Shown here piece after piece: positions 1 through 64,000 of a stretch of 64,000 nucleotides of DNA. The notes under the pieces were generated by a model, which made no database searches, was not told the origin of the DNA, and saw only the letters and a list, made by a program, of their open reading frames with translations. The translations under genes were made by a program, and so were the position numbers. The stretch is taken from the NCBI GenBank assembly GCA_963555705.1, contig OY743184.1:32002614-32066613 (forward strand), written 5' to 3'. Every line of letters starts with the position of its first letter. Position 1 is the first letter of the stretch. This DNA is from Ligustrum vulgare (Eukaryota; Streptophyta; Magnoliopsida; Lamiales; Oleaceae).

Positions 1-321
1 TGTTCCCAGCAGATTTCGTAATCTTGGATATGGAGGAAGATGAAAAGATGCCGTTGATTTTAGGGAGGCCATTCCTCGCAACTACACGGGCTTTGATTGA
101 TGTCAAAAAAAGGAAGTGGTATCAAAATGGAAGAAGATAAGGTCACATTTAACCTTGCAAAAATGGAGAGCAATAACCCTAATCTCGAGAATTGTTCAAG
201 GATTGAGGTGGAGCCACAATTGAAAGTAAAAGGGGAGTTTAAAAAAGAGGCTTCGGGGTGTGTGAAGAACAAAGCCAAAAAGAGAGACACTGTCTCAAAA
301 CCGCATCTTGAACCACCTTAA
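1..321 (+). pseudogene. Element A protease end (Athila-like), frameshifted
   Basis: The window opens inside the C-terminal part of a Ty3/gypsy aspartic protease domain. The first frame reads through [18 protein letters not shown], the typical end of an Athila-like protease. The frame then breaks in an A-rich run near 105, and the continuation (KVTFNLAKMESN and onward) lies in another frame to 321. Element B has the same domain order at 4116-4829, so A and B are related. The 5' part of A lies outside the window; its 3' part resumes at 18230 after the B insertion. The domain call is secure; the exact lineage is inferred. Confidence 0.75.
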
Positions 322-459
322 GGATCTCTACCAATAGTCGAGCTTTAGACTTTAAATGAAGCGCTCATTGAGAGGCAACCCAACCTTATATCCTTTTCAT
401 TTTTATTATGCTTTATTTCATGTTTTATTAATAATTTAGGATTTATTTTCCTCAGTAGT
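322..459 (+). other. Element A, conserved post-protease block and target site of B
   Basis: Downstream of the protease is a conserved block at about 343-386 (TTTAGACTTTAAATG, AGCGCTCATTGAGAGGCAAC). It recurs at 4943-4983 in B at the same place relative to protease. The stretch ends with GTAGT (455-459), the left target duplication of element B, matched at 18225-18229. Confidence 0.6.
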
Positions 460-2299
460 TGATAAGTGTATTTTATACACTTATTTATCTGTAAAAATTA
501 GGATATTATTTTATTTTTCTTGAATAAATTCTACTTAATTGTTGTAATTTGTTATTATTTCAGGTTTTATTCCAATATCAAGGAAAATAAGAAATTGTAG
601 CAAAATGCACATTTGGATGCTAACTGGAGCTAAATTGGACAATTGAGAGGCTAATGACATCAACGGGAAAGATGCAATGTGCCAAAGTAAAGAAATCAGA
701 AATTGAAGGGCTGAAGAACAAATTAAACATGAAGGAACAACTTGCAAATATCCAATGATTAACTTGGATCACAAGACAATACTTTGAGTATTTTTCAGAG
801 TCAATTGAATGCAAGTATAAGCCAAATAGGAATGGAATATGATAAGAATATTACCATAAAATTGATTCCAACGCACAAGATTCTGGACATATTTCTAGTC
901 GGATTTTGAGACCTAATTTCAGGATAGTAAACATTTGAATTGGAAAAATCATATTTCATCAAGAATTGTATTTATTATTTTTCTAAAAAAATTTGAATCA
1001 CTTCAATCAGATAAGGGAGTAGAAATATATGGTCGAAATACTAAACACTGTGCAGATACAAGAAAAGATTCTCACGGGTTTGACGAATTTCTTTCCTTCT
1101 TCAACTAGGTCTCTTCACCAACTATATAAAAAACATGTTTTGCACAAAAATCAGACCTTTGCCTCACCTAAGAACATCATAATTTTGGGATTTTAACGTC
1201 AAATTCTTGGGAGATTGGAGAAGCCAACTGGAACCAAAAGAAAGGGGCATGACTGGATTAATTTTGGTGGTGCACGGTGGGGGCGATGCTTGGACTTCAA
1301 CTATTCAAACTCTGGGTTTTACTTTCATTATTTGTTGCTATTTTTAGTCCCAAGAACATGAGTAGCTAAATTTAATATTGGGATTGATGATAAAGATTTA
1401 ATATTTCTAGTTTTAATTTCAATTTCAATTCTTAAGTTGGGGATTTTATTGTTTTCATGTATTGATTTTACTATGTTTTTAATGCTTGAATTAACTGGCC
1501 ACTAATTCATGATTTAATGGTTGTTTTCATAACTCGAGAAGTAATTTAACAATTAGACCATGTAGTAAAATTTGACAATTTCAACAAAAAGATAGAGATA
1601 TGAATTTGTGGTTGCTTGTGATCTTTTATGAATTCCTAGGTAATTTAATGCATTTAGCTAAGGAGAACTCTGACCCGCTGTAGAGATATACGGTTGATTT
1701 AGTTAAATATGCCTAATTTGAGTTCGAGAGAGGTAAATTAGATACATGTGTGAATTCGATCAATACAATTTTAGAAAACAATTTGAGATGCGAAATTATG
1801 CTAGAATATTATTTCGAAATCATTAGTCTCAATAGTTCTTTATTGTTAAGGAAACTCATTGTTCAATTTCTCATTTTTATAGTCTAATTTAGTTGCTTTT
1901 AGTTTAATTTTCTATTTATTATACACTGTTCGGCGGCTGGTTTTTGGGGGAAAAAACCATTTTTTACTGTTCCGCACGGATCTCGAGGGGTTTTGAGGGT
2001 TCAAAATTGGAGAGAGAAAAGATATGTAGTTAAAAAGTTGTATTGGAAATTGTAGAGTTTATAAACCAAAAAAACCTAAAGATTCCGAACAGAGGCTTAG
2101 TTTTTGGAATTGTTAGTTTTATTAATCTCTCAATTTATTGTCTTTTTGGAATCGTTTGCATTTTATTTTCTTTGTTAGTGTTTGATTTAGTCTAGGAATT
2201 CTCTTTACCAAAGTAAATCGATAGCAAAAACATAGTCCTCGAGAGATCGACAACTCGGACTCAAAAGTCCACCTTACTACTTGCGATTTCACACGAACA
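460..2299 (+). repeat. 5' LTR of element B
   Basis: It matches 16609-18224 over nearly its whole length. It begins TGATAAGTG, ends ACACGAACA, and the primer site follows within 7 bases. Relative to the 3' LTR it carries about 60 extra bases near 1229-1298 and an inserted block at about 1922-2092. Scattered substitutions and these indels show that B is much older than element C inside it. Confidence 0.85.
1922..2092. mobile_element. Small insertion in the 5' LTR of B, MITE-like
   Basis: About 170 bp present here and absent at the matching place in the 3' LTR (near 18000). It is framed by CTGTTCGG near 1927 and CCGAACAG near 2086, which are inverse complements, suggesting short terminal inverted repeats. 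I see no clean target duplication. A deletion from the other LTR is the alternative. Confidence 0.4.
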
Positions 2300-2305
2300 A
2301 GTTTT

Positions 2306-2323
2306 TGGCGCCGTTGTCGGGAA
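2306..2323 (+). other. Primer binding site of element B
   Basis: TGGCGCCGTTGTCGGGAA just inside the 5' LTR matches the tRNA-Asp-type primer site common in plant Ty3/gypsy elements of the Athila and Tat clades. It fixes the plus orientation of B. Confidence 0.8.
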
Positions 2324-2474
2324 CTATTTTAATTTGTTATTTAATTACTTTGATTTTTAGTATTCTTAGCTTTTAGATTTAGTTTGCCTTTAGTTTTTAG
2401 TATTTTGATTCATAATAAACAAAAACAATAAAAAAATCTAAAAACATTAAAAAAAATAAAAAATTCTGAACTAA

Positions 2475-3227
2475 ATGGCCAATCCAATCAATCCTTTGGA
2501 ATACATTGAACTACACCCAAATGTAGCTGCATTACCTCCTGGTCAAAATGCAGCATTGCAAATCAATCAAAACAACCAACAAAATGTACAAGATGACAAT
2601 GTAGGAGACTTTCCTATGGGTCAATTCTTGACTCTTGTTGCCACTGTAAATCGTTTTAGTATATTATATCTGCCTTTTGGAAGGAATGAGTTCCAATTAA
2701 AAGCGGACTTAATAAACCTTGTCAGTAATAATCTCCAATTTTTTAGAAAGGAACACGAGGACCCCAACGCACATATTGCAAGATTTGGAAGAATGTGCCA
2801 GAATTTCCAATTTCAAGGCATAGACGATGATGCCATTCGTTTGAGACTATTTCCTTACACTTTAAGAGATAGTGCATTGGAGTGTCTTGATTCTGAGCCT
2901 AAATTTAGTATAGCTACATGGGATGATTTAGCTAGGAAATTTTGTAACAAATATTTCTCACCTGCGAAGGTCGCTAAATTTAAATTGGAGATCTCCGCTT
3001 TTCAACAACTAAATGGTGAAAGTTTTCATGAATCCTGGGGTAGATTTAAGGATCTCCTTCAAAAATGCCCATATCATGGATTTAAAAAAGGCCTTCAAGT
3101 TCAATATTTCTACTCTGGGTTATCACCACAACACAAATCAATAGTGGACTCATTATTTGGTGGGTCCATTACCAATAAAAGTGTCAACCAAGCATGGGAC
3201 CTTGTAACTACCCGGCTCCCTCGCTAG
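2475..3227 (+). CDS. Gag of element B (Athila-like), 3' truncated by SINE
   Basis: A 250-codon reading frame encoding an Athila/Tat-type Gag, the structural protein that packages element RNA. Recognisable stretches are the capsid-like core with DDAIRLRLFPYTLRDSALEC, then WDDLARKFCNKYFSPAKVAK, GESFHESWGRFKDLLQKCP, and GLQVQYFYSGL near the end. The ATG lies 150 bp downstream of the primer site after an A-rich leader. The last codons run into the SINE insertion, so the original C-terminal part is displaced to after 3620. It is intact up to that point but cannot give a full Gag. Confidence 0.8.
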   Translation: MANPINPLEYIELHPNVAALPPGQNAALQINQNNQQNVQDDNVGDFPMGQFLTLVATVNRFSILYLPFGRNEFQLKADLINLVSNNLQFFRKEHEDPNAHIARFGRMCQNFQFQGIDDDAIRLRLFPYTLRDSALECLDSEPKFSIATWDDLARKFCNKYFSPAKVAKFKLEISAFQQLNGESFHESWGRFKDLLQKCPYHGFKKGLQVQYFYSGLSPQHKSIVDSLFGGSITNKSVNQAWDLVTTRLPR

Positions 3228-3421
3228 GGCCTTCTCTGAGTCGTACTTATGGTCTTTCCACTCCCCCTGGTCGTCCTGGTCCTCAAGGGCTGTCAGCATT
3301 GTTTCCAGGAAGTGAATTTTTGCCTTCCATGAGTTTTGAACATTGTACCTAGGGATTAAGTACAAAGATTCTTAGAAACCCACTACCATTAGATCAAAGA
3401 AACCCACTACCATTAGACCAT
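3203..3421 (-). mobile_element. tRNA-derived SINE, left (inverted) copy
   Basis: Inverse complement of the copy at 3423-3615, with scattered differences. It lies on the minus strand, starting near 3421 and ending near the GGCTCCCTCG stretch at about 3210. Its head holds a 20-bp direct duplication (3374-3393 and 3399-3418, period 25). The B-box region is mutated compared with the right copy, suggesting that this copy is dead. Confidence 0.6.
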
Positions 3422-3422
3422 T

Positions 3423-3615
3423 TGGTCTAATGGTAGTGGGTTTCTAAGAATCTTTGTACTTAACCCCTAGGTACAAGGTTCGAAACCTATGGAAGCTAAA
3501 AATCTACTTCCTGAAAACGAAGCTGGCAGCCCTTGAGGACCAGGACGACCAGGGGGGAGTGGAAATACCATGAGTGTGATTCGGAGGAGGCCCCAACGAG
3601 GGAGCCTGGTCATTC
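3423..3615 (+). mobile_element. tRNA-derived SINE, right copy
   Basis: A box-like TGGTCTAATGG at 3423-3433 and a consensus B box GGTTCGAAACC at 3478-3488, about 45 bp apart, form an internal RNA polymerase III promoter. This is typical of tRNA-derived SINEs. The body runs to about GAGGGAGCCTGG near 3612. With the left copy it forms a near-palindrome that interrupts gag of element B. I cannot name the family. Confidence 0.65.
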
Positions 3616-3619
3616 TGCT

Positions 3620-4829
3620 GCACATAAAGGGCTTGAAAATCAAATAAGTCAAATCGCTCAACAACTATCTGAGCGAGCACCTGGAACACTCCCAAGTAAC
3701 ACATTTAAAAGTTCAAGGGAGCAAGTCAACATGATCTCTGCAGTAGAGAAGAGAAAAATCTATACTCCAGCTTCTGAGGTAGCTGTTGAGGAAGAATCAT
3801 ACATTCCCACAAAGGAAGATTTTCCACCAAATGAATATGTACCTCCAATCCCTTTCCCTCGTAAACTCCTAAGAAATAGGTTACATAAGGATGTTCAGGC
3901 TATCACTACCAAAAGCAGTGTGCAATTTCCTGAAATGCATGAGAAGATGCATGAACAGAGGGAAAAGCAGACGAAAAATGAAGACAAGGGTATGGATATG
4001 AATGAGATATCAAATTCAAATTTAAAAATGATGTTGAAAAATCAAAGAATCTCAATCGCCTATCAAGACCTATGTCCCACCAGTCCCATTCCCCAAACGT
4101 CTGCAAAATCACAAAATGGATAAGCAGTTTAGTGAATTTCTGGAAGTATTTAAGAAACTGCATATCAACATTCCATTTGCAGATACTTTGGCTCAAATGC
4201 CAACTTACCTCAAGTTTATGAAAGAAATTATTTCTAAAAAGAGGAAGTTGAGGGAATTTGAGACTGTATCCTTAACTGAGGAGTACAGCGCAATTCTGCA
4301 AAATAAATTACCTCCAGAACTCAAAAATCTAGGGAGTTTCTCTATCCCTTGTGATATTGGAAATATTAAGTTTGATAGAGTTTTGTGTGATTTGGAGGCA
4401 AGTATCAATTTGATGCCTCTTTCAGTTTACAAGAAACTTGGATTGGGGGAACCCAAACCAACCAAAATCACATTACAACTGGCTGACAGATTTGTGAAGC
4501 ATATATATGGTGTTATTGAGGATATTTTAGTTAAAGTGGATAAATTCATCTTTCTAGTAGATTTCGTGATTTTGGATATTGAAGAGGACAATCGAATGCC
4601 ACTTATCTTTAGTGGACCATTCATGGCCACATGATGAGCTTTGATAGATGTTGAAAAGGGGGAGGTGATCTTGAGGGTTCATGATGATCAAGTAACTTTC
4701 AGTGTCACTCATCAGCCGAACAAATATTATCAAAGAGAAAGTTACTTTAAATTGGAGAAAGTGATACATGACAATGGACATAATTTGAAGCAAGAAGAAA
4801 AATTAGGTGGCACTCAGATCAATAATTAA
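3620..4829 (+). pseudogene. Element B gag C-terminus and protease, frameshifted
   Basis: After the SINE the Gag reading continues (LENQISQIAQQLSERAPGTL at about 3630) to 4123, with a linker holding YVPPIPFPRKLL. The frame shifts near 4060: the next frame repeats the motif as YVPPVPFPKRLQ and runs into the protease domain at 4116-4634. Protease landmarks are DRVLCDLEASINLMPLSVYK, where the conserved Gly of the active-site loop (DLGAS in the family) is Glu, and the C-terminal MPLIFSGPFMAT. Two stop codons follow at about 4633-4640, and ALIDVEKGEVILRVHDDQVT continues to 4829. The enzyme is dead by several independent lesions. Confidence 0.75.
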
Positions 4830-5835
4830 GAATTCAAGAAAGTGCGCAAATAGGTTGAGAGATGCAGGGCAGGAAATTGCAAGGAGTCCAGGGCATCACG
4901 AGCATCCTTCAAACCACCATAAGAAAGTTTGCAAAAAGTCAGGCTTTAGACTATAAACGGAGCGCTTATTGGGAGGCAACCCAATTTTCTATCCCTTTTA
5001 TTTATTTTGCTTTATTTACATCTTTACATTAAAATTTTTAGGTAGTATTTGCATTTCTTTTCTTTCTTGGAGTTTTTGTAGTTAGCATCCCTAGCACCGA
5101 CCCACTTTGAATTGATCTTCAAGTGCATTTTTTAGTTTTAGTTCATACATCATCCATGAGTTTAAAATTTTGCATCATATTGTTTTAACCTCATTGCTCT
5201 TATCACATTAAAAGCAAATCATAGGTATGATTTTGCAAACTTTGAGGAATTATGCATGATAATTGTAATGTTCTTGATGGTCGACCATGTTTGAAAATTT
5301 AAATTTTTGCTATGTTTTAGTTTGTATTGTTGGTGTTGATCTAATTCAATTTATTAATGATGTGTATGATTATAATAGTGTTTATCTTTTACTTGCGATG
5401 AACACACCACTTGTAACACTTCCAACCAAGCATGGAAACACAAGAAACGGGTCAAAATCATCCAAATGGCATCAAAACCAAGCTTCAAGTTGTCACATCG
5501 CTCCTCTAAATCTGGAAAGTACATAACTTCTCTTTTATGTATTGTTATTAATTGATATATCTTTTCTTTTACGTTGAGGACAATGTAACTTTTTAGTTTG
5601 GGGGGGGGGGGTATCTCATGTCTTCATTTTGTTCATTCGATACATTGTATTTGAGATTCACAAAAAAAAAAAAAAAATGAAAAATTCTGTTGATTTATTT
5701 ATCATCAATGATGTAGTTTGAATTGATTTGGTGCTTTGAATTAGATAAAGATTGTTGGACATCATTTGAACTTGAGTTTACTTATCCATGTTAGACTTGA
5801 CTAAATTGAGCACATAGCCAAATTGAATTAATACT
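4830..5835 (+). other. Element B non-coding 3' internal region, left part
   Basis: No coding capacity. It contains the conserved post-protease block at 4943-4983 (AGCGCTTATTGGGAGGCAAC), a G run at 5600-5611 within AGTTTGGGG, and an A run near 5662. Similar AGTTTGGGG stretches occur in element A at about 19528 and 19799. It ends with ATACT (5831-5835), the target site of element C. Confidence 0.6.
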
Positions 5836-8800
5836 TGTAGCGCCCCGAGTTCCGTATACCCGATTCACTACGTCATTTTCTGTCTAAATTTTTTCGAATA
5901 ATATTTTTGCGGAAGAAATAATTGAAATTCATTTTTGGCAACATTAAATAAACTGTAATGGCCGCTAAAATTGAAAACATTTATGAAACCATTTGAAATA
6001 GTAAATCGAACCATTAATATTGTAAAGAAATTGCCAATATCATAATTTCTCAAATAAATGAACTTCTCTAAATTATTCGATTGTTTGGAAAATACGGAAA
6101 TCATTAACGTCAAACTTTCAACCGTTCAACGATTATTGCCACCATCATTCATCGCTCGCCACCGTCTCCAAAATCTGCAAAACTGTTAAAAAGTAGGGTG
6201 AGTATTTCATGGGGGAAATACTCAGTAGACTCATCGCAAATTAATTTAATTTATAAGATGATTAAACACATAAATCCCGGCTCTTTATAAAACGGGCATT
6301 GATAGAACTTCTTTATAAAACTGCTCTTGATAAAACTCATATTGTGCATTACAGCACGGGACATATTTTGCAAATCATATGCTCTTTGAAAATAGCTCTT
6401 TGAAAATATCTCTTTGAAAATAGTTCTTTGAAAACAGCTCTTTGAAAACAGCTCTTTGAAAACCATATACTTATAAAAACATTTTAATTATGCCAAGCAT
6501 AATTTCTTTTGAAAGCATAACATAAGATAGGATTTAAATCCTCATAAACATAAATAGACACAAGAACTTTACCGAACTTAGGTGGCAAGAATTCTTATGC
6601 AGTAAAATCATAATAACAGTAAGTTTTCATCATAACATAGGATAATATCGAAATCCTCATAAACATAAGAATTTTACCGAACTTAGGTGGTAAGAATTCT
6701 TATGTAGTAAGTATACCAAGCATAATTTTCTGAAATTCATAGGGATCAATTGCATCATAACATAAGATAGGATCGAAATCCTCATAAACATATGCGACAG
6801 GAATTTTACCGAACTTAGGTGGTAAATCCTCATAAACATATGGAAAGATAGGAATTTTACCGAACTTCGTGGCAAATCCTCATAAACATAGGAGACACAA
6901 GAATGTTACCGAACTTAGGTGGCAAGAATTCTTATGTGTAGCGCTACTAAAACTCCGGTCCCCTTAACATATCATAACTTATCATATGGGACCCAAAACA
7001 ATCTTGGTAGATTGATTTCATAGCAATGATCCAAAAAAAACATTTTTCGTGAAGCATAGGGTATACTTACTTTTCGTAAAAACATAAAGTATATTTTCTT
7101 TTCATAAAAACATACTTACTTTTCATAACAACATAAGGTATATTTACCTTTCATAAAAACATACTTGTTTTTCTTAAAAATTGACTTTCACAAGTCACAT
7201 GACATTCATATGAAATCATAAGTTAAATCAATTAATAAGTGCGAGTCTACCTCAAATCCGACGAGTGCAAAGTTGAGCGGGAATGACTTCAATTTCTTTA
7301 AATTCTCCGTACGCTTCGTCTTAGCCAATAAGTCACTTTAGTCTATCGAATATATAGTTCAAAATGATAAATTATAATTTGAGGACTAAAATTGATGTTT
7401 TGAAAGTTGAGGGACTAAAATGAATACTTTTGAAAGTTCATGGACTAAAATAGATATTTTGAAAGTTGAGGGATTAAAATGAATACTTTTGATAGTTGAG
7501 TCGGAAACTCAAAACAATAGGGTTGAAATAATATATTTTAAAAATGAAGGCTGAATAAAATCATTTAAAACTTAAGGGCTGAAATTGATAAGTTTAAAAG
7601 ATGAAAGGACTGAAATAAAACCTTTTTTAAAACATAGGGACTGATTTGAAATAACTTTAAAACTTCAGGGACCAAAATGCAAATTTCCGAAATTAATTAT
7701 ATACTCAGATTTACTCTCTCTCTCTACCATTCTCACTTCTCTTTCTCTCGTTCTCACTCTCTCTTCACTCAGCACTCTCTCTGCGATTTCATCAGTGAAA
7801 TCAGGCGAGGAACGAACGAGTGACACTGCCGGTGATTCGCCGGCGAAGTAGCCGGCGCAGGTTGCGGTAAGTGGTGGCCAAAGCAAGGTTTCTGATTTTA
7901 GGGCTTGGGTGCTGATTCGAGGTGAAACCGGGGCTGCAGGTCGGGACTTCCGGTGGAGAATCCGACCATAAATGGTCGACGGTAGAGGTAGGTAACTGGG
8001 TTAGAGTTCTTGGTAATATTTTGGGTTTTGGGGAGTTTGATTTGGGTGAAGGTGAAATGGGCAGTGGCGATTTGAAGCTCGGTGTTGGTGGTTGTTCGGT
8101 TCTGGCTGCGGAAGGGGACTGCAGTGGCTGTGGTGCTTTTACTGAGAATGGTTTGGTGGTTGAAATGGTGCCGGTTGTGGTAGTGATGAAACAGTGGTTG
8201 GTGATGAGGACTGATTAACGGAGGTGGTGTGATGAGGCAGATTGATGTTGGTGCAGATGAGAATTGCAGTAGCGCTGTTTGGTGAATTGAGGATGATGGT
8301 TATGGTGGTGGCTTGGCATGGCTGGTTTGGCTAACTGGTGATGATGGATCTGTGCTCATGGTTTGCATATTGGGGTTAAATTGATGGAGATGATGGTGAT
8401 TTAATCTGTGGCAGGTGGTTGGTTTTGATGATTTCGAATGGTGATGAAGATGATGATTCAGAGACTGGTTTGGAGATTCGGCTATGGCGGATTTGAGGAT
8501 GGCGAATTGGAAAGGCAGGCTGGTGGTTGCAGCTTTCATCATGTATAATGGAGTGGTGTCATGTATAATGGAGTGGTGGTGAAATAGATGATAATGGAGA
8601 ATATAATCATTATGTTCTTGCAACATAATGAATACATACGGGTGGTGGAGTTAGTGGGGAATAAAATCATTGAATGGAATAATTATAATTTGGTTTAATA
8701 TGATATGGATTTGGTGTAAAGAGAAAAGAAAGGAGGAGAAAACATGGGGGATGAAATCAACTAAAAATTTAACTATCTTTGATCAAGAAACGTTTTTAAA

Positions 8801-9039
8801 ACAGATATATTTTTGACTGAAAAATACATTTTGAAAATAATACTTTGAATAAATAGTTAAAATAATATAATTTTAGAAATTCGGATTTTAATTTAAAATC
8901 GAACGAATTCGATATTTCTTGACTTGGCTAGACGAATTCGTCGCGGCGTTAATTTCAAAATAATAAATGAAATAGTAGCGACACAATTTTCTAAATATTA
9001 AAATAATTATTTATTGCATAAAAATTCTGGGTCGCTATA
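5836..9039 (-). repeat. 3' LTR of element C (minus orientation)
   Basis: 3.2 kb, starting TGTAGCGCCCC on the plus strand and ending GGGTCGCTATA, so the ends form an imperfect inverted repeat (TGTAGCG and CGCTATA). The right half has a CT-rich tract (about 7710-7775) followed by a G-rich, GC-richer stretch (7800-8560), unlike the AT-rich left half. Frames open in this stretch are present in both LTRs; I do not regard them as genes. Short repeats rich in CTCATAAACATA and TTTACCGAACTTAGG occur at about 6530-6930. Confidence 0.9.
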
Positions 9040-9085
9040 ATCTTACCTCCTTAAAATAATTTCGTCCTCGAAATTAAACTTACTT
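9040..9085 (-). pseudogene. Polypurine tract and last codons of chromovirus pol
   Basis: On the minus strand this reads as a short frame with NFEDEIILRR and a stop, the usual C-terminus of Tekay/Del-like chromovirus polyproteins. It runs straight into the purine-rich AAGGAGGTAAGAT and the LTR. Element D shows the same arrangement at 35119-35160 (NFEDEISFRG and stop). It proves that C derives from a chromovirus whose gag-pol was lost. Confidence 0.75.
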
Positions 9086-9570
9086 AATCTTATAATTTCT
9101 GAATACTTAATCAGAATCTCTTCTTCTTATCATCGAAAATTCTCAAAATAATCAAAGAATTACCTGAATATTTTCTCTACGTAAAATACCCAAACATATC
9201 AACATAATATCATCAACTTATCTTTCCAATAATTGTAACCCAAAATTCAGTAAACAAATATCTCCCAAAACTAAGATTCTATACTTAAATGTCACCACAT
9301 TTCCTGCAAAGTATTTCTTTCACTTGTATATACGTATGAATTCTGATTCAATACGGTACTCATTTTACTTTCCACGTATCATCACATTATACCAAGATTA
9401 TCATTATTAAAACAAAATATCAGTACCCATAATCCAAGAAAATATTCCAAATCTCCAATCAAATCTCCTTTATCGATAAAATTTAACAGCACATTACTTC
9501 TTGTCTCCTCTTTTCATTAAAATAATCCTGCGCTTTCTTGCTGGTCACAACATCACGCGGATTCACTCAG
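9086..9570 (-). other. Element C non-coding interior, right of the 3' LTR
   Basis: AT-rich, no coding capacity. Stretches such as ATTACCTGAATATT and AACATAATATCATCA (about 9160-9220) recur in the interior of element D near 37423-37493. It is therefore retrotransposon sequence, not part of the cargo. Confidence 0.55.
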
Positions 9571-9582
9571 ATCCTTTGCGCT

Positions 9583-9590
9583 TTTAAATA
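9583..9590 (+). promoter_or_regulatory. TATA-like box upstream of the Cys-rich gene
   Basis: CTTTTAAATAGTTCA at 9581-9595, 34 bp before the ATG. Almost the same motif, CTTTAAATAGTCAAA, precedes the LOG gene. The leader would be very short, so this is a candidate only. Confidence 0.4.
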
Positions 9591-9623
9591 GTTCATGCTG
9601 GGAAGAGGTTGAATCATCAAACA

Positions 9624-10175
9624 ATGGATATCATTCTTTCTAACATTCGCAAGTATTATTCCAGTCTTCCTATGAATGATCTGAGAAAGATCTATAAAAT
9701 AAGGCTCGAAAGATTGAGGTTGCTAATGGCTCATGATATTCCAGAAGATGTTCGCTGGTTGATAGAAGCAAAGGTTCGACTATCTGGTGAATTACCATCA
9801 ACATTTCCAAAACATATGCCTGGTTTAGGCAAAAGCACGTTCGCAAAGAAACGAAGAGCAAAAAGACTGGGTGGTTGCTACAAATGTGCTCGTTGGAACT
9901 GTAATACACGTTGCAAATCAGTAGGATATTCTTCTACTAATCGGGATGATAAAATCGAATTCATAAAGGGTGGACTGAGTAAGGAGTCTTTGGATGATAT
10001 TCGACTGACTCTTGAGACGCACCCAAGTGGTTATGTACAACGTGAACTTCTCTCCTTATACGCTCAGTTTAACGAGGACAAAAATCGTTATAGTCTCCAA
10101 AATATAATATCGAAAGATCCTGTTTGCCAGTCTGTTTTACAAAATGAGGCTTCTGGCAGTTCAGCAATGATATAA
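9624..10175 (+). CDS. Basic four-cysteine protein, viral NABP-like, in element C
   Basis: Intact frame of 183 residues from the ATG at 9624. The N-terminal half is probably helical (residues 1-55). A basic patch KKRRAKR at 75-81 leads into C85-x2-C88-x4-C93-x3-C97, a candidate zinc-binding knuckle, followed by a serine/aspartate segment and an acidic-to-helical C-terminus. A basic run abutting a Cys cluster and then a Phe-Ile-x-x-Gly-like stretch recalls the small cysteine-rich nucleic-acid-binding proteins of carlaviruses and vitiviruses, some of which suppress RNA silencing. The cysteine spacing is shorter than in carlaviruses, so the match is suggestive only. It lies 287 bp upstream of the LOG gene on the same strand, antisense to element C. 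No stop or frameshift is seen. Function is not established. Confidence 0.7.
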   Translation: MDIILSNIRKYYSSLPMNDLRKIYKIRLERLRLLMAHDIPEDVRWLIEAKVRLSGELPSTFPKHMPGLGKSTFAKKRRAKRLGGCYKCARWNCNTRCKSVGYSSTNRDDKIEFIKGGLSKESLDDIRLTLETHPSGYVQRELLSLYAQFNEDKNRYSLQNIISKDPVCQSVLQNEASGSSAMI

Positions 10176-10223
10176 GGTAAATCTTTTTAAAATATTTTGC
10201 TGCTCTCTTTCACGCGTTTTGGA

Positions 10224-10229
10224 AATAAA
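10224..10229 (+). terminator. Possible polyadenylation signal after the Cys-rich gene
   Basis: AATAAA 49 bp after the stop codon, with another at 10266-10271. They would give the upstream gene its own 3' end before the LOG promoter region. Common in AT-rich DNA, hence weak. Confidence 0.35.
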
Positions 10230-10379
10230 ATATATTTTCCTTTCACGAGGTTTGATAAAGCTGGAAATAAATCACCGAAAGGTGATATCTTTGATAAAAT
10301 AGTCAAAAGTTGGCCGATTTTGTCAAAAAGTGAATCTTTACTTTTTCAGAATCAATCAAAAACAGTAAATTTTTCCGGC

Positions 10380-10387
10380 TTTAAATA
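10380..10387 (+). promoter_or_regulatory. TATA-like box upstream of LOG
   Basis: CTTTAAATAGTC at 10379-10390, 75 bp upstream of the LOG start codon. This is a suitable distance for a leader of about 45 bases, which is pyrimidine-rich (TTCTTCG, TTTTCTCTTC). Its resemblance to the box at 9583-9590 suggests two genes built on the same compact plan. Confidence 0.45.
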
Positions 10388-10462
10388 GTCAAACATATTT
10401 CATAGTTCAGGCATCCCAAAATCACATCTTCTTCGTAAGTTTTCTCTTCTATACTATCAAAG

Positions 10463-11116
10463 ATGGAAGCACCAAAACTTCGACAAATCAAAACTATTTG
10501 TGTATTTTGTGGATCAAAAGTAGGGAAAGGCTTCGGTTATCTAGAAGCGGCTGTAGATCTTGGAAAGAAACTGGGGGAAAAAGGTATCACTCTTGTGTAT
10601 GGGGGTGGTAGCAGTGGTCTAATGGGTTGTGTTTCCCAATCTGCTCTTGCAGAGAAATCAAAAGTAATCGGTGTTATACCTGTCCCTTTGGTAGATGTTG
10701 CAGGCAAAACACGAGGGCATGAAGTTCAAACTTTATCCATCCATGAACGCATAACTTGTATGTTATATGGTTCTGATGCCTTTATAGCCCTGCCCGGAGG
10801 TTTTGGTACCTTAGAAGAAATTTTTAACATTACCTCGTGGGCTCAACTAGATCTCCATACTAAGCCTATTGGGCTTCTGAATGTTAACAATTTCTTTGAT
10901 GGTTTGTTAACCTTTCTTGATTATGCTGTGGAACAGGGATTTATCTCTCCATTTTCCAGAAGGCTTCTTATTTCTGCTCCTACTATTGATGAACTACTGG
11001 ATAAGCTGCAGTCATATATCTCAATACAAGATCCAGCAGGAGTTAAGATAGATTGGTCGCAAGGAAGGGGAATCAAGCGAAAATGGAGTCCGGTTAATGT
11101 AAACTTAACTCTTTGA
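10463..11116 (+). CDS. LOG: LOG-type cytokinin riboside 5'-monophosphate phosphoribohydrolase
   Basis: Intact, intronless 217-codon gene. LOG enzymes release active cytokinin bases from cytokinin riboside monophosphates in the cytosol. Landmarks: CVFCGS at 13-18, LVYGGGSSGLMG at 44-55, HER at 94-96 and the signature PGGFGTLEE at 111-119, with R96 and E119 at the positions known as catalytic. The residue after R96 is Ile where plant LOGs normally have Lys. Length fits the plant family, and the C-terminal third (SWAQLDLHTKPIGLLN, SAPTIDELLDKLQSY) is plant-like. Plant LOG genes normally have several introns. Here the gene is antisense to the retroelement, so introns could not have been removed from the element's own transcript: a processed cDNA or a viral-type source is implied. 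An open frame in a divergent copy suggests past selection. Confidence 0.9.
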   Translation: MEAPKLRQIKTICVFCGSKVGKGFGYLEAAVDLGKKLGEKGITLVYGGGSSGLMGCVSQSALAEKSKVIGVIPVPLVDVAGKTRGHEVQTLSIHERITCMLYGSDAFIALPGGFGTLEEIFNITSWAQLDLHTKPIGLLNVNNFFDGLLTFLDYAVEQGFISPFSRRLLISAPTIDELLDKLQSYISIQDPAGVKIDWSQGRGIKRKWSPVNVNLTL

Positions 11117-11126
11117 ATCTTAGAAT

Positions 11127-11338
11127 AGGTGGGGGTAGAGTACGGAGTATTCTCACTCTCGAGACACCCCTCCATTTACTAGGATTTCCTTCATGTTTAA
11201 ATCTTGTGTGTACTTCAAAGATTCCAGGTGGTAGATTACGGAGTATTCTTACTCTCGAAACACACCTCTTTGAAGGTTTCTTTATTTCCTCAAAAGATCA
11301 GAGGTGGTAGGATACGGCTACTCCGGAAACACATCTCT
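11127..11338 (+). repeat. Three hairpin-like repeats downstream of LOG
   Basis: Three related blocks at 11127-11172, 11225-11270 and 11300-11338. Each has GGTGG(T/G) near the start, TACGG in the middle and ACACMYCTC-like sequence at the end. The outer arms can pair (GGGG with CCCC in block 1, AGGTG with CACCT in block 2, AGAGGTG with CATCTCT allowing one G-U in block 3), so pairing is kept while bases differ. They would lie in the 3' UTR of the LOG transcript. No function is known to me. Confidence 0.6.
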
Positions 11339-11436
11339 CATTCTGAGGATCTTTCCATGTTTTATCTCTTATGCTTTCGTGTGTTTCATGTATTCCTTTC
11401 CAGTGTGACTCTTGTGTGTTCTCCTTATGAGAAAAT

Positions 11437-11442
11437 AATAAA
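11437..11442 (+). terminator. Possible polyadenylation signal after LOG
   Basis: AATAAA about 320 bp after the LOG stop codon, past the three hairpin-like blocks and TG-rich sequence (CTTGTGTGTTC). Plausible 3' end of the LOG transcript. Confidence 0.4.
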
Positions 11443-11479
11443 ATCTCTGCTATCATCTACTAAATCTCGTTTGTGATGT

Positions 11480-12293
11480 AAATAATCTTGCATGTCTAAC
11501 CTTAATTCCTTTAGTGGATGCTTATCATATTATGCTCTTAATTCCAAATGATAAAATTCTGGATAGAGTCTCCCTTGTAATTTGGACTTATTCCAAACCA
11601 TAAGCATACTTCATAACTCACAATAATAAATAACTCCACATTTGATCACAACGATCTAAAAATATTGAAAATAATTCTAACACTTCAATATCATCAAAAT
11701 ATCCCATAATTCAATTCATAATTCCTCAACATAACAATTTCAAATAATATTTTTCAATATCACAATATCACTTCCTTCGATACCTTAATGGCTCAAAAGA
11801 TAACTCATACTTATAAATATATGCCATAAATCATATTCCCAAAATTTATTCACAAAGCCAAACTTCATAATAAATTTCTCTTCAACATAGAGGCATAATA
11901 AATTAACTCAACATAATATCCATTACTTAATTTTCAATAAAATCATATTATTCCCATTATGCTCAACACTCGTTTTCTTTAAAAAAATTTCTCATAATCA
12001 TACATTAAAGCATATAAGTTATGACAAAGCATAACAACATCATTATTTTCGAAGAAATACATTCTTATTTCTCATAAATCATAAGTATCCGAAATACTCT
12101 TCATTCTTTCTCATAAATCAATAAAATGAGTATTCGAAATACTGAAATAACTTTAAACATCATAAACTTCTTTACCTCGGAGTTGGTGGAACGAATGATG
12201 GCAGTGGCAATCTTCATCAATAAAATTTATAATGGAAAATATTTCTTGAAAATTCTTTTTGAAAATTTTTCCAGTCTACAGAAACGCAGACTA
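11480..12293 (-). other. Element C non-coding interior, left of the 5' LTR
   Basis: AT-rich, without coding capacity. Stretches such as CATAATTCCTCAACATAACA and TATAAATATATGCCA (about 11720-11830) recur with few changes at about 37750-37856 in element D. This brackets the cargo at roughly 9570-11480. Confidence 0.6.
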
Positions 12294-12305
12294 TCTCTGA
12301 TACCA
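12294..12305 (-). other. Primer binding site of element C (tRNA-iMet)
   Basis: On the minus strand TGGTATCAGAGA follows the LTR end after 3 bases, matching the initiator tRNA-Met primer site TGGTATCAGAGC with one final difference. It fixes the minus orientation of element C. Confidence 0.85.
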
Positions 12306-12308
12306 ACT

Positions 12309-15300
12309 TGTAGCGCCCCGAGTTCCGTATACCCGATTCACTACGTCATTTTCTGTCTAAATTTTTTCGAATAATATTTTTGCGGAAGAAATAATTGAAA
12401 TTCATTTTTGGCAACATTAAATAAACTGTAATGGCCGCTAAAATTGAAAACATTTATGAAACCATTTGAAATAGTAAATCGAACCATTAATATTGTAAAG
12501 AAATTGCCAATATCATAATTTCTCAAATAAATGAACTTCTCTAAATTATTCGATTGTTTGGAAAATACGGAAATCATTAACGTCAAACTTTCAACCGTTC
12601 AACGATTATTGCCACCATCATTCATCGCTCGCCACCGTCTCCAAAATCTGCAAAACTGTTAAAAAGTAGGGTGAGTATTTCATGGGGGAAATACTCAGTA
12701 GACTCATCGCAAATTAATTTAATTTATAAGATGATTAAACACATAAATCCCGGCTCTTTATAAAACGGGCATTGATAGAACTTCTTTATAAAACTGCTCT
12801 TGATAAAACTCATATTGTGCATTACAGCACGGGACATATTTTGCAAATCATATGCTCTTTGAAAATAGCTCTTTGAAAATATCTCTTTGAAAATAGTTCT
12901 TTGAAAACAGCTCTTTGAAAACAGCTCTTTGAAAACCATATACTTATAAAAACATTTTAATTATGCCAAGCATAATTTCTTTTGAAAGCATAACATAAGA
13001 TAGGATTTAAATCCTCATAAACATAAATAGACACAAGAACTTTACCGAACTTAGGTGGCAAGAATTCTTATGCAGTAAAATCATAATAACAGTAAGTTTT
13101 CATCATAACATAGGATAATATCGAAATCCTCATAAACATAAGAATTTTACCGAACTTAGGTGGTAAGAATTCTTATGTAGTAAGTATACCAAGCATAATT
13201 TTCTGAAATTCATAGGGATCAATTGCATCATAACATAAGATAGGATCGAAATCCTCATAAACATATGCGACAGGAATTTTACCGAACTTAGGTGGTAAAT
13301 CCTCATAAACATATGGAAAGATAGGAATTTTACCGAACTTCGTGGCAAATCCTCATAAACATAGGAGACACAAGAATGTTACCGAACTTAGGTGGCAAGA
13401 ATTCTTATGTGTAGCGCTACTAAAACTCCGGTCCCCTTAACATATCATAACTTATCATATGGGACCCAAAACAATCTTGGTAGATTGATTTCATAGCAAT
13501 GATCCAAAAAAAACATTTTTCGTGAAGCATAGGGTATACTTACTTTTCGTAAAAACATAAAGTATATTTTCTTTTCATAAAAACATACTTACTTTTCATA
13601 ACAACATAAGGTATATTTACCTTTCATAAAAACATACTTGTTTTTCTTAAAAATTGACTTTCACAAGTCACATGACATTCATATGAAATCATAAGTTAAA
13701 TCAATTAATAAGTGCGAGTCTACCTCAAATCCGACGAGTGCAAAGTTGAGCGGGAATGACTTCAATTTCTTTAAATTCTCCGTACGCTTCGTCTTAGCCA
13801 ATAAGTCACTTTAGTCTATCGAATATATAGTTCAAAATGATAAATTATAATTTGAGGACTAAAATTGATGTTTTGAAAGTTGAGGGACTAAAATGAATAC
13901 TTTTGAAAGTTCATGGACTAAAATAGATATTTTGAAAGTTGAGGGATTAAAATGAATACTTTTGATAGTTGAGTCGGAAACTCAAAACAATAGGGTTGAA
14001 ATAATATATTTTAAAAATGAAGGCTGAATAAAATCATTTAAAACTTAAGGGCTGAAATTGATAAGTTTAAAAGATGAAAGGACTGAAATAAAACCTTTTT
14101 TAAAACATAGGGACTGATTTGAAATAACTTTAAAACTTCAGGGACCAAAATGCAAATTTCCGAAATTAATTATATACTCAGATTTACTCTCTCTCTCTAC
14201 CATTCTCACTTCTCTTTCTCTCGTTCTCACTCTCTCTTCACTCAGCACTCTCTCTGCGATTTCATCAGTGAAATCAGGCGAGGAACGAACGAGTGACACT
14301 GCCGGTGATTCGCCGGCGAAGTAGCCGGCGCAGGTTGCGGTAAGTGGTGGCCAAAGCAAGGTTTCTGATTTTAGGGCTTGGGTGCTGATTCGAGGTGAAA
14401 CCGGGGCTGCAGGTCGGGACTTCCGGTGGAGAATCCGACCATAAATGGTCGACGGTAGAGGTAGGTAACTGGGTTAGAGTTCTTGGTAATATTTTGGGTT
14501 TTGGGGAGTTTGATTTGGGTGAAGGTGAAATGGGCAGTGGCGATTTGAAGCTCGGTGTTGGTGGTTGTTCGGTTCTGGCTGCGGAAGGGGACTGCAGTGG
14601 CTGTGGTGCTTTTACTGAGAATGGTTTGGTGGTTGAAATGGTGCCGGTTGTGGTAGTGATGAAACAGTGGTTGGTGATGAGGACTGATTAACGGAGGTGG
14701 TGTGATGAGGCAGATTGATGTTGGTGCAGATGAGAATTGCAGTAGCGCTGTTTGGTGAATTGAGGATGATGGTTATGGTGGTGGCTTGGCATGGCTGGTT
14801 TGGCTAACTGGTGATGATGGATCTGTGCTCATGGTTTGCATATTGGGGTTAAATTGATGGAGATGATGGTGATTTAATCTGTGGCAGGTGGTTGGTTTTG
14901 ATGATTTCGAATGGTGATGAAGATGATGATTCAGAGACTGGTTTGGAGATTCGGCTATGGCGGATTTGAGGATGGCGAATTGGAAAGGCAGGCTGGTGGT
15001 TGCAGCTTTCATCATGTATAATGGAGTGGTGTCATGTATAATGGAGTGGTGGTGAAATAGATGATAATGGAGAATATAATCATTATGTTCTTGCAACATA
15101 ATGAATACATACGGGTGGTGGAGTTAGTGGGGAATAAAATCATTGAATGGAATAATTATAATTTGGTTTAATATGATATGGATTTGGTGTAAAGAGAAAA
15201 GAAAGGAGGAGAAAACATGGGGGATGAAATCAACTAAAAATTTAACTATCTTTGATCAAGAAACGTTTTTAAAACAGATATATTTTTGACTGAAAAATAC

Positions 15301-15512
15301 ATTTTGAAAATAATACTTTGAATAAATAGTTAAAATAATATAATTTTAGAAATTCGGATTTTAATTTAAAATCGAACGAATTCGATATTTCTTGACTTGG
15401 CTAGACGAATTCGTCGCGGCGTTAATTTCAAAATAATAAATGAAATAGTAGCGACACAATTTTCTAAATATTAAAATAATTATTTATTGCATAAAAATTC
15501 TGGGTCGCTATA
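12309..15512 (-). repeat. 5' LTR of element C (minus orientation)
   Basis: Partner of 5836-9039 at a constant offset of 6473 bases. I saw no difference in any stretch compared, including homopolymer runs. The last base is ambiguous because the flanking duplication ATACT shares an A with the LTR end. Confidence 0.9.
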
Positions 15513-15516
15513 TACT

Positions 15517-16608
15517 TGTGTGGGAATATGCTTGATATATGTGGGGAAATATCATGTGATTTGAACTAGGAATGACTATTTATTCCTAACCTTTAGATCA
15601 TTAGATTTTCCGTCCCTAAAATAGAACCAAACGTGCCCAAAAGGCAAGTTTTGGGGTGGAATGTTTAGAATGTGTATGTATTGGTAGGTTGGAGGTCTGT
15701 GGTTCTTGATTTTTCACTTTAGTTAAAACGGTTTGGTCAACGAGTATAAACCATAGAAAAATGCTGAAGGTCTTATTCTACTCTTCAAAAGCCTTTTTGA
15801 CTCGAGCAATTAAGTCTAAGGGGTCTTTCAAACTTGGTGCCCTAAAGTCGTCTGGCTTGGGAGTCACCAACCTAAAGCCGCTACAGGGGTCAATTAGAAA
15901 GAAAGTACTGAGAGTGGACTTATACATAAGACAAACAAACATCTTTAACTTTTCGATATCGACTGTGTGACTCGAGCAATTAAGTTTGAGGGGTCTTTCA
16001 AACCTGGTACCCTAAAGTTGTCTGGCTTGGGAGTCACCGACCTAAAACTCACTACAGGGGTCACATAGAAAGCGAATGAGAAAATTATTGATAAGCTTTG
16101 TTGACTATAATTGTGGAGATGAAGAGTGTAGAATTGGGGACTGCATACTTTTGACTTGTTGTGCATGCATACTTCTAATTCTACTATCTTGAGTGGAAAA
16201 AGCAATGAAAATATTTAGAAACCACATTGATAGAGGGAACCTCGGGATATGAGGGAAGAGCATAAGGTTGTGATCATCCATGAGAGTTGAAAGGAAATCA
16301 TTGTTTGACCACATGGGATTTGGGTTTGCTTGTGCATGATGAGTTACATTATGTTAGGTATATTTTTGTTCAAGTATGCGTTTGATTTTGGCTATTCACA
16401 CACACACGAAAGTTCAGCATGGGATAAGTGGAAATAATTTCTATGTTGTTCAATTTCCTTTTCTAAAGTGCATGTTTGATTCGAACTTTAGGCAATATGG
16501 TAAATGAATTAACAGTTAAAAAATTTTGTTATTCAGTTATTTTGACATATTTTTATTTTTAGTTTTAGTTTGTTCGAGGACGAACAAATATTCTAGTTTT
16601 GGGGGGTT
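15517..16608 (+). other. Element B non-coding 3' internal region, right part
   Basis: Continuation of B after the C insertion. Two imperfect copies of about 130 bp (15790-15910 and 15968-16080) share GACTCGAGCAATTAAG and CTTGGGAGTCACC. Much of it has a diverged counterpart in element A at 20040-20320 and 21174-21460. It ends in the purine tract GGGGGG (16601-16606) directly before the 3' LTR. Confidence 0.6.
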
Positions 16609-18224
16609 TGATAAGTGTTTTTTATACACTTATTTATCTGTTAAAATTTGGATATTATTTTGTTTTTCTTGAATAAATTCTACTTAATTGTTGTTATTTA
16701 TTATTATTTCAGCTTTTTTCCCAAAATCAAGAAAAATAAGAAATTGTAGAAAAATGCACTTTTGGATGCTAACTGGAGCTAAATTGTACAATCGAGAGGC
16801 TAATGACATCAACGGGAAAGATGCAATGTGCCAAAGTAAAAAATCATCAGTTGAAGGACTGAAGAGCAAATTAAACATGAGGGAACAACTTGCAAATATC
16901 CAATGATTGACTTGGATCACAAGACAATACTTTGAGTATTTTTAGGAGTCAATTGGATGCAAGTAGAAGCCAAAAAGGAATGGAATATAACAGGAATATT
17001 ACCATAAAATTGATTCCAACCGCACAAGATTCTGGACAGATTTCTAGTCGGACTTTGAGACCTAATTTTAGGGTAGTAAAGTTTGAATTGGAAAATCCTA
17101 TTTTAGCAAGAATTATAGTCCTTTAAGTTATCTTTCTAACGTAATTTGAATCACCTCAATCAGATAAGGGAATAGAAAGATATGGTCGAAATACTGAACG
17201 CTGTGCAGATATAAGAAAAGACTCGCGGGTTTGACGAATTTCTTTCCTTTTTCAACTAGGTCTCTTCACCAACTATATAAGAAACATGTCTTGCACGAAA
17301 ATCAGACCTTTCCCTCACCTAAGAACATCATAATTTTGGGATTTCAACGTCAAATTCTTGGGATATTGGAGAAGCCGACTGACTTCAACTATTCAAACTC
17401 TGGGTTTTACTTTCATTATTTATTGCTATTTTTAGTCCCAAGAATATGAGTAGCTAAATTTAATATTGGGATTGATGATGAAGATTTAATATTTCTACTT
17501 TTAATTTCAATTCTCAAGTTGGGGATTTTATTGTTTTCATGTATTGATTTTACTATGGTTTTTATGCTTGAATTAACTGGCTACTAATTCATGATTTAAT
17601 GGTTGTTTTCATAATCCGAGAGGTGAGTTAACAATTAGACCGTGTAGTAAAAGCTGGCAATTTCAACAAAAAGATAGAGATATGAAATTGTGGTTGCTTG
17701 TGATCATTTATGAATTCCTAGGTAATTTAATGCATTTAGTTAAGGAGAACTTTGACCCGCTGTAGAGATACATGGTTGACTTAGTTAAATATGCCTAATT
17801 TGAACTCGAGAGAGGTAAATTAGATACATTTGTGAATTCGATCAAATACAATTTTAGAAAACAACTTGAGATGAGAAATTATGCTTGAATATTATTTCGA
17901 AATCATTAGTCCCAATAGTTCTTTATTATTAAGAAAACTCATCGTTCAATTTCTCGTTTTTGTAGTTTAATTTAGTTGCTTTTAGTTTAATTTTCTATTT
18001 CTTAGTTTTTGGAATTGTTAGTTTTATTAATCTCTCAATTTATTGTCTTTTTGGAATCATTTGCATTTTATTTTCTTAGTTAGTGTTTGCTTTAGTCTAA
18101 GAATTCTCTTTATCAAAGTAAATCGATAGCAAAAACATAATTCTCGTGGGATCGATAACCCGGACTCAAAAGTCTACTTTACCACTTGTTAAGGATATCG
18201 TGCACTTGCGATTTCACAAGAACA
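16609..18224 (+). repeat. 3' LTR of element B
   Basis: Begins TGATAAGTG after the polypurine tract, ends CACAAGAACA, and is followed by the target duplication GTAGT (18225-18229). It is shorter than the 5' LTR because it lacks two blocks present there, and it carries about 16 extra bases near its end. Confidence 0.85.
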
Positions 18225-18229
18225 GTAGT

Positions 18230-20317
18230 TTTTGTTGGTATCATTGAGTCATCATTCTTGCCTTGCATTCTATGCATCTAATTAGGGAGCTATCCACAAT
18301 ATGTTCTGTGCATGAAGTGCATTAGCATTGATTTCATCAAAAACTTCTAGCCTAGAAGTTCAAAGCACATGAAGATGCATATATACATTTAGAAGCTTGT
18401 TCACCCCATTGAATTCTTGGTTTTCATTGCATACTCGAATTGTGGTGTTAAATCATTAACTCAAGTATGAAACTTTAAGTTCTAGATATGAATAAAGTGT
18501 AGGTGGTTGACTACATAGAGAATAAGGTGTTCATTTGGTCGAAAAATTGAGTTTGAAATTCAAAATTGCATAAAAAGTTGGTTTCAGTTGGTGAACTACG
18601 TGGCCACACCCATACCTTTTGGGACCACATGGGTGCATTAACTTTCAACAAATCCTACAGGTTTTATCACGCGGCTACCAGATTTCCTTCTGTGCGGCCA
18701 CGCGGTTAGGTAGGGCAAAAACGATAGGTTTTTGTATGCAGCGGGTTTTAATCACAATTTTACAACATTCAATCTCATTTTCTCTCCCAAAATTCACCCC
18801 AACATACAATACCACCTAATTTCAACACATACACATAGGATTGAACATCAAAACATGCTTGCATCGCATTCAAATCTCTCATTAAGGTAAGTTTCACTTC
18901 ATTAATTTTGCAATTTTCAATTTTTTTTATTTATTATTATTATATTTTTTGGATTTTCTTGCTTTTATGGAGATTTGGAGTTCATGGATTCTTGAGTTGT
19001 GGAATATGCTAGAATTGTATGTTGAATTAATTGTGTAACATAGGTTAAAAAATTTGGATAATTCCAAGCTTGAAATTCTATGCTTTCCCATTATTATATT
19101 ATAATATGAACATTAGATGTTTGATGAAATGTCTAAGAGAGATTTTCATTGAATTTTTTGCAAAACTTTTTGAACTTTCATCTTTAATTCATGTTTAGCA
19201 CTGATTTTTAGTTATGCATTCTTGAGTTGCATCATCGCATTCCACAAAACTTGGATTTGGAAAGTTAAGCACACATAGGCATCATAACAAGGTCACTGCA
19301 GGGGTCTTGCACTAATTTTCAGCCTGCAGTGACCACTTTACTACAACATCTCACAACCCTTTTGAACTCTAAATGATCTGAATTTTTGATATGTTGTAGA
19401 ACACATTACATACTTTCACTCGTCCAATTATGGCTTGGAAAATTTTCAATTTTTCTTGGAGATGTCGAGGGATAAAAATAGATAGTTGACCATTTTCAAA
19501 GCAAATTCAGACTTATGTTTTTCTTTAGTTTGGGGGTGTGGATGTGATTTCCTATGATTGCTTATAAATTTGATGTTTCTAATGTACTTGTTTCACTCTT
19601 TCGAGGAACACATCAATTAGGATACATCAAAATCAAGATTGGAACAACTGAAAGCATCCGAGTTTACATTCAAATGAAAACTCCAAATCAAAGAATCTGC
19701 ATCCTCAAACCCGGGATGTACTTGAACCCCTCTTTATGTGTTTCTTTATTTATTCATCATAACTTTATTACATACATTGAGGGAAATGTATATTTCTAGT
19801 TTGGGGTGGAAATCTCATTCATGCATCATATTCATTTTTGCTTCACATTCATTCGATTGTTTGGGTTTTTTTTTTTTAAAACAAAAAACTTGAAAAATTT
19901 AAAAATTTTGTTGATATGTTTATTGTCAGGATATAGTTTGGATTAACTTTATGTTTTAGCTTGAATATTGGATAACCTAAAACTTGAATTCTTCTTGACT
20001 AGTTATTATTTGCTTGATTTCATCTTCATCTATATATAGCCATTGTTAAATTATTACTTGTGTAGGAGTATGTTTAATACTTGTGTGGTATGTTTATGCA
20101 ACTTGAATATAGGAATGACTTATTAATTCGAAAATTTAAATCTTTAAACATCTCGACCCAAAAATAGAACCAAACAGCTCAAGAAGTAGTTTGGGATGGA
20201 AAAATTAGAATGTGCATGCATTGATGGGTTGATTCTTTGTTCTTGGTTTTGCACTTTTAATTGAAATGGTTTGGTCAACTGGTATAAACCAACTCTAGTG
20301 TAAAAACAGAAAAATGC
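18230..20317 (+). other. Element A non-coding internal region
   Basis: Resumes element A after the B insertion. No gene seen. AGTTTGGGG stretches near 19528 and 19799, a T/A-rich run at 19869-19890, and from about 20040 clear similarity to the 3' interior of B (for example CAAAAATAGAACCAAAC, ATGGTTTGGTCAAC). The open frame at 19554-19799 has no recognisable domain. Confidence 0.5.
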
Positions 20318-20320
20318 TTA

Positions 20321-21168
20321 GGCCCTGTTCTCTTTGCTGTTTTGAGGTCGTTTTCTGTTTTTATTTTAGAAAACGTTAAAAACGCGTTCTCCTTACCATT
20401 TTCGAAAACGCATTTTGGAAAACAAAAAAAAAAATTGTATACAAAACGCCCAAAACCTCGTTTTGGGCGCTTTGTATGTATTTCGACAAAAAATGTCCAA
20501 AACACGGAAAACGCATTTTGGGATTTTTTTTTTAAAGAATTATCTTAACTTGGAACTAAATATAATATAAAGTTTTTATTTTTTTATTATTTTTTTTAGA
20601 ATTATCCTACCTTAGAACTAAGCCTAAATAAAGATTTTTTTTAATTTTTTAATTTTTTGAGAATTATCCTAACTTGAAACTAAACTTAAATAAAGTTTTA
20701 TTAAATTCAATATCAACATTACAAAAAAAATTAAGTGAAAATTCTTATTGTTATATTTCAAAAAATGCCTTGATAAATGGATTCTTGTGGTTTTGAAAGA
20801 CTTGCATTTTCTGAATTTTAATAGAACTAGAACTTTCTCAAATCCCGAAAATGACCAAGCTGTGTTAATATAAACTCTTAATGGTCACATTAATGTATTG
20901 CATGTAATCATATTTTCAGTGTATTGTGAAAAGAAATTTGAGTTTGAGTCAATAGTATTCTGCAAGCAAATTAATTAAAAATAGTTCAAGTAGTATTCTG
21001 CAAAATTTCAAAAAGAACGTGTTTTCTTGCTTTTCATTTTCAAAAACAGTTTTCAGAAATAACAAACCAAACGCGTTTTCAGCAAATTTGAAAACAAAAA
21101 TGAAAACAGGAAATACAAAACATTTTCGAAAATGAAAATACAAAATAAAATACAAACAGAACGCCACC
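20321..21168. mobile_element. Harbinger-like MITE in element A
   Basis: An 848-bp block splits a sequence that is continuous in B (compare 15762-15785). Its ends GGCCCTGTTCT and, inverted, GGTGGCGTTCTG are imperfect terminal inverted repeats, flanked by TTA (20318-20320) and TAA. The interior is rich in GAAAAC/GTTTTC motifs that can fold back. No transposase. Confidence 0.55.
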
Positions 21169-21173
21169 TAAAA

Positions 21174-21453
21174 GTCTTATTCTACTCTTCAAGCCTTTTA
21201 GACTCGAGCAAGTAAGCTTGTAAGAGTGTTAAAACCTGATACCTTAAATTTAACTGAGTTGGGAGCTATCAATCCAAAGCACGTTACAAGGGTTAATTAG
21301 AAAGCTTTAGGGAGAGTGGACTTATACATAAGACAATAAAACATCATTAAACTTTTCTCTGTCACCTTTGTGACTTGGGTTATTAAATTTGAGGTGTTCT
21401 TTGATCCTGGTACCCTAAAGTCATCTGACTTGGGAGTCATCGACCCAAAACTC
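21174..21453 (+). other. Element A 3' interior between two MITEs
   Basis: Diverged copy of the B interior at 15765-16040, including TTATTCTACTCTTCAAGCC and CTTGGGAGTCATCGACC. Non-coding. Confidence 0.55.
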
Positions 21454-21461
21454 GCTAAAGG

Positions 21462-22897
21462 TAGGAGTGAACATGGTCCGATTTGAGTGATTTTTGACAT
21501 ATTTTCAAACAAAATCATTTCAAGGGGTTTGACATTTTTTCAAACTAAACCATTTCATTTTACAAATCAAACAAAACCATTTTTTACGGTTTGGTTTGAT
21601 TTTAATTCGTGATTTACCTCTATCAATGTAATATTACATATTTCAAATGTTAAATTAATTTGTATTTTTTAATATATAAAGCTAAAGTAAGTTAATATAT
21701 AAGCTAAATGAGAATTAATAATGTTAGATGTTAAATTCATTATATTTTTTTCCAATTCAAAATATAACATGAAGCCAGAAAAATAATTATAATTGTATAA
21801 CCAGGAATTCAAAAAGAAAGAAAGAAAGAAAACCTTAAAGATGTGAACTCTAGGCTCATTATGCGATATTTACCTTACTCGAGGCTATTTCTATTAGAAG
21901 GCTATGCCTAAATTGTGAATGGTGTTTCTGTAGCTTGATTATTTTGACAATTGTTTTGCTATGTATGGAAAGCTATTTGTTAGACCGAGCAATTACATTC
22001 ATTGGGGTCCTATGGGCAGTATTATATGACTAATATATTATAAAACTCATTCATTGCATTTGGAAACAAAACGACAGATTAAGTGTCATTGTTGTGTTGC
22101 TTTTGTTCTAAATACTCTCAATTATGATTTATGAGTAGGAAAAGTCAATTTTCTACACAAAGTTAGGATTCAATTTTTGAGCAATGGCCTATTCACATAA
22201 TTATACTACTTTTAGGGATCAAATTGAAATTAACTTGAATTTTATAAAAATTGAAAATTACTTATAATAAAATCATAAAAACCGAAAAATACTTCATAAT
22301 CACGTGAAGTATCACAATCTGATACTTTTGATACTTCTCAAATATGTTAGTATCACAGTATAATACCTATGATACTTTTCAATTTTTTTTTTTAGTAGCA
22401 ATGAAGTATTTTTCAAAATTTTTTATTTTGGTAGTAAAAATCAATTTTATTATCTAAAGTGAGTAATCTATACAATTATTTACAGCGATTAAATGGGCTT
22501 TTGAGTTGGAGTTTGTGGGCTAAGGGGTAGTGTGGTTATATGTTAATGGGCTTTTGGGGTTGGACTATGTGATTTAAGGGCGGTGTGGATTATATGTTAA
22601 TAGGATTTTGTGGTTGGATTTTGGATGAGAAATTTATTTGATCAGTTAAATTTGAATTTTTTTGGGGGAAAGCTATAAATTTAAATGATTAAAAAATCAT
22701 TTTTTAATTAAAAAATTTAGCTGGTTGGTTTGGTCTAAATGTTTTTTAAAAATTGAAATCTAAACCAAACAATTTTGAAGTGGTTTGGGTCGGTTTAGTT
22801 TGAAAATGTTGGTAGGACCACATAGAACCGAACCAACAGCTTAAAACAAACGATTTCGATTAGGTTTGCGGTTTGACGATTTTTTTGTGCAGCCCTA
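21462..22897. mobile_element. Non-autonomous hAT element in element A
   Basis: 1436 bp bounded by TAGGAGTGAACA and, inverted, TAGGGCTGCACA. The 8-bp direct repeats GCTAAAGG (21454-21461) and GTTAAAGG (22898-22905) are typical of hAT insertion. AT-rich interior with no transposase frame. It interrupts a sequence continuous in element B near 16050. Confidence 0.7.
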
Positions 22898-22905
22898 GTT
22901 AAAGG

Positions 22906-23335
22906 GGTTACATAGAAAGAAAATAAGAAAAGTACTATACAAAGATGATAAAAGATAAGGACAATAAACGTAAAAGTCGTCCATAAAAAAATAAAATGCT
23001 TGGTATAAGTCTCATTGACTGAGACTGTAGATATTAAGGATGTAGAATTGAGAATTGCTTACCATTGATTTGTTGTACATCCATATTTCTAGTTCTGACT
23101 ATCTTGTGAGAGAAAATCAGTGAGTAGTGATCATCCATGAGCGTAAAGAGGAAAATCATTAGAATATAATAGGTTGACCACAAGGGATTCTGGCTTACTT
23201 TTGCATAATAAGCTACACAATGTTAAGTATATCTTTGCATAAGTATATGTTTAACTTTGGATATTCACACACACACTTGAAAATCTGGCATTAGATAACT
23301 AGAAATATTTTACTATATTATTCAAAGTTCTATGT
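22906..23335 (+). other. Element A 3' interior, last part
   Basis: Diverged counterpart of the B interior at about 16055-16450 (ACATAGAAAG, GGATTCTGGCTTAC near 23186). Non-coding. The purine tract before the LTR is no longer clear. Confidence 0.45.
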
Positions 23336-24464
23336 TGGAGTATATTGTAATCTGGATTATTGAGGCATATGATAAACATGTTGACATGTTGAAGAAATTC
23401 GAAAGTTCAAGGACTAGATAGGAGAACAATTGGGCAGATTCCAATTTGAGAACCCTGTGTGGCCACTAGAGATTCTATTACGCGGTCGTACAATAGTCTG
23501 GCCCAGCGGGAAAACAGGCCCATACGCATTTTCATGTTTTCTTTTACCTAGGTTTCTTGACAATCTATATGTACAACCTATCATGCACGTAGAGAGGAAC
23601 CTTTGAACACATATTCAAGAGGCAAAATTCATCATCCTACCTTGGAGATTGTAGGAGCTAATTGGAAGCAATGGCGTGAGAGCTAAAGATCAACACGTGG
23701 AGGCTACTTCTTGGTGCAAGAGTTCTTTACTTGTTTTCTTTAATTTACTCATGATGTTGTTCTTTATCATTATTCATGTTTTCAATTCCAATGTTATGAC
23801 CAATTAAACTCTTTGTTTAGATTAACGATGTAGCGTAGTTTTCCGCTTTTAATTGCATGTTTTATATATGGATTGCATTTGATTGTTTTATTTTGTGATT
23901 AATGCATAAATTAACTGGCTACTAATTCATTAATTTAACGGGTTATTTTCATAATCCGAGAGACGAGCTAACAACATAGATCTAGGAATAAAATCCGATA
24001 ATTGAACGAATAATAGAGATATATGTTTGTTATTATTGCGATTTTTAATTGAGTTCTTGTGTTCTATGAACCGAATCATTACAACCTGCTGTCTGGAAAC
24101 ACAGTTGACTATTAAGGTAGAGTTGATTTAAACTCAAGAAAAGAATTTCATAAGCATAATTGAACTCGATCGATCACAGTATTAGATTAAAACTTGAACG
24201 GTGGAATTAAAAGTATTGACTACGTGAAATCGTGAAATCCCAACTTCTCATTCATATATTACAAAAACACACTTTGTTTTCTTGTTTGATTGCTTTTAGT
24301 TAAATCATTTAGTTTACACAAAATCTCACTATTTAATTATTTAAATAAAGCGAGAGTTAGAATAACTTCGGTAGTTAATCTTAATCATCATGGGATGATA
24401 ATCTAGACTCTCTTGTCCACTTTATTACTTGGAGGCGATACCGTACACTTACGATTAGCACACA
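23336..24464 (+). repeat. Probable 3' LTR of element A
   Basis: The region around 23905-24190 matches the middle of the B LTRs (TTAACTGGCTACTAATTCAT, TTTTCATAATCCGAGAG). The end CACTTACGATTAGCACACA resembles the B LTR end. The left boundary is uncertain. The 5' partner lies outside the window. Confidence 0.5.
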
Positions 24465-26722
24465 TCACCTAGGACTTCCTAAAATCTTCAACGGCTTGGT
24501 CCCGAGCTTCCACCAACTTAGCCTCGAACTCCTTCTCCTTATGAAGGAGTTTGAGCTTGTACCCCTCAGCCTCGTCTCTACACGCCCGATCTCATCTTAG
24601 GCTTTCTCAACTCAACCTTGGACCGGTTCTCAACTCATCCTTGGACCGGTTCTCAACTTCCTTCTGAAGACCCTCAATCTTCTTATCCCGAAGCTCCACT
24701 AATTTGACGAGCCCAACTACTATGTGTGAACCATTCATCCCTCTCAAAGCAATTCATTTGAACACATTAAGAGCCTAAACACACAACAAAATATCTGCCC
24801 AGGATAAAAAGTTGAAATAAAATTATATAATGAAGGTCGGGGATCTACCTTCAAGCTTTACACTTCCAGCCCTCTAGACCTTCGTAGGGGTCAATATCTG
24901 CTCAATATCTCCCTATCACATTTGGGAACAGGTGGCAGTGTAGTAATCTTTGAGGATCGTAGTTATAGGATGCATGACCTCATCGTCAAGATCGATGATC
25001 TTGGGATTCTGCTATTGTGCAATGGAACCCAGAGGCACTGCCACTATGGCATATGAGAGCATTGGAGGTAGCCTTTTGTAGGGCTCAAACTCAAAACATT
25101 GGAGGTCTCCCCAAGACTATTGACTTTCGTCCCGTCTCGGGCATTTCTTGCCTTTTTTCAAGCTGGGGTCCCAGGCTTCCTCTTTCTGGGCCTCGACCTT
25201 CATAGCTAAGGTTTGGAGAGCTAATGGATTGACTGTCATATCTACCAAAAAGAAAAACATACAAGTAAATATCAAGACGAAAGATAAGGAAGCGAAGGAA
25301 CGAAAATAAATACAAGGGCCGAACTCCAACCATCAACGCCTTGCTGCCTAGAAGGATCGATGCCATTATCACGTAGGAGATCATCGAGATCGTAAAACCA
25401 GGGCTCGAGATCCTTTACCTTTTTCCTATTCCTCTCTAAAACCTTAAAACAAGTGTGCTCCTTTTTAAACTTCTAGTGTTCAGGACAACATATCTAAGTA
25501 AGAAGGCATGCCTGAGCTCTTGAGAAATTCCACACCGTCAAAGAGCTCGACATCATGGGAATCTAAATCCACTCCTATTAGAAAGGTAAAAGAAGCATGT
25601 GAATTGCAAGAGTTGCTTCAGATCAAAGACCATCCTACATAGGTAAAGCATCCTCCACCTGTTTTGGAAATAAATGCCCCGGGCACATGATGTGCTCGAT
25701 CAAGAAATCAAGGAAGTAAAGGCTAAGAGGCCACCTAAGCCTGACCTTTAATGCATCTCTAAAAACTATAAACTCACCATCTCGAGCCTGTACTACCCTA
25801 TCCCTGGGCCAAATGGCCCTTACATCTAGGGGTGGGCATCAACCCGCTCAACCCGCTAAAACCGCCCAACCCAACCCAACCCGATCGGGTTGGGTTGGGT
25901 TTTGATGAAAATTGGGTTGGGTTGGGTTATAAAAAAAAATTTGTTTGGGTTGGGTTGGGTTGTGGGTTGGATAACAAACCCAACCCAACCCAAGCAAAAT
26001 TTTAAAAATATAAGACTATTTAAATTTCAAGAATCTTAAATCCATTTTTAACTTGGATGAAACTCAAATATAATTTGAACATATTTTAGTTTTATTAGCA
26101 AATATTTAATTTATTATATTTGAGCTTATTGTATTGTACATAATTTATTTGAGTTAATAGTTGATTTATGGGCATAATTTTTTAATTTTCTAAGAATTTT
26201 ATTTAATTGGACCAAAGTCCAAACCACTTAACCCAACCCAACCCGACCGAAACTTGATTGGGTTGGGTTTGAATTCATATTTGGGTTGGGTTGGGTTGGG
26301 TTGATTTTTTATCAACCCGACCATAGTGGGTTGGGTTCGGGTTGGGCAAAAAACCGACCCAACCCAACCCACGCCCACCCCTACTTACATCACACATTGG
26401 CATCAGCCCGAACTCTCTAGCCACCTCAATCACGTTGTGTTCCTTATACACACAAGGGGGTCAAAATAATTTGGGGTCAGATATTCTCTCCATGATCCTG
26501 AGGCCTAGCATCTAAAGTGATGTCCATTGGAATCAATGAATTACCTAAGTCCTCGGGGCCTCCTACTGCTAGTATGATCGACTCCCAACCACTCTCCTCA
26601 CTAGAATTTTTTTTTACAAAAAAATATTAACTTAAAGTCTTCAGCTCTTACCTCAATACTCGATGCACTGCTCCTACTACTAGTACTATTGGACTCCCAA
26701 TCACTCTCCTCACTGGACATTT
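24465..26722 (-). pseudogene. Decayed antisense ORF of a Tat/Retand-like element
   Basis: On the minus strand it starts near 26722 with MSSEESDWESNSTSSRSS and ends near 24480 with a coiled-coil-like stretch (KEKEFEAKLVEARDQAVEDF). Between them ARDGEFIVFRDALKVRLRWP and LYFLDFLIEHIMCP are readable near 25790-25670. The order (Ser-rich start, helical middle, coiled-coil end) matches the antisense ORF of element F. Several stops and a MITE (25827-26383) break it. The protein family is found in plant retrotransposons; its function is unknown. Confidence 0.6.
25827..26383. mobile_element. hAT MITE rich in CCCAACC repeats
   Basis: 557 bp with ends TAGGGGTGGGCATC and, inverted, TAGGGGTGGGCGTG, and a perfect 8-bp target duplication CTTACATC (25819-25826 and 26384-26391). 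The arms are built of CCCAACC and GGGTTGG repeats that would pair. The intact duplication and good inverted repeats mark a young insertion. Confidence 0.85.
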
Positions 26723-27107
26723 TTTTTACACAAAAACTATTAACTTAAAGTCTTGAGCTATTACATTAATACCAACGCACAAAACCATCTATTTAGCCCA
26801 AGTAAAATATTTTGGTCCTCTTGAAGCAATTGTATATTGTGAAAGTCAAGATCCCATGAAAAGCCCAAGGGTCGCCAATCTGAGCCTCCAAACGATGCCA
26901 CGTGATGCCCATCCATGGCCCACGTCGCCTGGCCAAATGTCACAATGTGTTAGAATGCCATGTCACCTAAAAAACCATCACATCACATAGTGCATCCGAA
27001 CATAAAGAATTCTTGGCATTATATGTCAACAAATCGACCAGTAAAAAGGTAGCACACATTCATATCCATCATATCCCAAACTTGACAACTGATACATGGG
27101 GGCCTCT
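26723..27107 (+). other. Retand-like remnant between antisense ORF and LTR
   Basis: No gene. It holds CACGTGATGCCC and CCCACGTCGCC-like GC-richer stretches. It ends in a purine-rich tract (GGGGGCC at 27099-27105), a likely polypurine tract, before the LTR. Confidence 0.4.
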
Positions 27108-27700
27108 GATGTTTACAAAATTGTAATGCTCGATCTCGCTCTGAGAACCTTGGACCTCAACATTGGGAACATAGTCAAGGAAGCAAATTAGAACCCCAGG
27201 GACCTCTCAATCCCTCAAGGTTCACTTATACCCGAACACTCCCCTAACCTTTAAATTAATCTATCATGTTCGAGCTAAAAGCTCCAGCACATGTTCGAGA
27301 TTAAATCTTGAGCACGGACTCGAGCTAATTCTATTTTTAGTGGGATTCTGAGTCCACAATTCGTAAACTTATCCAAAAAAATATAAATTTTATAAATTTA
27401 TCCTGATTTCATAGAAAAGACTCCTACATCTATTAACCAATTAGGTAATCCAATCGTATTCGAATTGTACTATTTGCCTATATAAATACAAGACTTTCGA
27501 CCATCATTTAGGTACACAATTATTATTCTAGTTTGTATCCTTATGCTTAATATTTTATCTCTCTTCGCTAATTTAAGCATCAGAGGGGTGATGAGGATAC
27601 ACTTCAGTGCCTTTATTTCATGTATTGGAGATTCAGTTTTTGTTTGTTCGTGATCCTGTTCGGAGAATCACATGTGAAGATTCTTTATAGCATCATATAC
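27108..27700 (+). repeat. Probable 3' LTR of the Retand-like remnant
   Basis: Starts TGATGTTTACAAAATTG after the purine tract. AAGCATCAGAGGGGTGATGA at about 27576 recalls the conserved LTR segment of Tat/Retand elements, and TATATAAATACAAG at 27480 is a likely promoter TATA box. The right end is not sharply defined. Confidence 0.5.
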
Positions 27701-28086
27701 AGTCAATTTCTTTTAAATTTTGATAAGATGGGATTATGTTCGATAGTATGCACGAGACTAAGTGTCGAAGTCCTAGAGACATAAGAGCGATGAGCCTGCA
27801 CCTTAGGCTCAATATGGCTTGAATATGTAGTACGTTTGTTCTATTTAGTCCTGTAAATAAGTGGTCAAGATCATGCTTTTACAGGAGGTGGATTGGCCCT
27901 TTGACACATGTTACTCAAATTGTTGATAAATGGGCAGATTATGAAAATCAATGATTGGTTATGCTGAAGGAGTTCAAGGATGCCTGATGTACATTTTTAT
28001 TGGGAAAAGTGCACAACAACAACACTGTAACTATAACTTTTTAAAACTAACAAAAGTTAAGATTTTTTTTTATTTTTAAATCAGGT
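27701..28086. other. Unassigned 386 bp
   Basis: No coding capacity, inverted repeats or LTR ends that I can recognise. It ends in the GTTTA target site of the solo LTR. Confidence 0.4.
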
Positions 28087-28091
28087 GTTTA

Positions 28092-31000
28092 TGTAACGAT
28101 TCGAAAACTTTGACATCCTTTATTATCCCTTATGATGTAATAAAAGTATTTTATTATTTATGTAATTATTTTGGAATGTAAAGAAAGAAAAACATGCTTT
28201 AGCAAAAGAGAAATGAAAATATTAAATAAAGAAAAGTTACGTAAAAAATATATTTAAATGTCCCTTTTCTCAAGACTTTTTATCGCACTCCCGACCTCAT
28301 TTATCACGTATCATATATGTACGAGCAAGTTCTCAGAGTGAACATCGAGAATATGGAGATGGTTTGTCATTCCGACCAACAAATAGCCCTTGGTGAATTT
28401 TAAATTTAGGACGGTAAAAACAGTTAACCCGAAAACTGTTTTGAGTAGCCTACTTTGGAAGGCCATAACTTTCTCTTCGATTATTCATTTATTGCTCCGT
28501 AAATTGCATATTAAAGTAACCCATGAGTAATTCAAGAAGGTACCAAGAAATCAAGATTCCAACTCCGTTTGATTCCTCAAATATGTGCTCAAACTTTGCC
28601 TTCAGAGACTTGTTTTGTTGGAACCCAAGCATGAGGTGTCTTACCTATTCTTCTATAACCGAACTATAGCCTTGCAATTCACCACCTATATTCAAGGGAC
28701 ACCTCCTGCTTTGCATAAAATATGCTTTACACCTCATGCTTTTGTGGATAGAGCTTCTCATTTTTAATTCCAAATAAATGAAGTCGGCAAGAAGATTTTG
28801 CCTACAGTCATAAGCAAGTTCCCAATTCGTGCAACCACTTACCCCTATAAATAGTCTTCATTTTGGAAGGAAATCTCACGTAGAAATAAGCCAAGAACGT
28901 TAGAAGAGAAATAATAGTATTCCTCTCCAAAATTTTAGAATTTATAAGTTAGGATTATGTTGGAATAATTTTAGGATCATGACTTGTAAATGTAATAACA
29001 TGTTTTTGATAATCTAAGTATGTTTTACTTGATCCAAATATGGTATAAACCTCAAGGAAATCCTGAAAACCAGTATTAGAGATGCTAAACTGACTACATG
29101 TATCGATACTTGAAGCTTAAAGATGAACATGTATCGATACATGTTCATTTAATATCAATACATCTTGTAAGTAGAATATTCAGAACCTCATTTTAGGCAC
29201 TTCTGGATCGAGGTAAGTGGAATATGTCTAATTGTTTACTTGATTACGTGATATCATTATAATTCCATATTGTTAATATTATCGTGATATTATTGTAATC
29301 TCGTTATAAGTCCAATATTATTATCGTCGTAACATTTTCGTGATCTTGTTATAAGTATTTATGTAATCCTGTTATAAGTATTCCTCATTTAATATGTGAG
29401 TATCATATTAACGTTATCTTGACATCCATATGTTTAACATAAAAGAAGATGATTAACTAGGTTATTATCACTATCTTGATATCAATATGATACGTGTAAA
29501 AGATTTACATCATGTATCGATACATTGAATATATCAAATAGTTTCTATCCTCATTTTATGTATCGATACATTAGGGTACGTATCGATACATACTAATATG
29601 AATCGATACATAATACACTAATTAGTACTATCTTGATATTAGAATGAATCATTATTCTTGTTTATGTGATCCTAGACTTGTTAACATAATAAAGATGATA
29701 ATCTGGTCTTGATAAATAATAATATGTTATCTACTTTTTTAAAGACATAGTACTTGATTATATGAATTTGACGCCACTCGAATATTATCTTGATCTTGAA
29801 TATGTAAGATTAGTCCGTCTATATGAACTTGTCTAACTTGACTTGTCTTGACTTGAATTGCGCGTGATCTTAAATGTTACTTCGTGATATGTGCATTACA
29901 TTAAAAGGATTTTCTTACTTTTCCTTATGCATCGCATAGAAAGGAACTTCTTTCATAATATTACAGTCATACTCTATCCCACTTGTTAAAATGCATATGG
30001 CACTTGTCTTGATATATGTGTCACAAAGTCTAGTAATTTGATCACGATGTGGTTACGCTTGTGAATGAATTTCAGGGATCTCGACTCCCTATTGGAAACC
30101 CGTGGTATAGAAAGAACTCATGAAATAAAAATCACGCTTGAACTCGGGGTTACATTTCCTGCTCGTGTGCGCTCGGGATAGTAATTGATTTGTAATATGG
30201 GCCCCCATTAAAAGTCATGCACTCTTGAAAATATGTACATTTGCATAAGTATTAAATATGTAAATCTGACTTGAATGGAATATGTGAACTTGATTTGAGA
30301 CCGACTTGACTTGAGTATATGAACTTGACTCTACTGGAGTTGATTAATATGTAACTGCATATGAACTTGAACACATTAACTTGAATTAACTTGAATATAT
30401 GTCTTGCCTCAACTTGTCTTGATTATATGACTTGAGTATAGGAATTATATGGTTTAAATATGTAAGACATATATTTACATTGATCTTAAATATATGAAGT
30501 ATGACTTGACTAGAATAAGAGAATTTGACTTGATTTGAATACATGAAATTGATTTGAATGGACTGGATATAACTCGAAATACATATAATCTAAATTGACT
30601 TGACTTGAACTTAACTTGAGACTGAACTTGATTTGGATATTTGGCTTGATGTGAATATAGAGCTTGACTTTAATAAGTAAATCTTCCACAAATCTTGAAT
30701 ATATGAGATTGACTTGTCTACGTGCAATAGAACATGTGCACCATACTCCACTCACTGGGCAAGTGTACGTTCATTCCACGATATTTAACATTTCAGGTAA
30801 TAACATAAATGTAAAATAAATTGATACAGATCTTCAGACGTCAAGACAGATAGTGCTATACTAGGTGACGACCTGTGAGTTGTGAACTCACTGAATAAGG
30901 TCTTGTGTTTGAACTGGCATACTCGCTATTTTATTAATGTTACCGTTTATCTAAAAGAGTTTAAAGTTAAGATCTTATATTAAATATTTTATCGTTACTT

Positions 31001-31175
31001 TTTAAATTAATGAATTTTATTTTATAGTAAAGTGATTTTAAAATCTCAGTCAAGTGACGTCTTTTACATCATTGACTTATGAAAAGAAAGATAAAAGTAT
31101 TTTTCGTAAATTAGCGTACGCCACGTGTTGGCATCAAAATTTGAAAAGAAATGAAAATTTTGGTCATTCGTCACA
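28092..31175. repeat. Solo LTR of a Ty3/gypsy-like element
   Basis: 3084 bp starting TGTAACGATTCG and ending ATTCGTCACA, so the ends are near-inverted repeats (TGTAACGA and TCGTCACA). The 5-bp duplication GTTTA flanks it (28087-28091 and 31176-31180), with no internal region or partner. This is the product of recombination between two LTRs. It contains many TATCGATA palindromes (29099-29613) and a region of degenerate ACTTGA repeats (30260-30720). Confidence 0.8.
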
Positions 31176-31180
31176 GTTTA

Positions 31181-32009
31181 AACATAATAAATAAATATTA
31201 TATTATATTATATATAATATAAAAATAATTATATCTTATATTTTAAATTAAATATAAAACCCCAAACAACACCCACCCACCACCCAGTTTGCCCATCCCA
31301 CCCCCGTCGGGCTTGACCCAACCGCACAAAGTCACATTCAGTCACACAAAGTTATTGTTAGGTTACAATTATAAATATAATCACAAAATTCACCCCACCC
31401 CCACAAGCAAAGTCACAGTTTAGTCACACAAAGTCACAATTTGATCATAATTACAAATTTAGTCACAAATTAAATTGTTTGACCAACAATTTAAATAAAC
31501 GGGTCACATCGCATACTCGTCACATGTCTCACAAGGTCATAATCAACACAATTTTTGGTCATAATTACAAATATAGTCGTAATAAAAAAAAATTAGTCAC
31601 ATAGTATTTATTGGTCACAACTTACTCGTTTTCTTAGTCACAATAAGTAAAAATTATTGGTCACAATTACCTAATAATTGGTCACATTTGTTATTGATAA
31701 AATTTTGTAACATATAAATTAATTAAACGGTTCACTACAAGATGACAACTTATAAGATCACATATTCCTATCTTATAAGGTCATACATCACGAAAAAATA
31801 TATATTTCACTATATTATTCCAAGAAGCATATCATAACATAAGCACAAGTTCATTTGACAATAGGAAATGCATGAGAGTTCATTACAAACCATAAAACTT
31901 TAAATAAGAAATGAGAGTATGAAATACAATAAAAGAAGCATTAACTAGATAAAAGTTTTGGAATACAAGTTTTTTAAAAGCAAGAAATGCAAAGAAGCAT
32001 GAAAATACA
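31181..32009. other. Unassigned region with GTCACA motif cluster
   Basis: No gene. Between 31320 and 31700 the hexamer GTCACA occurs about 13 times in varied contexts (AGTCACA, GGTCACA). The rest is AT-rich and would be the 3' side of the copia element to the right. I could not find its 3' LTR here. Confidence 0.4.
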
Positions 32010-32378
32010 TTACTCTTTCGCCAATGGGGGAGGATCAAGAGGATGGATGGAGTAGAAATGTGCAAAGAAGGCCTCTTGGGATGTATGCATTTTCTCCATC
32101 ATGTGTTGAAGAGAGTCCATGAGGCTATTCACGGTAGTAGCAATGGGATCAATGTGACCATTTAAAATGTTAATTTGATCTTCGGATAGATATAGACCAT
32201 GGGGTAATGCAACATGTAGAATAGTAGGCCTAGTTCTAAGTCGTGGAGATCCATCACCATCTCCCTTACCCTTACCCTTACCCTTACCCTCACCAATGGG
32301 ATTCCCTCCTCTGTCTCTTCTTCAATGAATGGCCAAGTAGTGGGCCCTGAAGTATTGTCGAATCCTTGTGCATGACTT
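32010..32378 (-). pseudogene. C-terminal part of the copia element's env-like gene
   Basis: On the minus strand a readable frame runs from a Gly-Lys repeat (GKGKGKGKGDGDG, from a GGGTAA microsatellite) through LHVALPHGLYLSED, then VNSLMDSLQHMMEKMHTSQE, to HPLDPPPLAKE and the stop at 32010. It continues the gene at 41891-42681, separated by the insertion of element D. An upstream frame change near 32300 disturbs it. This product lies downstream of pol, as env-like genes do in Sireviruses; its role is unknown. Confidence 0.55.
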
Positions 32379-32382
32379 ACCC

Positions 32383-34254
32383 TGTAACACCCCAAGTTCA
32401 AAAATCTAAATCTAGGCATGTTAACTTCCCTTCACATTATATGCGGAAATAAATCGTTGAAACATTAAAATGCGGAAACCAAATCATTTAAAAACTTCAA
32501 CCTTTTCATTTTCTATTCTAAAATTTTATAGAAATTTCGGCAGAGTCTCCTCTATAACTTGGACATAACCAACCTGTAGAGGGACATCACACCTACAATA
32601 ATTATAAAATTTTCAACCCATTCAAATCCAATCATTCAACATTCAACCATAATTCCAAAATTCAACTTCAACATCAATTCCCAAAACTCCTCAACCAAAA
32701 CAACTTGAAGTACAAATTTATAAACTCATGAAACATGATAAAAACTAATCACAGGGGAATACCATAACTTATTTTGACTAAGAACCGAAACTAATTCAAA
32801 ATGATTTATCAATTTAAAAGAATAACAACTAAAAACTTAAATTAAATCATTAACTTTAATTTTAAATAATTCAAGTCGGTACTGTCTGAGCCTGCCGCCA
32901 CGTGCTCTCCTCTAATCATCTAACTTTCATCACCTGAAATGTTGGGGAGGGATTGGGGTGAGCTAAAGCTCAGTAAGTAAACTTTATGCATGAATGCATG
33001 TTTATGACATGAATGCTTTAACTTTGAAATATGTATCCCCATTCACTTTAACCTTTCAAAACTTTCAACATTTCGAACTTTCACTTAACATTTCAAAACT
33101 TTCACTTCATTTCCATCGTGAGCTCACTTGATGTAACTTCTAGTCAATCAGATAACAGTGGGCCATTCTTATTTGGAACCAGATTAACATGCGCATTTCC
33201 ACCGCAAAGTGGTTTAACATTCACTTTCCCACCGCAAAGCGGCTCATTCATTCATTCCACCGCAAAGCGGCTCATTACATTCGGGTACGCCGGTCCCCCG
33301 CGCCCCATTTCCCACTCGCATCTTTCATGACATAGAAGTACACCCATTCTTTCAAAAACTTGGGATACATAATTTTTGACAAAAATTGCACTTTGACACA
33401 TTCCTTTCATTAAAACATTTGACTTTCCCATTTCGATGTCAATGCATGCTTGATGATGCAATGACATGTAACGCGCATGCTTGAACATTTCCTTAACTAC
33501 ACATAATTGCATATGGTAGACCAAAAGCATTAAAATTCCGTAATTAACACGAATGTCAATTAAGCACATTAATTCCACATTAACATTCAACTTTGATGAA
33601 AGTAGGGGGAAGTTTACTTACTTGTCATCCTTAGTATTTACCGTTATCTTGATTTGCAAGTGGAGGAGCCTCGGCTGCCCGTGTCGTCAATGTACCAAAA
33701 TCCTAGTTGTATCCATTCATTAATAAAATATGCTTTCAGTTCAAAATCACATTTTAAACTCTAAGCAAGGTTACAACTTCTATTTCATTCAAAATTTAAT
33801 CCCAACGTGACCTTACGCTAGGTCCAACACACAACACCATATTCGAAAATAAGATGTCAATTTCAATGTACTTTAGAAAGCTTTTCTTATCTATTAATGC
33901 AAACTCAAATTAAGAATTATAGAACTTAACTTTACCAAATTATTCAATTAATATTCTAAATATTAATAAATTTGAAAATCTCAAAGTAACTCAACATTCA
34001 AAAATTTCAATTAAACTATCTGAAATCAATTATCAGTTACACTAATTAGAACTAAATTTCCTAAATTCGAAAATACATTAAAATTCCAATTTAGTTATAA
34101 ACTCAACAAAACCAATTAATTCAATGAATCCACAAATCTGAAATTATACAATATACATATATAATCTTACATATCTCCAATCTCAAATAAAAATTAAAAA
34201 TTCAACAAATCCAATTAAGCCCCAAATCTGAAATTCTAATGTGAAATTACACGT

Positions 34255-34315
<61 letters not shown>

Positions 34316-35118
34316 GAGACATACACACTCATATAATTATGAACCAAAGTTCCAACTAATAATTTAAAATTCGAAATCTTGACAAATTCGAATCTGAAAT
34401 ATAAAATTTATACAAATACACATCACATACATAAAATTTCATATTTATACGAGTGTGTGTTCGTGTGGGTGTGTGTATCAGTGCGCGAGTGCGTGCGTTG
34501 TGTGTGAGGGGGCGGAAAAAGGGGCTACCGCGAGTTGGGCGGTGGTGCGCCGGCGAGTTGGGCGGTGGTGCGCCGACGAGCTGGCCGGTGGTGCGCCGGC
34601 GAGAAACTGAGGGAGAGGGCGAAGTCGAGCGAGAGACAGGGAGAGAACCGGAGGTCGCGAGAGGGAGAGAGGCCGAGACAGAGCGAGAGATGTGAGATAG
34701 AGTGAGGGGCGTGAGATAGGATTTAGGTTTAAATGTTTAAGATTTGGTAATTTGCAATTTAGTCCCTCAACTCCCATAAACTGGTAATTAAGTCCAAAAC
34801 TTTCTCATTGAACCCCCAAAAGCCTCTAAAACTTATCCCCAATATCAAATTTAAATGCAATATGCCACTAACTTAATAAAAATAGGATTGGCAAGCCTAA
34901 CAATTAAAATAAACAATTAATCACATAAAATTGCATATAAAAATTTTTTTAACTTTCTAATTTGGTACATTGATCGAGACGACGTCCAAGTCCTTCCACT
35001 GCAAAATAATTCAATTAATAATAATAATAATTATAATCAATTACAAAATTTGTAATCGCATCAACATAAAATTACGTGAGATTCAAGAAAGTACGTAAAA
35101 CAAAAAAGTGGTATTACA
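32383..35118 (-). repeat. 3' LTR of element D
   Basis: 2736 bp. It contains an (AT)n tract at 34257-34307, an extra CCACCGCAAAGCGGCTCATT-type unit at about 33240-33270, and a GC-rich stretch (34500-34680) with repeated GGTGCGCCGGCGAG units. The open frames in that stretch occur in both LTRs on both strands and are not credible genes. Confidence 0.85.
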
Positions 35119-35470
35119 ATTCCTTACCCCCTAAAAGAAATTTCGTCCTCGAAATTAAAAATTACCAAAAAGTTGTGAATACTTGGCACGCATTTCATCT
35201 TCGCATTCCCAAGTAGCCTCTTCTACTGCATGATTCCTCCAAAGAACCTTAACTAACGTAATCTTCCTTCTTCTAAGTTCCTTATTTACTTTCATTAGGA
35301 TTTTCACAAGTGACTCCTCATAAGTCAGATCCTTACAAAGATCTAATGACTCCTAACTGAGGCTATGGGAGGAATCCGAAATATACTTCCTCAACATCGA
35401 TGCATGAAAAACATTGTGCACACCCGATAGCGCCGGTGACAATGCAACCCGATAAGCTAGGTCACCCACC
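35119..35470 (-). pseudogene. Element D integrase C-terminus and chromodomain
   Basis: Read on the minus strand: GPLGILERVGDLAYRVAL, then LSGVHNVFHASMLRKYISDS, then the chromodomain LVKVLWRNHAVEEATWE and DEMRAKYSQL, ending NFEDEISFRG and a stop at the polypurine tract. Chromodomains of this clade direct integration to heterochromatin. Stops and frame changes interrupt the stretch between about 35300 and 35400. Confidence 0.8.
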
Positions 35471-38030
35471 CCTTTCAAGAATTCCTAAGGGGCCGACAAA
35501 ACATAGGCTTAACTTTCTTTTCTTCCCGAACCTCACAATTCATTTCATTGGAGTTACCTTCAAAAAATCATATCGCCTACGGCGAATTCCAAAGATTTTC
35601 TTCTTTTGTCCGTATAGCCCTTTTTGTCTACTTTGTGCAATTTTCATCCACTGACGACTTTTTTCAACAACTTCAGTTGTCTGCTGTACTATTTCTGGAC
35701 CCAATAATCTTCTCTCCTACTTCATCCCAATGAACTGGCAATCTACATTTCCTATCGTATAGTACTCAATACGGATCGAAGTTTGATAGTTCTTGTTGTA
35801 AGAGATCATCAACCGACATTATCCCACTTATGAATCCATTCACTAACTTTCTATTTCCAGACTTTCATAGAGTCCATTATAACGTCTCAACCTTAATATA
35901 TATATTGATTGATCACATTCTTAAAACTAAAATCAAGATTGACCAAAATAAAACTTTGTAATCTAGAATTAGTGAAACTTGACGTCCATACCGAAATATA
36001 CAGTAGAAATACTAACTTTGACATAATCTTTCTGGAAAGATTTACATACGAAATCCTTTCTGAACATGCTGACATTTCTTTTAAGATCGGAGTATCAACA
36101 TAAATCCTGTAATCCATACTTATATATTGCAATCAAGTATTCAACATCATACCCTCATCTTAAAACTAAATCCAAGGTACTAATTTAAGAATCCATGCTT
36201 TCAAAATCATCATAACAATACTCTAACCAAGTATTTTATAAATAAATCCTTGACCTCACCAATGAATAAAACTTTTGTGATTCATATAAAATTCCTCATC
36301 AAGTTTACTTAACCCAAAGATACAATCTCATTATAATAAAAAGTCACACAGCTGACCTCAATTAATCATATCAATCTCTCTAAGATTACAACATAATAAC
36401 CATCATATCCTTCACATGAACCTTTTACGTCAATATACTCACTAAGATTTTATATCAATCTCTCAAACTCAATAAATCTTGGACTCTGCCATTGTCACTC
36501 TTTCTGCACACTACTCCATAACAATAATCATTGTGAAGTCTTATTCTCATTTTCCACAAATCCTATCCACAAGGACAATTGCCTAAAATTTCATTTCTTA
36601 TTTTTGAATCAAGATACCATCAATAATAATCTCCACAATTTCATGGTATGTACTATCCTAAACTTTCCTCCGATCAGATGCATTACTTCTGCAATACTTG
36701 TACAAATCTAGGACCTGATAAAGTTTCTTTCATCAATATTGAAAACTTAATGTACAGCAGTGAATCATTCACATTACGAGGAAATCCTGATTCATTTTCC
36801 ATGACTGGGATTCATCATTCTTTGAATTCCACTTAAAACCAAATATAGCATAACTTATTCATGGAAAGTCAACTTATTTCATAATTTCAATACATTATCA
36901 CCTTCAGTTCTCATCATCACATTATTCCTTACAATCATCTATTATACCTTTTATATACAATTGACCTTATGACAATCATTATCTCACATAATCCCAAACA
37001 TTCAATCGCATGTCCCCAATTTCTCACTTTGAATAAATGGTTACTCCTTTAAGGCATCTCATCATAAAATATTTTCAATATCTCCCATTCATGATAACTG
37101 ACTAATCCCAATACTCATATTACATGTAAATTCAACAGACGGTAAATGGTTTTCCTAACCATCACGAAGGTCTAAAATGCAAGCTCTCAACATAGCCTCT
37201 AAACTCTGTATAAAGAAATATTTGCCGATTACTTAAGTCATTATTCAATAACTCAAATGACATCACGTCTCTTCATTAATCTCTGTAAGCCCATGAAAAA
37301 TTCTCTCCAAATTTCAATAAATCTTTACTATTTCTTTAAAAACACACCAAACCATAATAATTTGTCATCTCTAAAACTTCTTTATCACCAAATATCACCA
37401 AAATAATTATAACGATAGAAATTACCTGAATATTCTCTCTATGTAGTATATCTAATAACATATTATTCACAAATCAACATAATATCATCAGCTTATCTTT
37501 AACATATCTTCCCAATCAAATTCCAAAAATAAATCAACAGTATTATCTCATATCCTCTTCTCCAATACAAGTGATCATTCCTTACTAGTGATCAATCTGT
37601 TCCCAAGAATAATTAAGATTCTTCCCACTAACGCCATAATACTTGTCTTCACTCATCTTTTCAAAATATAACTTATCGTTTCCCAATGTATGGATCAAAT
37701 CATCACATAACTTCATGTATACCTTGATATCCCAGAAAACCAATCCATAATTCCTCAACATAACAATTTCAAATCATAATTTCCAATATCAATATCTCAC
37801 TTCCTTCAATACATTAGTTGGCTAAAAAGACTACTCATATTTATAAATATATGCCACAAATCATATTCCCAAAATTTAATCACAAGACCAAATTACATAA
37901 TAAATTTCTCTCAAAATAGAGGAATAATTCACTTACTCAACACAATATCCATTACTTAATTCCCAATAACTAAGAATCCAAATCTTTAAACCTCTAATTT
38001 CATAGTTCTTCTCTTAAAAGTCTCAATAAA
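35471..38030 (-). other. Element D AT-rich interior without pol
   Basis: Where the rest of reverse transcriptase, RNase H and most of integrase should be, there is about 2.5 kb of AT-rich sequence with no recognisable domain apart from possible integrase traces near 35500-35760. Parts near 37400-37960 match the non-coding interior of element C. No LOG-like cargo is found here. Confidence 0.6.
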
Positions 38031-38300
38031 ATCATATTTCTTCTTCATGTATAGCTCCTGAGCACCCCATGGCAAAAAAGCTAGGTCGAACAAAACCTTT
38101 GTCCATGAGATTCTATAGTTGCACTTTGAGCTCTTTTAAGTTACGAAGGAGCCATCCGATACTATACCTTGGATACTAGAGTTGCGCACTTAATCGATGA
38201 CGAATTCAATTTCTCTTTTAGGTGATAAATCACAAAGATCTTTTGAGAAATCTTTAGTCATTCTCGAATAACTGAAATTTGTTCGAGAGAAGTATTCACC
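38031..38300 (-). pseudogene. Element D reverse transcriptase start, decayed
   Basis: Minus strand: DFSKDLCDLSP near 38240, KREIEFVID near 38215, then LKELKVQL followed by a stop, NLMDKGFVRPSFLPWGAQEL near 38090-38050. This is the start of a chromovirus reverse transcriptase (the family pattern is a basic linker, an MAP-x-E-L-KELK helix and GFIRPS-x-SPWGAP). Stops are frequent and the catalytic YVDD region is absent. Confidence 0.75.
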
Positions 38301-38379
38301 TTAAACACTTCAATTATTGCAACCAAGTAGGCTTAATAACTCTTATTCATCAATTGACTAGCCTTCATCGCTGATAATA

Positions 38380-38730
38380 TCGAAATAGAAAGTTTCACCT
38401 TTACTTCAACAAAGTGAAAAGGGTTTCATTTGGAGGTTTAAATACCACCTTAACGTATCCAGTGATTGAAACCTTATACCGTAATAATCATTCCATTCCT
38501 AGTATAACATCAAGTTTGTGGGTATTCAGTGTTATGAAATCCATCATCTACTCCTTCCCATTCACCATGATTGGGACATTTCCCAACACATAACTTTAGT
38601 TCAACAATTCTTCAAATGGCGTTGAAAATATAAACTTGGTCTCCAGCTACTGAGATGGGTAAATCAATTTTCCTATAACTGTTGGACTATCAAATGAGTG
38701 GGTAGTCCCGAGATCAAATACGATCAATGC
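38380..38730 (-). pseudogene. Element D protease, decayed
   Basis: Minus strand: FDLGTTHSF near 38715 corresponds to the active-site region (D-x-G-[AT]-[ST]-H-S-F), and HKLDVILGME near 38500 to the conserved DVILGMDWL end. VVFKPPNETLFTLL follows near 38430. Stops separate the blocks. Only about 400 bp separate it from the primer site, so gag is essentially gone. Confidence 0.7.
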
Positions 38731-39189
38731 TTAATACTAAGTTCGATGACTTCTCAACTTCCGACTTGGATATAATATACATTCTTTCCGATGTAGTCTC
38801 CATGACTCAAGTACTATTCCCATTCACTTCTCGTTTGGACATTGTATACTCTCGATCCGATATCCCATTCATCTCCATTTCTTATTTCACAAAAAGATCT
38901 GATAAACGGCACCCAAACTTTTAATAACCATTACTTTCTCACTTCCTCATTTACATAACGAAGATATACTCATTATATTCACTGACAACATTCTTAACCT
39001 TTCACTTTCCGACATTACACATTAGCATGCAAGAATTTACAATAATTGGAACATCAATTAACATTTCATAATTTAAACAAAATTTAACTTACCAGATGAT
39101 CGAGGGAGAAGCACTTGAGGCGTGACTCAGTACCCGAACCATTTTCAAATAAATTTTAAAAGTCTACAGAATCGCTTTTAAAACTTTTA
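38731..39189 (-). other. Element D leader and lost gag
   Basis: No Gag domain is readable. On the minus strand a short frame from an ATG at about 39145 (MVRVLSHASSASPS) may be what remains of the gag start. Confidence 0.35.
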
Positions 39190-39201
39190 GCTCTGATACC
39201 A
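39190..39201 (-). other. Primer binding site of element D (tRNA-iMet)
   Basis: TGGTATCAGAGC on the minus strand, 4 bases from the LTR end: an exact match to the initiator tRNA-Met primer site also used by element C. Confidence 0.9.
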
Positions 39202-39205
39202 AAAA

Positions 39206-41051
39206 TGTAACACCCCAAGTTCAAAAATCTAAATCTAGGCGTGTTAACTTCCCTTCACATTATATGCGGAAATAAATCGTTGAAACATTAAAATTCGAAA
39301 ACCAAATCATTTAAAAACTTCAACCTTTTCATTTTCTATTCTAAAATTTTATAGAAATTTCGGCAGAGTCTCCTCTATAACTTGGACATAACCAACCTGT
39401 AGAGGGACATCACACCTACAATAATTATAAAATTTTCAACCCATTCAAATCCAATCATTCAACATTCAACCATAATTCCAAAATTCAACTTCAACATCAA
39501 TTCCCCAAACTCCTCAACCAAAACAACTTGAAGTACAAATTTATAAACTCATGAAACCTGATAAAAACTAATCACAGGGGAATACCATAACTTATTTTGA
39601 CTAAGAACCGAAACTAATTCAAAATGATTTATCAATTTAAAAGAATAACAACTAAAAACTTAAATTAAATCATTAACTTTAATTTTAAATAATTCAAGTC
39701 GGTACTGTCTGAGCCTGCCGCCACGTGCTCTCCTCTAATCATCTAACTTTCATCACCTGAAATGTTGGGGAGGGATTTGGGTGAGCTAAAGCTCAGTAAG
39801 TAAACTTTATGCATGAATGCATGCTTATGACATGAATGCTTTAACTTTGAAATATGTATCCCCATTCACTTTAACCTTTCAAAACTTTCAACATTTCGAA
39901 CTTTCACTTAACATTTCAAAACTTTCACTTCATTTCCATCGTGAGCTCACTTGATGTAACTTCTAGTCAATCAGATAACAGTGGGTCATTCTTATTTGGA
40001 ACCAGATTAACATGCGCATTTCCACCGCAAAGTGGTTTAACATTCACTTTCCCACCGCAAAGCGGCTCATTACATTCGGGTACGCCGGTCCCCCGCGCCC
40101 CATTTCCCACTCGCATCTTTCATGACATAGAAGTACACCCATTCTTTCAAAAACTTGGGATACATAATTTTTGACAAAAATTGCACTTTGACACATTCCT
40201 TTCATTAAAACATTTGACTTTCCCATTTCGATGCCAATGCATGCTTGATGATGCAATGACATGTAACGCGCATGCTTGAACATTTCCTTAACTACACATA
40301 ATTGCATATGGTAGACCAAAAGCATTAAAATTCCGTAATTAACACGAATGTCAATTAAGCACATTAATTCCACATTAACATTCAACTTTGATGAAAGTAG
40401 GGGGAAGTTTACTTACTTGTCATCCTTAGTATTTACCGTTATCTTGATTTGCAAGTGGAGGAGCCTCGGCTGCCCGTGTCGTCAATGTACCAAAATCCTA
40501 GTTGTATCCATTCATTAATAAAATATGCTTTCAGTTCAAAATCACATTTTAAACTCTAAGCAAGGTTACAACTTCTATTTCATTCAAAATTTAATCCCAA
40601 CGTGACCTTACGCTAGGTCCAACACACAACACCATATTCGAAAATAAGATGTCAATTTCAATGTACTTTAGAAAGCTTTTCTTATCTATTAATGCAAACT
40701 CAAATTAAGAATTATAGAACTTAACTTTACCAAATTATTCAATTAATATTCTAAATATTAATAAATTTGAAAATCTCAAAGTAACTCAACATTCAAAAAT
40801 TTCAATTAAACTAACTGAAATCAATTATCAGTTACACTAATTAGAACTAAATTTCCTAAATTCGAAAATACATTAAAATTCCAATTTAGTTATAAACTCA
40901 ACAAAACCAATTAATTCAATGAATCCACAAATCTGAAATTATACAATATACATATATAATCTTACATATCTCCAATCTCAAATAAAAATTAAAAATTCAA
41001 CAAATCCAATTAAGCCCCAAATCTGAAATTCTAATGTGAAATTACACGTCC

Positions 41052-41082
<31 letters not shown>

Positions 41083-41885
41083 GAGACATACACACTCATA
41101 TAATTATGAACCAAAGTTCCAACTAATAATTTAAAATTCGAAATCTTGACAAATTCGAATCTGAAATATAAAATTTATACAAATACACATCACATACATA
41201 AAATTTCATATTTATACGAGTGTGTGTTCGTGTGGGTGTGTGTATCAGTGCGCGGGTGCGTGCGTTGTGTGTGAGGGGGCGGAAAAAGGGGCTACCGCGA
41301 GTTGGGCGGTGGTGCGCCGGCGAGTTGGGCGGTGGTGCGCCGACGAGCTGGCCGGTGGTGCGCCGACGAGAAACTGAGGGAGAGGGCGAAGTCGAGCGAG
41401 AGACAGGGAGAGAACCGGAGGTCGCGATAGGGAGAGAGGCCGAGACAGAGCGAGAGATGTGAGATAGAGTGAGGGGCGTGAGATAGGATTTAGGTTTAAA
41501 TGTTTAAGATTTGGTAATTTGCAATTTAGTCCCTCAACTCCCATAAACTGGTAATTAAGTCCAAAACTTTCTCATTGAACCCCCAAAAGCGTCTAAAACT
41601 TATCCCCAATATCAAATTTAAATGCAATATGCCACTAACTTAATAAAAATAGGATTGGCAAGCCTAACAATTAAAATAAACAATTAATCACATAAAATTG
41701 CATATAAAATTTTTTTGAACTTTCTAATTTGGTACATTGATCGAGACGACGTCCAAGTCCTTCCACTGCAAAATAATTCAATTAATAATAATAATAATTA
41801 TAATCAATTACAAAATTTGTAATCGCATCAACATAAAATTACGTGAGATTCAAGAAAGTACGTAAAACAAAAAAGTGGTATTACA
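39206..41885 (-). repeat. 5' LTR of element D
   Basis: 2680 bp, partner of 32383-35118. The (AT)n tract is shorter (41052-41074) and one CCGCAAAGCGG unit is missing. Otherwise only scattered substitutions are seen. Confidence 0.85.
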
Positions 41886-41890
41886 TACCC

Positions 41891-42681
41891 ATTTCCCATC
41901 ACCTTTAACAATTTTCATGCACTGAATGGTGTTAAGGTTGATGATATCAGTGTGTTTTGTTTTAAGGATATGCTTGTTTTCCAAAGGCACATTGTAATGT
42001 TCAAAGAATTTTGCAAGAATCATGCCATATGATAAGCCTAAAACACAAGGAGAAGAGTGGACATATCGAATATGTAGCATGAAGATGTATGAAAAGTCCA
42101 TTTTACATCCAATAAGAAAGGAATCAAGAATAAATAAATCAAAGTAATGAACCCCTTCGAAATGTGGTCCTAGGAACGATGATATGTACAATAGTATGAT
42201 GGAGAATTTTGCAAGGAATGGTAAGATGATTTAGGTTCAAAGTCATGGTTGTAGTAAGGGGTCGATCGGTGAGACAACTACATGCTTCAATTTCATTACA
42301 CCCTTCGAACCTAACGGGATAATGTTAGACACGTACACGGTTTTCACTATCTTTTAAATCTAGAATTTCATGAATAAGAGGTCTATTATAGTAATGCGTT
42401 TATCCTTGATAGTGCAAGTAATGTTTTCGGAATAAAATGTGACATTTCGATAGAATCTCCTAATCAAACTCGGGTAAGCATTAACGGAAATTGAAATCAC
42501 ATTCTTCCACCCAATCCCCTCAAATTAATCTTCTACAATGAAAGATGGAGCATTAAGGTTGAAAAAAAATGGACTTACCTATTCAAATAGGACAATCCGT
42601 GAATCGGTTGGGCAATGGTATATCACCTTCCACGTTGGATGAACTAGCTTCTCCCTTCTTTGAATTCTTCTTTGGAGGCAT
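41891..42681 (-). pseudogene. N-terminal part of the copia element's env-like gene
   Basis: Minus strand start at 42681 (MPPKKNSKKGEASSSNVEGD), a stop soon after, and further stops through about 42240. The frame 42191-41891 reads GPHFEGVHYFDLFILDSFLI, SSPCVLGLSYGMILAKFFEH and ends at the D insertion. The SYGMILAKFFEHYNV stretch resembles the plant 'putative transposon protein' domain (Transposase_32-like) found beside many plant retroelements. It follows copia pol in the right place for a Sirevirus env-like gene. Confidence 0.55.
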
Positions 42682-43383
42682 TGTAAATTCGGAATTTTTG
42701 AGAGGGAAAAAAATTGAATTTTGTTGTAAGAACACAAGTATGTGTTGATAGAAAAGGATCAAGACATGAAATCTTAAAGAGGATAAATGATTTTATTGGA
42801 TTTAAGTTAGATTTCTGAGAGAACGTGAAATTTTCGAGGGTTTGTGTAGGAATGTAGATTTCTCAAGTTTCTTGATGAAATTGAAAAAGAAATATCAAAT
42901 TTTGATATTAAAGTTGATGGGTAAGATAGATTTGTTGAAAATTTGAAGAGATTTTGGATGAATCTTTCAGGTATGAGAGGTTTTAGAGAGGAATGTTCGC
43001 AATAAGGGTTCTTGAAGTAAGAAATTTGGGGATGAAAAATGATTTTAAAATCCTTGGAAAGTGGTACTTTTGGTCGATCGAAACATTTTAGTCTACTGAA
43101 ACTCTGCTGACAAGAAAATATGAAAGCTGAAAGTAGTGTTGACGGGAAATTGCTCGACTGAAAATAGGTTTTCAATTGTACAAATGGTCGAACAAAAGTA
43201 CGTTTCGGTTGATCATTTGGTCGATTGAAACAAGATTTGATTTTTTAACTGTTTGACTGAAAGTGCGCAAAAAAATGTTAAGCTATAGTAGGTTTCGGTT
43301 GGGTGATGTACAACTGAAAAATTTGACATTTCAGTCAACCGAAATATTGCAAATAAATAATTTCACAAGTAATTTCGGTTTAA
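42682..43383 (-). other. Copia spacer between pol and env-like gene
   Basis: The 122-codon frame (43175-42807) has no recognisable domain. The stretch 43070-43380 carries repeated GGTCGAnyGAAA and CGGTTGA motifs, also seen in the copia LTR-like region near 62276-62375. Confidence 0.4.
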
Positions 43384-45000
43384 TCATGCATATAACATTA
43401 AATCGCCACATATTTCAGATTCATCAATAATACCTAAACCTCTTCTAATATCTGAAAATCTATCAAGTGCTAGAATTTTTGTAAGAATATCGGCCAATTG
43501 TTTTTCAATACTAACAAATTCCAAATAAATATCACCTTTTTGAACATAATCTCTTAGAAAATGATGTTGAATTTCAATACGTTTGGTGCGAGAGTGTAAG
43601 ATGAGATTTTTTGATAAATTTGTAGCACTAGTATTACTATTATCACACATAATGAGAGCATTTTCAAAAGTTAAACGATAATTACTAAGTGTTTTTTTCA
43701 TCCATAAAACTTGAGCACAACAATTAGTAGTCGAAATTTATTCGGCTTCGATAGTAGATAATGAAACGAATTTTTGTTTCTTACTAAACCATGAGACAAG
43801 TGCAAACCTTAGAAAGTGACAAGTTTTGCTTGTGCTTTTTTGATCAATAGTTCAACCGGTCTAATCGACATCTGAATAGCTAAGTAAGTCAATGTAAGTT
43901 CCCTTAGGATACCAAAGACCTAATGTTCTAGTATCACTTAGATATCTAAAAATTATTTTAACGACACTTAGATTTGAGTCTTTAGGATTTGATTGAAGTC
44001 TAGCACACAAACATACACTAGACATAATATCAGGTCTACTAGCAGCTAAGTAAAGAAGAGGTCCGATCATACCTCAATATTTTATTATGTCAATTGAAGC
44101 ACCTTTCTCATCTTTATCCAATTTGATTGAAGAACTCATTGGAGTATTTATTGGCTTCAATTCTAAACTTTTTGAGCATGTCCATAATGTATTTGGTTTG
44201 ACTTGTGAAAATTCCTTCATTAGTTTATTTGATTTGAAGTCCAAGAAAGAACTTTAATTCTCTCATCATGCTCATTTCTAATTCCTTCCTCATACACTTT
44301 GAGAACTCTTCTGAAAGAGAAATATTAGTTGCACCAAAAATAATATCATCAACATAAATTTTTATAATAATCATGTCATCATTTTTGGTTTTGATGAAAA
44401 GTGTAGTATCCGCATTTCCCGTTTGAAAACCATTTGAAATAAGAACTTGTTTAATATTTCATATCAAGCTCTAGGGGCTTGTTTCAAACCATATAGAGCT
44501 TTTCTAAGTTTAAACACATTTTCCAAAAATTTGTGATTTTTGAAACCGAGAGGTTGCTCACATAAACTTCTTCTTGAATGAAACTATTTAGAAAATGCAC
44601 TTTTAACATACATTTGATAAAGAGTAAAACCTTGATGGCAAGCATAAGCAAGAAGCTTGCTAATGGATAATAATCTAACAACCGGTGCAAATATTTCTTC
44701 GAATCAATACCTGCTTCTTGATTGTAACCTTGGGCCACTAATATAGCCTTGTTATGCATAATTATACCACTTTCATCTCGTTTATTTCGAAAACCCTGTT
44801 TTGTACCAATAATGGTTTGAACATTTGGTCTAGGAACTAAGTCCCAAACACGATTTCTTTCAAATTAATTTAGTTCTTCTTGCATTGCTAGAGTCCAAAA
44901 CTCATCAAACTCCGCTTCTTTGAAATTCTTTGGTTCAATTTGAGAAATGAATGCACAATTATTTAGAAAACCTTTGGTAGAGTTTCTAGTATGTATACCT
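43384..45000 (-). pseudogene. Copia reverse transcriptase and RNase H, decayed
   Basis: Minus strand, from about 45000 down: KAILVAQGYNQEAGID near 44750 (start of the Ty1/copia reverse transcriptase), the catalytic IYVDDIIFGATN at about 44360-44335, MIGPLLYLAASRPDIMSSV near 44070, then RNase H with KRIEIQHHFLRDYV and LADILTKIL to 43384. The order is that of a Ty1/copia pol end. Many stops and frame changes break it although YVDD is kept. The wording of the motifs fits Sireviruses. Confidence 0.85.
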
Positions 45001-45059
45001 TTGGAGGGATCACTAATTATAAGCTCTTTTGGATGAAAGGAACAAACCTCTATTCAATG

Positions 45060-45524
45060 GGAAATGTTGGATCACTTTGAATTTTGGAAGGTTCTCCTTC
45101 TTCTTGTTTTGCAAGTTGTTCTTCCATATCTTTATCTTTAATAGCTTTATGATTTTCCTTGTTTTAATTGCTCAAAAGGAATTTTCAAACCTACATCAAT
45201 ACCTTTCTCTTTATAAAGAGAAATAGCATAATCAAATGTAACATGCATGAATTCTTCCACTACTAGAGTTCTTTTGTTGAAAATTCTATAAGCTTTGCTA
45301 GTAGGTGAATATCCAAGAAAGTTTTCAATATTAGATATTGAATCAAATTTTCATTAATTTTGTTTTTTATTTAGAACAAGACATTTGCAACCAAATAATT
45401 TAAAATAATCGATATTGAGAACTCTATTTTTCCAAGTCTCATATGGAGTTTTTGGTTTTCTTTCGACTTTCCAAAACTCTATTCATTTAACATGGTTCGA
45501 GCCATTTATTATGAAGTCCATCCG
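45060..45524 (-). pseudogene. Copia integrase C-terminal part, decayed
   Basis: Minus strand: MARTMLN near 45515, then after a deletion KVERKPKTPYETWKNRVLNI and FKLFGCKCLVLNKK, typical of the integrase C-terminal region. The part normally between MARTML and the KPKTPYE region is missing. A foreign island (45525-45902) precedes it. Confidence 0.75.
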
Positions 45525-45902
45525 CTGCTGAGGAATCCATTGCAAGAGCGGCTGTTCCTGATTCCCCCAAACTGCTTTTCTTAGAGAGGCGGCTATTGTT
45601 AATGCCCGGTTCCAGTAAACATAGATAGCGGGGCATGTCATGGAAAGAAGTCTTTATCGACGCAATACAAAGCAGTGAAAGAGAATTGCCCTTACTTTGT
45701 TTGACTTTTCAAGTAGCTGTCTCCGATCAAGACAGTGATTGCCAGTTCCTTCCTCCAATATTACATATTACCTCTTCCTTCGATCTTCCTCCAGATTCTC
45801 TTTCTATTGAGGCAACATCTTTGAACCTCTCTCGACTCCACTGATGACTATCTCCTAACGCCTCGTCCCTCTCCTTGACGTATTTTCGGTTCCCTACATT
45901 AG
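45525..45902. other. GC-richer island inside copia integrase, organelle-like
   Basis: About 380 bp with clearly higher GC content and balanced composition, placed between integrase core and C-terminal remains and replacing integrase codons. Phrases such as GAGGCGGCTATTG and CGGTTCCCTACATT recall plant mitochondrial intergenic DNA. The 69-codon frame 45635-45844 has no domain I know. I infer a possible nuclear insertion of mitochondrial DNA; this rests on composition and impression only. Confidence 0.35.
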
Positions 45903-46141
45903 TCAATATTCGATAAAATTATGTTTATATCCACTTATTTTACAAAAATCATCAAAAGAAATATTATCAAATTCTCCACCGTGGTCACTTCTAATAGTTG
46001 TTATAGAGTATCCTTTTTCATTTTGAACCTTGTAAAAATGTTTGAATATATTTAAAACTTCAATTTTCAAGTTAAAAAAAAATCCCCAAGTAAATCTTGA
46101 GAAGTCATCAATAATGACAAAAGCATAGTGCTTACCACTTA
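45903..46141 (-). pseudogene. Copia integrase core, decayed
   Basis: Minus strand: KHYAFVIIDDFSRFTWGFFF, then KGYSITTIRSDHGGEFDN and FCKISGYKHNFIE. These hold the first and second acidic residues of the D,D-35-E catalytic triad (in VIIDD and SDHGGEF). The third lies in the part replaced by the island at 45525-45902. Confidence 0.8.
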
Positions 46142-46370
46142 AACTTGCAATTCTAAAGGTCTTTCAAAGCAGCTTTTGGTCCCTCAATCTGAGCAGCATC
46201 TCTTTATTATCTGAGGGGAGCCTACTATTTGTTTCTATTAGAGTTGCAAGACTTGGAAACTTTCAGGAAACCTTCCGTCATGCTATTTGTTGATCCATCT
46301 GAAGAAGTTGTAAATGTTTTGTGGTTGAAGAAAATTGCTTACTTTTGAAAGAAGTTTTTTTTTTTTCCAA
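46142..46370 (+). other. Insert in copia pol with an exon-like plus-strand segment
   Basis: Between integrase and the GAG-pre-integrase region lies foreign sequence. On the plus strand, after a pyrimidine-rich TTTGTTTCTATTAG (acceptor-like), a frame reads LQDLETFRKPSVMLFVDPSE and EVVNVLWLKKIAYF (about 46236-46350). It looks like a piece of a host gene exon, but I cannot name the gene. Confidence 0.35.
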
Positions 46371-46384
46371 ATTAATAAACATCA

Positions 46385-46985
46385 CAAATGTTGTCCTTTT
46401 CAAATTTCAAATTTGGTAGACCTTTAACAAAGCAATTTTTTGAGATGTTTGAAATTAGATCCATACTAACATGACCTAATCTTCAATGTCATAACCATGT
46501 ATTATCTTTAAAATTTGGTAACATTTTAGTTTTTTCTCAAATTCAATGTTAATGACATAAACATCTTTACTTCGGCTTCCCATGAACAATATTTCTTTTA
46601 ATGTAGCATCCTTGATAAGGAATTTTGAAGAATCGAATTTGATATGATAACCTTTATCACATAATTGACTAATATTTGGCAAATTTAGTTTGCGATTATT
46701 AACTAGTAAAACATTTTCAACAGAAGGAGATGAATGATTACCAATATTCTAATGCCAATGATTTTTCCTTTGAAATTATCTCCAATAGTAACATGATCCC
46801 CATCCTTCCTTTTGAAGTTTGACAATAGAGTTTTATCTCCGATCGTGTGTTTTGAACAACCACTATCCAAGAACAAATTACTCTTTAACTTTTGTTTATA
46901 CCTACAAGTCATGATTTAATTTTTGAATTTTGGTACCCACGTAACTTTGGGTCTTTGACAATTAGTGCTAGTGGACTTTTAAACC
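46385..46985 (-). pseudogene. Copia protease and GAG-pre-integrase region, decayed
   Basis: Minus strand: PKVTWVPKFKN near 46950, then the protease active-site region SNLFLDSGCSKHTIGDKTLL (46885-46826), HVTIGDNFKGKIIGI, and the pre-integrase domain ISQLCDKGYHIKFDSSKFLI to HGYDIED (46682-46476). This follows Ty1/copia order. Stops lie between blocks. Confidence 0.8.
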
Positions 46986-47006
46986 AACTAGTGGAACGTC
47001 GTGCGT

Positions 47007-47070
47007 TTCACGACTTTGGGCGTCATATGTTGCACGGTTTCACGACTTTGGGCGTCATATGTTGCACGGT
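47007..47070 (+). repeat. Tandem duplication, 32 bp x 2
   Basis: Two adjacent identical 32-bp units starting TTCACGACTTTGGGCGTCAT, followed by a shorter related TTTTGGCGTCATGTATG. Local replication slippage is the simple explanation. Confidence 0.8.
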
Positions 47071-48275
47071 TTTTGGCGTCATGTATGTTGTGATATTCAT
47101 TGAATGATATGATAATTGTGCTCGTGTAAGAATGATAAATAGGAACTGTCTATAATAAAATTCAAACATTATCAATTTAGATTCAAGATTAATCCTTAGG
47201 CTCAAACTGAACGTATACGATCAACTTCAAACATTATAGATAATAAAGTTAGCATGACTTACATGCATCTGCAAAGTGTTGAAATCTACCATTTCATTTC
47301 AATGAAATATCAAACAAGTACTCGGCTTAATCTTTTCATTACATAATACATAAAAAGACTTCGGTTATCATAATAATAATAATAAAATATTATGCTCTTC
47401 ATAACTACTTCTCTTTTAATCTCTAAAACTTGTTTTAAACGCTATTTCAATAGTTTCAATTCACATTTTATTTGTCACTAAATTATTTAACTAATAAAGT
47501 GACGCATGCTTGCTATAAAAGGACATCTACAGCAAATTGAACTTCTCAAACCATAACTTGCCCTCTTTCAAAATCCTTTTTCTATAGAACTAATTATATT
47601 ACATTATAACCCATTGGTTTCTCCAGATAATTACTTTCTTTTATTTACAAAATATCAATTATCTAACATTTCTTACTTATATTAAATGCGAACTCACTCA
47701 CAAAAGAAGAAACCTTTCTTAAATGAGATTATCAACCCACTTATTGAAATGCAAGAAGGAAAACAAGATATATAGCCAACCAGTCACATGGAGCAATACT
47801 TACCATGTATTTACAATCGATAAAAGGATAATTGACTGGTATCATCCTTATACAAAGTATCTATAAACACAAATAATTCTCCATAAGTTAATGGTAATCA
47901 ACAAGATTTTAAGAAACTATACAATCTGTTTCCGCATGTGGAGAGGTAAGACATGAAAAAAAAAAAACCCAAAAAAAAAAAAAAAAGTTTCTGAATAATG
48001 AGTTGATAGTAAAGTTTAAGTCTAGAAAATTATCATATGACAACAAAGATACGCTACAAAGACAAACCATCAGAGACAGATAATTATTCAAGATAAGTTC
48101 TAACGGTATGGTAAAACCAATTAATGTAAAACTTGGTAGATTAGAACCCAACTCCCAACCCGCAAGTGAACTAAATAGTAAAAACAAAAGGAGACAAACT
48201 ATGTAATCGAAGACGGTAAAATGGAGGTAAAAAAACAAATAAATACTAAAATACATACCATTTAACAGTATATAG
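47071..48275. other. Unassigned AT-rich region
   Basis: No convincing gene. (AAT)n-like tract near 47373, long A runs at 47956-47986. The minus-strand 115-codon frame 48256-47909 is a poly-Phe/Leu artefact of those runs. Confidence 0.45.
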
Positions 48276-48278
48276 TTA

Positions 48279-48810
48279 GGGTCCGTTTGATAGCGAGGGT
48301 GGAATTTGGGTGGAAAGAAAATGAATTCCAGGAAATTGAATTCTAGGTAATTGAATTACTGGGAATTAGAAGTTTAATGTGTTTGATTGGTTTAATTTTC
48401 TAGGTGGAAAAAGTAGGAAATTTTCCAAATTTTGTTGTTTGATTGACATTATTTTCCATGGAAAATAAAGTAATTTTTTGCTATTTTAATCAAAAAAAAA
48501 AATTTTTTTACTTTTTAAATATATTTGTACTTGATGATGATAATGTTATTTTTTGGAAAGAAAATAAGTCAATTAACAACAACAAAATTGATTAAACGTG
48601 TCCAAAATCATTTTCCATCTATCATGAAAAACATTTTTCCACGAAAACCCAAAGAAAATCTTTTCCACCAAATCAAGGAAAATGGAAGAAAAAGTGGGGT
48701 CCGCGGAAAAAGTTTTACATGAAAAATTTTGTCAAACAAACAAACAAAAAGTGGGAATTGGAAAACATATTCCATTTTCCATGGAAAATTTTGTGTAATC
48801 AAATAGGGCC
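48279..48810. mobile_element. PIF/Harbinger-like MITE, copy 1
   Basis: 532 bp with ends GGGTCCGTTTGATAGCG and, inverted, GGCCCTATTTGATTACAC, flanked by TTA on both sides (48276-48278, 48811-48813). The interior is rich in TTTTCCATGGAAAAT-type palindromes. A second, partial copy starts at 63670. Confidence 0.75.
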
Positions 48811-48874
48811 TTAATGTTTTATACCACCAATTTAAAAACAATCCAACATAAAAATATTTTCAAATTTTTGATTC

Positions 48875-48967
48875 TTTGGTTAACAACAAATCATTCCAAT
48901 AGCCATCACAGTCCTCCTTGAAGTTCAAAAGCCTCTTGAAGTATTCCTTGAAAGCAAAGTTCAGGGC
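48875..48967 (-). pseudogene. Exon fragment of a mitochondrial ADP/ATP carrier gene
   Basis: Minus strand: directly after an intron-like TTGCATGTTCTATAG comes [20 protein letters not shown] then DGYW, matching the segment of plant adenine nucleotide translocators (inner-membrane exchange of ADP and ATP) just after a known type of intron position. After GYW the frame shifts and only nucleotide similarity (TTTG..GTTAACC) remains. No other exon is seen nearby. It is a captured or relict fragment. Confidence 0.7.
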
Positions 48968-49079
48968 CTATAGAACATGCAAAAGCAGTTAGGACAATAT
49001 GCAAAAGAGTAATTAATGGTTTAAAAATATTTGTGCATCCAGAGAACAAGAGATCATATGAACCTGAGTGGGGAAGTAA

Positions 49080-50384
49080 ATTCAATTTAATAATTATTTA
49101 ATTCGATTAATTGATTATTAATTAAATATTTAGGATTTGATCCTAAATTCAATTAGCCCTAAAATCTAAAAATTGGAGTTGGACTCTAATTTGGTATTTA
49201 ATTAAAATCTTATTTTAATTATATAAACTCATTAATTAAAGTAATTGATTAATTCGATTAATTAATTTCTAAATTGAATTTTATTTTATTTTAAGAGTTT
49301 TATCCTAAATTAATATGTTAATTCAATTTTCCTTTTTTTGGAATCAGAGTTGGACTCTAATTTGATATTTATTTAAAATATAATTTTAATTAAATGAGAC
49401 CCGCTAACTAAAGTTAGTTAATTAATTTGATTAACTAATTATTGTTTCGATCCGTTTTATCTAAATTAGTTTAGATGGCATAGATTGTTAGAAACTTGAA
49501 ATTTGTATATATAATATTAGGTATTATATTTTTATACATTTATATGATGAATGTATATTTAGTGGATAGTTATGGACTCGATCCATGTGATTGGTTGGAT
49601 GGTTAATTTATTCTACTTTTGTCGGTTAAGCCTGCGAGCCTATTATTATTTAATTGGTCTGCGTCCCTATTATTTAGTTTATTTGGGCCTACGATCTCTA
49701 GTTTGTAGATATGGGCATGTGCGTCCATTCGACATAGGCATGTGTGCCAACTAATAAAGGATACAAGTTGTAGCTGGCCACAAGAGACAACTAGTACATG
49801 ATACAGGTAGCAGCAGCAGATGGAGATGGATATTATTGCATTTAGCATTCGATGATCGAATGCAATGTCCCCTAAGAATTGACCAACTAGTCTTCTTCAT
49901 GGCTCGAGAAGACTAGATAGATATTGTACATAATCATCCACAGTAATATTGTATGTATGATTAATTAATTAATCATGTTCTATTCCATTAAAATAACGAG
50001 ATTGCACTCTTAGTAAAATTGTAATTACTGAAACAATAACCAATAACTTTATTCTCTAACTTATCGCTCTTACATGTTGCCCCGTCGATCAACTCGAATA
50101 TTCAGAGCAAGCTAAATTGACCAAAATGCCCTTCTCAGAATATTCATAAAATCTCATCTCTCATATTCTATATGAAAGTTCGATGTGATTACATCACACC
50201 ATAGAATTCAACATTCTCTATCGAATTATTGAACTCGGATTCAATTGTCCACTAGAAGAACCAGTAAGATTACGATCTTACCTAAAAGGTGACGGATTCC
50301 ATAATACGAATATATGTTCCTCGTTAGTTCACTTCAATTCCCAAAGTACCGAGATATTGATCAGCAATTTGATCTCACCCATTG
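49080..50384. other. AT-rich region, repeat-like, left flank of element F
   Basis: 49080-49440 is very AT-rich and holds two diverged copies of a segment with GAGTTGGACTCTAATTTG (about 49163 and 49346). From 49487 a sequence beginning TGTTAGAAAC may be an LTR continuing after element F to a GTGTTTAACA end near 60701, but no target duplication supports this. No gene seen. Confidence 0.35.
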
Positions 50385-50389
50385 ATACT

Positions 50390-50986
50390 GTTAATGGACG
50401 ATCCTACCTGGATGATGACATGGTTCCAACCTGACAATGTCAGGTCGGATAATGAATAAACCATATCCTAGAAACCAAAGAAGAGGTCATGTTTCCGACC
50501 TGGACATGTCAGGTCGGATATACTTCGTTCACTCCCAGCGGTGAATAGACGAGTTTTACTCTCTGGAACTGAGGTGGAAGAGTCAGGTCGGACATTGATT
50601 TGTAATAATCAAACGTGGTCATAACTACTTTCTTACATGGTAGTTGAAACAGTTATTCAGACATGTAATCAGTTAGAACAAAAAAGTCAACTACCTAGTA
50701 TTATGTAAGAGTTCAGTTAGGTTAGTTATGTCTTAATGTCAGGGGAATGTATTGTAATAAGCCAGCTAATCCATTTTCCCTATAAATATAAGGGAAGATT
50801 GCTCATAAGGGGATCCCAAATTTGGCTATTCAAAGCCTGATATTAATATAGTAACTCATACGTGAAGTTCAGATGGGCAAGTCTGAACTGGGGTTCACCT
50901 CTTCCTCGTACCACTTTTTCTTCGTATAACTGATATTCACTTATTCTTCTTGCTGACTTGGAATACTTATATTTCAACCGTCAATA
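50390..50986 (+). repeat. 5' LTR of element F
   Basis: Begins TGTTAATGG, ends CCGTCAATA. It contains TATAAATATAAGGG at about 50781 (probable promoter TATA box) and three copies of a TCAGGTCGGA motif, one within the palindrome CCTGACAATGTCAGG (50430-50444). Confidence 0.85.
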
Positions 50987-50987
50987 A

Positions 50988-51005
50988 TTGGCGCTAGAAG
51001 GAGGG
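50988..51005 (+). other. Primer binding site of element F
   Basis: TTGGCGCTAGAAGGAGGG immediately after the LTR, the kind of primer site seen in plant Tat-clade elements. The tRNA identity is not certain. Confidence 0.65.
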
Positions 51006-51078
51006 CCGTTTGTGATAAAATAGCAGTCCATTCCACCAGTTCATTCAAGAACTTCACACTCAGCAGTATTCAGATAAC

Positions 51079-52300
51079 ATGGATAACCAAGGTTCCGGGA
51101 GCAATCATGGGAAGAAAGTGGAGGCACAAGGTGGGGCAAGGAAGGAAGAGGACCTGGAAGTCAGGCCTTGTCCAGATCCCCAAATGGTTGAGGTAATGCC
51201 TCAATTGCGAAATTTGACACAAACAGTTTAAAGGATGCAACATCAGCCACAGGGAAACCCTCAGGCCCCTCATGTCATACCAGCACCATCTCAACACCCC
51301 CTGGAAACCAACGAGAACGTCGAAAGTGCATCTATGTGCATGATAATTCTGAAAGTTCTACGGGAGAGAGTAATTCTCGTTCTCCCTTAGGGGGTCACCC
51401 AAAAGAACTCACAGCGTATTTAGCAGATTAGGTCCGAACCACACAGCTTCCACAACAAAGGAACAAATGTTGGGAATGAACAAAAAACCTGCTACTTCAA
51501 GGCTACTGCCGAGGACATGCCAACCTTGAATCTCAGTGATCCACCCTATGTTGATGGGAAATGAAGGTTGGAAGAACTCAACGCGCTGAGGAAACAATTA
51601 AGTGATTTGGAAGGTAGGCAGAAAAAGGACGACCTGACTGACAAGTGTACTTCCTCCAGGTCTTCCTCGTTCTCGAATGAAATTCTGAAAGAGACATTAC
51701 CTAGCAAGATCAAAGTTCACAAGTACCAAGCTACAATGGGACAATTGATCCGGTAGCACATATAGATCGGTATGTTTCTTGGATGGAGTTATAAGGTGTT
51801 AGTGATGCCATCATGTGTAGGACCTTTCCCCTGACTCTAGAGGACAGGACTCAAAGGTGGTTACGTACTCTACCAGACCACTCCATAACAAATTGGAAAG
51901 ATTTGTCTTCGCAGTTCCTCTATAACTTCATGGCTACAAAAACAAGGACAACCCCCAAGGAACAACTGGTAACCATCAAGCAGGGAAGAACTGAATCGTT
52001 GAAGAGCTATCTGGACTGATTCAACAAACAAATTATAGATACGGACAAAGTATCAGACGATGCACTCTTAATGGAGATAACATCAAGTCTATGGCCAGAA
52101 TCCCGGTTCTGGTGGACAGTTCATGAAGAGGGGCCAAAGACCTTCCGAGAATTCCTCACAAGAGCAGATAGGGCCATTAGAGCTGAAGAAGCGAAGTCCA
52201 GTAGGATGGAAGACAAGGGAGAAGCAAAAGATCAAGATAGATCTAAAGGGAAGGAAAAAGAAACACATAAGAGTGATAGGTTCAGCCAAGAAAAGAAGTG
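51079..52300 (+). pseudogene. Gag of element F, interrupted
   Basis: Starts at ATG 51079 (MDNQGSGSNHGKK) and meets a stop near 51229. Further frames continue with IDRYVSWMEL, then MCRTFPLTLEDRTQRWLRTL (from 51813), ITNWKDLSSQFLYNFMA, SLKSYLD and a stop at 52018, then EGPKTFREFLTRADRAIRAE. This is the Tat-type Gag capsid region (the W-R-LP-x-S-I-x-W-L-x-F pattern). Several stops and frame changes inactivate it. Confidence 0.8.
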
Positions 52301-52388
52301 AGATTTTCGGGGACCAGGAAGTTTTCGACCCCATTCATCCAGTTCAACCCCAGTAGACCTCCTGAAAGCTCGACCTGAGACCATATTC

Positions 52389-54410
52389 ATGAGTATTGAG
52401 GACCAAAATTTGTTGCCCCTTCCATTAAGAACAGGTTCATCTAAACTGAATCAATCCAGATATTGTAGGTACCACAGATCTATGGGTCATGAAACGAATT
52501 ACTGCAAAGACCTGAGGATTGAACTCGAGAAATTGATCAAAGCAGGCCACTTAAAAGAATATGAAGGAGAACCTCAGGTGAATCAAGAAAAGCAAGGCCA
52601 AGCTGAAATCGGGGGTATACCTCCAGCTGAGATCCGCATGCTGGTAGGCGGAAGTCAAAGTCATGAAGGATCTAAAAGGCAAAGGCGCCAACACATCAGG
52701 GATGCTCGGAACGGTTATCAGATCCTATCAGCAAGGGCTCCAGATCTAGTAAGGGAAGACGAGTATTTCAGCTTTGATGAAAGAGATGCTGAGGGAGTCC
52801 TCCAACCACATGCGGATGCTTTGATCATAACCATGCCTGTCTCGGGAGTGAAGATTCACCGTACTCTGGTAGACAACGGGAGTGCCGTGAACATCTTATA
52901 CTGGAAGACCTGCCTACAAATGGGAGTGGAAGAACGACATCTCAACCCCTACTCCACGAAGTTACAAGGTTTCACCGGGGATTATGTCACACCGCTAGGG
53001 CAAATCGCGCTCATGGTAGAACCCGAGAATCCTCCATGTACCAGGAGAGTAATAGCGGATTTTGTCGTAGCAGATATACCATCCAACTATAACGCCATTC
53101 TGGGAAGGCCTATTCTACAGTCAGCCGCCTCAATATATCACTATGTGATGAAGTTTCCCACTTCTGAGGGGGTAGGAGTAGTGAGGGGAGACCAGAGGAT
53201 GGCCCGAGAATGTGATCTGAGTTTTTGTCCCTGTCGGGTACCCCAAGTAAAAGTTATCCAGATGGAAGACCAGACTAAAGAGATCCAAACAATAGATCCA
53301 CGCCTGGATCAGAATGAGAAAAGGACCGGACCAGTTGAGGACTTGATGTTGGTAACTTTAGATCCAGATAGGCCTGAGTTGCAGTTGAAGATTGGGAAAG
53401 ACCTCAAAGAACCAGTAAAATCTGAACTCGTGAACTTTCTGAAAGAGAATAGGGATGTTTTTGCCTGGACTCATGCTGACATGGAAGGAATACCTGCACA
53501 CCTAGCCCGTCACAAACTCAATATTGATCGTGGAGTAAGACCAAAAATGCAGAAGCGACGTCTCGCAAATGAGATCCTGAATTTATTGGGGAATGGATTC
53601 ATACGGGAGGCAAGATACCCAGAGTGGGTGGTCAATCCAGTTCTCATGTGTAAGAACAATAAATCCTGGAGGCTTTGTATAGATTTCACAGACTTGAACA
53701 GGGCTTGCCCCAAAGACAGCTTTCCACTTCCACGTATAGATCAAATGGTAGATGCCACGGCGAGGCATGAGCTGTTGAGTTTCATGGATGCATATTCAGG
53801 ATACAATCAGATTCCAATGTATGGACCAGACGAAGAGCATACCTCATTCATAATAGACAGGGGTTTATACTGCTACAGGATGATGCCCTTCGGGTTGAAG
53901 AAGGCAGGGGCAACCTACCAGAGACTTGTCAACAGAATGTTCGCAGAACAAATTGGTAAAACTATGGAAGTATACGTGGATGACATGCTGGTGAAGAGCA
54001 TCAAATCATCAGATCATGTCCAACACCTGATTGAAATGTTCACCATTCTTAGACAATACAAAATGAAGCTGAATCCACAAAAGTGTTCCTTTGGGATAGG
54101 ATCTGGAAAATTCCTGGGATACATGGTACATCAAAGAGGAATCGAAGCCAATCCGGAAAAAATCAAAGCCCTGATTAACATGAAAGCCCCAACCAACATA
54201 AGGGAAATTCAAAGTCTGACTGGAAGAATAGCAGCTTTGAACCAATTCGTCTCAAAATCAACTGATAAGTGTAGACCTTTCTTCGAAGCACTAAAGATGG
54301 GTAAGAACTTCCATTGGACAGAGCAATGTCAAAAAGCTTTCGAAGACCTGAAAGTACTCGCCTCACCACCCTTACTCTCCAAACCAGTACCAAGGGAAAT
54401 GTTAGTATAA
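52389..54410 (+). CDS. Element F protease and reverse transcriptase, up to a premature stop
   Basis: 673 open codons from an internal ATG. Residues 25-45 hold a knuckle-like CRYHRSMGHETNYC. The aspartic protease active-site loop VDNGSAVNIL is at 161-170 and ILGRPILQSAASIYH marks its end. The reverse transcriptase spans about 350-620: DFTDLNRACPKDSFPLPRID, MPFGLKKAGATYQRLV, and the catalytic YVDD at 529-532. A short internal deletion before GNGFIREARYPEW removes part of the usual finger region. The TAA at 54408 separates it from RNase H in the same frame. Confidence 0.85.
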   Translation: MSIEDQNLLPLPLRTGSSKLNQSRYCRYHRSMGHETNYCKDLRIELEKLIKAGHLKEYEGEPQVNQEKQGQAEIGGIPPAEIRMLVGGSQSHEGSKRQRRQHIRDARNGYQILSARAPDLVREDEYFSFDERDAEGVLQPHADALIITMPVSGVKIHRTLVDNGSAVNILYWKTCLQMGVEERHLNPYSTKLQGFTGDYVTPLGQIALMVEPENPPCTRRVIADFVVADIPSNYNAILGRPILQSAASIYHYVMKFPTSEGVGVVRGDQRMARECDLSFCPCRVPQVKVIQMEDQTKEIQTIDPRLDQNEKRTGPVEDLMLVTLDPDRPELQLKIGKDLKEPVKSELVNFLKENRDVFAWTHADMEGIPAHLARHKLNIDRGVRPKMQKRRLANEILNLLGNGFIREARYPEWVVNPVLMCKNNKSWRLCIDFTDLNRACPKDSFPLPRIDQMVDATARHELLSFMDAYSGYNQIPMYGPDEEHTSFIIDRGLYCYRMMPFGLKKAGATYQRLVNRMFAEQIGKTMEVYVDDMLVKSIKSSDHVQHLIEMFTILRQYKMKLNPQKCSFGIGSGKFLGYMVHQRGIEANPEKIKALINMKAPTNIREIQSLTGRIAALNQFVSKSTDKCRPFFEALKMGKNFHWTEQCQKAFEDLKVLASPPLLSKPVPREMLV

Positions 54411-56501
54411 TACTTAGCAGTGTCAGAGAGGTCAGTTAGTTCAGTTCTGATCAGAACAGAGGATGGTATCCAACACCCATTCTACTATGTCAGTCAAATA
54501 TTGAAAGATGTAGAACTAAGATATCCGCCAATGGAAAAATTAGCACTGGCATTAGTTATGAGTTTGAGAAAATTGAGACCTTACTTCCTAGAGCACTCAC
54601 TGGAGGTGCCAACCAACTATCCACTATGTCAGGCCTTACAGAAACCAGATACTTCGGGAAGATTGATGAAGTGGGCAGTAAAACTGGGACAATTCAATAT
54701 CACCTACAAACCAAGGACTACAATCAAGGGGCAAGCATTGGCGGACTTCATAGCAGAATTCCACACGGAGATTGACCTGCCTGACCGAGATAAACTCTGG
54801 TCCCTTTACGTAGATGGTTCATCTACTGAGAACTGTGGAGGAGCTAGAATTGTTCTAGTCAGCCCCGAAAACTTACAGTCCCTCCGCTTTGGATTCCGAG
54901 CAACCAACAACGAGGCGGAATATGAAGCTCTCATTGCAGGTCTAAAAATGGCAAGAGATATGGGAATAACCAGAGTGACTGTACATAGCGATTCCCAATT
55001 GGTTGTGAACCAAATCCAAGGAACTTATAACACGAAAGAGGAGAAAATAGCATCTTATCACAAGGTGGCTAAGAAAGAATTGGACAATTTCATTCATGTT
55101 GATGTCAAACAGATACCAAGAACCCAAAACAGTCAGGAAGATGCTCTCGCTAGGCTCGCCACTAGTGAAGGAGCCGAGACTTTGGACAGTGTGCCTATCG
55201 GAAAGGTTCAAAACTCAGCCCTAACAGAAGCAGAGGTGTTAGCTATGGCAATTGACACAAACAAGAGCTGGATAGATGAAATCATCCAGCACTTGAAGGA
55301 GGGAGTGGTGCCCCCAAGTAAGGATGATTCTCGGAAGATCAAAATCAGATCTGCCAGATACACTTTGATAGATGATGTGTCATACAAACGAGGCTTTTCC
55401 CTCCCATTACTCAGATGCTTGAATGAGGAGGAAGCCCAATATGCTATGAGTAAAATATATAAAGGTGTATGTGGCAACCATACTGGAGGACAATCTCTTG
55501 CATTCAAGATCTTAAGGCAAGGATACTTCTGGCCATCCATAAAGAAGGATGCCCTCGAGTTCGAAAGAAAATGTGACAAGTGTCAAAGATTTGCCCCAAT
55601 GATCAGGTCTCCCCCAGAAGACCTAACATCTGTCATGGCACCATGGCCATTTGCAAAATGGGGCATTTACTTGATTGGACCTTTGCCAACAGGAAGAGGA
55701 TCAACGACGTATGCAATAGTAGCGGTTGACTACTTCACAAAATGGGTAGAAGCGGAGGCTTGAGCAAAAATCACTGAACAAAAGACCATTGATTTTATAT
55801 GGAAGTCCATCATTTTCTGCTTTGGCATCCCTCACTCAATAGTTACTGACAACGGGATGCAGTTTGACAATGCAAAGTTCAGGTCATTCTGTGAAGAGCT
55901 GAAGATTAGGAATCACTATTCTACCCCCTGCCACCCGCAAGCAAACGGACAGGTGGAAGCAATTAATAAAATCATCAAGCACACTTTGAAGACCAGGTTG
56001 GACGAACTGAAAGGGGCTTGGGCTGATGAATTGCCAGCGGTATTGTGGTCTTACAGGACAACACGTAGGATAGCAACTGGAGAAACTCCTTTTGCCCTAG
56101 CTTTTGGATCTGAAGTTGTGACCCCCATCAAAATTGGCATCCCCTCAAGCAGGACACAGCATTTTGATGAAGAGATGAACACCGAGATGCTACAATCCAT
56201 TCTGGACTTAATTGAAGAGAAGCGGCTAGACTCAGATCTCAAAAATGCTTCTTACAAGCAAAGAAGCACCAGGTACTATAATTCCAAATTCAGAGGCAGG
56301 AAGTTCCAGGTTGGAGATTTGGTACTCAGGAAGGTGTTCATAGCTAGAAAGGAAGCCCAGTCAGGCTCCCTTGCCCCACCTTGGGAAGGACCTTATAGGA
56401 TTAAGAAAACCTTGCTGAATGAGGCATATGAACCGGAAACTTCGGAAGGGAAGACCTTACCACATCCATGGAATGCAGAGCATCTCAAGAAGTATTTTTA
56501 G
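54411..56501 (+). pseudogene. Element F RNase H and integrase, with stop and lost catalytic residue
   Basis: Same frame as the protease-RT part. RNase H-like reading begins at once; the archaeal-type RNase H follows with YVDGSSTENCGG, EAEYEALIAGLKMA, HSDSQLVVNQ and EDALARLA, all acidic residues present. Integrase: the zinc-binding HHCC region reads NHTGGQSLAFK and CDKCQ, with Phe where the second His is expected. The first catalytic Asp region reads WGIYLIGPLP, with Tyr (55668-55670) where the family has Asp. TDNG and the HPQANGQVEAINK helix with Glu are kept. A TGA at 55761 cuts the frame; the rest is open to 56501. Integrase is dead on three counts. Confidence 0.85.
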
Positions 56502-57060
56502 TAATCGAGAATTCCAAACTATGTAAAGACCAACGTGTTATGAGAATATTCCATTGAATAAAACTTTTCACAAATTCCAAGTTTTCTTGACACAACAAGC
56601 TACGCGCTCAATAGGTCTGTCACAACGGAAGTTACGGATTCCTTAGGACCTCAAGCTATGTGCTCAAAAGGTCCACCATAACAGAATTTACGAATTTCTT
56701 AGGACCTGAAGCTATATGCTCAAAGGGTCCGCCATAATAGAATTTATGAATTCCTTAGGACCCCCAAATAAGACGCAAAGCGCTAAAGCGCCAAGTCCTT
56801 TGTCGACCCAACCGACATGACTGCTCCAGTTAGGATATACGTTTAAACTTAAGTCCATTTTTTGGACAAACCTGACCTGACTGCTTCAGGTAGGCAAACA
56901 AGTTGAAATGTTATAAGTATATTCTACGCCGACCTGACCGCTTCAGGTAGGCAGCAAACTGAAGTTTTGCCAATCTATTTTCGACCACGCCGACCTGATT
57001 GCTTCGGTTAGGCAAGTTTATATTTTTATAAAGTACCAAGTTAATGACCACAACATTAGG
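56502..57060 (+). repeat. Element F 3' untranslated tandem repeats
   Basis: Three imperfect units of about 56 bp (56597-56762) share AAGCTAnnnGCTCAAnAGGTC and GAATTCCTTAGGACC. Four units of about 60 bp follow (56795-57015) sharing GACCTGACnGCTTCAGGTAGGC. Arrays of this kind are characteristic of Tat-clade elements between pol and the antisense ORF. Confidence 0.7.
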
Positions 57061-57600
57061 TCGGAAAAAAAAAAACTACTTTATCTTCTGTTGGTGAAAG
57101 AGTTTGGAAGAATTGTAAACAAACGGTTCAATGTGACATCCATTAAAACATAAAGAAAAGTTGGGCCGAACAAGCCCTTATAGACGACCTAACTGCTATA
57201 AATCTAATAAATACAAGTTTCACGGCTCGACTGGAGGGACCTTCCCTTTACCCAATTCGGAAATTGCCGAGGCCTGCTGCCCCTTCAAGTCCTCCAGCTC
57301 TTTCTTCGGCTGGGTAGTGTCGAATGTGGGCTGGAGCTCTTGGAACCGGATTATAGCATCCTCCAGAGCCAAGATGTAGGTGTTAATACAGTCTACCTAA
57401 TACTCTTTGGATGCCTTATAAGTCTCCACGGAAGAAATCAGGTCGGCTCGAGCCTGTTCAAGTTCCTCTTTTACTGCATTCAGCTGGGTATCAACCTCCA
57501 CTTTGGCTCTTTTATCAGCTGCATTTTGAGCTCTCAGTTCGGCGTTCTCAAGCTTGGCCTACTCCAGTTCGGACAATAGAAGGCCATTCCTCTGAGTTAG
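57061..57600 (-). pseudogene. Antisense ORF 3' end of element F, coiled-coil remains
   Basis: The minus strand between 57600 and about 57200 still shows coiled-coil-like composition in broken frames (compare 24480-24660 in the older copy). It probably held the C-terminal end of the antisense ORF. No intact frame remains. Confidence 0.4.
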
Positions 57601-57606
57601 GCTCTC

Positions 57607-59413
57607 TCACTGAAGCTCTTGCGCCTTTTTAGCCTCAGCCACTCTGTCATGCTCCAGCTCCAGTGCCTTATTTCGATATTTCACCACAATACTTTGGCGC
57701 ATCAGCTCGTCATGCAGCTTCATCTGTTCGTGAGCTTTAGCACGGACATGGGACATGTAGTTCTGTGCCAGTCCCAGGAAAGTAGATGTGGCGTGGACAG
57801 TATTGAGCAAGTCCATGTTGGACACCATGGCCTCCTTCCTCTTATCCCAAGACCTCAGCACAATTTCCAGAGAATCGTGGACACTATTCGGCAGAATCTT
57901 CAAGGAGTTCATCCCCGGGTATCTGTGAGATCGAACGTCCCTGAGAGCTTTAGGGATCTTCCCTTTCATCTTGACCATTTCGACCGCCCGTGCCTTGTGT
58001 ATACCAAAATACGAAAAGTCAGTGGGGTCATCAACAACCGGAGATGAATGGGTTGGATGGTCTGGAGACACCGGAAGGTCGGATTGGACGGCATTCTGTG
58101 GAGAGGCCTGATCATTGGACAAAATCAACGGGTCAGAACTTGTAGGTAAGGTGGGTTCCATGTTCTCCACCAGCTTTCCCATAGAGGCAGAACGGGAAAG
58201 CCCCAGGTCGGACTGTTGGGTGCCACTGGATTGATCCAAAGAAGGAATAGGTCCCATGCCGGCAGTTAAGGTCTTCCCCCAGTAGTAGGTCTTTTCCTTT
58301 TATTACCAACAAAGGAAGACCTGTTAAATGGACGCATTGTTTTCTTATTTGATCTGGTCGGACCTACAAAGAAAAACGGATTAAAAAAAAACTTATGATT
58401 TGGAGCAAGAAAGAAGGCAGTAGGGGAGACTGTGGTCAAACCAGCCCGGAACAAATTTTCTTCTGTGATTAACTCCCTAAAGTCCCGGTCTCTTTTATCA
58501 AGGTCGCGGGCTCTTTGCAGTTGTTGTTCAAAATACAATGACCTGGATGGATTAGAGGGACCTGAAAAAAGTGCAAGTAATTAATATTAGAAAGAAGCAG
58601 CCCTGAATAAACTCACGAGGTCATAAAGCATACGATAAGGTTTGTAATGGGTTGGAACTATGTAGTCCAAGTCGTCATTTCGGTCTGGAGATTGCCATTC
58701 ACCTCCAACGAAGAACCATCGATCTCTCCATCCTTTGATGGAGTCAGGGAGTTCTTCCACTAAATTCCCACCAGTTCGAGGTCGGACCATAACGTAATAC
58801 CAGCCTGAGTCTTTCCCGGCAGCCCGGAGCTGATAGATGGGATCGAATTCACTCACCCGAGGTGGTGGAAACCCCATCTTACTCCATATGATCAAAAACC
58901 CTATAATAACCCTCCACCAATTTTGAGTTATTTGGGAAGGGGCTAGTCTTCAATACCTAAGGTAGTTGGTGACAGTCCGGGATAAAGGATACCTCAGACC
59001 CGCCTCCAGAATCATTCTATTTACAGCTACACACCCTGCTGGAGGCTCATCAGCCCGGTCATCACTCCTAGGTAAGAATAAAAGAACAGAGTCAGGAATC
59101 CTAAATTTGTAACGCCATTCTATCAGATCCTCCTCTGATACTATTGAAGGATGATAGCAGGCCTGCCAGATTGTTGAACTCAAAGTGGACAGACCGGCCC
59201 TAATAAGGTTTTGGGGTGACACTGTATAGGGCGGGGAATTAACAAGGGGTTCGCAGATCGGAGTGGTTGTACCTCTTGGGCTACGTCTCTTAAGTTCGAT
59301 GCACTTGCATCCGACCCGCTAGAGTGAGAACCTAAGTCTATACTGGAATTCTCGTTACTCCTCCCCCAGGACTCATTCATAGTAGCTTCACTATCACTAC
59401 CAGAATTACTCAT
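57607..59413 (-). pseudogene. Antisense ORF (aORF) of element F, nearly continuous
   Basis: Minus strand, start at 59413 (MSNSGSDSEATMNESWGR). A Ser-rich start is followed by LIEWRYKFRIPDSVLLFLPR and FFVGGEWQSP, resembling the plant 'putative gypsy-type transposon' domain (Transposase_28-like). A basic KRKRPTTGGRP follows near 58270, then a coiled-coil segment ending AKKAQELQ at 57607. A TGA near 58950 interrupts an otherwise continuous frame. A short intron-like stretch (GTGAGT at 58616 to TTTTTTCAG at 58562) and a one-base frame change near 58270 lie between blocks. Such antisense genes are conserved in Retand elements; their function is unknown. Confidence 0.7.
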
Positions 59414-59800
59414 GATTTTTCTAAGTGATGAAGAAATACCTGTACAAAGGGGCAGATCTGAATCTCAGTTCGTGTTGTAAGCTAGCCAACCAAGGTTTCA
59501 CTTCGGACGAAGAAATTGAAAGCTTTCTGGGAGGAGTAAGAATTTTGTGAGGAGGAAAAACGTATAAGAGTTAGTTATGTAGGGATATTATTAACTATCA
59601 GTACAGAATTCGAAGAGGCTCCTTGAGCCCTTTAAAAGGGAAATGACGGCTGATTGCACTTCTCTGGCATGGTCAGACCTAGCCACAATGGGCAAATGAC
59701 ACGTGGCAACGTCATCATTACTTTCCCTTCAATATTAATTTCCAAATAGCATCTATAGGATCGGATCAGAAATCCTTTCAACTCCACTCCTAGGGGCAAT
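59414..59800 (+). other. Region between the antisense ORF start and the 3' LTR of F
   Basis: Should hold the promoter of the antisense ORF. TTAACTATCAG and CCTTTAAAAGGG are present, but I see no clear minus-strand TATA box. It ends with the purine tract AGGGGCAAT (59792-59800) before the 3' LTR. Confidence 0.45.
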
Positions 59801-60407
59801 TATTAATGGGCGATTCTATCTGGATGACGACATGGATCCAACCTGACAGTGTCAGGTCGGATAATGAATAAACCATATCCTAGAAACCAAAGAAGAGGTT
59901 CCAATCATGTTTTCGACCTGGACATGTCAGGTCGGATATGCTTCGTTCACTCCCAGCGGTGAATAGACGAGGTTTACTCTCTAGAACCAAGGTGGAAGAG
60001 TCAGGTCGGACATTGATTTGTAATAATCGAACATGATCATAACTACTTTCTTACATGGTATTTGAAATAGTTATTCAGACATGTAATCAGTTAGAACAAA
60101 AAAAGTCAACTACCTAGTATTATGTAAGAGTTCAGTTAGGTTACTTATGTCTTAACGTCAGACAGTCAGGTATTATAATAAGTCAGCTCATCCATTTTCC
60201 CTATAAATATAAGGGAAGATGGCTCATAAGGGGATCCCAACTTTGGCTATTCAAAGCCTGATATTAATATAGTAACTCATACGTGAAGTTCAGATCGACA
60301 AGTCCGAACTGGGGTTCACCTCTTCCTCGTACCACTTTTTCTTCGTATAACTGATATTCACTAATTCTTCTTGCTGACCTGGAATACTTATATTTCAACC
60401 GTCAACA
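59801..60407 (+). repeat. 3' LTR of element F
   Basis: Near copy of 50390-50986 with a few indels and substitutions (first bases TATTAATGG instead of TGTTAATGG). Ends CCGTCAACA, followed by GATCC. Confidence 0.85.
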
Positions 60408-60774
60408 GATCCCTCAAAGAACTTCAAGTTAGTAATCGAAGCTCATTATCCGATTAGGATTAAGGTTCCACGTACGATAATCAAGTGAAATTAAATTTGT
60501 ATGGTCAATGTCACAAATTAATTTCACGTGGTCCCGTCCAGTATGTTCCAAACATACTCTTTATTTTATTACCAAAATCAAAGATAGAGTTTAATAAAAC
60601 CGAGAAGATTATATCAAAATAAACTGTCCTTATTTATTTACTGATCGTAAACGTTAATTTTAGATCGAATTACAAATTGAATCTTTCAGTGTTTAACAAC
60701 TTAAATACTCAATCTGTAATATCAAATCGACCCATGGACAAATGCAACTCATATTAATACAATCAATTAATATT
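60408..60774. other. Right flank of element F, unassigned
   Basis: AT-rich, no gene. Possibly the end of the repeat that begins near 49487, up to GTGTTTAACA at about 60701. Confidence 0.35.
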
Positions 60775-61351
60775 TTATTTTAAATATCGTGAATTATACT
60801 CTATGGGCATATATAATTCCAAAAGCATTTTGTTTACAAGTTCACTATTAGAAAATTTTCGATCAAAACCTTTGAGACCATTAACGATATCGGTAAATTG
60901 AGTAATCATGCTAGGAATATGTTCATCTTGTTTCATAAAGAAATTTTTGAATTCTTTAAACAAAAGATTTATCTTCACTTTGTTTGTGCACATGTGTGTG
61001 ATTTCTAATGCATGCCAAATATCATATGGGGAATCACGTGTGCTAATACAATTGAATTGAGTTATATTCAAAGCACAATAAAGTAGATTTTTTGCTCTAG
61101 CTTTTGAAGACAATATTCATTTATCATCTTCAACATATTATTCTCTTGGTTTTGAAATAGTTTGATTCGATTTTTCATCAACTCTTATGACTTTCATAAG
61201 CACATAAGGATCAGATTCAATAACCTCCCAAATTTTATAATCAATTTATTAAATATAAATCATCATTCTAGTTTTTCAATAATTATAATGTGTGCCATCA
61301 AATAAAAGGAGGACAGTTTGTGGAATGCTCTTCAATATTATTATTAGCCAT
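60775..61351 (-). pseudogene. Copia Gag, decayed
   Basis: Minus strand start at 61351 (MANNNIEEHSTNCPPF) 40 bp inside the primer site. After stops the frame 61113-60775 reads NLLYCALNITQFNCIST, YDIWHALEITHMCTNKVK and ITQFTDIVNGLKGF, the UBN2-type Gag of Ty1/copia (Sirevirus-like). It should precede the pol at 46985-43384 and is now about 14 kb from it owing to later insertions. Confidence 0.75.
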
Positions 61352-61390
61352 AACTCAAGATTGTAAAATCTATTAAATTTGAGCACCAAA

Positions 61391-61403
61391 GCTCTGATAT
61401 CAA
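61391..61403 (-). other. Primer binding site of the copia element
   Basis: TTGATATCAGAGC on the minus strand, close to the tRNA-iMet site (TGGTATCAGAGC). It lies between the LTR end and gag and sets the minus orientation. Confidence 0.65.
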
Positions 61404-61404
61404 T

Positions 61405-62500
61405 TGATAACACAAGAATGACTTACCAAGATGAAGTGAATTGATTTTTGAAAAAATTTCGACAATTAATTTCAAAATAATAATAAATAAAATAAATAAA
61501 AAATCTACAAGATATAAGGGCAAAGTGAAATAAGAGAAGTAAATATGAAAATTTGATAACTTAATCATGTCAAGATGACAAATAAATTTAATGGGGTTCG
61601 ATATTTCCGTTACCAGGCTCTCTGTCACGAGCAATGTCAAATTCACTATTGTGGTAACTTACAACAAGAAGTACTAATTCCTTAAATAACTTACAACAAT
61701 GAGAACTTATCCTGAAGTGACTTATAATGAAGAGTAGTTATCCTTGCGTGACTTATAACATAGAACACATATCGTTAGAAACAATCGAATTTTCACAAGG
61801 CTCTCGAAGCCACTAAAATAAAAATGATAAATTTATAATTAAAATAACTCTCTTAACAAATGATATAATCAAGTCAAGTATTCAGAGAGTTGGAATAACA
61901 CTTCATTAGATAGAAAATAGTAAAGCTCAAGTGTTTATGTCTTAAACTTTGATGAATAATAGACAATGAAATAGTTTGTATCGTTGTATCAAAGCTTTCA
62001 ATTAATAATTCCTCTTAACAAATAATACAAATTAAGTATGAAGGGAGATTTACACTTCAATCTAAGTGTTGGCTAAGAATTTTTTCTATCAAAAATCAAG
62101 AATAGATGAGATTGAGAGGATTTCTTGCAAAGTAGTATCTTTAATGAAATAGATCAAAATAGTTTGATCAATCAAGAGATTCTTTGTAATAAATGTAATG
62201 GAATTTTTGACCAAGTAAACTCAATGATTTCCAATAAATATTCTCACTTAATTGCTCTTGTAAGATGTTGAGTTCGGTCGACAGAAAGTCCAATTAAGCC
62301 GTTATAAGATTCAAAATGTTAGAGATTCAGCTGAATAAAAATGAGTTTCGTCGACTAGTATATTTCGGTTGAAAATTATTTTTATATTAAAAAATTGTAT
62401 TTTTCCAAAATTTCTCATACGTAGAGTCATGAATTTCAATAAAATGGATTATATAAAATCTCAATTGAAAACACCTAAATTTAGGAGTACTCCCCATCAA
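61405..62500 (-). repeat. Probable 5' LTR of the copia element
   Basis: Starts TGATAACACAAG on the plus strand directly beside the primer site. It holds repeated ACTTA(C/T)AACAA-type segments (61660-61760) and GGTCGACnGAAA motifs near 62276-62375. The right boundary is not clear, and no second LTR was found in the window. Confidence 0.4.
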
Positions 62501-62758
62501 AAATCTTCATCAATACACCTACATATTTTTCTTAAAGAGTAGTAAGACATCAACGCAATAAACTACAATTGTTATCTGAACTAGCAGAAGAGAAGGATGC
62601 CAAAAAGAAAGGAAGTTGGAAGAAATTCTTCTATGTGTTGATCTCCAACATGATTAAATTTATGACATACAAACAAGTTTAGCTGGGAATCAAAGATTGA
62701 GGCCCTCCTCTCTCGCCATATATATCTGTCTCCAGGGGATCTTGAAACTGGTAACTAA

Positions 62759-63175
62759 CTAAAATAACCTGACTATACTATCCTCTCTCACACTACACGA
62801 CTTCTTACAAGAAAAAACAGACACGAGCACATTCTTTTTTGTCAGTACAAACCCTTGATCTTTTTCTCGACCGGCACACGACATAGTCTTACCTTTTCTA
62901 GTGCTCTTGGTGCACTCTTTATAGGCCATCAGAAATGGATCATCAATCTTTTTAAGACCCTTTCTTGAACCATTTCTTGACAGCTGTTGAAAAGCGCATG
63001 GTGGAAGTGGAATTTGCATATCATGGAAAGAACCGCGACCGTTACTGGGCGGACAAGGTGGGGGCGGCAGTTTTGGGTGGTTGACGTCGTATTCTTGTGC
63101 TGCACTCTTGCGTACCCCTGGCTTGTTCTCCCACAAGAAGGGGACATTTCCTTGTGAATGAACCTTTTTACTCAT
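62759..63175 (-). CDS. Small DUF688-type plant protein
   Basis: 138 codons, single exon. The start NVPFLWENKPGVRK followed by a proline-rich LPPPPCPPSN, IPLPPCAFQQLSRNGSRKGL and DDPFLMAYKECTKSTRKGK is the typical layout of small plant proteins of the DUF688 family, whose function is unknown. ATG at 63175; no competing upstream ATG in frame. It is the only gene here unconnected with a mobile element, and its frame is intact. The C-terminal 30 residues (VSVFSCKKSCSVRED) contain two cysteines and are less characteristic. Confidence 0.8.
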   Translation of the reverse strand: MSKKVHSQGNVPFLWENKPGVRKSAAQEYDVNHPKLPPPPCPPSNGRGSFHDMQIPLPPCAFQQLSRNGSRKGLKKIDDPFLMAYKECTKSTRKGKTMSCAGREKDQGFVLTKKNVLVSVFSCKKSCSVREDSIVRLF

Positions 63176-63228
63176 CTTGAATCGTGTATAGAATTTTCCG
63201 TGGTTAATATAAGGGATTTGGTCTTGAA

Positions 63229-63235
63229 TTTTATA
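63229..63235 (-). promoter_or_regulatory. TATA box of the DUF688-type gene
   Basis: TATAAAA on the minus strand, 54 bp upstream of the ATG, giving a leader of about 25 bases. Confidence 0.55.
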
Positions 63236-63669
63236 CTTTCAGACGGCAAATTTTCCTTAGGTTAAACAAATAAAACGTGATGAGGTGGGAAATTAGCATT
63301 TAAAAAATCATATCAACAAGAAATAACATACATATGATGAAGAAAGGGCAACAAAACGACTAGAAGATAACTAGATTTTCCAGGTCTGAATCATGCAAAG
63401 TGTTGAAAAGTATGCGAATAAAATTGGGGAGAAAATGACAAGAATATATTGGTTGACTGAGTTTAGACCATGTTTGTCTAAGCTTAACATAAACTTTACT
63501 TGCTTGCTTGCTTGCTTGCTTGCTTCCTTCCTTCTATATTGGAGCCATTTCAGTCGGACCTACTCAGGGACGAATCCAGGATATTAGTTCAGCTGGAGCG
63601 AATATTGACATTTGACCGTTGACCAACCAACGATCATGAACGGAGAATGGTCCCACTAAAAAAATATTA
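63236..63669. other. Intergenic region with CTTG microsatellite
   Basis: No gene. A (CTTG)n tract at about 63498-63526 followed by CTTCC repeats; the frame over it is an artefact. Ends at the TTA of the MITE at 63670. Confidence 0.5.
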
Positions 63670-64000
63670 GGCTGCGTTTGATAGCGATGACGTAATTTGG
63701 GTAGAAATAAAATGAATTTCATGAAATTGAATTCTTAGGAATTAGAAGTTTAATGTGTTTGATTAGTTTAATTTTCTAGGAGAAAAAAGTGATAAATTTT
63801 CCAACTTTTGTTGTTTGATTAGTATTATTATTTTTCATAAAAATAAAGCAAATTTTATCTATATTAGTAAAAAAAAATTATTTTTTCATACATTTGTACT
63901 TGACAAAATAAATCAATTGACAACAACAAAAATGATCAAACGTCACTAAAATGGTTAAAGTTTTACCCTAGAAAATAAATTATACTACCTAGCTGGAAAA
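63670..64000. mobile_element. PIF/Harbinger-like MITE, copy 2 (partial)
   Basis: Starts GGCTGCGTTTGATAGCGATG after TTA (63667-63669). The first 130 bp match the copy at 48279 (GAATTAGAAGTTTAATGTGT and surroundings). The right end lies outside the window. Confidence 0.65.

What the first reader, a model, noticed from the sequence alone, without database searches (positions are those of the whole stretch)
9570..11480. A recently inserted retrotransposon carries an intact cytokinin-activating LOG gene
Element C has LTRs without a visible difference and an intact target duplication, yet its pol has been replaced by cargo including a full-length LOG with catalytic Arg and signature Glu. If expressed, each insertion adds a gene raising active cytokinin, which promotes meristem division and could benefit an element that must reach germ cells. 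The divergence of the LOG from usual plant LOGs with an open frame argues that it was kept by selection across many transpositions rather than captured yesterday.
Basis: partly seen in the sequence, partly recalled or inferred. Interest (0 to 1): 0.92.

Follow-up and report, generated by a model that had tools for sequence, protein, structure and literature searches.

The report
Retrotransposon carrying hormone and silencing genes
A recently inserted plant jumping element carries two intact extra genes, one predicted to activate the growth hormone cytokinin and one related to plant-virus proteins that likely block gene silencing, and comparison of 60 copies in the same genome shows that natural selection has preserved both proteins while the element spread.

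Summary
Element C (5836-15512) has two identical 3,204-bp LTRs, lacks gag-pol and lies on the minus strand.

The host genome holds many copies. All 20 copies examined that were found through non-cargo sequence carry both genes (18 of 20 intact for each). Seven of ten junction pairs show perfect 5-bp target duplications; three were tandem or unresolved.

Among 60 copies (51 haplotypes), shared changes are mostly synonymous (LOG 17 syn/2 non; NABP 14/8); single-copy changes look neutral (7/16; 7/22). So selection acts across transposition. NABP-LOG also occurs, in sense, in two Athila-like loci. Of the 120 nearest listed LOG relatives, 92 end in an LxLxL (EAR-like) tail, against 0 of 120 host LOGs; a tree of 59 of them plus the window keeps them apart from host LOGs.

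Against a pure cytokinin story: the two Athila-like LOGs lost catalytic residues, and the window's tail is relaxed. Retroelement LOG ORFs were reported before; the selected pair was not found in the papers searched. Activities are untested.

The parts
5832..5835 (.). left target-site duplication (TACT as read; probably TACTT with one T lost)
5836..9039 (-). LTR (3' LTR of the element, which lies on the minus strand), 3,204 bp
   Evidence: identical to the other LTR, 0 mismatches
9040..9056 (-). polypurine tract (minus strand TTTTAAGGAGGTAAGAT)
   Evidence: read directly
9043..9075 (-). relic of the pol C-terminus, NFEDEIILRR*, of the Tekay/Del chromovirus type (lineage motif recalled)
   Evidence: neighbouring element D has the same motif plus a chromodomain relic
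9582..9591 (+). TATA-like box TTTTAAATAG upstream of NABP
   Evidence: TTTAAATA present within 70 nt of the ATG in 42 of 60 copies; function not tested
9624..10175 (+). NABP ORF, 183 aa: Viral_NABP (PF05515) / Carla_C4 (PF01623), with a C-x2-C-x4-C-x3-C motif next to a basic stretch
10380..10388 (+). TATA-like box TTTAAATAG upstream of LOG
   Evidence: TTTAAATA within 110 nt of the ATG in 57 of 60 copies; function not tested
10463..11116 (+). LOG ORF, 217 aa, uninterrupted, Arg96 and PGGFGTLEE intact
   Evidence: PF03641 E 1.3e-33; Foldseek to Arabidopsis LOG3 E 7.5e-24
11075..11113 (+). LOG C-terminal tail KRKWSPVNVNLTL: a relaxed version of the LxLxL (EAR-like) tail of its relatives
11131..11340 (+). 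three diverged repeats downstream of LOG (about 11131, 11227, 11303)
   Evidence: folding not better than shuffles (z -0.83)
12295..12305 (-). primer binding site TGGTATCAGAG (tRNA-iMet type, recalled)
12309..15512 (-). LTR (5' LTR of the element), 3,204 bp
15513..15517 (.). right target-site duplication TACTT

Best explanation
Element C is a mobile, non-autonomous LTR retrotransposon whose two antisense cargo genes, a carlavirus-type NABP and a LOG, have been kept by purifying selection through many rounds of transposition, likely because together they suppress silencing and push host cells toward a dividing state in which the element is copied. Shown: the element's structure, its many copies and separate insertions, gene order, selection pattern, intact LOG catalytic residues, and the same gene pair in two loci with an Athila-like background. 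Inferred: gag-pol proteins come in trans from an autonomous relative. NABP acts like its viral relatives, as a silencing suppressor and nuclear regulator. LOG releases active cytokinin, and the tail of the wider family recruits the TOPLESS co-repressor. The two genes are expressed from their own TATA-like promoters. Copies that lose either gene leave few descendants, so the benefit is partly local to the copy or to the cell lineage in which it is expressed. The module passes between retrotransposon lineages.
For: LTRs, PBS, PPT and pol relic. Perfect 5-bp TSDs in 7 of 10 copies whose junctions were read; one of the other three is inside a tandem array and two could not be resolved. Copies found through non-cargo DNA: 20 of 20 examined carry both genes, LOG intact 18 of 20, NABP 18 of 20. 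Over all 60 copies of this family examined, NABP is intact in 57, LOG in 58, both in 55. Selection: 51 haplotypes, LOG shared 17 syn/2 non (P 2.4e-8) against single 7/16; NABP 14/8 (P 8.6e-5) against 7/22; Fisher for both genes 3.5e-6; no indel in either ORF in 60 copies while the spacer differs in length in 18 and the downstream part in 37. Between subfamilies LOG dN/dS 0.07 (n=32) and NABP 0.15 (n=22), intact rows only. Genome search with a host LOG: 150 of 150 scored hits were 48-51% identical to it and 149 had no stop inside; 40 of 40 fetched from that list have a NABP match upstream on the same strand, 4 of them partial. NABP then LOG then an Athila-type PPT in sense in L105 and L106; NABP directly downstream of an integrase ORF in L002. 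Window LOG and 59 of its relatives separate from host LOGs in a tree. LxLxL tail in 92 of 120 against 0 of 120 host LOGs; shuffled tails give a mean of 12.3 and a maximum of 24. Viral relative CVB p12 is a nuclear transcriptional activator and silencing suppressor (PMC7588395, abstract seen).
Against: No expression, enzyme or silencing data. LOG in L105 and L106 has lost the catalytic Arg and the PGGxGTxxE motif while L105 keeps LDLELRL at its end, so catalysis is not needed everywhere. The window's own tail is VxLxL, not strict LxLxL. L002 shows NABP without LOG. The NABP fold model is poor (pLDDT 57) and no viral fold hit is significant (best E 0.63). On a tree, 20 synonymous and 7 nonsynonymous LOG changes fall on terminal branches, so internal and terminal branches do not separate as cleanly as shared and single variants, perhaps through recombination between copies. 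In the wider set of intact rows, single LOG variants are also below neutral (31 syn/47 non, ratio 0.62, P 0.026). NABP alone is weak in the first 40 copies when shared and single are pooled (10/15, P 0.075). TATA-like boxes are not universal (42 and 57 of 60; a looser TATA-like match in 18 of 35 in the other subfamily).
Confidence: 0.5

Rival explanations
1. The LOG-derived protein matters mainly as an adaptor: its tail binds TOPLESS-type co-repressors to interfere with host silencing or growth programmes, and cytokinin release is secondary or already lost in some lineages.
For: Tail in 92 of the 120 listed relatives and 0 of 120 host LOGs. Of 13 relatives without the catalytic motif, 10 keep the tail. 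L105 lost catalytic residues but ends in LDLELRL.
Against: 107 of 120 relatives keep PGGxGTxxE, much as host LOGs do (108 of 120). In this genome all 75 full-length LOGs examined from the window's family and its sister subfamily keep Arg96 and the motif, and their tail is the relaxed NVNL[ST]L form (72 of 75). TOPLESS binding is inferred from the motif alone.
Confidence: 0.25
2. Selection acts on the host, not the element: the plant benefits from the supplementary LOG and NABP proteins (gene supply, or virus resistance through NABP), and the mobile element is only the vehicle.
For: Purifying selection alone does not tell element-level from host-level benefit. LOG and NABP are cytokinin- and virus-related proteins.
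Against: Many dispersed copies and tandem arrays (40, 150 and 150 scored in capped searches), with neutral-looking single-copy changes, fit selection at transposition better than preservation of particular loci. No comparison of orthologous loci between species was possible here.
Confidence: 0.15
3. The genes are neutral passengers: a few source copies happened to be intact and recently amplified, so that the ORFs look conserved.
For: Copies are 98-100% identical in the first set, so most are young.
Against: Shared changes are strongly synonymous where single ones are not (Fisher 3.5e-6). dN/dS is 0.07 and 0.15 at dS 0.49 and 0.70 between subfamilies (intact rows only). ORF lengths are preserved in 60 of 60 copies while spacer and downstream lengths vary.
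Confidence: 0.03
4. 9570-11480 is an ordinary host gene locus into which retrotransposons inserted.
For: LOG is a normal plant gene family.
Against: The cargo lies between LTR, PBS and PPT of one element. The same arrangement occurs on many chromosomes, with perfect 5-bp TSDs in 7 of 10 copies read. The LOG frame is uninterrupted and lies apart from host LOGs in the tree.
Confidence: 0.01
5. The interior is an integrated fragment of a plant RNA virus (a betaflexivirus-like EVE) trapped in a retrotransposon.
For: NABP scores above the cut-offs of two viral Pfam families.
Against: Ten other interior ORFs of 62-91 aa have no Pfam match at E 0.1, so no other viral gene was recognised. NABP has 352 relatives at E 1e-3 or better; those with organism names among the 120 listed are plants; it is paired with LOG in other elements. 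The direction of any ancient virus-plant transfer is open.
Confidence: 0.04

Closest known systems
LOG-like (YgdH/LOGL4) extra ORFs in plant Ty3/gypsy elements (Steinbauerova et al. 2011; PMC9289625)
   Same: A LOG-type domain carried by plant LTR retrotransposons (Citrus, Populus consensus sequences in PMC9289625, passages read; 2011 paper recalled, not held).
   Different: Those reports (as far as seen) do not mention a NABP partner, antisense placement in a non-autonomous chromovirus derivative, an EAR-like tail, or a selection test among copies.
Carlavirus/betaflexivirus cysteine-rich NABP (for example CVB p12)
   Same: Pfam Viral_NABP and Carla_C4 above cut-off; a basic stretch next to a Cys cluster. 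p12 is a nuclear transcriptional activator and silencing suppressor (PMC7588395, abstract).
   Different: C-x2-C-x4-C-x3-C spacing in 105 of the 120 listed relatives, whereas viral spacing is longer (recalled); encoded by a retroelement; function untested.
Plant LONELY GUY cytokinin-activating enzymes
   Same: Fold (Foldseek E 7.5e-24 to LOG3), Arg and PGGxGTxxE motif.
   Different: About 50% identical to host LOGs (for its relatives, for LOG3), uninterrupted frame, apart from host LOGs in the tree, a C-terminal basic and LxLxL-like tail; activity untested.
AlkB/ALKBH domain acquisition in orchid Ty3/gypsy (PMC9289625)
   Same: A retroelement family that gained and kept an extra functional ORF.
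   Different: One gene, in a different element family, with RNA demethylase function.
LARD-type non-autonomous LTR elements
   Same: Long LTRs, PBS and PPT, no gag-pol (recalled definition).
   Different: LARDs are typically non-coding (recalled); this one codes for two selected proteins.
Cytokinin genes on bacterial mobile DNA (Agrobacterium ipt, Rhodococcus fas operon with a LOG; recalled)
   Same: A mobile or parasitic DNA carries cytokinin genes thought to reprogram plant cell division.
   Different: Here the carrier is a genomic retrotransposon inherited by the plant.

Membership tests
LTR retrotransposon | paired LTRs, PBS, PPT, target-site duplication | tested here: met
   (window TSD one base short; 7 of 10 other copies read show perfect 5-bp TSDs, the other three tandem or unresolved)
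Autonomous Ty3/gypsy element (Tekay/Del) | gag-pol coding region | tested here: not met
   only NFEDEIILRR* at 9043-9075 remains; the longest other interior ORF is 91 aa and the ten of 62-91 aa scanned have no Pfam match
Tekay/Del lineage | lineage by reverse transcriptase phylogeny | not testable with these tools
   no RT in the element; assigned by the pol-end motif (recalled), iMet PBS and the related element D with a chromodomain relic below the Pfam cut-off (E 6e-4, 20.1 against 25.1 bits)
LOG (cytokinin riboside 5'-monophosphate phosphoribohydrolase) | PF03641 domain, catalytic Arg and PGGxGTxxE | tested here: met
   75 of 75 full-length copies
LOG | phosphoribohydrolase activity on cytokinin nucleotides | not testable with these tools
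   needs an enzyme assay
Viral_NABP / Carla_C4 family | Pfam score above the curated cut-off | tested here: met
   30.9 against 23 and 26.9 against 20.9 bits
Viral_NABP / Carla_C4 family | same fold as viral members | tested here: inconclusive
   model pLDDT 57; best two of 19 BFVD hits are plant-virus small proteins (Cherry mottle leaf virus, Grapevine Kizil Sapak virus) but E 0.63 and 2.7
Viral_NABP / Carla_C4 family | silencing suppression / transcription activation | not testable with these tools
   bench assay needed
EAR-motif protein | strict LxLxL | tested here: not met
   window tail VNLTL; met in 92 of 120 relatives
Endogenous viral element | other genes of the same virus alongside | tested here: not met
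   ten other interior ORFs of 62-91 aa without a Pfam match at E 0.1; shorter ones not scanned
Ordinary host LOG gene | single locus, groups with host LOGs | tested here: not met
   multi-copy and apart from host LOGs in the tree

The most novel reading that the evidence does not exclude
The NABP-LOG pair is a portable host-reprogramming kit of plant retrotransposons. A viral-type silencing suppressor and a hormone enzyme fused to a TOPLESS-binding tail move as one unit between Tekay-like and Athila-like elements, and copies that lose the kit stop spreading. Retrotransposons would thus run a virus-style programme of cytokinin signalling, co-repressor capture and silencing suppression, to open meristem cells for transposition.
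Probability: 0.35. Interest if true: 0.95.

Novelty: new variant of a known kind. Interest (0 to 1): 0.86.

Why it matters
Extra ORFs in plant retrotransposons are common, but what they do is mostly unknown. Here a non-autonomous element that should need no genes has kept two, and comparison of copies shows selection acting across transposition cycles. That makes an open question testable: do plant retrotransposons carry effectors against host silencing and for host cell growth? It also links a plant RNA-virus suppressor family, plant hormone metabolism and retroelements, and gives a source of many uninterrupted LOG copies that gene annotation may count as host genes (four of the window LOG's listed relatives are named LOGL10 or LOG3-like; that these four are retroelement genes rests on similarity).

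Tried and rejected
Host gene locus: rejected. Neutral passenger: rejected. Plus-strand orientation of the element: rejected by PBS and PPT. Integrated RNA virus: no other viral gene recognised. Other copies in the window: none by tblastn. Viral contigs: no NABP relative, one 29% LOG. Fold search for NABP: not significant. Rfam on the whole window at gathering threshold: one unrelated hit. Folding of the 3' repeats: not better than shuffles. Xanthoceras NABP and LOG on one chromosome: dropped as adjacency evidence (locus numbers far apart). Two identical long contig lengths in the NABP and LOG lists (8723 and 4511 bp) suggest shared contigs but were not opened. Conservation of the TATA-like boxes: only partial.

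Papers: PMC9289625 (passages), PMC7588395 (abstract and reference entries), PMC6317226 (passages), PMC11899658 (search listing). Steinbauerova 2011 and Lukhovitskaya 2013: not held; content recalled or seen as citations. That no paper reports the pair or the tail rests on searches and 100 of open-licence PMC papers only.
Full report
WHAT IS THERE. Window 5836-15512 is an LTR retrotransposon (element C) with two identical 3,204-bp LTRs (0 mismatches in a 3,207-bp block). The primer site TGGTATCAGAG lies at 12295-12305 on the minus strand next to the right LTR. The purine tract and a relic of the pol terminus (NFEDEIILRR*) lie at 9040-9075 next to the left LTR. The element therefore runs on the minus strand and has lost gag and pol. 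Apart from the two cargo ORFs, the longest ORF in its 3.27-kb interior is 91 aa, and ten ORFs of 62-91 aa have no Pfam match at E 0.1. Its type is Tekay/Del-like by that pol end (motif recalled) and by element D in the same window. D (32383-41885) has the same layout, a 244-bp stretch 86% identical to C's interior and a chromodomain relic below the Pfam cut-off. Zero LTR differences mean a recent insertion, likely within tens of thousands of years at the rice rate (recalled).

THE CARGO. On the plus strand, antisense to the element, are two complete ORFs. It matches Viral_NABP (E 3.3e-7) and Carla_C4 (E 4.7e-6), both above the curated cut-offs. The second, 10463-11116 (217 aa), is LOG: PF03641 E 1.3e-33. 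Its model (pLDDT 86) fits Arabidopsis LOG3 at E 7.5e-24 and 1.3 A. Arg96 and PGGFGTLEE are present. A TTTAAATA box stands upstream of NABP in 42 of 60 copies and of LOG in 57 of 60; promoter function is not shown.

COPIES IN THE HOST. The genome (1.385 Gb, unnamed) was searched with the 1.9-kb cargo: 3,014 first-look candidates, 40 scored, all full length and 98-100% identical. One of the 40 is the window itself. NABP was intact in 39 of 40 and LOG in 40 of 40. As a check not biased by the cargo, copies were found through the non-cargo interior 11480-12308: 40 scored, 9 next to known cargo copies, 20 of the other 31 fetched. All 20 carry both genes; LOG is full length in 18 and NABP in 18. Over these 60 copies NABP is intact in 57, LOG in 58 and both in 55. 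Junctions of 10 copies were read: 7 show perfect 5-bp target duplications with the same LTR ends, one is inside a tandem array, two could not be resolved. The window's own flanks read TACT/TACTT, one T short.

SELECTION. Each variable site in the ORFs was scored as synonymous or not, and as shared by two or more distinct haplotypes (so inherited through transposition) or found in one. In the 60 copies (51 haplotypes): LOG shared 17 synonymous/2 nonsynonymous (expected fraction nonsynonymous 0.73, P 2.4e-8), single 7/16; NABP shared 14/8 (P 8.6e-5), single 7/22; both genes Fisher P 3.5e-6. In the 20 copies found by non-cargo DNA plus the window: LOG shared 11/0, single 7/9; NABP 11/5 and 7/12; both genes P 0.0016, NABP alone P 0.09. 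Noncoding variants in the first 32 haplotypes split 31 shared/17 single, not different from synonymous ones (P 0.12) and different from nonsynonymous ones (P 0.0024). None of the 60 copies has an indel inside either ORF, while 18 differ in spacer length and 37 in downstream length. Forty more copies were chosen from the 150 scored hits of a host-LOG search (20 for unusual ORF length, 20 others). All 40 have a NABP match upstream of LOG on the same strand, 4 of them partial; LOG is full length in 35 and NABP in 29. Three of the 40 belong to the window's own subfamily and were set aside. Against the rest, LOG dN/dS is 0.07 (n=32 distinct, dS 0.49) and NABP 0.15 (n=22 distinct, dS 0.70); only intact full-length rows entered this test. 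In that wider intact set the shared variants are LOG 92/34 and NABP 87/69, the single ones 31/47 and 23/55; single LOG variants are there also below neutral (ratio 0.62, P 0.026), as expected if an intact filter is applied. On a tree the split is less clean: LOG internal 20/2, terminal 20/7; NABP internal 9/4, terminal 6/14, which I read as recombination between copies. So both proteins have been maintained while the element multiplied, and decay likely starts after insertion.

SAME GENES IN OTHER ELEMENTS. In loci L103 and L104 the cargo is 79-81% identical over window 9318-11393 and the flanks differ from C, so the module sits in another background; its element type was not resolved. L105 and L106 have NABP (65%) followed by LOG (51-52%) in the same direction, then a purine tract like that of L002 (47-bp match). 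L002, a plant contaminant contig in a bacterial MAG, has an integrase ORF directly followed by NABP in sense, then the purine tract, and no LOG. I call these Athila-like from the pol end and tract (recalled features). NABP window against L002: dN/dS 0.24, dS 1.19, near saturation. Three Orobanche gene models contain both domains (P0017, P0018, P0022). In Reevesia, 38 of the 120 listed LOG hits are that species' models, but no Reevesia name is in the 120 listed NABP hits.

A TAIL THAT HOST LOGS LACK. Of the 120 best relatives of the window LOG, 92 end in LxLxL within the last 14 residues, 89 after a basic stretch, against 0 of 120 hits of a host LOG3 search. Shuffling the tails gives a mean of 12.3 and a maximum of 24. 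After clustering at 70% identity, 18 of 24 clusters have it in the majority. This is the form of an EAR motif, known to bind TOPLESS (recalled). The window's tail, VNVNLTL, is a relaxed form, and 72 of 75 full-length copies in this genome end NVNL[ST]L. The window LOG and these relatives form one side of a branch with 96% SH-aLRT in a tree of 83 rows (59 of the 120 relatives plus the window, 21 of 120 host LOGs, LOG8, one bacterial LOG); rooted on the long bacterial branch, their own fork has 89%. That the relatives are retroelement genes rests on similarity and copy number, not on seen elements. The host set is of the LOG3/LOG1 type plus LOG8.

AGAINST A SIMPLE CYTOKININ STORY. L105 and L106 LOGs have lost the catalytic Arg and PGGxGTxxE, yet L105 ends in LDLELRL. 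Of 13 relatives without the motif, 10 keep the tail. So enzyme and tail may be selected separately. Nothing here shows expression or activity.

HOW IT MOST LIKELY WORKS. A NABP relative of a carlavirus suppresses silencing and acts in the nucleus as a transcription activator (CVB p12; PMC7588395 abstract). [quoted passage not shown] LOG releases active cytokinin (established for plant LOGs, recalled). A cassette with both would favour dividing cells with weakened silencing, where a retrotransposon can be copied and inherited. That step is inference. The selection pattern implies that copies lacking the genes leave fewer descendants, so the benefit must be at least partly tied to the copy or its cell lineage, or to the host, even though gag-pol must come from elsewhere.

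NOVELTY. LOG domains in plant LTR elements were reported (PMC9289625, which cites Steinbauerova 2011). I found no paper on NABP in retrotransposons, on the pair, or on the tail (open-licence PMC only). I rate it a new variant of a known kind.

Noticed in passing
G000 C8:58461175-58479625, C12:42159389, C10:31100407, C1:40437071, C16:2954912: Tandem arrays of the element, with unit spacing of about 6.3-6.5 kb (exactly 6,473 between three copies in C8, the LTR-plus-interior length); similar spacings among the NABP hits. Tandem LTR elements are known (PMC11899658, listing).
   Followed up: partly
window 32383-41885: Element D: another minus-strand LTR element (97% LTRs, iMet PBS, chromodomain relic) sharing an 86% stretch with C's interior but without a NABP or LOG match.
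   Followed up: partly
window 459-18188: C is nested in an older element (repeats 459-2283 and 16608-18188, 91-93%) with a gag ORF at 2475-3227.
   Followed up: partly
window 2976-3082, minus strand: Rfam snoR71 match (58 bits, cut-off 40) inside the gag ORF of that older element: a retrotransposon-borne copy, or a sign that the Rfam family includes retroelement sequence.
   Followed up: no
window 11131-11340: Three diverged repeats of a motif like GGTGGTAGATTACGGAGTATTCTTACTCTCGAAACACACC downstream of LOG; the fold is not better than shuffles.
   Followed up: partly
L105:4777-5568 (minus): 264-aa ORF of unknown function upstream of NABP-LOG in the Athila-like loci; no Pfam match above cut-off.
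   Followed up: no
L002 (DAIEQH010000041.1): A contig filed under a Candidatus Nomurabacteria MAG looks like plant retrotransposon DNA, so the MAG is probably contaminated.
   Followed up: no
proteins P0125, P0176, P0180, P0217: Relatives of the window LOG, probably retroelement genes, are annotated in public plant genomes as LOGL10 or LOG3-like genes.
   Followed up: no
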